Source of the DNA: a virus
Strand: one strand, 5' to 3'
DNA: 41,200 nucleotides
IMG/VR virus record: IMGVR_UViG_3300025110_000036
Location: 1 to 41,200 of that record
Shown one piece after another: positions 1-41,200 of the stretch (position 1 is the first letter of the stretch; each line of letters opens with the position of its first letter). The notes under the pieces are model-generated. The model had not been told where the DNA came from and searched no databases. It saw only the letters and a program-made list of their open reading frames with translations. The translations under genes and the position numbers were made by a program.

Positions 1-6
1 AGTAGT

Positions 7-228
7 TTATTCATCTAATACCTTTACAATTCTTTTACCATATTTTGTTTGCTCGTCGAGTTCAACCTTTGCTTTGATAATTTTACAACTAAAAATCACG
101 CGCTCAGGATTTAATTCACGAGAAGCTATGCGCTTGGACTTGAGGCATGAACTGAGATCGGGCTTGTAAACATGCTCGATCATATTTCCGTTTAAAAATA
201 ATAATAATGCTGTTACCGTTTCTATCAT
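7..228 (-). CDS. Small conserved-type phage protein, 73 aa, unknown function
   Basis: The ATG overlaps the TAA of the 134-aa gene (TAATG at 228-232), which fixes the start. The N-terminus has a short hydrophobic stretch (residues 5-12), too short for a confident membrane anchor. The rest is basic and mixed in charge, with two cysteines (about residues 28 and 48) that could pair. I recognise the general type from marine phage genomes, where it is annotated as hypothetical. It is the last gene of the minus-strand envelope cassette in this window. Only six bases follow the stop, so no terminator can be judged. Function is unknown. Confidence 0.75.
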   Translation of the reverse strand: MIETVTALLLFLNGNMIEHVYKPDLSSCLKSKRIASRELNPERVIFSCKIIKAKVELDEQTKYGKRIVKVLDE

Positions 229-632
229 TAATGTTCTCCATTTCCATTAGCAAACGATCTTTGTTTGTCTTTTAATTTTTCAATATCACTTAAAACTTTT
301 TCCATGTCTTGTTGTAAACGTAAAATGTTTACTGAATTTGACATCATATTTTCCATACGGTCTTCCATCTTAGTTATTTGTCCTGCCATGTGCTCCACTA
401 ACATGAAAAGCTCAGATTCTCCTGATGACTGGCCCAGCTCACCCCTGGGGTATTTAATTCTAAATTCTGAATTTTGATCTAAGTCTTTTGTGTGCATTTG
501 CAATAATGTGTCGTGTTGGTTGAGCTTTTCTTGAATTTGAAAGTAGCCCATGGTTCCGAGACTGACCATAATAATTAAACTAATTACGGTCTTCATAGGC
601 ATATTTACATTTTGCTCGGGTCCTATTTTCAT
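228..632 (-). CDS. Membrane-anchored coiled-coil protein, 134 aa
   Basis: A hydrophobic segment at about residues 14-31 looks like a single N-terminal transmembrane anchor. It is followed by a hydrophilic region and a heptad-like coiled coil in the C-terminal half (about residues 75-125, rich in M, L, E, K). That arrangement fits a protein anchored in the inner membrane with a periplasmic coiled coil, as in i-spanins, but no sequence signature proves this. The gene starts two bases after the stop of the 96-aa gene (TAATATG) and its own stop is fused to the next start. The neighbouring exported proteins suggest an envelope or lysis role, which is inference. Confidence 0.75.
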   Translation of the reverse strand: MKIGPEQNVNMPMKTVISLIIMVSLGTMGYFQIQEKLNQHDTLLQMHTKDLDQNSEFRIKYPRGELGQSSGESELFMLVEHMAGQITKMEDRMENMMSNSVNILRLQQDMEKVLSDIEKLKDKQRSFANGNGEH

Positions 633-633
633 A

Positions 634-924
634 TTAGTTTGATAGTGGATTGCTCGTGCTTACTTTAATTTCTTCTAATTGAATTTTTAGTAGTTCAATT
701 TCTTTTTGTAATACAGCAATACTAGTCTTATTTTGTGCTACACTATTTTTAGCGTCTCCTATTTTTGCTGCTAACGGTGTTAAGTCAGGTGCTGTCTGTT
801 CAGACAGAGTATCTAACTTTGTTGTAATCTCACCGTATTTTACAAAACCACCACCTATTGCTACGATAGCTGCAATTAATGCAGCAACGCCAGCCAGTTG
901 ATCTTTTAAATTAAATTTTGCCAT
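634..924 (-). CDS. Membrane plus coiled-coil protein, 96 aa (spanin-like architecture)
   Basis: Residues about 9-29 are strongly hydrophobic (A, I, V, G rich) and form one transmembrane segment. Residues about 35-88 form a long amphipathic, coiled-coil-like stretch. The start overlaps the end of the 592-aa exported protein gene by 14 bases in another frame. Small size, one N-terminal membrane anchor and a coiled coil are the architecture of i-spanins and of some holin-associated phage proteins. No endolysin is visible next to it, so a lysis role is a hypothesis only. The next gene (134 aa) has the same architecture, so the two may act as a pair. Confidence 0.75.
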   Translation of the reverse strand: MAKFNLKDQLAGVAALIAAIVAIGGGFVKYGEITTKLDTLSEQTAPDLTPLAAKIGDAKNSVAQNKTSIAVLQKEIELLKIQLEEIKVSTSNPLSN

Positions 925-2689
925 TTTTTAATTGCTCCAGTTCTATTAATAATCTTTGTTTTTCAAGATTAAGTTTATGCAAGGTATTTGCCTTGATCGC
1001 CACTTTATCATTATTAACATACGTTGCAAGGCTTACATTGGCATAAATTTGACGTTCATCAAAGATCTGTAATTGTTCTAAATAGATGTCTTTTGGCTCA
1101 TAAAATACAGTATTTTGATATAGGTTAAGAGCATCTTTATCACCCATCATAATATCTAATTTGATTAAGTTTTTAATTGCTAAATTTTTTATAGGATTTT
1201 TAATTTTGGCATCCACCTTTTTCATTACCAGTTCAAGTTTGGCAACTTCAGCTTTTTCCGATTGTACACCTTCTTGCTCTTGACGATTCGCTGTCTCAGT
1301 AGTGGACTTGCTAGTAGTCTCGCTAGTAGGTTTCTCTTCTTTAGGTTCTTCTTTTTTTTCTTCATTTTTTGTTTCTCTTTTTACCATTTGAGTTGGTTTC
1401 TTTTCAACTGGTTTTTCTTCCTTTGCTGGTTTCATACTTGGTGGGGCCTTTGTAATTTTCTGTGCTTCTTCCTTTTTAGCTGGTGAAATCGTCTCTTTTT
1501 TAGAAACCATTGGTAATGTTTCCTTAGGCGTTTCTGTCTTTGCATTGACTTCCTCCTTCATTTTTTCAACAGGTGGTTCCATTTTTGATGGTGGTGCCAC
1601 CGCTTCCATTATTTGCATAAAAGGCATTTCTTCCTGGACCATTGTAACAATTTCTTCTTTTAATGTTTCAATAGGTTTTTCTTCTAACACACTACTAAAT
1701 GTTTCTTGAACCATTGCTGTTTCCATAACAATAGCTCCTGTTTCTTGTGAAGCTATTTCTAGAGTTATGCCTGTTTCTTCAAAACTTATTTCTAATCTTG
1801 TTCCTTCTTCTAGGTTTCCTGTTAATGCAAACTCTTCTTCCATTGCAGCTTCCATACCTGATATGACATCCCATATTTCGTTTTCACTTAAGTTGGCAGT
1901 ACCCAATGCTTCGTTTAATTCTTCTATTTCTTCTGTGGTAAAGACTTCATAATCTTCAGTTGGAAAATCCATTAACAATTCAGCTCCTAATAGATTAGGA
2001 CCTCGAAGTGCTGATGTGCTTTGAGAACCATCAAGACCTTCCCAGTACCATTCATAAGATGCTGCACCCGTTCCATTCCAAACTAAATTGTCATGAAACT
2101 TTGCACTGTTTGCATTATATCCTGCATCGTCTGTTCTATTCGTAGTCATTTCTGCTAATGTATTTCCATTAGCATCTTTTATTTTTACATGTAAATTGTA
2201 CGAATCATCTGCTCCTGATGAATAACCACAGCTATGGCTACTACTGCCATCTTCACAGTTTTGTACAGAAAAATATGAATTTAATTGTATGCCACCATCT
2301 AATTTTTTTTGTGTTGAAGTATAAGTTGTGCTTGATTCCGTGCCATCAATTCCTATTAAAGTACCACTAGCAGATACTTTCATATCACGAGATGCTTCTA
2401 GTTCACCTGATAAAGCGCGACCACACGCATTATTAATTTGTGTGGTACAGGTAATTGTAAAACCATTATGAGTGCCGTTATTTGTAAGATCTACGTTTGA
2501 CCCTGTTTTTACACCATCTAAATCAAAAGCATCTCTGCTTGAAGATGTTGTTCCTGCGTTGGGTAATATGTTAGTTGTTGTTGCAGTATCATTTTCTGCT
2601 TGAACTGTATTAGCAAAACAACTAGCTAATGCATAACAACAAAAGAAAGCAATTGCGAGAGTTTTAATTTTTAATTTAAACTCGTTCAT
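911..2689 (-). CDS. Exported protein, 592 aa, beta domain plus long charged Pro/Lys/Glu linker
   Basis: The N-terminus is a signal peptide: basic start, hydrophobic core at about residues 10-24. It contains an LASC lipobox-like motif at 22-25 and, alternatively, an AxA-type site near residue 31, so lipoprotein and free export are both possible. Residues about 40-230 look beta-rich, with two close cysteine pairs. Residues about 240-340 are acidic. About 345-460 form a Pro/Lys/Glu-rich, TonB-like low-complexity linker able to span a periplasm. The C-terminal ~120 residues are helical. It lies between another exported protein and two membrane/coiled-coil proteins. It could be an envelope-spanning lysis or superinfection factor, but I do not recognise its function. 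Confidence 0.8.
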   Translation of the reverse strand: MNEFKLKIKTLAIAFFCCYALASCFANTVQAENDTATTTNILPNAGTTSSSRDAFDLDGVKTGSNVDLTNNGTHNGFTITCTTQINNACGRALSGELEASRDMKVSASGTLIGIDGTESSTTYTSTQKKLDGGIQLNSYFSVQNCEDGSSSHSCGYSSGADDSYNLHVKIKDANGNTLAEMTTNRTDDAGYNANSAKFHDNLVWNGTGAASYEWYWEGLDGSQSTSALRGPNLLGAELLMDFPTEDYEVFTTEEIEELNEALGTANLSENEIWDVISGMEAAMEEEFALTGNLEEGTRLEISFEETGITLEIASQETGAIVMETAMVQETFSSVLEEKPIETLKEEIVTMVQEEMPFMQIMEAVAPPSKMEPPVEKMKEEVNAKTETPKETLPMVSKKETISPAKKEEAQKITKAPPSMKPAKEEKPVEKKPTQMVKRETKNEEKKEEPKEEKPTSETTSKSTTETANRQEQEGVQSEKAEVAKLELVMKKVDAKIKNPIKNLAIKNLIKLDIMMGDKDALNLYQNTVFYEPKDIYLEQLQIFDERQIYANVSLATYVNNDKVAIKANTLHKLNLEKQRLLIELEQLKNGKI

Positions 2690-2695
2690 TTAATT

Positions 2696-3292
2696 TTACC
2701 TTGTGTGAAGTTCAGGTACAATTGGTTTAGGTTCTACTTTTTTTCTCTCTTTCATACGTTTAACGTATGCTTTATAATCAGGTCTTTCAAAATCATATTT
2801 TTCCCACAATGCTAAAGCTTGCTTACCTATTTTACCATCGATTGGGCACGGTGTGCCTGCTTGTATCATTGATTCAAAAACTCTTTCATCTTGGCAGAGT
2901 ATAGCAACTGCTGCTACTTTCATACCAAAGTCATTTAAAATTCTAGCTAGTTTAAGTCGTTCACAATTTTTGTCAATAACATGTTTTCCACCAGATACTC
3001 CAATACCAAATGTTTGAACACCTGCAGATATACCAACTGCACAAACATCTTGTGTCATTGAATTGTATGATGGTGCACTAGATGTTGGGGGTGCGGATCT
3101 TATATTACTATTACTGGTGCTATTTGTAGTGGTGCTAGAAGATGAGCCAGATTCATATGTTGTTGCTCCTCCGGTATAGCCTCCTTCGATACTTGTATTA
3201 CTGCCCGAAACGTTCGTTTGATTTCCTGCAGAATAGGCACTTGTAGAGCACACCAATAGTACTAAAAACAATAACGTTGACAGATATTTCAT
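2696..3292 (-). CDS. Exported cysteine-containing conserved phage protein, 198 aa
   Basis: I chose the ATG at 3292 rather than 3310 because it places an AGGT-type ribosome site upstream and starts directly with a signal peptide (Lys-Tyr, then a Leu/Val core, probable cleavage after a Ser-Ala-Tyr-Ser-Ala stretch near residue 22). The mature protein begins with a Ser/Thr/Asn/Gly-rich linker (about 23-80). A compact domain with four cysteines follows (about 83-155), compatible with two disulfides in the periplasm. The C-terminus is basic and proline-containing. Similar exported proteins with this four-Cys domain occur in marine phages as hypotheticals. Its function is unknown. The 592-aa exported protein follows after a 6-base gap. 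Confidence 0.78.
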   Translation of the reverse strand: MKYLSTLLFLVLLVCSTSAYSAGNQTNVSGSNTSIEGGYTGGATTYESGSSSSTTTNSTSNSNIRSAPPTSSAPSYNSMTQDVCAVGISAGVQTFGIGVSGGKHVIDKNCERLKLARILNDFGMKVAAVAILCQDERVFESMIQAGTPCPIDGKIGKQALALWEKYDFERPDYKAYVKRMKERKKVEPKPIVPELHTR

Positions 3293-3300
3293 AATTTTAC

Positions 3301-3459
3301 CTAAAAGCAATTCATTTTATCAAGTTCTGCTGGCTTATCATTATAAAACCAAACATAACTAGATATAACATTACCCTCATCTGTTACGACACATTTTTTA
3401 CCTACCGAGCAGGCGCTCAAAGCAAATAATAATGCTAGTATTAAAAATAATTTATTCAT
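3301..3459 (-). CDS. Small phage lipoprotein, 52 aa
   Basis: The start at 3459 is preferred over an upstream ATG at 3528 because it gives a clean lipoprotein signal (Met-Asn-Lys, hydrophobic core, then an LSAC lipobox with Cys17) and has a GAGGAT ribosome site just upstream. After lipidation and cleavage, about 35 residues would remain, with two further cysteines (about 23 and 51). The first eight bases overlap the end of the Cys-rich peptide gene (ATGAATAA), so the two are translationally coupled. Phage lipoproteins of this size are often o-spanins or superinfection-exclusion factors. This one lacks the proline richness of Rz1. The role is not determined. Confidence 0.7.
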   Translation of the reverse strand: MNKLFLILALLFALSACSVGKKCVVTDEGNVISSYVWFYNDKPAELDKMNCF

Positions 3460-3574
3460 AAGTTTTATCCTCTTCTCTTTGCATACATTCACAGTTTTCA
3501 CAGTCACAACCTTTAGCGTCTGCTTCAACGCAGTGACATAGATGATTACATTTTTTACAGAACCTATCCTCCAT
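3452..3574 (-). CDS. Cysteine-rich mini-protein, 40 aa, probable metal binder
   Basis: The ATG is fused to the TAA of the preceding 27-aa gene (TAATG at 3574) and the stop overlaps the lipoprotein start. The 40 residues contain eight cysteines in the pattern C-x2-C-x3-C-x-C-x7-C-x-C-x2-C-x-C (positions 6, 9, 13, 15, 23, 25, 28, 30) plus His11 and His14. No hydrophobic segment is present, so it should be cytoplasmic. The CxCxxCxC cluster resembles metallothioneins, and a small double zinc knuckle is also possible. I do not recognise the family. That the reading frame is real rests on the two fused junctions and the regular cysteine spacing. Confidence 0.6.
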   Translation of the reverse strand: MEDRFCKKCNHLCHCVEADAKGCDCENCECMQREEDKTYE

Positions 3575-3657
3575 TATTTTTCTGGTAGTCCTTTTGCTAA
3601 CCAATTTATAAATTTAATCCATGGCCAACAAACTATTTTCCATAGTTTTTTAATCAT
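3574..3657 (-). CDS. Tiny Trp-rich hydrophobic/basic peptide, 27 aa
   Basis: The ATG at 3657 has a GAGGAG ribosome site about eight bases upstream, within the end of the 216-aa gene, and overlaps that gene's stop by eight bases. The peptide begins with Lys-Lys, contains three tryptophans within an Ile/Val/Trp/Leu-rich amphipathic stretch and ends with a charged tail. That fits a membrane-associating helix, but it is too short for a certain transmembrane call. Its stop is fused to the next start (TAATG). A longer 64-aa reading from 3768 is possible, but it lies inside the upstream gene and has no comparable ribosome site. Function is unknown. Confidence 0.5.
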   Translation of the reverse strand: MIKKLWKIVCWPWIKFINWLAKGLPEK

Positions 3658-4300
3658 TTTTTTTCTCCTCAATTTCGTAGAAGAAGTTGTCTGTGTCTTC
3701 AGTACGCCATCTACTACTATCTTCGACATTCCAATCACTTGTTTGCACCTTCCAGTTAGGAATTTCATTCTTCACTGTAAATGAAGGAATGCTCCATATT
3801 AATCTATTGTTTGGCTGAGCCGCATAGTTGCCATCATCCAAGGCAAGTATATGAGCGCACTTATGTTCGTGCGGTATTTCAGAATGATCTGTATCTAGTA
3901 TATTACTCTCTGGGTGGGCCCAGTCAACAGTAAAAAGATAAGATCCTGGATGCCATTTTTTATCTTTTCCTATGTATTTACCGTGTTGGCCGTCTAAGAT
4001 ATCGAAAGAAGTAACAGCAGGATGGTAACTGAAACAATTCCAAAGCTCCAACTCGTCAAGTCTAGGCCGAGGAACTTCTTGGACATCAAAGCCTCTTTGT
4101 ATGAAGGCACTAATCGGTAAACGATAGAAGACAGCACCATTTTCCATAATTGCATGAAACAATATGGGACGTCCTGTAATCGATGCCAAAGCAAATATAA
4201 TACAGTCTTCGACTTCTCCATGATGTTTTTTAAGGTCATAAAGGTATTCCCTCCTGATCTGTGCGTACGTCACAGGTATGTTTGCGTTTAAATATGCCAT
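3650..4300 (-). CDS. Conserved-type phage protein, 216 aa, unknown function
   Basis: This soluble protein has no signal peptide. It is rich in Trp, His, Tyr and acidic residues and shows several spaced histidines (about residues 130-150). The C-terminal third is polar and tryptophan-containing. No catalytic motif is secure. The downstream mini-genes start inside its end, so it belongs to the same transcript as the DNA polymerase upstream and the envelope cassette downstream. No good ribosome site precedes the ATG. It looks like a family seen in marine podoviruses as hypothetical. I see no evidence that it is an endolysin, although the region otherwise looks lysis-related. Confidence 0.7.
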   Translation of the reverse strand: MAYLNANIPVTYAQIRREYLYDLKKHHGEVEDCIIFALASITGRPILFHAIMENGAVFYRLPISAFIQRGFDVQEVPRPRLDELELWNCFSYHPAVTSFDILDGQHGKYIGKDKKWHPGSYLFTVDWAHPESNILDTDHSEIPHEHKCAHILALDDGNYAAQPNNRLIWSIPSFTVKNEIPNWKVQTSDWNVEDSSRWRTEDTDNFFYEIEEKKND

Positions 4301-4317
4301 TTAACATATAACCTTTT

Positions 4318-4413
4318 CTATGCAATTGCTAAGAGAACCATAATTACTACTGCAGCAATCACTAATTTTTTGTGATCTGTCCATAGGTGTTCTATTTGAT
4401 CTAATATATTCAT
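4318..4413 (-). CDS. Small single-span membrane peptide, 31 aa
   Basis: A perfect AGGAGG ribosome site lies about six bases before the ATG at 4413, overlapping the stop of the DNA polymerase gene. The peptide has a polar N-terminal half (Asp, Glu, His, Trp, Lys-Lys) followed by a run of Val/Ile/Ala/Met/Leu (about residues 18-31) reaching the C-terminus. It is therefore a tail-anchored single-span membrane peptide. Many phage inner-membrane effectors and small holin-type proteins have this form. Function is unknown. The strong ribosome site is the main evidence that it is expressed. Confidence 0.6.
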   Translation of the reverse strand: MNILDQIEHLWTDHKKLVIAAVVIMVLLAIA

Positions 4414-4421
4414 GTTTCCTC

Positions 4422-6269
4422 CTATTTGTCGTATATATCTCCCCAATTTTTACCTGATTCATAATCAACTTTATTAGGGACGTCTAACTTAACAGCATTC
4501 TCCATAATCTCAACTACTTTTTTTGCCTGTTCCGGAGACTCAACAGATAAATCTAATTCATCATGAATTTGAATATGAGCTATAATACCTTCCTTGTATA
4601 AATCAAGCATTGATTTTTTAGTCATATCTGCTGCTGATCCTTGTATAAGTTTGTTTAATGCTTTGTATGTATATGCTCTTCTTATATTACCTTGTCCATG
4701 TTCTTGCACTGCTTGCTCAAATGGTAAAGCTTTATTTATTCCAAAACGATTTGGTTCCCATAAATGGAAGCGACAAAGACGACCTAGCAACGTACGGATT
4801 TGTCCTCGTTGTTGTGCTCTGTTAGATACAGACTTCATTAATGTTTTTACAAATGGAACTCGTTGATGATAGATAGCAAATAGTTCTTCCGCTTTATCTT
4901 TTGATACTCCTAGCTCTGCTTGCAACTTAGCTTTACCCATTCCATAAAATAAACCAAGATTAATTGTTTTAGCTTGGTCTCGTGGTATGTCAGCCATTTT
5001 AGAAACAGTTGTATGAAAGTCTGCGTCTGAATTTAGATAAGCATCTTTAACTCCAAAGACACTTGTATCTTGATCAAGGGATGCATAGTGAACTACAAGT
5101 CTTGGTTCTTGTTGACTGTAGTCAAAACATCCCCACTCGCAACCTTCTTCAGGTACAAAGAGGGATCTTATCAATGGACCTAAATCTTTGTTACGAGCGG
5201 GAATCTGTTGTAAATTAGGATTAGAATACGAAAATCTTCCAGTGACTGTTCCACCTTGATCAGATCTTATTTGATTAATATCTGCGTGTATTCTACCTTT
5301 ATGTTCATATCTTATAATAGTATCAATAAATGTTGTATGTGCCTTGTTAACTTCTCTTGCTTTTGCTATCTTCTGTACTAGAGGATGACTATGAGCAGAG
5401 AGAAAATTTTTTGTAAATGAAGGCGCTTTGGTCTTTAAAGTTCTTTCGTATTCTAATCCAAGTTTGTCAAAAACTTTGGCTATCGATCGTGCGGCCCATA
5501 TTTGACAATCTATTTGTGTTTCTTTTTTTACTTCTTGCAGCAATTGCTTTTCTTGTTCAAACAATTTTTGTTTCAGCTTATGCGCATTTTCCACGTCGAC
5601 ACGAACGCCTTTAAATTTCATATCAACTAAACATGGAAATAAGTCTGTCTCTAAATTAAAAATAGCTTCTAGATCCTGGTCAATAATTTCTTTTTGCATG
5701 ACTTTCCATAAATCTAATGTTAGTTCAGCATCTCTTTCTGCATAACTACCTACATACATAGATGGTAACATCCACATATCAGATTTAGGATCAATACCCC
5801 ATTCATTTGCTGCAGCTCTTAATTCTGTTTCATTTTTACCACGGCCAACATAGTCCCAACCTAAAGAATTTAAATCAAATCTAAATCTATTTTCATTAAC
5901 TAATGATGCTGCAATCATAGTATCAAAGATTCTACCATTTATTTTGATACCCATGGATCTTATCCAACATACATCATACATTGCATTGTGAAATATTTTG
6001 TCAGCATTAGACTTACAAACATCTGTAAACCATTGAATGACTTTAGCTTTTTCTAAATTTCCTCCGCCTTTGTGATCAAAAGGAAAGTATCCTGAGTAGC
6101 CATCTGTGGCTACAGCGATACCTACAACTTTTCCTCTACCTACTACAGCGCCTGATCCCATTGATTTTAAATCAGGATCATGTGTTTCTAAATCAATTGC
6201 AATTTGAGAACAGTCTCGTAAATCTGGAAACTCTTCTGGTTTATTCCATTCAGTTTGTGCTTTAAACAT
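4422..6269 (-). CDS. polA: Family A DNA polymerase with 3'-5' exonuclease
   Basis: This is the replicative DNA polymerase, 615 aa. Proofreading motifs are present: Exo I Asp26/Glu28, Exo II Asn95/Asp99 and Exo III Tyr176-x3-Asp180. Polymerase motifs are complete: a TGRF...NLQQIP stretch at about 343-356, motif A DYSQxE at 383-388, motif B R430-x3-K434-x6-FYG (441-443) and motif C HDE at 569-571. The residue equivalent to E. coli Phe762 is Leu438. The 5' nuclease domain of cellular Pol I is absent, as is usual for phage enzymes. The start is fused to the stop of the DUF3310 gene (TAATG). It should work with the AEP primase and the SF1 helicase encoded just upstream. Confidence 0.97.
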   Translation of the reverse strand: MFKAQTEWNKPEEFPDLRDCSQIAIDLETHDPDLKSMGSGAVVGRGKVVGIAVATDGYSGYFPFDHKGGGNLEKAKVIQWFTDVCKSNADKIFHNAMYDVCWIRSMGIKINGRIFDTMIAASLVNENRFRFDLNSLGWDYVGRGKNETELRAAANEWGIDPKSDMWMLPSMYVGSYAERDAELTLDLWKVMQKEIIDQDLEAIFNLETDLFPCLVDMKFKGVRVDVENAHKLKQKLFEQEKQLLQEVKKETQIDCQIWAARSIAKVFDKLGLEYERTLKTKAPSFTKNFLSAHSHPLVQKIAKAREVNKAHTTFIDTIIRYEHKGRIHADINQIRSDQGGTVTGRFSYSNPNLQQIPARNKDLGPLIRSLFVPEEGCEWGCFDYSQQEPRLVVHYASLDQDTSVFGVKDAYLNSDADFHTTVSKMADIPRDQAKTINLGLFYGMGKAKLQAELGVSKDKAEELFAIYHQRVPFVKTLMKSVSNRAQQRGQIRTLLGRLCRFHLWEPNRFGINKALPFEQAVQEHGQGNIRRAYTYKALNKLIQGSAADMTKKSMLDLYKEGIIAHIQIHDELDLSVESPEQAKKVVEIMENAVKLDVPNKVDYESGKNWGDIYDK

Positions 6270-6646
6270 TAGTTATGAGGACATCCTTTCTTCCATTCTT
6301 CGTAGCCTTCGACCCATTCTTTTTGTGTAGTCTTAGCTGGTTTAATCATTCCCCACGAATTTTGTGGAGGGTAAGTTTTCTCTGCTTGTTCTTTAGTAAT
6401 ACCGGCGTTTCGATATTCCTCTTCTTCTGTCATTGGTATTGTTGGATAGTCTCTTTCAATTATCATTTCAATAAAATGTACAGCTTTTTCTAAATCTTCC
6501 TTTCCATTTTTGTATCTGTGTCTACAGACATATTTAATAACATTTCCTTCCGGGAAAAGCAACTCGTTCTCAATTACAAATTTACTTGGCTGTATCGAAA
6601 ATTTCTGATAATGTTTTCCACCAATTTGTTTATCGTATGCACTCAT
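6269..6646 (-). CDS. DUF3310-type phage protein, 125 aa
   Basis: The N-terminal ~65 residues match the DUF3310 (SaV-like) pattern: GGKHYQ, then IQPxxFxxxN, then EGNVIKYVCRH, followed by KNGxEDLEKAxHFIE. This family is common in phage nucleotide-metabolism and replication operons and is sometimes called nucleotide kinase-like, although its biochemical role is not established. The C-terminal half is charged, with tryptophans, and is not recognised. The start overlaps the stop of the SF1 helicase by four bases (ATGA), and the stop is fused to the DNA polymerase start, so the three are coupled. Confidence 0.85.
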   Translation of the reverse strand: MSAYDKQIGGKHYQKFSIQPSKFVIENELLFPEGNVIKYVCRHRYKNGKEDLEKAVHFIEMIIERDYPTIPMTEEEEYRNAGITKEQAEKTYPPQNSWGMIKPAKTTQKEWVEGYEEWKKGCPHN

Positions 6647-8079
6647 ATTTTAAACTCCTTCTGTCTATTATTACATTTGATTAGATATAATTTCTGTATG
6701 GTTCTAGTAACTGCTACATACCAAACACGATACTCTTCATCTTGCTTAGTTACAGATTTTTTAGCAGCTTTCATAGTGTTAAGAGTTTGATTTAAAAATA
6801 AAACAACATTTGTTGCTTCTCCTCCTTTTGCTCCATGAATTGTTGATACTTTTATTCTAGGTTTTTTACTAAGGTCTTCGCCGTTAGCCAACATAGAACG
6901 TAAATAATCTTTTGTAGGTGATGCAACTTGATCAAACGCATCATACCATTCTTTTGTGTTATCTCTTTTACTCATTCTTTCTAAAACTCTTTGTTCATGT
7001 ACCTCTGGAATTTTTTCTCCTTTTCTTATTTGATTCCAATAATCAATATCTTCAAAAAGTGTTTTACTTATACTATTACCTTGTACTGTTTCAAAAAATA
7101 AACCCTGACTTTTTAAATATCTTGGAATAGGTTTAAGTAATGGATTAGTTCTTGCTAATATTAACCAGTTTCCCTTAGTCATATCGATAGCAGATAATTT
7201 AAACTGTAATAGTATTTCCCCTGTTTCTTTTTTAGGAAAATAATCTTTACTTAATCTATTGTCTTGAACACGATCTATAATTCCTAATGCTTTTATTTGT
7301 ATTTCACTTGGAACTCTTTCGGATTGCTGTAGTGGTATTTTTTTTGCTTCCCAATCAATAAAAGAATCTACATCTGCACCAGCCCAACCAAAAATAGCTT
7401 GATCATCATCACCTGCTACCCATACATCACATTGATTATCTCTTTCTATTTGTTCTATCATTTTCCATTGAATAAGAGATAAGTCTTGTGCTTCGTCGAC
7501 AAAGATAACATCAAATTTATTCTTGACATTTCCTTTAACTAAAAATTTGTCCAACATGTCAGTAAAGTCAATTAATCCATTCACTTTTTTATAGTCAGCA
7601 ATCTCTGCTGCAATAGCATCTAGTTTAAATCTTTCTATTTTTCCTAGATGTTCATTTCTATCAAGTTCATCTAATGGAGAAGTTTGTCTGACTCTTGCTA
7701 AGTTAATTAAATTTAAATATTCACTGTCTGAAGAAAAAATACCATTCCAACTATTAGTTTCGTAAGAAGCATAAGTTACTTGAATACCACATTCTTCTCC
7801 AATTCTTTTATAGTTAAGCTCTTGCATTACATTTTCTTCTTTTAAACCTAAATTATTAAAAGCCAATGAATGTAATGTTTGAAAATGTTTAATATCTTTT
7901 TTGGATAGATGTGTTTCAACCTTTAAATATCTGTCTCTTGCTTCGCCTGCTGCTTTACGTGTAAAGGCAAAATATCCTATTCTATTAAGTGGTATTCCTT
8001 TTTTTACATATTTTTGTACTTCATTTAATAATCTTCTTGTTTTACCTGTACCTGGGGGGCCAATAACTTTATATCTCAT
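6643..8079 (-). CDS. UvrD/Dda-like superfamily 1 DNA helicase
   Basis: This 478-aa ATP-dependent DNA helicase carries a complete SF1 motif series. Walker A GPPGTGKT is at residues 7-14, motif Ia is an FTRKAA sequence, motif II is VDEAQD, motif III contains AGDDDQAIFGWAG, the STIHGAKG motif lies near residue 410, and motif VI is YVAVTR near the C-terminus. Length and arrangement fit phage Dda/UvrD-type helicases, which probably unwind duplex at the fork or act in recombination. It starts on the fused TAATG with the primase gene and overlaps the DUF3310 gene by four bases. No ring-shaped DnaB- or T7 gp4-like helicase is in the window, so this may be the fork helicase. Confidence 0.94.
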   Translation of the reverse strand: MRYKVIGPPGTGKTRRLLNEVQKYVKKGIPLNRIGYFAFTRKAAGEARDRYLKVETHLSKKDIKHFQTLHSLAFNNLGLKEENVMQELNYKRIGEECGIQVTYASYETNSWNGIFSSDSEYLNLINLARVRQTSPLDELDRNEHLGKIERFKLDAIAAEIADYKKVNGLIDFTDMLDKFLVKGNVKNKFDVIFVDEAQDLSLIQWKMIEQIERDNQCDVWVAGDDDQAIFGWAGADVDSFIDWEAKKIPLQQSERVPSEIQIKALGIIDRVQDNRLSKDYFPKKETGEILLQFKLSAIDMTKGNWLILARTNPLLKPIPRYLKSQGLFFETVQGNSISKTLFEDIDYWNQIRKGEKIPEVHEQRVLERMSKRDNTKEWYDAFDQVASPTKDYLRSMLANGEDLSKKPRIKVSTIHGAKGGEATNVVLFLNQTLNTMKAAKKSVTKQDEEYRVWYVAVTRTIQKLYLIKCNNRQKEFKI

Positions 8080-9647
8080 TAGTAATTTGAGTCTTTTCTT
8101 TCAGTTGTTTTATAGGTTATCTGTTTAGTTTCTAATTGTTTGACTCTACAAACTTTTTCTGTTTTTCCATCTATGTTAAAAGAATAATTAAATTCTACTT
8201 TACAATTATCTTTTAATTTTTGTGCAATTTTTTGTTGGTCAATCTTCCAACCATTTCCTAAGTGTGTAATGAATGATGTAAATTTAAAATAATGTTGTCC
8301 ATCTTCTGTAAAACATGCTCCATTTTTTAATTGTATTCTTTCTTTTGCTCGTGGTCCATTAACGCAATATTGATATAATTCTTCCTTTAAAATATCATCA
8401 ATGTGTGTTCCTTCTGGTGGTTTAATAGTTTGACCATTTTTTTTCCACTCATTTAATTTAGCTCTAAAATCTTTTGGCTTAAGGGGTTCAAAATGTGTTC
8501 CAGCTTGATCCCACACTAACATTAAAAAATCTTTTTGTGTTGTCATTAATTTTAAATTAGGAATAACAACTTCACATTTGTCATCATTTGGTAAAATGAC
8601 ATTAAATCTATACTCCGGTTGTTCATAATTTATTTTTTGAAAATCTGTAACTTCAGGAAAAGCATTAATACTATCTGACTTAATTCCAAAGGGTCTAGAA
8701 TAGCATAAACTTCTCATACATTTGTCTTGAATAGGGTCTTCATAACAAGTATGTCCTGCTGTTTCTTTATCCCATGCTTTTAATTTTTGATCTAACTTAG
8801 ATTTGTCCCATGGATTTTCTAAATATGCATAATTTGCTTTTGCTACAAAATCATGCCACTTGTCTTTGTATTTTTTCTTAGCAAAAACCATATAGTTATA
8901 CATAAATCGATCTCTGCCATCATCTAATTTAGATTTAGAACATCTTGCCAAACATGGTGGACCATCAGAAAATTCTGGATTTGATCCTAATAAAATATTT
9001 TTATGTGTTTCTTCTACTAATGCATCTAATCTTTCTTTTGTTATTTTAGATTCATTCGCTAATTTTATAAACTGCTCTAAAGATAGTTTAGAATTATTCT
9101 TATCTACAGCATAGCGTGTTGTATTTCCATTATTGTAATAAGGTAAATTAATAAAGTTACCTGGTTTTATATTTCCTTTGTCATCTTCCTTTAATTCTTT
9201 TTGTTTTGGAAAAATTTCTGTGTTTGGTTTTAGTTCTAATGGAAGAAGAAAAGCTTTTACTGCTTCTATTATATCTGCAGCTGGAATAGGTTCTTTTAAA
9301 AATATATAACAATGTAATCCACCACTTTTAGATAATAATGGAACTAAAGGTAATTTATATTGTTCAAATTTTGTTAAGTAATTTTTTATTTTAAATTCTG
9401 AATAATTTTTTGGATCTATATCAATACAAGCAAATTGTGCTGTTTTATCAAGTTTACAAGGTTGTATACCGATTGATATTTTTCCATCAATGTGATTTTT
9501 ATAATCTACTGGAGTGATTGGTCTTCCTGCCCATTCGTAATCTGGCTTAAGTTTATTTCTTTCTGAGTCAAGCTTTGCTTTGGACATGTCGGCAATGCCA
9601 AAATCTCCATCATAACCAGAAAATAATTTTATATACTCATCTAACAT
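8079..9647 (-). CDS. Archaeo-eukaryotic-type (AEP/PrimPol-like) DNA primase
   Basis: The first ~200 residues of this 522-aa protein carry AEP primase signatures: the metal-binding DxD (Asp76, Asp78) in a CIDIDP sequence, the SGGLHCY motif with His112, and a later EIFPK region (about 144-148) before a NFINLPY stretch. It would make primers for the family A polymerase. The middle part resembles primase C-terminal helical modules. A cluster of cysteines around residues 300-325 (C...C...C before SRPFG) could bind zinc. The C-terminal ~150 residues are not recognised. An AGGGAT ribosome site precedes the ATG. The stop is fused to the SF1 helicase start. TOTE-type primases are the closest family I can name. 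Confidence 0.85.
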   Translation of the reverse strand: MLDEYIKLFSGYDGDFGIADMSKAKLDSERNKLKPDYEWAGRPITPVDYKNHIDGKISIGIQPCKLDKTAQFACIDIDPKNYSEFKIKNYLTKFEQYKLPLVPLLSKSGGLHCYIFLKEPIPAADIIEAVKAFLLPLELKPNTEIFPKQKELKEDDKGNIKPGNFINLPYYNNGNTTRYAVDKNNSKLSLEQFIKLANESKITKERLDALVEETHKNILLGSNPEFSDGPPCLARCSKSKLDDGRDRFMYNYMVFAKKKYKDKWHDFVAKANYAYLENPWDKSKLDQKLKAWDKETAGHTCYEDPIQDKCMRSLCYSRPFGIKSDSINAFPEVTDFQKINYEQPEYRFNVILPNDDKCEVVIPNLKLMTTQKDFLMLVWDQAGTHFEPLKPKDFRAKLNEWKKNGQTIKPPEGTHIDDILKEELYQYCVNGPRAKERIQLKNGACFTEDGQHYFKFTSFITHLGNGWKIDQQKIAQKLKDNCKVEFNYSFNIDGKTEKVCRVKQLETKQITYKTTERKDSNY

Positions 9648-9664
9648 AATGATCCCTTTATTAA

Positions 9665-9711
9665 GGGCGAGTTAAGTCTCCCGCTCTCGCCCTCATTTCT
9701 CTTACGAGAAA
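9665..9711 (-). terminator. Two consecutive intergenic stem-loops between SSB-like and primase genes
   Basis: Reading the minus strand, the first hairpin has arms TTTCTC/GAGAAA with a GTAA tetraloop (9711-9696). The second has arms GGGCGAG/CTCGCCC (9692-9686 and 9671-9665) with a 14-base loop. They occupy nearly all of the 64-base gap. No long U tract follows, so they may attenuate transcription, define an mRNA end or protect mRNA rather than act as classic intrinsic terminators. Confidence 0.45.
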
Positions 9712-10476
9712 CTAATAATTAGATTGACCCTCTTCCGCACTGTCAACAGCTTTCTTTTGCCCTGCTTTCAATGAGTTATGAAAATCTCTAGCCATTTGGT
9801 ATAGAGCAGCATTATCAACTTTTCTTGCTAAAGATACTTTGTATCCGTGCCAAGTAAAGCTACCTGAATTTTCAACAGAATTTAATTTGTAAATTCTAGA
9901 AAATATTGGTGCTGGTACAGCCTTCTTGCTTTTAGGATCGATTTCAAATTCATTTTCCATTAATGAATTCCAATTTCTACTCTCTTTTAACTGAGTAGAC
10001 TTCATCGTCATCAAAGCTTTTTCTGGTCTGTCACCATTGATAATAACAAAATGATTTGCTGTTTTAATGATTTGATTACCATTGTCCAACATATCTTTGT
10101 TTTGTTCGTTTTGAGTTGTCTTTGCCATAATGCTTGGTCCTCTATCATTATGAACAGGTCTACCTTCTCTTCGTTCAAAAGGTGCCCATTCTGGGTAAGT
10201 CATTCTGTAAAAGACAGGAATTAACTCAATTCCCTTCTCTCCACTATACAGCTTTTTAGTAACTGTATTGTAAAACATACCGGCTTCTGCGCCCTCAACA
10301 TATTTAGCATGTTTTTTCTTTGTTTCATCTGAACCACTTTGCAGTAGTTTCAGAAAAGGTAATGCAAGATCGCCTTTATCAATGTTCTCAAGACCCATTC
10401 CTGAATCTTGTACAAAGTCTAAAGTTGCAACTGCTCCACCTTGTCTTGTCGCCACGTCACTTGTTTCTTGTGTCAT
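9712..10476 (-). CDS. Probable phage ssDNA-binding-type replication protein, 254 aa
   Basis: The protein has a flexible N-terminus, a central compact region and a polar acidic C-terminal tail, as in many single-strand DNA-binding proteins. The stretch from about residue 38 (LPFLKLLQ) through KYVEGAEAGMFYN and GIELIPVFY to WAPFERREG matches a family I recall from marine phage replication modules, often labelled ssDNA-binding protein. No OB-fold residue can be confirmed by eye, so the role is inferred from family resemblance and position. It follows two conserved small genes of the early operon and precedes the primase. An AAGGAG ribosome site precedes the ATG. A hairpin pair lies right after the stop. 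Confidence 0.65.
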   Translation of the reverse strand: MTQETSDVATRQGGAVATLDFVQDSGMGLENIDKGDLALPFLKLLQSGSDETKKKHAKYVEGAEAGMFYNTVTKKLYSGEKGIELIPVFYRMTYPEWAPFERREGRPVHNDRGPSIMAKTTQNEQNKDMLDNGNQIIKTANHFVIINGDRPEKALMTMKSTQLKESRNWNSLMENEFEIDPKSKKAVPAPIFSRIYKLNSVENSGSFTWHGYKVSLARKVDNAALYQMARDFHNSLKAGQKKAVDSAEEGQSNY

Positions 10477-10477
10477 G

Positions 10478-11041
10478 TTATTTGCTCCTTGTTATTTTTG
10501 TTTTGTTGCCCTTAAACAGGTTAAAATGTTCAGATGGCAATTCTTGATTATTTTCAGAACGCTCTCTAAACAGTGCTTTGAGTGTCATGGGTTCAACTTT
10601 CAGCTTTTGCGTCGGTTGGTACCCACGACCTCGTGCAAGGTCTGCGTATTCGCTCGCCTTGTTATCTTCGTTACGACCAAAGGCAACAGTAACCTCATTT
10701 TTAATAAGGTCACCCAGGCCGTTTTCTCGAAGCCATGTAAAAGCGCCTTCTTTCCTATCGCTAGGAATTGTTGCGCTATATATCTCTTTAATTTCTATGC
10801 CAGAACCATCAGACAATTTCATTGTCTTTAATTTCATAGTCTGCATAATTTCAGGAATAGCTATTCCTGATATTTTATCTATTTGTTGTTTTTTACGTTT
10901 AAGAGCTTCTTCATCATCCTTAACTTCATCTTCTAGTTTTTGTAACTGAAGAACTAAGTCTGACAAATTTTCTGCACCCGTTAAATTATCAACATCTTGA
11001 GGTGCATCCTCAATAAACATTTTTTGTAGGTTTTCACTCAT
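10478..11041 (-). CDS. Early-operon conserved-type protein with N-terminal coiled coil, 187 aa
   Basis: Residues about 25-60 form a charged coiled coil with a Leu/Glu/Lys-rich pattern. A small domain follows (about 65-135) with a regular alternation of beta and helical segments, then a basic tail ending in Lys-Ile-Thr-Arg-Ser-Lys. The protein lacks cysteines and membrane segments. It overlaps the upstream 119-aa gene by eight bases, has an AAAGGT-type ribosome site and lies directly before the SSB-like gene, so a role in replication or recombination is likely but unproven. I recognise the general type from marine phages, where it remains hypothetical. Confidence 0.7.
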   Translation of the reverse strand: MSENLQKMFIEDAPQDVDNLTGAENLSDLVLQLQKLEDEVKDDEEALKRKKQQIDKISGIAIPEIMQTMKLKTMKLSDGSGIEIKEIYSATIPSDRKEGAFTWLRENGLGDLIKNEVTVAFGRNEDNKASEYADLARGRGYQPTQKLKVEPMTLKALFRERSENNQELPSEHFNLFKGNKTKITRSK

Positions 11042-11393
11042 CTATCTTACCTTTCTCGTAGAGATTTATTTCTAATGGATAATACACTTTTTCTTGTCTG
11101 TCCCATTTCAATAAATTAAATCTGCCGCTGTTTATATCAGATACAATGGCACATGCCAACCCAATAACTGATGGATCTCCAGATAATAATAAATAATCGT
11201 TAGAGTTGTAATCTTTTAACAAACGTCGTAGTTCAAAAATAATTGGACCAGGACTTAAAATAATTTGTGTATCTTCACGTAAAAGAACTTTTAGTTTACC
11301 ATATTTTGAAGCGCCCATAATATTAAATTTAGGACGACCTATTCGTGTTCCAGGCAGTTCTTGTAATACGTAAACTATACTTTCTTTTTCCAT
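11034..11393 (-). CDS. First gene of the early minus-strand operon, 119 aa, unknown function
   Basis: The protein has a compact alpha/beta look, with RPKFNIMGA, an ILSPGP turn and a conserved-looking LSGDPSVIGLA segment near residues 75-85. Similar proteins occur beside replication genes in marine phages without an assigned function. It is the promoter-proximal gene of the replication operon. Its predicted promoter (11439-11411) would start RNA about ten bases before the ATG, so the message may be almost leaderless, and no strong ribosome site is visible. It overlaps the next gene by eight bases. Confidence 0.7.
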   Translation of the reverse strand: MEKESIVYVLQELPGTRIGRPKFNIMGASKYGKLKVLLREDTQIILSPGPIIFELRRLLKDYNSNDYLLLSGDPSVIGLACAIVSDINSGRFNLLKWDRQEKVYYPLEINLYEKGKIDE

Positions 11394-11403
11394 AATTGCT
11401 TTC

Positions 11404-11432
11404 TTGACAACATATAAGATAATATGTATAGA
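11404..11432 (+). promoter_or_regulatory. Sigma70-like promoter for the plus-strand SNF2 helicase
   Basis: A perfect -35 TTGACA (11404-11409), a 17-base spacer and a -10 TATAGA (11427-11432) lie 29 bases before the helicase ATG. It overlaps the divergent promoter almost completely. Confidence 0.7.
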
Positions 11433-11439
11433 ATGTCAA
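11411..11439 (-). promoter_or_regulatory. Sigma70-like promoter for the minus-strand replication operon
   Basis: On the minus strand a perfect -35 TTGACA (11439-11434) is followed after 17 bases by the -10 TATATG (11416-11411). RNA would start near 11404, about ten bases before the ATG at 11393. Its -35 lies just past the -10 of the plus promoter, and the reverse is also true, so both cannot be occupied at once. Confidence 0.65.
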
Positions 11440-11460
11440 TAGAAAGTAGAAATATAAATT

Positions 11461-12891
11461 ATGAATTATAAATTTAAAACAAAGCCCTATGCTCATCAAT
11501 TAAAAGCATTGGAAATGTCGTGGAAAAAAGAAGTATTTGCTCTCTTTATGGAAATGGGTACTGGTAAATCAAAAGTGCTGCTCGATAATATATCGATGCT
11601 TTATGATAAAGGTAAAATTAATGGTGCTTTAATTATAGCACCCAAAGGTGTTTACAAAAACTGGTTGGAGTCTGAAATACCAGAACATTTAGTTAAACAT
11701 ATTCAAAAAAAGACCGTTTTGTGGCAAGCTTTAATTAATAAGAAACAACAAGCTAAACTCGATACTTTATTTAAACCTGAAGTGGACCTACACATTCTTA
11801 TTATGAATGTAGAAGCTTTTTCTACAAAAAAAGGCTTAGATTTTGCTGCTAAATTTTTAAGTTGTCACGATGCATTAGTTGCCATTGATGAAAGCACAAC
11901 AATCAAAAACCCAGGCGCCCAGCGAACTAAAAATATACTACGGTTATCTAAATTAAGTAAATATAGAAGAATATTAACTGGTTCACCGGTAACTAAGTCA
12001 CCTCTAGATTTATATACGCAATGTTATTTTCTTGACCCTTGGCTGTTAGACCATGACTCTTATTATACATTTAGAACACGTTATGCATTAATAAAAAAAG
12101 CTCATTTTAATGGAAGAACGGTACAACTTGTTGTGGGGTACAGAAATTTAGCAGAATTATCTGAAAAATTAAAACCTTTTTCTTATCGTGTATTAAAAGA
12201 CGATTGTTTAGATTTACCGCCTAAAACTTTTATGAAACGAATTATACAATTATCGCCAGAACAAAAACGACTTTATGAACAAATGAAATCAATGGCTCTT
12301 GCTGAACTCAATGGCAAAATGCTTACTACCTTTAATGCGGTAACTCAAATTATGCGATTACAGCAAATTACTTGTGGTCATTTTAAAGCTGATGATGACT
12401 CTATTCAAGAAATTAAAAATAATCGTATTACTGAATTAATGAGTGTTTTAGAAGAAGTTGAAGGTAAAGCCGTTATTTGGGCGCATTGGCGTCATGATAT
12501 TGCCACTATTGTAAGAGAAATTGAGAAAGAATACCCTGGTTCTGTGATGACTTACTATGGTGATACAACACCCGATGATAGACAGAAAGCTATTCGTGAA
12601 ATGCAAGATCCAGAAAGTAAAATACGATTTTTAGTAGGTACACCACAGACCGGCGGGTATGGAATTACACTTACTGGTGCATCAACTATGATTTATTATT
12701 CTAATGGTTATGATTTATTATTGCGTCAACAATCTGAAGCAAGAATTGATAGAATTAGTCAGAAAAAACCAATGACTTATATTGATATACTTGCGGAGGA
12801 CACAGTTGACGAAAAAATCGTAAAAGCCCTACGCAAAAAAGTTAACATCGCCACTGAAGTTATGGGCGAAGAACTTAAGGCTTGGATATGA
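11461..12891 (+). CDS. SNF2-family DEAD/DEAH-box ATPase/helicase
   Basis: This 476-aa superfamily 2 ATPase is the only clear plus-strand gene. Motif I is MEMGTGKS (about 30-37), motif Ia lies in IIAPKGVYKNW, motif II is DEST (143-146), motif III is in ILTGSP (about 171-176), and motif VI is QSEARIDR in the second RecA-like domain near residue 425, with an earlier AVIWAHW strand. It has the minimal two-domain SNF2 form found in many phages, with no accessory chromatin domains. Likely roles are remodelling protein-DNA complexes during replication, recombination or packaging. Its own promoter faces the replication operon, so it may be expressed in competition with that operon. Confidence 0.93.
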   Translation: MNYKFKTKPYAHQLKALEMSWKKEVFALFMEMGTGKSKVLLDNISMLYDKGKINGALIIAPKGVYKNWLESEIPEHLVKHIQKKTVLWQALINKKQQAKLDTLFKPEVDLHILIMNVEAFSTKKGLDFAAKFLSCHDALVAIDESTTIKNPGAQRTKNILRLSKLSKYRRILTGSPVTKSPLDLYTQCYFLDPWLLDHDSYYTFRTRYALIKKAHFNGRTVQLVVGYRNLAELSEKLKPFSYRVLKDDCLDLPPKTFMKRIIQLSPEQKRLYEQMKSMALAELNGKMLTTFNAVTQIMRLQQITCGHFKADDDSIQEIKNNRITELMSVLEEVEGKAVIWAHWRHDIATIVREIEKEYPGSVMTYYGDTTPDDRQKAIREMQDPESKIRFLVGTPQTGGYGITLTGASTMIYYSNGYDLLLRQQSEARIDRISQKKPMTYIDILAEDTVDEKIVKALRKKVNIATEVMGEELKAWI

Positions 12892-12971
12892 TGAATATAA
12901 GTAGTGAATTTTTTCTATTAACTATGATGACGTTTTATTTTGGTATAAAAATTTATTTTTTATTTATATAA
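12888..12971 (+). CDS. Possible hydrophobic peptide coupled to the helicase, 27 aa
   Basis: An ATG overlaps the helicase stop by four bases (ATGA) and opens a 27-codon frame ending in TAA. The product is Met/Phe/Leu/Ile/Tyr-rich, with one hydrophobic stretch over most of its length, so it would insert in a membrane if made. No separate ribosome site is visible. The AT-rich composition could produce such a hydrophobic frame by chance. Confidence 0.35.
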   Translation: MMNISSEFFLLTMMTFYFGIKIYFLFI

Positions 12972-12979
12972 ATCATCTC

Positions 12980-12998
12980 CGGGGACGTTACATCCCCG
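12980..12998. terminator. Hairpin between convergent helicase and Hsp20 genes
   Basis: Arms CGGGGA (12980-12985) and TCCCCG (12993-12998) with a 7-base loop form a stable stem between two converging transcripts, followed by a short CGCG-TGA-CGCG dyad at 13014-13024. T-rich runs lie nearby but not directly after the stem, so a bidirectional terminator is plausible rather than proven. Confidence 0.45.
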
Positions 12999-13044
12999 AA
13001 AATGTAGGATATACGCGTGACGCGCTGAAATTTTTTCAAATCCG

Positions 13045-13452
13045 TTATTTTATAGCAATTTGTTTTGCTTTTTTGTTTTCAGGTAGATTGTGTTTTAAAT
13101 TAATTTTTAACATTCCATCTTCCAACTTGGCACCGCTGCATTCAACATAATCAGCTAATTGTAGCTGTCTTTTAAATGCTCGTTTAGCAATACCTTTATG
13201 AACAAACTCTTCTTTATCTTCTGAAGAAGTTCCTTCAATAGATAACACTCCATCAGCAACGGTAACATTGATGTCAGATTTTTTATAACCTGCCACAGCC
13301 ATTTCTAATGTGTATTTATCTTCGCCTGCTTTCTTTATATTGTAATGCGGAAAGCCTGCATTGATTGTAGGCAAACGATGAAAACGTCTAAAGACATCTT
13401 CAAATCCGATTGCATGGTTTAGGAAATTGTTTAAGTTTATTAGATCAGTCAT
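13045..13452 (-). CDS. hsp20: Small heat shock protein, Hsp20/IbpA-like
   Basis: This 135-aa alpha-crystallin-family chaperone binds unfolding proteins without ATP. It has a short N-terminal arm (about 1-35), then the alpha-crystallin domain (about 36-130) with the recognisable YTLEMAVAGYKKSDI, GVLSIEG and AKRAFKRQLQL segments, and a DGMLKINLKHN strand near the end. A very strong AAAGGAGG ribosome site precedes the ATG. Hsp20 genes are well known in cyanophages and other marine phages, where assistance in virion assembly or stressed-host protein folding is supposed. This phage also encodes a GroES-like protein (38864-39322), so it carries two chaperone factors but no visible GroEL. The gene ends facing the plus-strand helicase. 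Confidence 0.93.
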   Translation of the reverse strand: MTDLINLNNFLNHAIGFEDVFRRFHRLPTINAGFPHYNIKKAGEDKYTLEMAVAGYKKSDINVTVADGVLSIEGTSSEDKEEFVHKGIAKRAFKRQLQLADYVECSGAKLEDGMLKINLKHNLPENKKAKQIAIK

Positions 13453-13520
13453 AATAACCTCCTTTGTTAGACAGTTAATAATAAGAGCCTCCTAAAGCAC
13501 TCTTAAGACTAATATATATA

Positions 13521-13640
13521 CTATTTTAAGAATAATACAAGTATAGAAATGATTACTGCAACTCTGTATCCATGTAAAATGAATTTTGAAGAATCAAGTC
13601 TTCCATGTTTGTCCTGAAATAATTTTTTAATGTTTTCCAT
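13521..13640 (-). CDS. Small membrane protein, 39 aa (holin candidate)
   Basis: The ATG is fused to the stop of the 70-aa gene (TAATG at 13640), which supports this small gene. The N-terminal ~25 residues are polar and basic. Residues about 25-38 are an Ile/Val/Leu-rich membrane segment ending in Lys at the C-terminus. Directly upstream lies another small C-terminally anchored protein, and together they look like a lysis pair. No endolysin is next to them. The holin idea rests only on size, topology and context. Confidence 0.55.
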   Translation of the reverse strand: MENIKKLFQDKHGRLDSSKFILHGYRVAVIISILVLFLK

Positions 13641-13852
13641 TATGACGTTCCTAATAAAGTTAAAATGATAGCTCCAAGCCCACCTAAAAGCCAGTATAAA
13701 AATCGATCCATTTTAGTATGTAGTTTGTCTATGTCTTCGTGCATATGTTTTAAGTGATTTTGTTTAATAGAAAATATTTCTCGCTTTAGACCTTTGATAT
13801 GTCCATATAAAGCGATAATATGCTCGCTCGCTGTTTTAGGTTCTTTAGCCAT
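13640..13852 (-). CDS. XhlA-like small membrane protein, 70 aa (holin-associated candidate)
   Basis: An N-terminal polar region with a coiled-coil-like stretch (about residues 10-50, with repeated Lys/Glu/His/Ile) is followed by a C-terminal hydrophobic segment (about 52-68, including WLLGGLGAII) that should cross the inner membrane once. This order, coiled coil then C-terminal anchor, resembles the haemolysin XhlA family of phage holin-associated proteins. The start is fused to the stop of the 1499-aa gene and the stop to the 39-aa gene, so the lysis-type pair is translated after the large ejection protein. XhlA membership is by eye and moderate. Confidence 0.62.
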   Translation of the reverse strand: MAKEPKTASEHIIALYGHIKGLKREIFSIKQNHLKHMHEDIDKLHTKMDRFLYWLLGGLGAIILTLLGTS

Positions 13853-16800
13853 TAAGCCATCCCTTTGCTTCTTAATCTTATTGCTTGTTCCGCAGGAGAT
13901 AGTAAAGCAGTTTCAGTTCTTGTCAACCCAGTTTGTGAACTAATCTGCGGTGCACTTGCAACCACGTTTGGACTAGGCATTGAAGTTGGTGGCAATGGTG
14001 CTACACCCACAGGTGTAAACCCTTCTGGTAATTTCATGGGTTTATCACGTTTTAAAAAATCTTTTGGTTTTATTCTCCACGGTTGATTTAGAGGAAGATC
14101 ATCCATTATTTCTTGAAGATCTCGTATAGTATCTTTAGTATAGTCGTCATAGGTAGGAGGTATGCCATATTTTTCTTCTGTATATTCAAAACCTTTTTCT
14201 ATGCCTTTACTTATTCCCATTGAATACCATTCGTTATCCATAATTTTATCAAATAATTTTTTCTGTCCTCTTCGTTTAAATGTTTCTCTAATCGTGTCTT
14301 CAGGTATACCTAAAAATAAAGCAGCATCAATGTATCTTTTAACTTCGTTAAATTTTTCATATCTTTTTTCATTAGCTTCTATCATTTGTTGAATTAATTT
14401 ATTACCCTCAACAGGATCTCCTGTTCTTGTTTTATATAACATTATGTTTCTTTGATTACGTTCTGCTGTCATAAAATCATTTAGCTTAAAGTTTAAGGAT
14501 CGTTCAATGTCTAATGGTGCTACTCTAAAACCAAGTAGTCCAAGTAATTCATCAGGTAATTCATACTCAACACCATTAATTGTTTCTCCTGAAAGTGCTG
14601 CTATAACTCTTCTAACGGCTGGAGCTGATCCAACAGAAAAAGTTTCAGCTAAATGTTGCATGGTTTTAACAACCTTATCGCCTGGATCATCTTCTTCATT
14701 CCAAACTCTTGTTCCACGTCTATCTTCTCCACCTCTCATAAAAATATCTCCCCATGCTCCTACCCAAATAGCTTCTCCGACAAAAGGTGCCAAAATTTGA
14801 GCAGTCGCTTTACCCATACCTTCAGCGATTAAAGGCATTATAGCTCTGTCTGGATTCATTTCAATTGTTGTAAATATATTTTGTGCAGGACCTATAAGTG
14901 TTTCATAAAAGAAACCTCTACTAAAATCGATGTATTTATATTTTCCATTTTCATAGATAGGTAGAATAGTACTATTTCTAGAGAAATCAGGTAAGAATTC
15001 TTTTAATGCATCTAATTTTTTTTCTGTAAATCCATAAGCTTGCATCATACTCCACACTGCTAAAGGTGGTATCGTTGTTAAAGTTGTAGCCATACCCACT
15101 GCTCGTTGCCATCCTATTTTTGCAAAGATAGGATCATTAATTTCTTCGAGTGCTGTTCTTACTGCATTTGGAAACGTTCTAAGTTGTTCTGAAGTCCAAC
15201 CTACGAAATTACCTAATGGAGATTTTCTAACTTGTTTTATAGCAGGAGATACATAATTATAATTAGGTAACATATCTCTAACTTTTTTAGTTGCCATTCT
15301 TAATATTTCAATAGAGTCTAAACTTCCACCAGGTACATCTTTTAATTTTATAAGACCATTTTTAATAGCTGCTTCATAAGCTTTTCTAATTCGGTAAGAC
15401 TCGCCGAAGAAATTAAATATTTTCCAGGCATCGTCTTCAGCGATGTATAATTCTTGTGCACCTTTTAAAAATTTTTGTGTCTTGCTTCCTAATCGTCTCC
15501 AAACTTTGTCTAAGAAACCTGTCTTAGCTGTGTCTGCAATTAGTAATTGTACTTCTCTAGCTCTTGCACTTGAGTTAACCATACCTTCATCCAATAAAAA
15601 TCTATATAAACTTTGGCCACCTTCTTCTATAAATTCTTTTCCACCTACTACTAGATTGGGATCACGTACTAACTTAGTTGGATCAGAAGTGTTGGCTCCA
15701 TAAACTCTAGGTCTTATACCCACTCCTGCTTTAGAAGGTCTCATATTTAATCCTGGTCTGTTAGGTCCAAAGAATTGTGGCTGTACCGTTCTCCAAGCTG
15801 ACCTTACAGCTTTAGCTAATTCTTTAGGTGGTATAGCTATGTTGCCTAAGTATACTGTTGTAATAGCTCCTGATGAAAAGTTTCTAGCGTGAGTAAAGGG
15901 ACCTCCCACTGTTTTACCAGCTTGCACCAAACTTTTAGGTATAAGCACACCCCACTGATACAATGCAGATTTAGCAATAGGACCTAGTGCATCTCTCGAT
16001 CCATTAATTATTCCGTCTGCAATATTTTGTGTTGTAAACATTCCATTGATAGGAGGTGTGTAGGCTTCTTTACCCAATCCACTCGGTACATCTAATCCTG
16101 CTTCAATAACTTTATTGGGTTTACTAATATTACGAAAAGCATTGATAGCTTCATCATATGAATCATAAACAATTCCTCGTTTACCTCCCTTAACCATTTC
16201 TGCAGATTGTTTTTTAATAAAATTATAAAAAGCATCTCGGGCTGTTATTTCTGCCAAGTCATGAGTTACATTAGATATAATTTTTTCAGCGTTTTGATAT
16301 TCTCCAAATAGTTGTTTAAAAGCAGCAAGATCATTTTTAGTTTGTATTAAACCTCCTGCTTTGTCAGCTTTAAACTTGCCTCCACCTGTTATATTTTCAG
16401 CAATGTTTTTTGTGGCTACTGATTTTTCGTTAAGCGGGTCAATTTTTCTTGTTCCAAATTTAAAAGTAGGCATGCCTGTGGTTTTATCCAAACGTACATT
16501 TTTAATAATGTCATTTACCATTAAATTTGCGTCACCTTTAGATAACGTTTTTCCATTTTCTCTCGCAGATCTCATAAAGATTCTAGCCACTTGATCCTTG
16601 ATGCTTGCTGCCGGAGCAAATTCATCAATCGCTTTAACCGACCTATCGCCAAAGATTTTAAATTCTAAAGCTAAATTATTTCTTATACGATCATTAAACA
16701 AAGCTACAAATTCATTTTTAGCTACATTAACATTTCCACCTTTGTATAAAATATTTAAAAAATCAGCCCATGTTTTTTGAACATTGTAAAACTCATCAAT

Positions 16801-18351
16801 TAAGCCTACAGCGTCATCTGTAGCAATCTTTAAATCTTTTGTCATGGTCTTCATAAATTCATTAATTACTTTTGTGCTGTAACCTTGAGCAACTATTTTA
16901 CCTTTGCTGGTAGCAAATTTTCCTTGATTAATAAATTTAACAAATGCATTAGACAAAGATGTTGAAAGACCTGAAGCTCTTGCTGCGGGTGATGCTTTTT
17001 TTTCAATGGCTCCAACAATTCTATCAAATCGTTTAAGATAATCTCTTACTATGATTTGTCCTGATTCTTTAGCACCTTCCATTCTTTGAATGCCTTTAAA
17101 TTGCTCTGCTTCAAATTTTCCTCTGGCTCGCAAAGGTCTGCCGATAAATTTGTCAACAGCACGATCAAATTTTTTATTACTATACTCAAGTAATTTACTT
17201 TTTTTAAGAATTAGATTTCCAACTTTACCTCCAGCAACAATAGTTGGAATAATAGGAAAGGATAATTCAGCGCCTAGTTTTAATTTATTATAAAGTTGTC
17301 TTATGGCATCAGACTTGGCGTCTTTGCTTCTTTCTCTATTCATTGCTGTGTATTCACCTTCGTTAAAAAATAGTTCTCCGATCGTTCCTACGTCTTCAGC
17401 TTTATAAATAACAGCAGCCGTTCCAAGACCACCACCCACAGCCGTTCCTACAAATTTCTGTGTGCCTGATAACTCATTTAATTTTTTAATTTCTTTGGCA
17501 GATTTGTATAGATCCTTGTTGCCTGTTGCTTTAATATATCTACCTTTTTTGTAAGCTTGCACGGCTTTGTTAAAGACACCTGTCATTTTTTCAGCCATCT
17601 TTATTGCAAATTTACCACCTGTTTTATAAGATCCATACAATTGCACGCCTAACTCTGTTAGTCGTCCGATAGCACGTTCTTTAGCTATCTCTTCTGAAGC
17701 TTTTCCAAGCATACCAATATAACTTTCTTCAAATACTTTATTAAATTTTGCTAGGTTGCTTTCATCAATCGGTATACCTTCTTCTGCAAAAGCATCTTTG
17801 ACCATGGCGCCAAATTGAAAAAATCCGGCACCCACTTTAATACCCCCTGATAGAATTGAGGCCATGATTGCTTGACTTACACCTACATTATTGACATCAA
17901 CATCAAAAACACTAGGTTTCTTTTTTTCTGCTGATCGATCTGGATCTTCTGTTTCAGCTAACGTATAAGCTTTTGCTTCTCCTTTAAACTCACCTTTAAA
18001 AGCAGCGCCTAAATCACTGAACTGCTCTTTCATTTTTTTTATTTTTTGTGTTGGAGAATCAAAGATAGGGTCGTCGGGATCTTCTTTTCTTTTTTCTTCT
18101 AAGTATTTTTTACCACCATATTTTTTATAGTAGTTAACTTCTTTTAAAATATCTTTAACTTCGTCAAACGCTTCACCAAATCTAGTTTGCTTTTCTTCTT
18201 GGTTTTTTATTCTTTCGGCGTTGTCAGTTTCTCGTTCAAGGACTTTATCATATTCTTCTTGCTCGGTTAAAACTTCTGCGACTTTCTTTTTTTCGTTTTC
18301 TTTTTCTTCGTCTATGAGTGTACGAGGATCAAATATAAATTTCTGAACCAT
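13852..18351 (-). CDS. Very large internal virion / DNA-ejection-type protein, 1499 aa
   Basis: The N-terminal ~100 residues are highly charged and coiled-coil-like. Long helical stretches follow, with several Gly/Ala-rich hydrophobic patches (about residues 150-185, 305-325, 365-385 and about 1140) that could insert into host membranes. The C-terminal ~60 residues are Pro/Ser-rich. Size, helical character and position (after three Ala/Gly/Gln-rich proteins and before holin-like genes) match the large ejection proteins of T7-like (gp16) and related marine podoviruses. No transglycosylase motif was identified, so peptidoglycan cutting is not claimed. A strong AAGGAGG ribosome site precedes the ATG. 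Protein of this type is common in uncultured marine phages. Confidence 0.78.
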   Translation of the reverse strand: MVQKFIFDPRTLIDEEKENEKKKVAEVLTEQEEYDKVLERETDNAERIKNQEEKQTRFGEAFDEVKDILKEVNYYKKYGGKKYLEEKRKEDPDDPIFDSPTQKIKKMKEQFSDLGAAFKGEFKGEAKAYTLAETEDPDRSAEKKKPSVFDVDVNNVGVSQAIMASILSGGIKVGAGFFQFGAMVKDAFAEEGIPIDESNLAKFNKVFEESYIGMLGKASEEIAKERAIGRLTELGVQLYGSYKTGGKFAIKMAEKMTGVFNKAVQAYKKGRYIKATGNKDLYKSAKEIKKLNELSGTQKFVGTAVGGGLGTAAVIYKAEDVGTIGELFFNEGEYTAMNRERSKDAKSDAIRQLYNKLKLGAELSFPIIPTIVAGGKVGNLILKKSKLLEYSNKKFDRAVDKFIGRPLRARGKFEAEQFKGIQRMEGAKESGQIIVRDYLKRFDRIVGAIEKKASPAARASGLSTSLSNAFVKFINQGKFATSKGKIVAQGYSTKVINEFMKTMTKDLKIATDDAVGLIDEFYNVQKTWADFLNILYKGGNVNVAKNEFVALFNDRIRNNLALEFKIFGDRSVKAIDEFAPAASIKDQVARIFMRSARENGKTLSKGDANLMVNDIIKNVRLDKTTGMPTFKFGTRKIDPLNEKSVATKNIAENITGGGKFKADKAGGLIQTKNDLAAFKQLFGEYQNAEKIISNVTHDLAEITARDAFYNFIKKQSAEMVKGGKRGIVYDSYDEAINAFRNISKPNKVIEAGLDVPSGLGKEAYTPPINGMFTTQNIADGIINGSRDALGPIAKSALYQWGVLIPKSLVQAGKTVGGPFTHARNFSSGAITTVYLGNIAIPPKELAKAVRSAWRTVQPQFFGPNRPGLNMRPSKAGVGIRPRVYGANTSDPTKLVRDPNLVVGGKEFIEEGGQSLYRFLLDEGMVNSSARAREVQLLIADTAKTGFLDKVWRRLGSKTQKFLKGAQELYIAEDDAWKIFNFFGESYRIRKAYEAAIKNGLIKLKDVPGGSLDSIEILRMATKKVRDMLPNYNYVSPAIKQVRKSPLGNFVGWTSEQLRTFPNAVRTALEEINDPIFAKIGWQRAVGMATTLTTIPPLAVWSMMQAYGFTEKKLDALKEFLPDFSRNSTILPIYENGKYKYIDFSRGFFYETLIGPAQNIFTTIEMNPDRAIMPLIAEGMGKATAQILAPFVGEAIWVGAWGDIFMRGGEDRRGTRVWNEEDDPGDKVVKTMQHLAETFSVGSAPAVRRVIAALSGETINGVEYELPDELLGLLGFRVAPLDIERSLNFKLNDFMTAERNQRNIMLYKTRTGDPVEGNKLIQQMIEANEKRYEKFNEVKRYIDAALFLGIPEDTIRETFKRRGQKKLFDKIMDNEWYSMGISKGIEKGFEYTEEKYGIPPTYDDYTKDTIRDLQEIMDDLPLNQPWRIKPKDFLKRDKPMKLPEGFTPVGVAPLPPTSMPSPNVVASAPQISSQTGLTRTETALLSPAEQAIRLRSKGMA

Positions 18352-18360
18352 ATCTCCTCC

Positions 18361-19215
18361 TTAATAGACAACTTTTATAAATCTTGGTGCTTCACCTTCT
18401 TTACTTACTTTTTTAAAAAGACTTCCTGTTTGAGCATCAAAATAAATTTGCCCTGTAGTATACGTTTTGTCATATGCTGCCGCTAAAACAATTTCAGTAA
18501 CTTCGCCTTCGTCATCTGTTTTAACACCTTCTATGTGATTAGGTTTAATATAAGTTTTTGTTTTATTTAAGTCTTTTTGAATATCTTCAGGATAAACACC
18601 TGTTTCTATATTATAAATATGTTCAGCAACAGATTTAACCATGCCCGCAGGCACTTCTTGATCTCTTGAAATCATTAGTTCAAGTTCTCTAATTCTATCA
18701 GCTTGTACTTCACCTGGCATATCTTGTACGCCATATATTTTTTTCTTTAACAAAGCTCTAATAGCTGCATTTTCATCATTGTACAAACCAGATTGTACTG
18801 CTGCTTTTGCATCCTTCATTAAGGCACTTAGTTGATCATCGTTCATGCCTTTAATCATATCAGCAACTAAAGCTCGGTCTTCACTCGCTTCTTTTTGTTG
18901 GTAAGCAGCTTCTAGTTGTTTTGCTTGTTGGAATTTTGCAAAAGGTTCTTTTGCTTGTTCTGCTGCTGTTGCAAAAATATTAGATTTAGGTGTTCCGCTT
19001 ACTAAATTTAAACCAAAGTCAATTAAAAATTGATTCATACTGTTATCTCTTCGTGGAGTTCTAGGTGCAATCGCATCAATCATACTTTTCCGTGTTTGAA
19101 TTTGTTCAACAATGCCCGCAGGATCAGCATATCCTTGACGTGGTGCTAGACCAGAAGTTATTCCGGTGCCAGCTGATCCGCCTGTTCTAAACATAGGTCT
19201 ATTTAATGTTCTCAT
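18361..19215 (-). CDS. Probable internal virion protein, 284 aa
   Basis: The N-terminus contains MFRTGGSAG and a Gly/Arg/Pro-rich stretch. A long helical middle (about 75-160) is rich in Ala, Gln, Glu and Lys, and the C-terminus (about 205-284) is beta-rich and charged. No enzyme motif is seen. It lies between the 316-aa Gln/Ala/Gly-rich protein and the 1499-aa protein, in the same strand and order as ejection-protein clusters of podoviruses. Function is inferred from position and composition only. Gaps to neighbours are 1 and 9 bases. Confidence 0.68.
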   Translation of the reverse strand: MRTLNRPMFRTGGSAGTGITSGLAPRQGYADPAGIVEQIQTRKSMIDAIAPRTPRRDNSMNQFLIDFGLNLVSGTPKSNIFATAAEQAKEPFAKFQQAKQLEAAYQQKEASEDRALVADMIKGMNDDQLSALMKDAKAAVQSGLYNDENAAIRALLKKKIYGVQDMPGEVQADRIRELELMISRDQEVPAGMVKSVAEHIYNIETGVYPEDIQKDLNKTKTYIKPNHIEGVKTDDEGEVTEIVLAAAYDKTYTTGQIYFDAQTGSLFKKVSKEGEAPRFIKVVY

Positions 19216-19216
19216 A

Positions 19217-20167
19217 TTAACTCATCTGATATGGATTCGCTTGAGAACCCATTATTCCGCCAACAACAGAAGCTGTACCTAAAGCTGATTGTAAAGCTGT
19301 TGGATCTGGTGTTACTTGTGTTTGATAACTTCCAGGCATTTGAGCTAAAGCTCCGATACCCGCACCATAAGTTCCTAATCTTTGATATGGTTCCATGGCT
19401 TGCATTTGATTAGCTTGCGCTTGTGCATCTAATACAGCTTGTGCTTGTTGCTGTTGTATGCCACCTACTTGGCCTAACGTTGCAATATCTCCTCTTCCTA
19501 ATTGAGGCGCCAAGCCAGCAAGTCCTTGCTGGTATTGTCCTAAACCTAATTGTCCTTGAGCTAAGCCTGCTTGTGCTCCACCCAAAGTTAATTGATTCAT
19601 TAAATCTTGTTGTCTTGCTTGCTGCCCGATGCCGTATCCTTGTTGCAACATCTGTGCTTGAAGTAAAGCTCTATTTCTATCTGATTGTGTTTGGTATTCT
19701 GATTGCATAACACCTTCTCGGCCGCCACCATAACCACCTAGTGCTACAGCTTGATCTGATATACCTTGTTGTCTCATCGCTGCTTGTCTATCAAATTCTG
19801 CTAAAGAAGCATCAATCACTTGTGTTTGATAAGGTGACATGTAAGAAGCAATTGATCCTGCTCCCGTGCCTGCACCGGTACCTGTTAAACCTGCTGCTGC
19901 GCTAATGTAAGGAGAAACACCTGCCATTGTCGTACCTGCTTGTGTTCCATAAGTTCCAGCTTGTGTTAAATAAGGCTGGTAAGCACCCACACCTGAGCCA
20001 GCTAATGTTGCTGCTTGTGTTTGTAATGCATCTTGTGCTGCTACGGTTGGTGCAAATCTTGATGTATCTAAAGGAACGGATGTCAAGCCAGTTAGTTGTC
20101 TTGCATAGTCCTGTTGTAAATCTTGTTTATATTGTTGTGGTAAATTTGCTACTTGTGTTATTGCCAT
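19217..20167 (-). CDS. Gln/Ala/Gly-rich probable DNA-ejection protein, 316 aa
   Basis: Composition is dominated by Gln, Ala, Gly, Leu and Tyr, with repeated short motifs such as YQTQ, QQG, LGQ and GLAQGQ. A helical central part (about 120-260) is low in charge. Such composition is typical of podovirus ejection proteins that leave the capsid with the DNA and build a channel in the cell envelope. The start is fused to the stop of the 414-aa gene (TAATG). The repetitive codons also create long open frames on the other strand, which are not genes. Confidence 0.7.
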   Translation of the reverse strand: MAITQVANLPQQYKQDLQQDYARQLTGLTSVPLDTSRFAPTVAAQDALQTQAATLAGSGVGAYQPYLTQAGTYGTQAGTTMAGVSPYISAAAGLTGTGAGTGAGSIASYMSPYQTQVIDASLAEFDRQAAMRQQGISDQAVALGGYGGGREGVMQSEYQTQSDRNRALLQAQMLQQGYGIGQQARQQDLMNQLTLGGAQAGLAQGQLGLGQYQQGLAGLAPQLGRGDIATLGQVGGIQQQQAQAVLDAQAQANQMQAMEPYQRLGTYGAGIGALAQMPGSYQTQVTPDPTALQSALGTASVVGGIMGSQANPYQMS

Positions 20168-21411
20168 TATATAATCCTGTTCTGTAATTTCTGTGCGTTA
20201 GCGAACATGCCTCTTGCACCTTCTAAATTATTCATAAGGTCTTCCATTATTTCTGCGCCTTTGTCAATGTCTCCACCGCCTGCGCCTCTTACAGCATCAG
20301 CTGTAAATACAAATTCATTTTTACTTAATCTTGCGGGTACATCATCTGCTTTTTCTTCGCCGCCTAAAGCTACAAAGCCTCCTTCATTTCTATAATCTTT
20401 TTCCATGCCACCTAAATCCATAAGTCCGCCTTCTTGTGCTCCGATTCTTCCGCCTTGAGCTGCTCTTGTAACTTGTTCTGGTAAAAATCTTAATCCTGCT
20501 GCTGCACCTTCTGCATCAGTTCCTCTTGCCGCTGCTGCAATAGCTGCTGGATCAATGCTTGTTGTGTCCATAGGTAGTTCATCTTTAGGTAAACCTTCTA
20601 CATATTTACCAACTGCTGCACCTATGCCTAAAGGATAAAGAGGATTGACTCTTGCATCCTTACCTTCACCTAGGTAGGGACTTAAAGCACTAGAAAATAT
20701 TCCTGATCCGCTGCCTACGTTTTTATTAAGACCAGCAAGTTCTAAAACTTTAGTTAAAGTTGCAGAAGGAAGATCTCGTAATTCTTTTGGAAGTTCATAT
20801 CCTCCTGGCATTGTCGTTGGAAATGTCGGAGGTGTCATTGTTCCACCTGGTAAATTTACTCCCGGAATCATATTTACAAGATTTGTTATACCAGTGCCAG
20901 TAGTCTGCATTACGTCTGCTATAGATCCTAGTACAGGAACACCTTCTGCTTTACCTAATAAATCTCCTAGCCATCCTTGACCATATCCCTCTGGTAAAAA
21001 TTTTGTAGAACCACCCACAAGGGCAGCAGTTAATAGTGGATTTTCTTTAATTTCATTTGGAATAATATCGTCTTTAATTTTTCTAACTAGATCGCCAAGA
21101 AAATATCCTTGACGTTTTTCTAAACCAGCAATACCTCCGCCAGCCATCATTTGTTTTCTTTGTTGTGTGTAAGTACCTGGTCCTGATGCCATAATTCCTG
21201 AATCTTGTTGTGGTGCTTTGCTCATTTCGTCATAAAATTCTCTTGCTCTTTTAGCTGCTTCTTCAGGAGAAAAACCCATTCCTATTAGTTCATAATAGAT
21301 GTCTTCTAAAGTACTCTCCTGGCTAGGTTCCATTGAAGCCATCTGTTGATTTCCAGATAGTCTTATGTCTGGAGCGCCTGCGTTTAATGAATCTGAATCT
21401 TTATTATACAT
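20167..21411 (-). CDS. Virion-associated protein with DDVPARLSKNEFVFTADAV-type motif, 414 aa
   Basis: The C-terminal region (about residues 355-395) carries a motif reading DDVPARLS-x3-FVFTADAVRGAG, followed by a GD and a short helix. This motif recurs in phage proteins near tail and ejection genes. The N-terminal part holds a helical hairpin-like segment (about 30-65) and a KRQGYFLGDLV stretch. The middle is Gly/Pro/Ala-rich with hydrophobic patches. It probably belongs to the inner virion or tail interior. No ribosome site is clear. A possible weak promoter or leader precedes it (21412-21493). Function is not established. Confidence 0.68.
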   Translation of the reverse strand: MYNKDSDSLNAGAPDIRLSGNQQMASMEPSQESTLEDIYYELIGMGFSPEEAAKRAREFYDEMSKAPQQDSGIMASGPGTYTQQRKQMMAGGGIAGLEKRQGYFLGDLVRKIKDDIIPNEIKENPLLTAALVGGSTKFLPEGYGQGWLGDLLGKAEGVPVLGSIADVMQTTGTGITNLVNMIPGVNLPGGTMTPPTFPTTMPGGYELPKELRDLPSATLTKVLELAGLNKNVGSGSGIFSSALSPYLGEGKDARVNPLYPLGIGAAVGKYVEGLPKDELPMDTTSIDPAAIAAAARGTDAEGAAAGLRFLPEQVTRAAQGGRIGAQEGGLMDLGGMEKDYRNEGGFVALGGEEKADDVPARLSKNEFVFTADAVRGAGGGDIDKGAEIMEDLMNNLEGARGMFANAQKLQNRII

Positions 21412-21493
21412 AGTTATATTGTTGGTTATTTTATTAAGGCAGGGATTTAACCTGAGTTTATATTATTACTTAATTTATATTAATAAATCAAGC
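21412..21493 (-). promoter_or_regulatory. Intergenic AT-rich gap with weak promoter-like signals
   Basis: The 82-base gap contains, on the minus strand, a TTGATT hexamer and TATAAA-like hexamers, but the spacings (17 or 23) are not ideal. It also has a small CAGG/CCTG stem. I see nothing decisive. It may be an internal promoter for the ejection-protein genes. Confidence 0.25.
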
Positions 21494-21835
21494 TTATGTT
21501 GTTACTTCTCTAGGCTTTATTTCAAGGGCTGATAGCACCACATGAAGCCTATTGGCAGTCGCTGCTGTAACCTTTATAATTTCGCTCTCCTCAGCGACTA
21601 AAGGGCCTGTTAACAGCTCTGATGTTGCGTTTGCTGATATCGCCTTAGTCTTAAATAGACTAAAAACAGCTGAATCAGTGTCGGTTATTGTTACAGTAAT
21701 GGTATCAGCATTACCTGAATCTTCGGATACGAGTATAGATTTAATGACAGCGGTTGTAGCTGTCGGCACAGTATAAATTGTTGTAGCACTGGTGCTGGTT
21801 AAATCGACTTTTTTATTTACAAATGCGTTTGACAT
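21494..21835 (-). CDS. Small beta-rich probable structural protein, 113 aa
   Basis: The sequence alternates Thr/Ser/Val/Ile, with a TIYTVPTATTAVIKSILVSE start typical of small phage beta-sandwich structural proteins. There is no signal peptide or cysteine. Similar small Thr-rich proteins are found among tail or decoration proteins of marine phages. The start is fused to the stop of the 54-aa gene. Position between the 328-aa and 414-aa proteins suggests it is in the tail or capsid surface. Exact role unknown. Confidence 0.68.
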   Translation of the reverse strand: MSNAFVNKKVDLTSTSATTIYTVPTATTAVIKSILVSEDSGNADTITVTITDTDSAVFSLFKTKAISANATSELLTGPLVAEESEIIKVTAATANRLHVVLSALEIKPREVTT

Positions 21836-21999
21836 TAAGCTAAAAATAAAGCAATGGCTTCTGCTTCCTCTTTTATTTCTTGTTGAAAAGATGTGTTAAG
21901 TTTTTGTATTACAGAATCTACATCTCTTACAAAAGATTGTTGAACCTGTTGATCATATTGTAGTAACGGTTGTGTTAACGATTGTACGATTCTAGCCAT
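21835..21999 (-). CDS. Small helical protein, 54 aa, between fused start/stop junctions
   Basis: The gene is bounded by TAATG overlaps at both ends (stop of the 328-aa gene at 21999, start of the 113-aa gene at 21835), strong evidence for a real coupled frame. The product is Gln-rich in its first half, then acidic (a KEEAEA segment) with a short hydrophobic C-terminus. It looks like a single amphipathic helix. No family is recognised. Being among virion genes, it may be a small structural or chaperone-like partner. Confidence 0.65.
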   Translation of the reverse strand: MARIVQSLTQPLLQYDQQVQQSFVRDVDSVIQKLNTSFQQEIKEEAEAIALFLA

Positions 22000-22985
22000 T
22001 ATATTCCTTGTTGTACTGGTACTAAAAATTTATTAATTTGTTCAATATAATTCATCAAATTATCTCTTTGTCCAGATGTTAAATTTCTACCTTGATAGGA
22101 TCCTTTTCTTAATATATCTTCTACTATACTTCTTCGTTTAAATAACTCTGCTTTTTGTGTATTCTGAACACCTAATAATTTTGCTCCTGATTCAAGTCCT
22201 TCACCAGTAGCTACTTTTTCTGCTACCGTTTTAACTCTTTGTCCATCTCCACCACTAGCAACAAGTGGTGTTGTTTTTTTAGTCTCTGTTGTTGGTGTTC
22301 TTGTTAATGCTGTTCGTATCGTTTCTTGAACTCCTTTTGGTATAAATCTTTTTGCTGTTTGGTATTGTCTATAAAGATTATAAGGTTTAGCTAATGCAGT
22401 TCCTGCTAATAATTGTGGAGCTAACACTCCTAATGCTACATTTTTTAATGTTGTACCAATACCTGATTTAGGTGTTGGCGCAATGGGTTGTTGAACTTGT
22501 CTAACGTATCTTTTAAATCCTTCATCAACCTTAGGCTCATCTAAAACTTTTAATAATGGATTATAAGACACAGATCCAGGATCCGTAACTTCACCTTGAA
22601 TATCTCTTATATCTACTATGGGTGCAGTATCAAACCCTGTTAAATCTGTAAGAGCATCTATGTCTCCCGTGTCTAAAAATTCTTCTTGTCTTTGTCTAGC
22701 GTCTGCTGTTTTTTTTAATGCTTCTTGAAAGCCTACATCAACTCTACCTTCTGCAGCTTGTTGTGCTGCTCTTTGAGCATTTAATGCATCTGTTCTAGCT
22801 TGCTCTGCTGCTGCCGCTGCCGCTGCTGCTCTTGCTATTTCTTCTCTTTGAGCTGCTGCTCGCATTGCAGCTCCACCTTCGCCGCCACCGCCGCCACCGC
22901 CGGTTCTACCTCCACCGCCACTGGAGCTTCCTCCAAAGCCAGCTCCTCCGCCATATCCTCCTGGTGTTCCTGCTCCTCCTGGCAT
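21999..22985 (-). CDS. Gly-rich N-terminus plus Ala coiled-coil protein, 328 aa
   Basis: The first ~40 residues are almost only Gly with Ser, Thr, Ala and Pro. A charged helix with an uninterrupted run of eight alanines follows (about 53-60) and continues as coiled coil to about residue 105. The rest is mixed, with a basic central part (about 170-230) and a polar C-terminus. The DNA is locally very GC-rich for this genome because of the GGN and GCN codons. It lies directly after the gp10-like tail gene (TAATG fusion), so it is probably a tail or internal virion protein. No family is recognised. Confidence 0.65.
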   Translation of the reverse strand: MPGGAGTPGGYGGGAGFGGSSSGGGGRTGGGGGGGEGGAAMRAAAQREEIARAAAAAAAAEQARTDALNAQRAAQQAAEGRVDVGFQEALKKTADARQRQEEFLDTGDIDALTDLTGFDTAPIVDIRDIQGEVTDPGSVSYNPLLKVLDEPKVDEGFKRYVRQVQQPIAPTPKSGIGTTLKNVALGVLAPQLLAGTALAKPYNLYRQYQTAKRFIPKGVQETIRTALTRTPTTETKKTTPLVASGGDGQRVKTVAEKVATGEGLESGAKLLGVQNTQKAELFKRRSIVEDILRKGSYQGRNLTSGQRDNLMNYIEQINKFLVPVQQGI

Positions 22986-25138
22986 TATCGTCTCCCGTCC
23001 GGTTGTATATCTAATCTAAAGGTACCCACTTTCCAGTGTTGTGCTAAACCTGTATTCGATATTTTTAAAGCTATAGCACGTGCGCGCGCTCTTGTATCTA
23101 CTTTAGTTGTTGACGAAGTAACATCAAAAGGACCTAAGGAAGAACTGGCTTCCGAATCCGTTGGGTAATTTTTTAAATTAAGTGTTACTCTTGTTGTTCC
23201 TGTTTGTGTTAAAAAATCTGGTAATACTCTTCTTATTTTCATTATATTTTCTCCATCACCTCGTAGATCAGCACCGCCACCTTGTGTTTGTGCTATATCA
23301 AAATCTCCTGATTGTATATTAGCAGTAATAGCTGTTGATGTTCCAGCTTTAATTTGATTGTTGCCTGTTTCATGTTCATAGTAAGTTGTACATCCATCGG
23401 TATTACCCACCGTTGAATCACTTGTTGAACTTGAATCATATTCTGTTCCATGCGGCTTGCCAAAAATGGCAGAGTCTGCCCATGTCGATCTTGCTAATGA
23501 GCTTGTTGTCCATACCGGTCTTTCAGGTGATGAATCCATATAGTTATAAGTCACTGATCTATTATTAGATGCTGCACCACTTCCAGGATAGAACCATGTC
23601 ACTTCACCAAACAAATTATTCAATCCTGCATAGATATGATTTTTAGGAACCGTGTTAATATCATCGTAAACATAATCCTCGACTAAACACGATAATGATT
23701 CTAGTCGACCTGTATATCTAAAGAAACCATTTTCTGACATCCAGTAAGCCGAGCCATCTACTTCCACAGCCGCATTTTTACCAATGAGTCCACAGTTCGT
23801 ACCTACTTGTTGAAAAGAAAATACAAATGGTGCACCTACAAATCTCATAATAAACATAGATGTATCGGTCCAAATGTAAATGGCATCACGACCTCTAAGT
23901 GCTCCGACAATTCTTGTACCATCTGCAAGTCGCTGTGTACCTGCGGTGTTGGTTGCTGTAGGCGCCCATGAAGTTAATGATTCTTGGTCCGACCATCGAA
24001 TGTACATATCATCTTGTGTTGATGTTGTACCAATGGTTGTTTCTGTACCAAAAGCGACTAAGTGTCGATCGGGTGTAGAGACTAAAGTTTGTGTTGTTGC
24101 TGTTGGGCAACCTGAGATAACTGTTGCTCGTGTTGATGTTGCTCCTGCTGCATTGGCATCCCATTCAAAAGAAGAGCCATCGACAATCGTTGCAATTAAT
24201 TTGTTTCCAAAATTATCAAGTGTCCAGAGACCAGGAGCAGTTACAATATCTCCTGTTTGTGAAGCACCCCATTTTGTATAATCTGATGCATCGGTTACTG
24301 TAGCTTCGTCACTGTGTGATGCTGCTGTTGTGTTATCCGAACCTCGTGTCAATCCTGATAGTGTATTCGTTCCTGTTGTATTTGTTGTATAAGCAATACG
24401 TTCGTTGTCAATTAAAACTGTTCCTGATGCAGGAAAAGAAGCTGAGTCATCCATAACAATGCTTGATGAACCACTTGTTAAAGCTCCATTTAAGGTATCC
24501 GTTAATTCTCCAGCAACAGTACCACCCCATAAACCTAAACCCCAACCAGCAGCAGATTCTTCAACCGCTGGACCGATAGAATAAAAATGTTTAACTCTTA
24601 CTCCTCCGGATGTACTGGCTCCCGATCCACTTTCGACCGATCCCATTTCGACTGTAAGGGTTGTGCTAGACGGGACGGAGGTAACCATGAAATTCGTATC
24701 GTCAAAATCATCAGAATCAAAATTAGAATTGGTAGCAGAGCTAAAATTATCACAACGTATAATATCAAACTTAGAAATACCATGAGCGCTCGCAAACGTG
24801 ATCGTAACTGTTGCATCGCTTTGTGTTGTTGTAAAAGCATTAGTTAAAGTTGTTGTACTTTTAAGAGGAGTTATATCATAAAAAGCTCCTCCTGAATAGA
24901 CGTATAAAAATCGGTTTGTTCCTAATGCAGCATACTTGATACCTGCTGAACTGACAAAGTGGTGTAAAGCTGTGTTTCTTCCTGTAAGCGTGTTGTCTCC
25001 TAGCTGAGCCCAACCACCTACTTTTTCAGGCGTGCCATATCTAAAACGAACAAAGTCACCACTTACCCATTGGCCTTCGCCACCCGTTGCGGTTACTTGT
25101 TTATTAAATCCAGGTTGAAAATTTACTTTTTGTAGCAT
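22985..25138 (-). CDS. P22 gp10-like tail hub / DNA-stabilisation protein, 717 aa
   Basis: The N-terminus (QWVSGDFVRFRYGTPEKVGGW) and the central region (about 400-500), with a WTDTSMFIMRF strand, a GTNCGLIGKNA turn and an AYWMSENGFFRY strand, match the beta-propeller type of phage tail-stabilisation proteins related to P22 gp10. Residues about 219-283 contain an inserted beta module (SSSIVMDDSASFPASGTVLI then GLTRG) of a kind seen in phage tail proteins. Such proteins plug the portal-adaptor channel and connect to tail needles or spikes. A T7 gp12-like tubular B role is an alternative. The gene follows the tail lectin genes with a 2-base gap. Confidence 0.75.
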   Translation of the reverse strand: MLQKVNFQPGFNKQVTATGGEGQWVSGDFVRFRYGTPEKVGGWAQLGDNTLTGRNTALHHFVSSAGIKYAALGTNRFLYVYSGGAFYDITPLKSTTTLTNAFTTTQSDATVTITFASAHGISKFDIIRCDNFSSATNSNFDSDDFDDTNFMVTSVPSSTTLTVEMGSVESGSGASTSGGVRVKHFYSIGPAVEESAAGWGLGLWGGTVAGELTDTLNGALTSGSSSIVMDDSASFPASGTVLIDNERIAYTTNTTGTNTLSGLTRGSDNTTAASHSDEATVTDASDYTKWGASQTGDIVTAPGLWTLDNFGNKLIATIVDGSSFEWDANAAGATSTRATVISGCPTATTQTLVSTPDRHLVAFGTETTIGTTSTQDDMYIRWSDQESLTSWAPTATNTAGTQRLADGTRIVGALRGRDAIYIWTDTSMFIMRFVGAPFVFSFQQVGTNCGLIGKNAAVEVDGSAYWMSENGFFRYTGRLESLSCLVEDYVYDDINTVPKNHIYAGLNNLFGEVTWFYPGSGAASNNRSVTYNYMDSSPERPVWTTSSLARSTWADSAIFGKPHGTEYDSSSTSDSTVGNTDGCTTYYEHETGNNQIKAGTSTAITANIQSGDFDIAQTQGGGADLRGDGENIMKIRRVLPDFLTQTGTTRVTLNLKNYPTDSEASSSLGPFDVTSSTTKVDTRARARAIALKISNTGLAQHWKVGTFRLDIQPDGRR

Positions 25139-25140
25139 AA

Positions 25141-26217
25141 TTATCTAGCCGTACAAGGTACTCCATTTGAATTAACTAAAGGTTGTTCTGCAAAAGCTAT
25201 ATAAATATAAGTTCCGCCTGAATTATTAACTGTTGCGTATGTACCTCTTAATTTAAAACCATTAGATAAAATATCAAAACCAAAATTACCAGCATTAGTA
25301 TCTTCGGCACTTGTTGCTTGAGCTTGTAAATATCCTGAAGAACCATTATACCCAGCTCTTTTATTATCATATATATACCAACTACCTGTGCTATCAGTTC
25401 TTTTTATCATAACGTAAGCTGGTCGAAAACCTGTAAAAACCACTGGTCCATTAGCATTTCCGTTTCCAGTGTATGATCCAAATTTACTGAAGCCTTGTAT
25501 TCCTGTCCAAGCATAAGCAACCATTGTTGAACTACTTGCGTTAATATCAGTATAAGTACCTATCGAATAAACAGTTGAAGTAGGTGCTGTATCTTGCCAA
25601 GCAGTTGCATTATCTACCAATGCTCCCTCTCCATGTAAAACCATATAATCTGTTTCAGCATCAGAAGCGAAACCTTTGTGATATACCAACCATTCACCTG
25701 AGGCACTAAATCTTTTTACAATGAGCCATTCTGGAGCCGCACCAAGTCCGTGTCCAACTGTAGCATTTGCTCCTGTACCAGTATATGATGATATTGAAAA
25801 ACCAGCTGTTGTTGAAACACTTGTTGTTGTTGTATTGATTGAACCATCTGTATTAGAAGAACCAGCACCAGCACCAGCTTTCCAACACCAAGCAACATGA
25901 GTGTTTGTATTTCCATTTAATGCACTCCAAGGACCTAAAGTAAATCCATCACTATCAAAAGATTTTACTCCAAAATTAGGATCGGCAGTATCAGAAGATG
26001 TGTAATTTCTGTTAGTTGCCATCCATTTATTTACACCTCTAACTACATCAAAAACAGTATGGTCGTCAGTAAAATTTCTTCCTTTAAGAATTATTAAATC
26101 TGGTTGCATATCTGTATCGGTGTCATCAAAAGTAACTGTTCGATCATCATTACCATCTCCAGTATAGAGCTGAACTTTAAAATGTGCTGTAGGATCGTCT
26201 ATTGTTGTATAAGCCAT
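25141..26217 (-). CDS. Triple-repeat tail surface protein (DUF7483-like), 358 aa
   Basis: Three related modules can be seen at about residues 16-60, 140-183 and 243-290. Each begins with a YTGxG turn, continues with a hydrophobic strand of the type P-x2-(L/V)(I/M)(I/V)K and then a Trp or Phe strand before a charged turn. Such modules occur in marine phage tail proteins (I believe the DUF7483 family). The protein is beta-rich, neutral and Gly/Ser/Thr-rich, consistent with a virion surface or receptor-binding component. It starts on the fused TAATG with the SPRY gene, so it is coupled to it. Confidence 0.7.
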   Translation of the reverse strand: MAYTTIDDPTAHFKVQLYTGDGNDDRTVTFDDTDTDMQPDLIILKGRNFTDDHTVFDVVRGVNKWMATNRNYTSSDTADPNFGVKSFDSDGFTLGPWSALNGNTNTHVAWCWKAGAGAGSSNTDGSINTTTTSVSTTAGFSISSYTGTGANATVGHGLGAAPEWLIVKRFSASGEWLVYHKGFASDAETDYMVLHGEGALVDNATAWQDTAPTSTVYSIGTYTDINASSSTMVAYAWTGIQGFSKFGSYTGNGNANGPVVFTGFRPAYVMIKRTDSTGSWYIYDNKRAGYNGSSGYLQAQATSAEDTNAGNFGFDILSNGFKLRGTYATVNNSGGTYIYIAFAEQPLVNSNGVPCTAR

Positions 26218-27347
26218 TATCCATACTCCGCGAGATTCTTAGTACAGATTGCAAAGTAGCCGCTTGGTGGAGCATATTCAAAAGTCGTTCCACCATCATT
26301 TGCATCTGCGTTAGCTGATGAAACTGCCCACGTTGTTCCACCACCAAAATTATAATTTGAATTATCACTATCTCCACTAAAACCACCAGTCATCGGTGTG
26401 TAATAAGTATTTGTAATTGATATAGCTCCAGTACCTGTTGCACCTGATTCTGGATCTCCGCTATTTTGCCATGTGCCGTTTTTTGAAAAATATAACTTAT
26501 TATTGTCCAGATCCAATGCTACACCAATAATATCGTTGGCGGCAAAAGTATCACCATAAGCCTGTGTACTATCATTATCTAACGAATATCCATTATTACC
26601 ATAATAACCAATAGCTAACTTATCTCCGCCAAATAAATTAAAACCACCTGCTGTTCCATCATCTTGCATATCATTTGAATTTACAACACTTTCACTTGCA
26701 ATTCCCATAGTAGTATATTTAGCATCAGTTTGAGAACCTATTTTATTTTCCCAATACCATTTTCCCTTATTAACAAACATAGTACAAGGAACAAAAATTC
26801 CACTATAATCGTGTGCAACTAAATTACCTCTTGTAATTGAAACACTATCATTACCACCTAAGCCTGATCCAAAGAATAAACTATTAATGACAGGAAAATT
26901 GTTAGTGGGGGAGTCTGTCATCTGGTCTGTTGCGGCTAGATTAACTTCTGTTAGATCCGTGCCGCCGTTTGCGTCGTTCCCTAGGTTACTACTATCTTCA
27001 AAATCTAAATAAAAACCATTGTTGCCAAAGGTTAATGATGAAACATCTTTCGGCTTCCATATTGAAGGGCTGTCCTCATCATACTCACCGAAATCACTTG
27101 CGGCATATTGAGTTCCATCTACAAAAACAACTTCTGCCATATAGCCATCAAAATACATATTGGTACTACTTGTTCTACGACCAACTGCTATTGTGTTTCC
27201 ACTATCCATAGCATCACAATCTGTATTTTGGCTTGGATAAACATTAACATAAGTATTATCATCATTTTGTTGAACACCATTTACATACAATTTCATTCGG
27301 TTTGCTGCTGTACTTTGTGTTGTATCTACTGCAAAAACTACGTGCAT
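26217..27347 (-). CDS. C-terminal half of a split LamG/SPRY tail protein, 376 aa from the internal ATG
   Basis: This frame continues the LamG-like domain of the upstream fragment and then carries a SPRY-like domain (GKWYWENKIG, TTMGIAS, an IIGVALDLDNNKLYFSKNG segment, and a closing GG-containing beta part). Both are carbohydrate- or protein-binding beta sandwiches. The ATG at 27347 lies inside the duplicated 107-bp repeat and lacks a ribosome site, so it is probably not a natural start. Removing one repeat copy joins it in frame to the 150-aa upstream piece, giving one 488-aa protein. If the duplication is real in the phage, this half may not be translated. Its stop is fused to the start of the triple-repeat gene. 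Confidence 0.75.
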   Translation of the reverse strand: MHVVFAVDTTQSTAANRMKLYVNGVQQNDDNTYVNVYPSQNTDCDAMDSGNTIAVGRRTSSTNMYFDGYMAEVVFVDGTQYAASDFGEYDEDSPSIWKPKDVSSLTFGNNGFYLDFEDSSNLGNDANGGTDLTEVNLAATDQMTDSPTNNFPVINSLFFGSGLGGNDSVSITRGNLVAHDYSGIFVPCTMFVNKGKWYWENKIGSQTDAKYTTMGIASESVVNSNDMQDDGTAGGFNLFGGDKLAIGYYGNNGYSLDNDSTQAYGDTFAANDIIGVALDLDNNKLYFSKNGTWQNSGDPESGATGTGAISITNTYYTPMTGGFSGDSDNSNYNFGGGTTWAVSSANADANDGGTTFEYAPPSGYFAICTKNLAEYG

Positions 27348-27468
27348 CCATGCGGCTGGGTATTATCATCATTTTGTTGAACACCATTTACATACAATTT
27401 CATTCGGTTTGCTGCTGTACTTTGTGTTGTATCTACTGCAAAAACTACGTGCATCCATGCGGCTGGGT
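27253..27468. repeat. Perfect 107-bp tandem duplication inside a tail lectin gene
   Basis: The segment 27254-27360 is repeated exactly at 27361-27467; with shared edge bases the identical blocks are 27253-27361 and 27360-27468. The period, 107, is not a multiple of three, so the duplication shifts the frame and truncates the upstream half after a few out-of-frame residues. Deleting one copy makes 26217-27790 a single open frame of 489 codons including the stop. Confidence 0.95.
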
Positions 27469-27790
27469 CTTTGTATTCAGGACTTGTAATAAGTTGTGTA
27501 GATGTACCTCTATCATCAAAAGTACAATGTAAATCGTAATCTGATGGTGCTCTAAATCTAATACCAGTTTGCCATTCATCAGAACTATCTGGCCCAACAT
27601 TAAAAATTGTTTGATCTCCAGCGAATGAGCCTCTTTTAATCCAAGCAGAAAAAGTAAATTTTTTTTCATTTGTAGCTGTACCTAGTGTCTTGTGCATATA
27701 AGGACTATCCCCACTATCAAACCGACAGGAATTAGCTACTTCAAATGATGTATCTGCTGCTGAATTTGCTCCACCTATAAGAAAAGCCAT
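27338..27790 (-). CDS. N-terminal half of a split LamG-like tail protein, 150 aa
   Basis: The sequence starts with a short N-terminal region, then a LamG/concanavalin-like fold: CRFDSGDSPYM, a FTFSAWIKRG strand, an IFNVG strand, and the MHVVFAVDTTQSTAANRMKLYVNG segment. The final seven or so residues (after Asp-Asn-Thr) come from the wrong frame caused by the 107-bp duplication and end at a TAG. The undamaged protein would go on into the rest of LamG and SPRY. Such lectin-like proteins are common on marine phage tails and probably bind host glycans. The start has a GGGG-type ribosome site and follows the 202-aa gene. Confidence 0.75.
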   Translation of the reverse strand: MAFLIGGANSAADTSFEVANSCRFDSGDSPYMHKTLGTATNEKKFTFSAWIKRGSFAGDQTIFNVGPDSSDEWQTGIRFRAPSDYDLHCTFDDRGTSTQLITSPEYKDPAAWMHVVFAVDTTQSTAANRMKLYVNGVQQNDDNTQPHGCT

Positions 27791-27791
27791 A

Positions 27792-28400
27792 TTAAGACCC
27801 CAACACTGGAAATTCGCCTAATGGTCTTGTTACTGAATCATCTTCTTGTTTTGTATATGTATATAAAGTTTCTAAAGCTGGTGTATCTGATGCATTGGTA
27901 ATTGCAGTTTCCATTTCAGCTTGTTTAGAACGAATTCCATTTCTCCATGTTGTAACATTGCTAGGAATAGCTGTTGATTTTTCATATTTACGCGTGACGT
28001 ACCAATCTGTCTCTGATAATAAAGTATTAGCTTGTTGTTTAACTGTTTGAATTAAATTATATTTTAATCCTCTGTATGCTAATTCACCCTCAGTACCTTT
28101 TCCATCAGATTCATCTTGTGCAGTCCATAAAGTATCTGCATGTTTTTTAGCTGTTGCGTTTCCATAAGAAGCGGTAACTTTACCGTTTGCAAAAGCATAA
28201 GAAACATTTGTATTAACATACCAAGCGTCATCTTTTTTCTTAGAGTTGTCCCAAACAATTTCATATATGCCAATCGCTTCTCTTTGCGATTTAGTCCATA
28301 GATTAAATACACCTTTTGGATATTGAATATCTCCAATGGTAATACCTTTATTACCACTTAAAAATTTTGTTATTGATCCGTCTTCTACTAATGCATACAT
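27792..28400 (-). CDS. Tail-fibre-associated protein (fibre assembly-like), 202 aa
   Basis: The N-terminal part (about 1-60) has the layout of tail-fibre accessory proteins that comment on the position of a fibre end. The C-terminal ~65 residues, from TDWYVTRKYE through VTTWRNGIRSKQAEME to the ALETLY helix, match the helical region typical of phage tail fibre assembly proteins, where a conserved TDW begins the helix. It immediately follows the 1021-aa fibre gene (gap of four bases), the usual place for a fibre chaperone. It may also be a permanent virion protein. Confidence 0.68.
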   Translation of the reverse strand: MYALVEDGSITKFLSGNKGITIGDIQYPKGVFNLWTKSQREAIGIYEIVWDNSKKKDDAWYVNTNVSYAFANGKVTASYGNATAKKHADTLWTAQDESDGKGTEGELAYRGLKYNLIQTVKQQANTLLSETDWYVTRKYEKSTAIPSNVTTWRNGIRSKQAEMETAITNASDTPALETLYTYTKQEDDSVTRPLGEFPVLGS

Positions 28401-28404
28401 AATA

Positions 28405-31400
28405 TTAAGCCCTTGTTAAGTTAAGGTTCCTTCCAACTTCTATCCAATGTGAATTATGATATCTAAACGTAAATAAATCAGCCTTGCCTGCAGTCGTTGT
28501 AGCCGTTGGGGCTGTTCCACCTGTAAACTCGAAAACGGCGTTCCAGGCAATAGTTCTGCTACCTGTTCCATCTTGAATACAAACAACAGAAATATATTGT
28601 CCTGTTGTTGGATTAGTTGGTGCATCAAAGGTTACGTTATTTGTTAATGTCACTTGTGCAACTGGCGATGCTCTTACATCCCAATCTTGAGTTGCATCAA
28701 AAGATAAGGTTGCTTCTTCTATATAAATGGCTCCAGTTATTTTTGATAAATTATTAGCATCTGCTGATAATACTTTTGAAGCTGCACTTGTACCTAATGT
28801 TGCAAGGTCACTGTAATTTAATTCTGCTGCTGTAGCTGTAACGGCTGTACCTGCATATGCAAATTTACCAGCTGATGATACATTAAATGTTGCATTGTCT
28901 TCAATTCTTGCAACTTCAGTTCCATCTCTTTGTTGAAATATAATATCTTTAGCATCAACAATGGGTTTAATAATCACATCGCTTGATGAGTTAGTAATTT
29001 TTAAAACTTCTGTTCCTCCAGCTTTAAAACTCCAATCGTTTCCGCCAGCATCTAGAATAATGTCTGCTGCTGCATCAACTGTTAAGTTGTTAGCACTAAT
29101 AACTAAATCAGTACCATCTCCTTCAATTTTTTCTGAATCTCCACCAAATACAATTCCAACATCATTTGGAATATGAATATCTGATGTAGCTGTTAAATTA
29201 ATTTTAGCTCCAGAAGTAACTGTTAGATCTGTGCTATCTCCTTCAATTTTTTCACCAGTGCCAAATACAACTCCTACGTTTGCTGGAATATGCACATCTG
29301 ATGTTGCTGTTAAATTAATCTTAGCACCAGATGTAAAAGTAAAATCTGTACCATCAGAAGCAATACTTTCTCCACCATCATCAAAGAAATATAATTTTCT
29401 ATCATCATTAATTCTCATGACTTCATTACCATCGTATTGTTGGAATACTAAGTCATCTGAATCAACACCAAGTTTAATAATTTGAACACCTGCTGTGCCA
29501 TCCATGTCTAAAGATAATTGTAGTGTGCCTGCATCTTTAAATTCTACATTTCCACCTGCTGCATCAATTACAACATCAGCTGTAGCGTCTAAAGTAATAT
29601 CTGCACCGGAATCTATTTCTGCGATTACAGGTGTAGTTAAAGTTTTATTTGTTAAAGTTTGTGTTGCAACAAGAGATACTAACGTTGAACTAGATCCATC
29701 TGGTAATAACATTTCATTTGTTACTCCTGCTGAGTGTGGTTGAGCTTTTATAATTTGACCATGTGAATTAGATTCGCAGTTAAATTGAATAGCACCTGAA
29801 TTAGTACCACCTAAAACAGTTACATGTCCTGTGCCTTTTGCACTTATATCAAAATCAATATTAGAGTCACCACCAGTAGCTTTTATCGATGGTGGATTAC
29901 CTGTTGCAGCGTTTGTTACATCAAACTGATTAACTGCTGAACTTGTTGTTTGAAATATAATTTGTTCGTTGCCATTTTCATCGGCTATAAAGTGTGCATC
30001 GTCAATTAAAATATTTGCAGAGTTAGTATCTAAATCACCGCCTAATTGTGGAGAAGTATCTTCTACTATATCTGTTATTGCTCCTGATGTAGCAAGTCCA
30101 GCTACAACAACTGATCTTGCAACTTTTTTAAGTCCGCCACCAGAAGTATCCACTGCTATAAATACATCATCATTAGCAATTGTAGAAATTGATGATAAAT
30201 CACCAGCAGCAATTGAATTAAAATTTGTACCATCTGCAACTAATAAATTACCCGCAGTATTTGTACCCATAGTAATGTCATCACCAGATACTGTAAGATC
30301 ACCAGATACAATTACATTACCACTAAATGTAGCTTTACCGGCATCAGACATATCAAAAGTTAAAGGAGTGATAGTTGAACCACCATCATTACCTTTAATT
30401 GAAAAATCCGCATCAGAAACTTTTGTCTCTAATATAACATTGCTTGATGAATTATGAATACGAGCCATTTCAGTGCCATCATCTTCATAAATAATACCAC
30501 TTCCAGCTGTGCCTGCATCAAGAGTAATACCGCCACCAGATTCTACATTAATAGAATCAACAGCTGTACCATCTGAAACGATATCTAAATCACCATCAGC
30601 ATTAGATCCAATTGTTAAACCTGTGTCTCTAAAAAGAAGTTTATTTGCACCATTTAAAGTTAACCCTGTGCCATCTGTATGTGTTAAAGTTGTGTCTGAA
30701 TCTGCACCAAAACTTAATACAGCAGAGTCACTTAATAATTTAAGATCATCACCAATAACAGCATCTGCAGCTACTGAAAGACCACCATCAGTTTGTAGTG
30801 AACCATCAGTTGTTGAAGTTGCGGCAGTCGTATCATCTGTTTTTATAATGCCACTCGCTGTTACTGTAGTCGCTGTTAAGGCTTGTGCAGCAATCGTGCT
30901 ACCTGATTGTGCTGTAAAAGTATTTGCTGTAAATTGAAAATCGTCGGCTCCAGCTATTTTAATATCTATTTGATCATCTGTATCTGCTGTAATGCTTGTG
31001 TCGGCATCAGCGTCTAAAATAAATTCATTACCATCTAAATCAAACGCTCCTGTAGATGAAATTCCTGTGTCGATAACATCTGTACCATTACAATATAAAA
31101 TTTTTGTTCCTTTATCAGTTGCAGCCCAAGTGACACCTGTTTGACCTGAAACTTTTATATTAACGGTATAAGCTCCAGAAGTTTGATTATCTATAATCCA
31201 TAGTTTTTCGTTAGCAGTAACTGTTACAGTTTGATTTCCTGTAATTGTTCCTGTTAAAGCAATGACCATGTTTCTAGCAGCATCACCTACTGTACCGTCT
31301 GTATAAGTTAATGCTGTAGTTTGTACACCACCTGCAATAGATTGTGATACATAGCCACGAAGAGCTTCTTCTAAAATTTGTAAATTGGTATTAGTTTTTG

Positions 31401-31470
31401 TTCCCCAGTTACCGGCGTTCTCGCCAGTGGTCATTAACTCTGTACCAATATCTGTATAACTTGATGCCAT
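28405..31470 (-). CDS. Long tail fibre protein, 1021 aa
   Basis: The N-terminal ~150 residues (DIGTELMTTGENAGNWGTKTN and LWIIDNQTSGAY) form the conserved particle-binding part seen in fibres of marine podoviruses. The rest is a long, repetitive shaft of Asp/Thr/Ser/Gly/Ala-rich beta segments of 20-40 residues, with repeated words such as SGAKINLTATSD and DGTDL, ending in a C-terminal domain with a TGRT-free, Trp-containing tip (about 960-1021). It should contact the host surface. An AGGAT ribosome site precedes the ATG. Codon repetitiveness gives long antisense frames that I do not regard as genes. Confidence 0.85.
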   Translation of the reverse strand: MASSYTDIGTELMTTGENAGNWGTKTNTNLQILEEALRGYVSQSIAGGVQTTALTYTDGTVGDAARNMVIALTGTITGNQTVTVTANEKLWIIDNQTSGAYTVNIKVSGQTGVTWAATDKGTKILYCNGTDVIDTGISSTGAFDLDGNEFILDADADTSITADTDDQIDIKIAGADDFQFTANTFTAQSGSTIAAQALTATTVTASGIIKTDDTTAATSTTDGSLQTDGGLSVAADAVIGDDLKLLSDSAVLSFGADSDTTLTHTDGTGLTLNGANKLLFRDTGLTIGSNADGDLDIVSDGTAVDSINVESGGGITLDAGTAGSGIIYEDDGTEMARIHNSSSNVILETKVSDADFSIKGNDGGSTITPLTFDMSDAGKATFSGNVIVSGDLTVSGDDITMGTNTAGNLLVADGTNFNSIAAGDLSSISTIANDDVFIAVDTSGGGLKKVARSVVVAGLATSGAITDIVEDTSPQLGGDLDTNSANILIDDAHFIADENGNEQIIFQTTSSAVNQFDVTNAATGNPPSIKATGGDSNIDFDISAKGTGHVTVLGGTNSGAIQFNCESNSHGQIIKAQPHSAGVTNEMLLPDGSSSTLVSLVATQTLTNKTLTTPVIAEIDSGADITLDATADVVIDAAGGNVEFKDAGTLQLSLDMDGTAGVQIIKLGVDSDDLVFQQYDGNEVMRINDDRKLYFFDDGGESIASDGTDFTFTSGAKINLTATSDVHIPANVGVVFGTGEKIEGDSTDLTVTSGAKINLTATSDIHIPNDVGIVFGGDSEKIEGDGTDLVISANNLTVDAAADIILDAGGNDWSFKAGGTEVLKITNSSSDVIIKPIVDAKDIIFQQRDGTEVARIEDNATFNVSSAGKFAYAGTAVTATAAELNYSDLATLGTSAASKVLSADANNLSKITGAIYIEEATLSFDATQDWDVRASPVAQVTLTNNVTFDAPTNPTTGQYISVVCIQDGTGSRTIAWNAVFEFTGGTAPTATTTAGKADLFTFRYHNSHWIEVGRNLNLTRA
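29105..29345. repeat. Two tandem ~120-bp repeats in the tail fibre shaft
   Basis: Two adjacent units (period 117-120 bp) encode near-identical 39-40 residue modules, each with SGAKINLTATSD, HIP and a KIEGD-x-TDL ending. They differ by one codon in length and by many silent changes, so the duplication is old, unlike the exact repeat at 27253-27468. Confidence 0.75.
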
Positions 31471-31478
31471 AATTTATC

Positions 31479-31952
31479 CTATGCGCTTCCTACAAATACC
31501 TCTAAATCAACTGCAGCTGTATCTGCTTGAGCTGTAATATCTACTAAATCATTTAATGATACTGTTAATGCTGATCCTCCTGCATGCATCGTATCAATCA
31601 CGCCACCACTATTATCACCTGGATAAATAAACGAGTGACCAGCGTCTACTTTAATTGCAAACTCTGTACTGTCTTCATCTCTAAAAATTAGTGTACAGTG
31701 GTTGCTTGAATCTAAATTTGTAATTCTAATGTATCTAACATCGTCTTCATCAAACTGACCTGCTAGATAACTTTTTGATAAATCTGTTGCAGAAGTTGTA
31801 GCAAAACCTAACAACCCAGTTTCTGTTGTTGAAATAGTTACAATTCTTTTTACTATTTCATTAACACTAGAAATATCTAATGATCGCTCACTGTTATAGC
31901 TGTTATTGTTTAATGTGATTTCTTCTATTACTTTTACTGTTAGTGTTGCCAT
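31479..31952 (-). CDS. Small beta-rich virion protein, 157 aa
   Basis: The sequence is Thr/Ser/Asp/Val-rich with alternating strand patterns and one cysteine. A DDVRYIRITNLDSS segment followed by an HSFIYPG turn resembles small beta-sandwich proteins in phage tails. No signal peptide is present. It sits between the adaptor-like protein and the tail fibre, so it is likely a tail or fibre-attachment component. An AAGGAT-type ribosome site precedes the ATG. Function is inferred from position. Confidence 0.65.
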   Translation of the reverse strand: MATLTVKVIEEITLNNNSYNSERSLDISSVNEIVKRIVTISTTETGLLGFATTSATDLSKSYLAGQFDEDDVRYIRITNLDSSNHCTLIFRDEDSTEFAIKVDAGHSFIYPGDNSGGVIDTMHAGGSALTVSLNDLVDITAQADTAAVDLEVFVGSA

Positions 31953-31961
31953 ATTTTATCC

Positions 31962-32663
31962 TTACGGTGTCTGTTGAGGAACTGGTATACGAGGTTCTCC
32001 ATCCGTATAGTCATCTCTTCTTCTTCGACCTATTTGTTCTGCACCAAACTTCTGTACTTCAGTTTGATATTTTTGTTCATAAAGTTGTAACATATCCATT
32101 GGACCTTTTAAATAGCTAAATGCTTCTACCAAGCATGCATATAAAAGTCCATTTCCAAAATTAAGACTTAAATAATTTGTTGTATTTGCTGAGCTTAATC
32201 CTAGAGGTCTTGCTGCATAGTGTAATTTATACATAAAAGCTGAGCTAGGTGTAGGAACAATAGTAAGTTTTCCTGAAGTCGAAGCTCCAGATCCTGTCGC
32301 TCCTCCAGACATTGCATAGTATTTTGGCGTTCCTGTTGTCGTTTCAGCAGCATCATATTCTCTTAAATAGCTAATATCTTTTTTAATCAGCCAGCCATTT
32401 GCTCCTGTGGCTGCAGTCGTTGATGTATAAACTTGAACTCCTCTAACAAATAAGGTACCTGCAGGTACATTAATACTATCATTAGAAGCTACTAAATTTC
32501 CTATAATTTCTTTTCTATTGGCATCAATCGGTATATCTCTTAAAATTCTAAGTTCTGAATTATCAATAAATTGATCAGTAATCGTACTGGATAATACAGA
32601 AGTTCCAACTTCAGTATAGTTTTGTATTGCTGTTGTTAATGTTGAATAAGTAAATCCTGCCAT
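31962..32663 (-). CDS. T7 gp11-like tail tubular A / head-tail adaptor protein, 233 aa
   Basis: The N-terminal helix (about 1-30) and the RILRDIPIDANR segment are followed by a beta-rich middle. Near the C-terminus a helix reads LLYACLVEAFSYLKGPMDMLQLYEQKYQTEV, broken here as LLYACLVEAFSYLKG and LYEQKYQTEV, which is the hallmark of T7 gp11-type adaptor proteins. These form a ring between portal and tail tube. The last residues are a basic, proline-rich tail. It lies one base after the 189-aa gene and before fibre-region genes, as expected for podoviruses. Confidence 0.78.
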   Translation of the reverse strand: MAGFTYSTLTTAIQNYTEVGTSVLSSTITDQFIDNSELRILRDIPIDANRKEIIGNLVASNDSINVPAGTLFVRGVQVYTSTTAATGANGWLIKKDISYLREYDAAETTTGTPKYYAMSGGATGSGASTSGKLTIVPTPSSAFMYKLHYAARPLGLSSANTTNYLSLNFGNGLLYACLVEAFSYLKGPMDMLQLYEQKYQTEVQKFGAEQIGRRRRDDYTDGEPRIPVPQQTP

Positions 32664-32664
32664 A

Positions 32665-33234
32665 TTATGCTTCTAAAGTTGCCGGACCAGCCGAACAATT
32701 ATTGCCTCCTCCTGATACTCCTCCACTTGTAGCAGTGTTTGTATTCACAGTAAAGTGGTAGTAATCTTCTGTATTATCTATGTCTCCGCTTGAATCTCTT
32801 TTGCCAACGGTAATTGAATACCCTGATGAATCAGCAATATTAGCTCCTGTAATACCATCAAAGCCAACTGGATTTTGATAAGCATCAGAATCCGATGTTG
32901 TATAAATGGGACCTCTAAATCTTACAGTGTCGCTTGTATCTCTTCCATGAGATTTTTCAAATACATTTATAATGCCTGATGAAGCTGAAATAGTTTCAAA
33001 AGGATTAGGTCCTAACATACCAACAACATCTTTTTCAGTTCTTGCTGGTCTCACATGTTCTAACCCATGTCCTTCTGCACCTGTTCCTCTTGGTTCTAAT
33101 TGAGGATGTTTTTCTTCATACTCAGATCTATGAACTAACATACCATTCCATTCCTTCATCATTTCTCTGTATGGAAATTCCATACCTGATCGGTCTGATA
33201 TTGCTTTTGCGTATTTTCCTTTTGCGAATGCCAT
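32665..33234 (-). CDS. Phage structural protein with zinc-ribbon-like N-terminus lacking cysteines, 189 aa
   Basis: The N-terminal ~45 residues (KAISDRSGMEFPY, then KEWNGMLVHRSEYE and KHPQLEP) align with a phage family in which the matching positions are usually cysteines (C-D-x-C-G ... C-x2-C ... KHPQ). Here Ser, Arg and His/Ser occupy those places, so metal binding is doubtful. The second half is Gly/Ser/Thr-rich and beta-like, and one cysteine lies near the C-terminus. Its place between two adaptor-type genes supports a head-tail junction role. The start is fused to the stop of the 254-aa gene. Confidence 0.68.
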   Translation of the reverse strand: MAFAKGKYAKAISDRSGMEFPYREMMKEWNGMLVHRSEYEEKHPQLEPRGTGAEGHGLEHVRPARTEKDVVGMLGPNPFETISASSGIINVFEKSHGRDTSDTVRFRGPIYTTSDSDAYQNPVGFDGITGANIADSSGYSITVGKRDSSGDIDNTEDYYHFTVNTNTATSGGVSGGGNNCSAGPATLEA

Positions 33235-33998
33235 TATGTTCCTGGGTAATAAGTTTTAGGAAGAATATGAACACTTGTAGAAGAACCATCTTCTGATAGT
33301 GCTCTTGCTAATTCATCCTCGTAAAATAATTTTAATTCTTGTGCTCTTTGTGGAGCGTATTTCTGTGCTAAATAAAATGCTAATCCTGATGCCATACAAG
33401 GTACAAAACGAAACGGTACATCCGTTGCATCTGTATAAGTTGCATCAACATCTTGTATTCTTTTTACAAAATAAATATGAACATCTTTTGACGCGGCTGT
33501 AGAATCAGGCGTCGTGTATAAAGTGACTGTTGTTTTGTCTACAAATCTTTGTACAAAATATCTAGAAGGTGTTCCTTTAGATAATTTATTTGCTAATCCT
33601 GAATAAGTTGATCGATCTGTTTTAGTAAGAGCAGAGTCTGCTTCTGATACAGTTCCTCTACCTGTTCGGTAAGTTGCTTCTAATATATCAGCAATTCCAT
33701 AAGTGGAAGTTCCTGTTGTTCCACCAACTGTTGTTGATGATGTTCCATCGCTTGTCGCTCTGTAGAAAGTGTATTCAGCTTGGCCTTCAACCAAATCAAT
33801 ATTAGTGTCGCCTACTTCCCAGTAGTGCAAACCTCTATTGCCCCATTCTTGAAATAATATATTTAAAGAACGCCTTGCTGTTTTTAATTGATATCCCGAA
33901 ACAGATTGTAAACCAATTCGTTCGTATGCTTCTTCAATGATTTCATCAACAGCAAATGTCTTATCGAACGTTACTGTTCCGGAAGTAGTATTAGCCAT
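33234..33998 (-). CDS. Head-tail connector / adaptor-type protein, 254 aa
   Basis: The N-terminal helix region (VDEIIEEAYERIGL, then YQLKTARRSLNILFQEWGNRG) and the following strand-rich part resemble P22 gp4/T7 gp11-type adaptor proteins of marine podoviruses. The last third has a helix with a LAQKYAPQRAQELKLFYE pattern, as in the neighbouring adaptor. A ring of such subunits usually closes the portal after packaging. The AGGAGG ribosome site is strong. The stop is fused to the next start, so the two head-tail genes are coupled. Confidence 0.75.
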   Translation of the reverse strand: MANTTSGTVTFDKTFAVDEIIEEAYERIGLQSVSGYQLKTARRSLNILFQEWGNRGLHYWEVGDTNIDLVEGQAEYTFYRATSDGTSSTTVGGTTGTSTYGIADILEATYRTGRGTVSEADSALTKTDRSTYSGLANKLSKGTPSRYFVQRFVDKTTVTLYTTPDSTAASKDVHIYFVKRIQDVDATYTDATDVPFRFVPCMASGLAFYLAQKYAPQRAQELKLFYEDELARALSEDGSSTSVHILPKTYYPGT

Positions 33999-34008
33999 TT
34001 GCTACCTC

Positions 34009-34428
34009 CTAATACGATTTAGTTAACTCTAATACAATCGTATACGCATCATTATTTGTATGATGTAAAGTTGTTAAAGCCACGTCTCCGCTTACACCAG
34101 TAGCTTCTGTATTTTTTAAACCACCAAAAGATCTATAATCAAAATGTCCATTGGTAGGTTCTAAAGCTACACCGCCACCTAAAATTAATGCTTTGACATT
34201 AGTGTCAGCAGCCCATTCTAGATCAATTCTCATGCCTGAAATTGCGTACCATACTTGTGTAATATGCACTCTTGAGCATGCTGCGCCTGTATGAGAATTT
34301 GAGTTTAAAGCTGAAACATCAACTTTTACTACCGATGCTTCACCATTACCATCAGAGATGTTTGTAAATTTCATTACAGCGGTTCTATCACCGTCTACTA
34401 ATGTTTGACTTGTTACTGCGTCTGCCAT
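34009..34428 (-). CDS. Small conserved-type virion protein, 139 aa
   Basis: This is a beta-rich protein without signal peptide, containing a single cysteine (GAACSRVHITQVWYAI) and a WAADTNVKALILGGG strand-turn. A recurrent type in marine phages, usually near the capsid gene. It is preceded by a strong AGGAGG ribosome site and a UUCG-capped hairpin (34450-34465), which suggests that its mRNA level or stability is set separately. It might decorate the capsid or sit at the head-tail junction. Function not proven. Confidence 0.7.
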   Translation of the reverse strand: MADAVTSQTLVDGDRTAVMKFTNISDGNGEASVVKVDVSALNSNSHTGAACSRVHITQVWYAISGMRIDLEWAADTNVKALILGGGVALEPTNGHFDYRSFGGLKNTEATGVSGDVALTTLHHTNNDAYTIVLELTKSY

Positions 34429-34449
34429 GTTTTCCTCCTGTTAGAGAGA

Positions 34450-34465
34450 GGGAGCCGAAGCTCCC
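34450..34465 (-). terminator. UUCG-capped stable hairpin between virion genes
   Basis: On the minus strand GGGAGC-TTCG-GCTCCC forms a six-pair stem with an extra-stable UUCG loop, and AGAG/CTCT extends it beyond one mismatch. No U tract follows, so partial termination, pausing or mRNA stabilisation are all possible. The downstream ribosome site is not enclosed. Confidence 0.5.
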
Positions 34466-34486
34466 GCTCTAATTTAAGTTTATTTA

Positions 34487-35218
34487 TTAGCCGTTATTGT
34501 AATCAAAAGCTGCGCCAGTGATTTTAATAACTATTTTACCTGCTGTGTAAGCTGCTTCAGTAGCATCTCCAGTAGTCAAGTAAAGATATTTTTTACTTAA
34601 TGCTGCAAGTGTTGCTCCACCGTCAGCAGAAACATACATACCTAAAGTTAAGTCACCATTATTAAGTAATACTGTTCCACTAGATACTGCTGCGTTTTCT
34701 GCATCAGTAGCTGTAGCACCACATACTAAATTAATATCTGGGTCTCCACCTGTTGGTACTTCTAAACATGCAAATTCTATTTCAAATGGAATACCATTAA
34801 CTCCAGTTGTTAGTTCTGCGATGTAAGCATTAGCTGCTCCACCATCAGTACCAATAATATCATTTGCAGCACCACCAGAAGCTAATCCACCATGTAGATC
34901 GATTAGAATAGTAGTGTAGATAAGACCACCAACTTTATTCACAAATGTACTAATTGCATCATCAGCAATTCCTGTGCCATGATCATTAGGTGTAACTTTA
35001 AAAATAGTTGCTGCTGTACCTAAACTTGCATTGTTAGTACCTGTTGAAGTACCTGCTGCTACAATGTTGTTTCCAGTGCTTGCAACTTTTTCTATTTCCA
35101 TACCACCCGCTGCTTTTATAACAGCATAGTCTACAAATGCTCCTGTAGTAGTGTTCTTAGTTGTTGCTTTTATATCGCCATCAGAACGTACCGTTCCGTT
35201 AAACGTTGTTGTTGCCAT
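34487..35218 (-). CDS. Structural (decoration-type) protein, 243 aa
   Basis: The sequence is Gly/Ala/Thr/Ser-rich with many short hydrophobic strands and no long helix, typical of phage capsid decoration or minor head proteins. It starts MATTTFNGTVRSDGDI, and a strong AGGAGG ribosome site lies seven or so bases upstream. It is the first gene after a 163-base leader with its own promoter-like signal and alternative hairpins, and is followed by a UUCG-capped hairpin, so it may be an independently controlled, highly expressed product. A role on the capsid surface is inferred from position behind the major capsid gene. Confidence 0.68.
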   Translation of the reverse strand: MATTTFNGTVRSDGDIKATTKNTTTGAFVDYAVIKAAGGMEIEKVASTGNNIVAAGTSTGTNNASLGTAATIFKVTPNDHGTGIADDAISTFVNKVGGLIYTTILIDLHGGLASGGAANDIIGTDGGAANAYIAELTTGVNGIPFEIEFACLEVPTGGDPDINLVCGATATDAENAAVSSGTVLLNNGDLTLGMYVSADGGATLAALSKKYLYLTTGDATEAAYTAGKIVIKITGAAFDYNNG

Positions 35219-35242
35219 AATTATAATCCTCCTAGTTTATGT

Positions 35243-35284
35243 GAATACTGTCTCTAGGCCGTCGACTATACTGCGTCAGTATTC
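35243..35284 (-). promoter_or_regulatory. Leader with two mutually exclusive stem-loops
   Basis: On the plus strand GAATACTG (35243-35250) and ATACTG (35268-35273) can each pair with the single CAGTATTC element (35277-35284). The near pairing gives a six-pair stem with a three-base loop, the far pairing an eight-pair stem with a 26-base loop. Only one can form at a time. It lies in the 5' leader of the 243-aa gene. Confidence 0.5.
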
Positions 35285-35306
35285 TAAAATAATTGTATAG
35301 TAATTT

Positions 35307-35335
35307 TTTATAGCGTTTTTTTAACTAGAGTGCAA
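35307..35335 (-). promoter_or_regulatory. Possible late promoter before the 243-aa structural gene
   Basis: Minus-strand hexamers TTGCAC (35335-35330) and TATAAA (35312-35307) are 17 bases apart. The -35 match is only fair. The rest of the 163-base intergenic stretch (35219-35381) holds the alternative hairpins and a weak CGGA/TCCG stem, and no gene. Confidence 0.4.
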
Positions 35336-35381
35336 GAGATTATGTGAGCCGGAGACGTTTTCCGATATGTAGCTTGTTAGA

Positions 35382-35591
35382 TTAAGTAGCTACTGAAACT
35401 TGTGCCTGTGAGTCTTCAATCTTATTTACTCTGTGAGCAATCTTAGCTTCTTCTAACTTGATCTCAGTGATGATTTCTCTAATTTTATCATCAATTTTAA
35501 CCATGTTAAGAGTATATTTACCTGATTCGTTATACTCTTGCTCCCAACTTAACTCCAAGGACTTCTTCTGTTTGTATAGGTCTTGTGTCAT
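35382..35591 (-). CDS. Small charged helical protein, 69 aa
   Basis: The ATG at 35591 (rather than 35606) has an AGGAGG ribosome site at 35603-35598, six bases upstream. The product is highly charged with a Lys/Glu/Ile/Leu pattern over about residues 20-60, consistent with one or two long helices. It overlaps the end of the 82-aa gene in another frame. No family is recognised. It precedes the intergenic leader of the 243-aa gene. Confidence 0.62.
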   Translation of the reverse strand: MTQDLYKQKKSLELSWEQEYNESGKYTLNMVKIDDKIREIITEIKLEEAKIAHRVNKIEDSQAQVSVAT

Positions 35592-35778
35592 ATACAACCT
35601 CCTCATAGGTTATCCATTTACCTTTTTTATTGGTAAATCCATCAGACTCGAACAATACCTCATTTTTTCCCAGCTTGTCAAGGATAGATTGTTCAATACT
35701 TTCAGCATTATCTTCAGCCATTACAGTAAAATTTGCATAGTGCCCATGATAACGGATTTGTATTCGAAAGTTTTTCAT
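35530..35778 (-). CDS. Small phage protein, 82 aa, unknown function
   Basis: This protein has an N-terminal beta-like stretch (FRIQIRYHGHYANFTV), then a helix with acidic residues (about 20-40), then a beta/charged C-terminus. No membrane or metal motif is seen. It is the first gene after the capsid gene's hairpin and overlaps the next gene's start by about 60 bases, including that gene's ribosome site. Its role is unknown. Position after the capsid gene may mean a small head-associated protein. Confidence 0.62.
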   Translation of the reverse strand: MKNFRIQIRYHGHYANFTVMAEDNAESIEQSILDKLGKNEVLFESDGFTNKKGKWITYEEVVYDTRPIQTEEVLGVKLGARV

Positions 35779-35803
35779 AGTGTATTTCTTACTTTATGTT
35801 TCA

Positions 35804-35831
35804 AATGAGGCCGTTTTAAGGCGGCCTCATT
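35804..35831 (-). terminator. Ten-pair hairpin after the major capsid gene
   Basis: AATGAGGCCG (35804-35813) pairs perfectly with CGGCCTCATT (35822-35831) around an 8-base loop. The stem begins 19 bases after the capsid stop on the minus strand. The following bases are TGAAAC, not a U tract, so it may protect the abundant capsid mRNA or reduce read-through rather than fully stop transcription. Confidence 0.55.
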
Positions 35832-35849
35832 CATTTACTTATTTACTTA

Positions 35850-36755
35850 TTACGCACCTGGTGATCCGAAGATACCTCTCCAGTCAGACCAGCCGAAGCT
35901 GTATCTTTCTCGAGCTTTGTATCTCACGTTACCAGTTTCAAAATCGCCTTCCATAGCAGTTTTGATTGGTGCTCTTGTGAAGTGTTTAAGTCCATTTGGT
36001 ACATCTGTTTTGATAAAGAATGCATCAGTGTCAGTTAAGTAGTGGTTTACCACATATCCTTGTGGTACCATTCCCATAGACGCTACTGCGTTGATATCAT
36101 TGTCAGCTGTTCCAGTTCTACCTACAGATTTCATCAATCTTTCAGCAGTAAATTGCAAAGCAGAAGGAATAATTAATTTCATTCCTTTAGCTGCAATTTT
36201 CAGACCACGCTCATCAGTTAGTGCAGCAATGTCAATCATTGATTGCTCTAAAGATGTTTCGTTAAGGTCTGCAGCAGTTGATAGTTCGTTTTGCTCAGTA
36301 CCAGCAACAATTACGTGTGCTGTTGAACAAAGTTCTAAACCATCTCCGCCAGTGTATGAACTGTTAAACGCTCTGTTAAGAACATTTGCTGCTTTAACTT
36401 GTTTAGAATTAGCCATTGATCTAGCTAATGCTTTTGTATAACGAGACGCAAGTCTGTCATACAAGTTATCTTCAATCGCTTCTTCAGTGATTGAAAACGC
36501 TAAAGCAAGCGTTTCATGCGTGTAACGAGCCGTGAAAGTTTCTTGTGCTGCATCGTAGTTAACACTTTGACCTTCAGGTTTTACAGAAGCATTTCCAAAT
36601 CCAGATAACATAACTTCTTCTTCAAAAGCTCTGTCTGAATTTTCTGAACTGAAAATTTCTGCATGTTCGTTAGCGTAGTTTTTGTATTCCAAGCCGAATA
36701 GTGCATTCAAACCTGGTTCTAGTTCTTTAACTAGTTGTGATCGTGATATTGCCAT
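35850..36755 (-). CDS. Major capsid protein, HK97-fold, Mu gpT-like
   Basis: The 301-aa protein has a MCP layout: N-terminal helix with LEPGLNALFGLEYKNY, an acidic stretch, VNYDAAQETFTARYTHETLALAFSIT (the E-loop to P-domain transition, broken here), a conserved EEAIEDNLYDRL helix, a LNRAFNSSYTGGDG region and the C-terminal RYKARERYSFGWSDWRGIFGSPG segment. It resembles the Mu-like gpT/HK97-fold family found in marine podoviruses. A clear AGGAG ribosome site precedes the ATG. It follows a probable decoration protein and the scaffold gene, and a strong hairpin closes it, consistent with very high expression. Confidence 0.88.
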   Translation of the reverse strand: MAISRSQLVKELEPGLNALFGLEYKNYANEHAEIFSSENSDRAFEEEVMLSGFGNASVKPEGQSVNYDAAQETFTARYTHETLALAFSITEEAIEDNLYDRLASRYTKALARSMANSKQVKAANVLNRAFNSSYTGGDGLELCSTAHVIVAGTEQNELSTAADLNETSLEQSMIDIAALTDERGLKIAAKGMKLIIPSALQFTAERLMKSVGRTGTADNDINAVASMGMVPQGYVVNHYLTDTDAFFIKTDVPNGLKHFTRAPIKTAMEGDFETGNVRYKARERYSFGWSDWRGIFGSPGA

Positions 36756-36770
36756 GTTTTTATACTCCTA

Positions 36771-37340
36771 TTATGCTAAGGCTGTGTCTACTTTAAACAC
36801 ATGTTCGCCGACATTAAATACACAATACGCGTTAGCGTTAGCTGAACTCGTATCTTGGTTATCGGGATCGTTTGAGATTCCGATTTGTTTGAAACCATTG
36901 TCAGTCGCTGCTTCAGAAGTATCTAATTCTGAAGTTGATTGACCAGTGATAGTACTTCCACCAGTTCCTACGAAGTCCATTGCTGAATGATTCATAGCTG
37001 CTGTTCCAGTACCATCATGTTGTGCTTCAAACACGATGTAAGGGTCGACATATACGGAAGCTTTAAGATCAGAAGCATTAGTGCTTGCTGGATAATAAGC
37101 GCTCCAAGTTGGTTTGCTAGTTGTTGGATCTGTGTAAAACACGCCTCCGAAAACGCCCAATTGTTGAACGTCTGCGGCAGCTGCTGCTTCAATCCCACCA
37201 GCTGTAACTGCTTCAACTACTTGTCCAGTATAAATTGCTGTATTGTAGTTAGCTGCAATCACATATTCTTCAGTTCTGATTTGTCCACCAACAAGTGATC
37301 TTGTAGGTCTGAAACCAAAAGCTGCGTCTTGATTTGCCAT
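36771..37340 (-). CDS. Probable capsid decoration / minor head protein, 189 aa
   Basis: The protein starts MANQDAAFGFRPTR and is Gly/Ala/Thr/Asp-rich with an ordered set of short strands, common in head decoration or minor head proteins encoded next to the major capsid gene. It lies directly before the capsid gene with a 15-base gap and after a hairpin-containing gap. The AGGAG ribosome site is good. No catalytic motif is seen. Position gives the main support. Confidence 0.72.
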   Translation of the reverse strand: MANQDAAFGFRPTRSLVGGQIRTEEYVIAANYNTAIYTGQVVEAVTAGGIEAAAAADVQQLGVFGGVFYTDPTTSKPTWSAYYPASTNASDLKASVYVDPYIVFEAQHDGTGTAAMNHSAMDFVGTGGSTITGQSTSELDTSEAATDNGFKQIGISNDPDNQDTSSANANAYCVFNVGEHVFKVDTALA

Positions 37341-37355
37341 AGTTTTTCTCCTAAT

Positions 37356-37376
37356 GCTTACAGAAATTCTGTAAGC
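37356..37376 (-). terminator. Nine-pair hairpin before the decoration-type gene
   Basis: GCTTACAGA and TCTGTAAGC form a perfect nine-pair stem with a three-base loop, ending six bases before the AGGAG ribosome site on the minus strand. No U tract follows. It may mark an RNA processing or stabilisation site at the start of the capsid-gene message. Confidence 0.5.
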
Positions 37377-37414
37377 GGTTAATTTAATTCGTTGGATTAG
37401 GAATCGCTAATAAA

Positions 37415-37879
37415 TTAGTTTTTCTTTGTTCCACCGAAGGTTACACGGGACTGCCTCTCACTATTGATTGGCATTCCTGGGTGTTGCTCCTTCATGAGAT
37501 CGTTTTCTATAGCGTCATTTGCGTCTTGAGTCATATTATTAAAATATGCTTCGCGCGATTTGACAACCTCTTCGGGTACCTTCGCAAGCAAAAGGCCACC
37601 AACTCCGATTACCCCTTTGTATTTGCCTTCTGTAACAGTTGGATATTGAGATCCTGGATATGCATCAGCTCTTACAAGCTCGTATCCTGATCTTATTCGC
37701 CCAGCCATGTTTTTTGAATCATCAAAACCCATAGTCTCAGCTCTTATCCACCTGTGATGGAAACCATCTGGCGCAGGGGGTGCATCTAAAGATGATGGTG
37801 GAGTCCAAACTTTTTTCTGAGTTGTTTTTTCTCTTGTCTGGCTCGCACGGGAAGTTTTCATTTTGTCGTCGTTTTGCAT
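37415..37879 (-). CDS. Conserved-type phage head-region protein, 154 aa
   Basis: The N-terminal ~35 residues are basic and disordered-looking. A short domain with FHHRWIRAETMGFDDS, an IRSGYELVRADAYP helix and a VIGVGGLLLAKVPEEVV stretch follows. No membrane segment is predicted. It lies between the scaffold-like and decoration-type genes, so a head-assembly or vertex role is likely. It resembles marine phage head-region proteins that remain unassigned. Start: the ATG used is the longest in frame, and a later in-frame ATG (residue 6) is possible. Confidence 0.65.
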   Translation of the reverse strand: MQNDDKMKTSRASQTREKTTQKKVWTPPSSLDAPPAPDGFHHRWIRAETMGFDDSKNMAGRIRSGYELVRADAYPGSQYPTVTEGKYKGVIGVGGLLLAKVPEEVVKSREAYFNNMTQDANDAIENDLMKEQHPGMPINSERQSRVTFGGTKKN

Positions 37880-37883
37880 ATGC

Positions 37884-38849
37884 TTATGCCTCCTTCGTGA
37901 TTTTTAATTGTTTTGCATACTCTTCAAGTGGCACACCTAATTTTTTAGCGATTGCTACCTGAGATGATGTGAGTCTCACGGTTTTGCGACCATGTTGTAC
38001 ACTTCGCTTCGCTGAAGCTACTGTTTGTGTAGGTTTAGTCGATTCCTGAGACGTAGTATTACCAAATTTATGTGGAAAGTCAACACGTATTCTTTTATCT
38101 ATTTCCGCATAGTATTCGGGAGAATTAGGGTCAAACCCTTCTTGCTCGGTTAGTTTTTTATGTAAGTCAAAAGCCGTATAAGTCATGGCGCTATCTTTAC
38201 CAAACCATTCATTTTTTGACGCCCAGTCTTCAGCTCTAGGATCTGGAGGAGGTATCTTCCCTTTGACACTATCATCTAAAGATGGAGTTTTTACATTTTT
38301 TTCTTTGTCTTGTGATTGACGTTCTTTTAAAGCATTCAATCTTGTTTCTTCAACCGTTAACTGAGCAATCGATCTTTGAGCATCAACTTCTGCATTGATA
38401 TCTCCAGCTTCTCTCGCCGCTGTTAATTTTGCTTTAGCTGCATCCAGACCCGATGTTACTCGATTCTCAATGGCTTTAACATAATTAGGTTCAAGTTTTG
38501 TAAGTTTAGTTTTAAGTTCATTAAGTTCTGCTTGACCACCTCGAGCAAAGTCGAGAGCGGCTTCTTTTTGTCTTTCCGCTTCTCTCCACTTTTTAGTTAG
38601 TTTTGCAATTCTTTTTTGAACACCTTCACTGTATTCTTCTAATTCTTGTTTTGGTTTTTCTTCTTCTTTTGGTTTTTCTTCTTGCTGCTTGTCGCTTGAT
38701 TCCTGCTTCTCTTCAACTGCTTCTTTGACTTCTTCCTTCTCGACAACCGGTTCTACGGTTTCGACTTCTTTTTTTTCTTCTTCAATATCAACTTCCGCGC
38801 CTGGGCCGGTTGTATCAATATCTACTGTTTTTTCTTCTTTGTCTGGCAT
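37884..38849 (-). CDS. Scaffold-like capsid assembly protein, 321 aa
   Basis: The N-terminal ~100 residues are strongly Glu/Lys/Val-rich and presumably disordered. A long coiled coil follows (about 75-190, with a KRIAKLTKKWREAERQK-type basic start), then a Pro-rich link and a basic C-terminus (about 275-321) that includes VQHGRKTVRLTSSQ and a QVAIAKKLGVPLEEYAK helix. This layout (acidic disordered N-terminus, coiled coil, basic C-terminal helices) is the scaffolding-protein pattern. It sits two genes before the major capsid gene and has a strong AGGAGG ribosome site. A GroES-like gene precedes it. Confidence 0.75.
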   Translation of the reverse strand: MPDKEEKTVDIDTTGPGAEVDIEEEKKEVETVEPVVEKEEVKEAVEEKQESSDKQQEEKPKEEEKPKQELEEYSEGVQKRIAKLTKKWREAERQKEAALDFARGGQAELNELKTKLTKLEPNYVKAIENRVTSGLDAAKAKLTAAREAGDINAEVDAQRSIAQLTVEETRLNALKERQSQDKEKNVKTPSLDDSVKGKIPPPDPRAEDWASKNEWFGKDSAMTYTAFDLHKKLTEQEGFDPNSPEYYAEIDKRIRVDFPHKFGNTTSQESTKPTQTVASAKRSVQHGRKTVRLTSSQVAIAKKLGVPLEEYAKQLKITKEA

Positions 38850-38863
38850 AGTTCCTCCTATGA

Positions 38864-39322
38864 TTAATTATGATGAAGTACGTTTTCAGGATTGTCAATT
38901 GTTCCTAAAACTTCGTCGTCATTTAGTATACGAACTTCTCCACCTTCGATGGGTAGTCTTGATCCTGCGTAACGTGCAAATATTACCCACTGTCCTTTTT
39001 TGCACCACGGTCCCGTTGGAAACTTTTCGTGATCATGATAGGCCAACGGACCCATCTTGAGTACATAACCACAATTCGTGGCAATACGTAATTTGTCTAA
39101 TGATTCTTGTGCGATTAAAATTCCGCCTTTAGTTTTTTCCTTTGGTGTAAAGGGTAAGACTAAAAGTCGCCAGCCGCTAGGATCAGGCAGCAGGGAGCTT
39201 TGTTCTTTGATATTGTCGGGATTTAATGGTTCTTTTTCTTTTAAGGTTTGGTACTTTTCTTCCAATGCATTTTTATGCTTTGGGAGGTCCTTTTCCGATG
39301 TCGATAACGTTTCCTTGTTCAT
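38864..39322 (-). CDS. Phage GroES-like co-chaperonin (Cpn10), 152 aa
   Basis: After a ~48-residue charged N-terminal extension, the protein aligns with Cpn10. The strand GWRLLVLPF is followed by a mobile-loop-like KEKTKGGILIAQE containing the Gly-Gly-Ile-Leu hydrophobic tripeptide used to bind GroEL. A roof-loop region and the GQWVIFARYAG strand follow, then the C-terminal DDEVLGTI strand. As with T4 gp31, it may replace host GroES so that the host chaperonin can fold the capsid protein. GroEL is not visible. It precedes the scaffold and capsid genes. The start at 39322 has a GGAGC ribosome site. Confidence 0.82.
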   Translation of the reverse strand: MNKETLSTSEKDLPKHKNALEEKYQTLKEKEPLNPDNIKEQSSLLPDPSGWRLLVLPFTPKEKTKGGILIAQESLDKLRIATNCGYVLKMGPLAYHDHEKFPTGPWCKKGQWVIFARYAGSRLPIEGGEVRILNDDEVLGTIDNPENVLHHN

Positions 39323-39512
39323 CTTTTTGCTCCTTCTGTTTAAGCAGGTTAGAGATTTCCTGTAGCATGTACTGATATGTACGTGCTTGTCCTAACATAT
39401 ACTGATATTTCTCCATGTTGTCAATACCACCACTGATCATAGTGTCACCAACTCTTTGAAGATTGTCTTGTATAAGTTTTTGTAATTTTGCAACGATAAC
39501 TAAGGGATCCAT
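39273..39512 (-). CDS. Small helical phage protein, 79 aa
   Basis: I chose the ATG at 39512 because it is fused to the upstream stop (TAATG); an upstream ATG at 39557 lies within the oxygenase-like gene. The product has two helices with a MEKYQYMLGQARTYQYM repeat-like middle, then a polar tail. It overlaps the GroES start by 50 bases. A similar small protein precedes GroES-like genes in some marine phages, as far as I recall. Function is unknown. Confidence 0.62.
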   Translation of the reverse strand: MDPLVIVAKLQKLIQDNLQRVGDTMISGGIDNMEKYQYMLGQARTYQYMLQEISNLLKQKEQKDEQGNVIDIGKGPPKA

Positions 39513-40171
39513 TATATTATTTCCATTTCTGATCTTTGTAGACCTGTTTGTGCACATGATATTTCATGCCAAAAGACAATTAAAGTCAAGCGCGATTCTT
39601 CTTCATTTGTTTGAGAAAATTGGTTTGCTGCATGCCATTCAGCAGCATCAAAACCAATACAACGATTATAAACATTAGCAAAACGAACAGTTTCTTCAAA
39701 GTCATTGTTGCTTTCAATTCTAAGTTTTTCAGCTTCTTCAGCAGAAATTTTACCCAGATTAAACTCTCTTTTTTTCATATTATTACGTGTAGTAATCATT
39801 GGACCCACACCTTTTTTGGGTTGATAAAGAGAAGTTCCTGAATTTAAGTTAGCATTTTTATTTAAAAAAATTAAATGAGTATGTAAATTTGGTGTATCAT
39901 TATGAACCCAACCTCTATCTGCTTGAGCATCTATTTTTTGAAAGTATGATAAAGCTCGATAAGCAACCATTGGAGCGGAAAGATGAAGTTTAAGGTATTT
40001 TGCACAAATAGCATTATGAAAAGAGGGATAAATTTTATCTAAAGACTCTGATCTTACACCTGGCCACATTCCTTTTGGTTCAGGTTTATATTCTAAGGAT
40101 TCTGCAAATCTTACAATTTCGTCAGGATGTTTAAAAAAATTATCTACACAAGTTATCGGAAATTGAAACAT
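39512..40171 (-). CDS. 2OG-Fe(II) oxygenase-like protein (DUF6445/P4H-like), 219 aa
   Basis: The iron-binding triad is visible: His90-x-Asp92 in a GWVHNDT sequence and His180 in EWHAANQF, with Arg194 (ESRLTLIVFW) placed to bind 2-oxoglutarate. The middle segment LHTHLIFLNKNANLNSG fits the double-stranded beta-helix strand order, and the N-terminal region contains MWPGVRS. The family resembles DUF6445 and viral prolyl-hydroxylase-like proteins; its substrate is unknown. The location between small basic head-region proteins and GroES suggests modification of a virion protein or of DNA, but this is inference. Its stop is fused to the next gene. Confidence 0.75.
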   Translation of the reverse strand: MFQFPITCVDNFFKHPDEIVRFAESLEYKPEPKGMWPGVRSESLDKIYPSFHNAICAKYLKLHLSAPMVAYRALSYFQKIDAQADRGWVHNDTPNLHTHLIFLNKNANLNSGTSLYQPKKGVGPMITTRNNMKKREFNLGKISAEEAEKLRIESNNDFEETVRFANVYNRCIGFDAAEWHAANQFSQTNEEESRLTLIVFWHEISCAQTGLQRSEMEII

Positions 40172-40185
40172 AATTTTCTTTCATA

Positions 40186-40482
40186 TTAACAGTCCCACTT
40201 TCTTAGTGCTTTATTAATTCTTGAATTAGGGTCTCGTGCCGTTTTAGCAGAAGTTAATCTCTTCTTCATACCCCCCATTCTTGCACAAAAGGACTTACGT
40301 CTTGAACTTGTTTTAGATTTTGTAGGTGCTTTTAATGTACCACCGGTTTGAGCTTTATAGCTTGCTCTACCTTTTTTATTTAATCCACCAGAAGGTGATT
40401 TACCTTCTTTTCTTTGCCATGCAGCAGATCCGCCACTATTCATATATGCTCTTCCATATCCTCTTAAAGCTGCGCCTGGCAT
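40186..40482 (-). CDS. Small basic phage protein with RRKSFCARMGGMK motif (DUF6321-like), 98 aa
   Basis: The protein shows a SPSGGLNKKGRASY segment, a TGGTLKAP stretch, and the motif RRKSFCARMGGMK followed by an ALRKWDC C-terminus, the pattern of small phage proteins in the DUF6321 group. Two cysteines lie in the C-terminal half. It is basic and without membrane segments. It forms the last member of a chain of coupled small basic genes leading to the oxygenase gene. Function unknown; binding nucleic acid is plausible from its charge. Confidence 0.72.
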   Translation of the reverse strand: MPGAALRGYGRAYMNSGGSAAWQRKEGKSPSGGLNKKGRASYKAQTGGTLKAPTKSKTSSRRKSFCARMGGMKKRLTSAKTARDPNSRINKALRKWDC

Positions 40483-40679
40483 TAGATCATTCCTTTGTAA
40501 TATTTTTCGTATGATTTATTTGATAAAATTTTTCCACCATATTCACTTCTTATGGCTTTTCCTATGTAGCCACCTTCATTAAGTTGAACTCTATTTTTCT
40601 TTTTCTTCTTAATTAGATTTTTACCACCACGGCCAATGCCGACAGTTGTTCCACCTTTTTTTCCAATCATGGAAAACAT
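40482..40679 (-). CDS. Small Lys-rich phage protein, 65 aa
   Basis: The sequence is very basic with a run of five or more lysines near residue 25 and a Gly-rich N-terminal part (IGKKGGTTVGIGRGGK). The C-terminus is a YEKYYKG helix. The start and stop are both fused to neighbours (TAATG). No family is assigned. It may bind DNA or RNA. Confidence 0.6.
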   Translation of the reverse strand: MFSMIGKKGGTTVGIGRGGKNLIKKKKKNRVQLNEGGYIGKAIRSEYGGKILSNKSYEKYYKGMI

Positions 40680-40876
40680 TATGCTTGGCTCCGTTTAATA
40701 GCTTTCTCCGTAGGTGCACCTTTAGCACCTTTAGCTCTCATTTTTTCGCCACGTTTTCTTTTTTGTGCGATGTTATACCAAAGACCTTTTTTAGCTGTTT
40801 TGCCTTCCTTAGTTACGTGCGTGTCACCACCTGCTCTAAAACCTTTTCTAGATTTATTTTTGTAGTCGTTTCTCAT
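40679..40876 (-). CDS. Small basic phage protein with GLWYNIAQKRKRGEKMR motif, 65 aa
   Basis: The central part (KKGLWYNIAQKRKRGEKMR, then KGAKGAPTE) matches a small conserved motif I recall from many marine phages. The protein is strongly basic, cysteine-free and probably helical. Both ends are fused to neighbours by TAATG, so translation is coupled in the small-protein chain. Function unknown; head or packaging association is suggested by position upstream of head genes. Confidence 0.65.
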   Translation of the reverse strand: MRNDYKNKSRKGFRAGGDTHVTKEGKTAKKGLWYNIAQKRKRGEKMRAKGAKGAPTEKAIKRSQA

Positions 40877-40998
40877 TATTTTTTCCTTAATTTTTTAATC
40901 TTCAGTTTTTTTAAATATTCTTTTGTCAAATTTCTACCAAGCGTTGGTTTAATTTTAACCGTTTTTAAAGGATCTTTTATAGATCGTTTATTACTCAT
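40876..40998 (-). CDS. Very small basic protein, 40 aa
   Basis: The ATG at 40998 is fused to the TAA of the preceding EF-hand-like gene, and its own TAA is fused to the next ATG at 40876, so the frame is bounded by two coupled junctions. The product has lysine in about a third of positions, a short RSIKDPLKTVKIKPTLGR start and a Lys/Leu helix at the C-terminus. It is likely a nucleic-acid-binding peptide. No family is recognised. Confidence 0.55.
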   Translation of the reverse strand: MSNKRSIKDPLKTVKIKPTLGRNLTKEYLKKLKIKKLRKK

Positions 40999-41192
40999 TA
41001 TTTTTTTCTTTTAGTTTTAGGTATTACACCTTTAGCCATTAAAATGTCTTTTTGTGTAATTTTGCCATCTCCTGAGTGATCAGGAAATTTAGCAGATTTA
41101 CCTGCTTTATAACCCATTCTTTTTCTCATCATACCACCACCCATAGCACCACGTCTATTTGTAGTTTGTGTATTGTGTCTTGGATTTGCCAT
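40998..41192 (-). CDS. Small basic protein with an EF-hand-like loop, 64 aa
   Basis: Residues about 37-50 read DHSGDGKITQKD, a near-perfect EF-hand/dockerin-type calcium loop (D1, S3, D5, G6, I8, D12), within a short basic protein. Such DxSGDGKIT loops preceded by GYKAG occur in small phage proteins near head genes; I recall close relatives in marine phages. The rest is Arg/Lys/Gly/Met-rich. It could bind a divalent ion and stabilise a head or connector part, which is inference. Start fused to an upstream stop at the window edge. Confidence 0.68.
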   Translation of the reverse strand: MANPRHNTQTTNRRGAMGGGMMRKRMGYKAGKSAKFPDHSGDGKITQKDILMAKGVIPKTKRKK

Positions 41193-41200
41193 TATTTTTT
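41192..41200 (-). CDS. 3' end of an upstream gene cut by the window
   Basis: The last bases read, on the minus strand, AAAAAATAATG: a TAA fused to the ATG at 41192, preceded by two lysine codons. As at the neighbouring junctions, this is probably the end of another small basic gene lying outside the window. Only the stop and up to two codons are present. Confidence 0.45.
   Translation of the reverse strand, partial: KK

Follow-up and report, generated by a model that had tools for sequence, protein, structure and literature searches.

At the locus we examined, a virion gene on the minus strand (26217-27790) encoding a protein with a LamG domain followed by a SPRY domain was split into two open reading frames (ORFs) by an exact tandem duplication. 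The window, that is, the whole stretch of DNA analysed, is a 41,200-bp linear virus record without end repeats. The gene lies in a module of tail genes, whose features are as follows.

25141-26217, minus strand: DUF7483 gene, next in the module (PF24299, E 1e-106; phrog_24898, tail fiber protein; phrog_19943, virion structural protein)
26217-27347, minus strand: 3' fragment of the interrupted gene, 376 aa, with the end of LamG and a complete SPRY domain (PF00622, E 1e-11, Pfam)
27338-27790, minus strand: 5' fragment of the interrupted gene, 150 aa, with the N-terminus and most of LamG (Laminin_G_3, PF13385, E 5e-14, profile positions 14-106 of 151, Pfam)
27253-27359, no strand assigned: copy 1 of the duplication, 100% identical to copy 2
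27360-27466, no strand assigned: copy 2 of the duplication; the single copy of contig L087 aligns in register here and across the right flank
27467-27468: GT dinucleotide, also present at 27253-27254 and 27360-27361, forming a microhomology at the duplication ends
27792-28400, minus strand: upstream gene with a weak tail-fibre-assembly match (phrog_4912, E 8e-08)
28405-31470, minus strand: tail-fibre-like gene upstream in the module (phrog_31104, unknown function, E 1e-38; phrog_9017, tail fiber, E 6e-04)

The start of the DUF7483 gene overlaps the stop codon of the SPRY ORF. Both fragments of the interrupted gene matched phrog_27411 and phrog_19943 (virion structural protein), in order. LamG-then-SPRY order beside tail genes and DUF7483 marks the gene as a member of the LamG-SPRY family, from whose usual form, a single uninterrupted ORF, the window gene departs. 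Homologues with the same domain order were common in marine phages, pelagiphages foremost. Because the genes that vary most in marine phages include lectin-like and tail-fibre genes (PMC3909814), the LamG-SPRY protein may, by analogy, have a role in host recognition. The long tail-fibre-like gene carries a repeat of its own, an imperfect (76%) tandem repeat at 29144-29374 with a spacing of 117, a multiple of three; this is an old in-frame duplication.

The DNA polymerase A and capsid proteins encoded in the window were about 61% and about 76% identical, respectively, to those of Pelagibacter phage HTVC027P and 023Pt_psg01, and the genes were collinear. Related PolA, capsid and helicase proteins, together with conserved gene order, place the virus with the HTVC023P-type group. 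Judged by these similarities, the virus is related to HTVC023P/HTVC027P-type pelagiphages, and its host assignment is putative. The nearest DNA match to a named phage (023Pt_psg01) reached only 76.6% identity over 4% of the query. Positions 1-5043 of a contig from another dataset (L107) were 99.8% identical to window positions 20532-25574, an identity by which this contig is another piece of the same virus or of one very close to it.

A sequence-only reading of this DNA had described a perfect 107-bp tandem duplication breaking an otherwise continuous 489-codon gene into two frames, and both parts of that description held. TRF and a second repeat search agreed on a period of 107, 2.0 copies and a 100% match over 27253-27468, with identical copies at 27253-27359 and 27360-27466. 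The maximal exact self-match was 109 bp, comprising the 107-bp unit and the 2-bp GT common to both edges. Chance is far too unlikely an origin for an exact match of this length, and the pair was the sole exact tandem pair of at least 40 bp in the window (periods of 40-800 scanned). The copies carried no substitutions, which indicates that the event was very recent. We found no DNA hairpin that would explain the duplication, as the segment folds worse than its shuffled versions (z +2.1). The junction between copy 1 and copy 2, GGCTGGGTATTATC, was absent from every other viral contig searched; four contigs (L083-L086) with pattern matches to the repeat edge were rejected because their sequence was unrelated.

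Because 107 bp do not make up a whole number of codons, the duplication disrupts the reading frame within LamG. The 5' ORF enters the next copy out of frame and ends at a TAG stop codon (27340-27338), and a comparison of Pfam limits with those of an intact homologue (L002) placed the break near residue 144, inside LamG. When one period is subtracted, 26217-27790 amounts to exactly 489 codons, stop included, in agreement with the codon count of the earlier reading. The 3' ORF overlaps the 5' ORF by 10 nt and starts at an ATG within copy 1 that, in the intact gene, encodes an internal Met. Inspection of the sequence upstream of this ATG revealed no evident Shine-Dalgarno sequence, which makes it unlikely that the SPRY part is made separately.

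The earlier reading had proposed comparing homologous genes for a single copy, and we found one in two relatives. L087 (IMGVR_UViG_3300010149_001805; 5,392 bp), an independent contig from another dataset, differed from window positions 27360-32745 by one mismatch in 5,386 bp (99.98% identity). Past its one copy, L087 reads ACATAA, the left flank, versus the GGCTGG expected if the unit were duplicated; the left-flank overlap is only 6 nt long (L087 5387-5392, the contig end), and a match of this length has a chance probability of about 1 in 4,096. L002, with 91-94% identity across the region, carries a single copy and encodes an intact 491-aa protein with LamG at residues 43-191 (covering profile positions 14-141) and SPRY at residues 311-409. 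Single-copy and duplicated forms thus exist in one lineage, coming from different records and not from one sample. The one copy in L087 indicates that the duplicated form is not ancestral: it is either a derived allele or an error. That L087 stops 6 nt past the repeat unit is an odd coincidence unless the site disturbed that assembly too. We considered a k-mer account of this contig end and did not rely on it, as a merged-allele graph would need a k near 115, which is not known as a standard value.

We surveyed the gene family at 169 de-duplicated loci totalling 1.39 Mb, of which ~1.3 Mb were metagenomic contigs. Of the LamG-SPRY genes, 142 were intact, 12 were cut by a contig end and five did not count as full (the window, HTVC202P, L095, L189 and L130). 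Besides the window gene, only those of L095 and HTVC202P were genuinely broken. An in-frame TGA (4036-4038) interrupts the otherwise intact homologue in L095. L189 was rejected as a split gene because of an NN scaffold gap, and L130 showed partial similarity inside a long ORF; at a further locus, L150, a 13-bp repeat keeps the frame open, and this candidate was likewise rejected. The genuine interruptions were thus two exact tandem duplications of non-triplet length (window and HTVC202P) and one stop codon (L095). Three phages, HTVC103P, HTVC104P and HTVC200P (MN698242.1, MN698243.1 and MH598801.1, respectively), each carry two LamG-containing genes. Another homologue lay on a contig (L124) of the SAR11 single-cell genome AG-426-F15; this contig probably stems from phage DNA inside the cell or on its surface.

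The complete genome of HTVC202P (MN698248.1), a phage in culture whose laboratory host is Pelagibacter sp. FZCC0015, has been published. In it, an exact 31-bp tandem duplication at 26707-26769 (L088 3352-3414) splits the LamG-SPRY gene, annotated as gp49 and gp50; the break follows the complete LamG domain and falls in the linker. Relatives of HTVC202P carry a single copy (L133 and L189), and its duplication junction was found in no other viral contig searched. Assembly error is less likely here because the 63 bp in total fit well within one short read.

For a base rate, 1.01 Mb of near-whole phage genomes (25 genomes: 23 picked for having a LamG-SPRY relative and two synteny references) was searched for exact tandem duplications with a period of 13-600 and a length not divisible by three. 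Three such duplications were present: the 31-bp duplication in HTVC202P, an 89-bp duplication in HTVC121P and a 94-bp duplication in HTVC022P. The HTVC121P duplication (MH598803.1, 35641-35818; L241 15742-15919) extends over the 3' end of the lectin gene into the beginning of the DUF7483-like gene, and that of HTVC022P (MH598798.1, 39158-39345; L234 19259-19446) lies where a small gene starts. Both leave every gene complete, an outcome that random placement gives at ~11-13% each, and relatives lack the extra copy of both units, HTVC019P among others being single-copy for the HTVC022P unit. That two of the three isolate duplications spare all genes favours real events filtered by selection. Two of the three touch the LamG-SPRY gene, which makes up ~3-4% of the genome (binomial, approximately p = 0.004, from small numbers and post hoc); this hints at a hotspot or a tolerance of loss. 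The isolate duplications, especially the 89- and 94-bp ones, could themselves be assembly or finishing errors.

Taking these results together, we consider it somewhat probable that the window carries a recent, inherently revertible duplication causing loss of function in the LamG-SPRY gene. Of the three explanations offered by the sequence-only reading (a recent natural duplication, a reversible switch and an assembly error), the recent natural duplication was the best supported, given the single-copy relatives L087 and L002 (94%) and the similar duplications in cultured pelagiphages. The 107-bp duplication probably arose by replication slippage or by microhomology joining at the 2-bp GT. The predicted product would be a truncated LamG fragment with, at best, little of the SPRY part, and lectin function would be lost. 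During replication, identical repeats of this size that lie next to each other are lost at an appreciable rate. One copy of the head-to-tail 109-bp repeats would be deleted in replication by slippage or recombination, and the frame would thereby be restored; reversal of this kind is mechanistically to be expected for any 109-bp tandem repeat. As repeat loss is expected at an appreciable rate, the allele would be metastable with no need for dedicated machinery. We are thus probably looking at an ordinary mutation able to undo itself rather than at a purpose-built switch. The end of L087 at the repeat edge seems to favour a real allele, in that, in a population with only the single-copy form, no repeat would cause an assembler to stop there. 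Against a real allele, the junction occurs in one record only, and 107-109 bp is close to short-read and k-mer lengths.

The chief alternative, less probable in our view and still to be taken seriously, is a local assembly error in which contigs overlapping by ~107-109 bp were set end to end with the overlap unmerged, the real gene being intact. Passages of PMC9516828 document false duplications from unmerged overlaps in assemblies generally. Such an error would fit the single copy in the near-identical L087, the uniqueness of the junction to the window record and the disruption of a gene otherwise conserved in 142 intact homologues. However, isolate genomes also contain exact tandem duplications of about this size, which makes an error unnecessary as an explanation, and the window alone has one in ~1.3 Mb of metagenomic contigs, which indicates that errors of this type are uncommon in the collection. 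The particular artefact named in the sequence-only reading, an untrimmed overlap at the join of a circular contig, was not supported and was rejected by synteny with HTVC027P and 023Pt_psg01. The linear window maps to HTVC027P from ~30.8 kb through the record end to ~10.2 kb, and between its two ends ~20 kb of the relatives' genome is absent, including the terminase and portal region. We found no long ORF common to both window ends. By this alignment, the window contig is incomplete and its ends are not neighbours in the relatives.

Recurrent, reversible on/off switching of lectin-mediated host binding in SAR11-type phages, with both forms persisting in wild populations, would go further than a single revertible mutation, and on the sequences compared here we regard it as improbable. 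Selected phase variation, in which the LamG-SPRY gene would be a contingency locus where duplications arise and collapse and turn the host-binding protein off and on, seems very improbable. In its favour, this gene family was hit by exact non-triplet duplications in two phages that are unrelated (window and HTVC202P), the HTVC121P duplication covers the 3' end of a LamG-SPRY gene, the enrichment in the 25 genomes (two of three duplications, approximately p = 0.004, small numbers, post hoc) points the same way, and a bacterial precedent exists for the mechanism (Waite et al. 2001, 2003, as cited in PMC4022640 and PMC4243769). By contrast, 142 homologues are intact, the duplicated segments are of different sizes, lie at different positions and have no conserved repeat-prone sequence or flanking element, and the HTVC121P gene is left intact by its duplication. 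Moreover, a gene that tolerates loss would give the same pattern without selection for switching. Finally, that LamG and SPRY are made as separate functional subunits, through re-initiation or frameshifting at the 10-nt overlap, is scarcely credible: the second ORF does start with ATG and the HTVC202P break in the linker leaves LamG whole, but the window break falls inside LamG, the second ORF has no evident Shine-Dalgarno sequence, the copies are undiverged and relatives keep one ORF.

If the favoured reading of a recent revertible duplication is correct, the window holds a natural, frame-breaking and self-reversing duplication in a likely host-recognition gene of abundant marine phages. Cultured HTVC202P, in which the same gene family is affected, offers a direct test system for reversal. 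Exact tandem duplications of 30-110 bp recur, being present in three of the 25 published phage genomes examined, and where a phage record shows a split lectin gene, it may reflect an unstable allele or an assembly error and not a true two-gene arrangement.

Tandem-duplication phase variation is known from pneumococcal capsule genes (the type 3 capsule ORF, cap8E and tts), according to the passages of PMC4022640 and PMC4243769 that cite Waite et al. (2001, 2003). As described there, these genes, like the window gene, undergo spontaneous exact tandem duplication in a surface-related ORF, expected to be inactivating and reversible by copy loss. The window gene shares with them a frame-shifting exact duplication inside an ORF and the occurrence of both forms in the same lineage, in this case in separate records. 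Whereas reversal and phenotype were shown by experiment for the pneumococcal capsule, as the same passages report, the phage gene is known from sequence alone. The window resembles the pneumococcal system at the DNA level, and we do not file it as a proven phase-variable locus. Enterococcus phage EfV12-phi1 likewise has tandem duplications in a putative host-recognition gene, its tail-fibre gene, with original and duplicated forms in one stock (PMC6365445). Those duplications are 1.8 kb long, in frame and linked to increased infectivity, whereas that of the window is 107 bp long, out of frame and expected to cause loss of function. Among pelagiphage LamG-SPRY proteins (phrog_27411 and phrog_19943; for example, HTVC103P gp63 and HTVC022P gp41), the window gene shares the domain order and the DUF7483-like gene downstream; unlike HTVC103P gp63 and HTVC022P gp41, it is interrupted by a duplication. 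A counterpart in this respect is HTVC202P gp49/gp50, a LamG-SPRY homologue that is likewise divided by an exact tandem duplication of non-triplet length, which is 31 bp long and lies in the linker between the domains in HTVC202P, whereas the 107-bp duplication of the window lies inside LamG.
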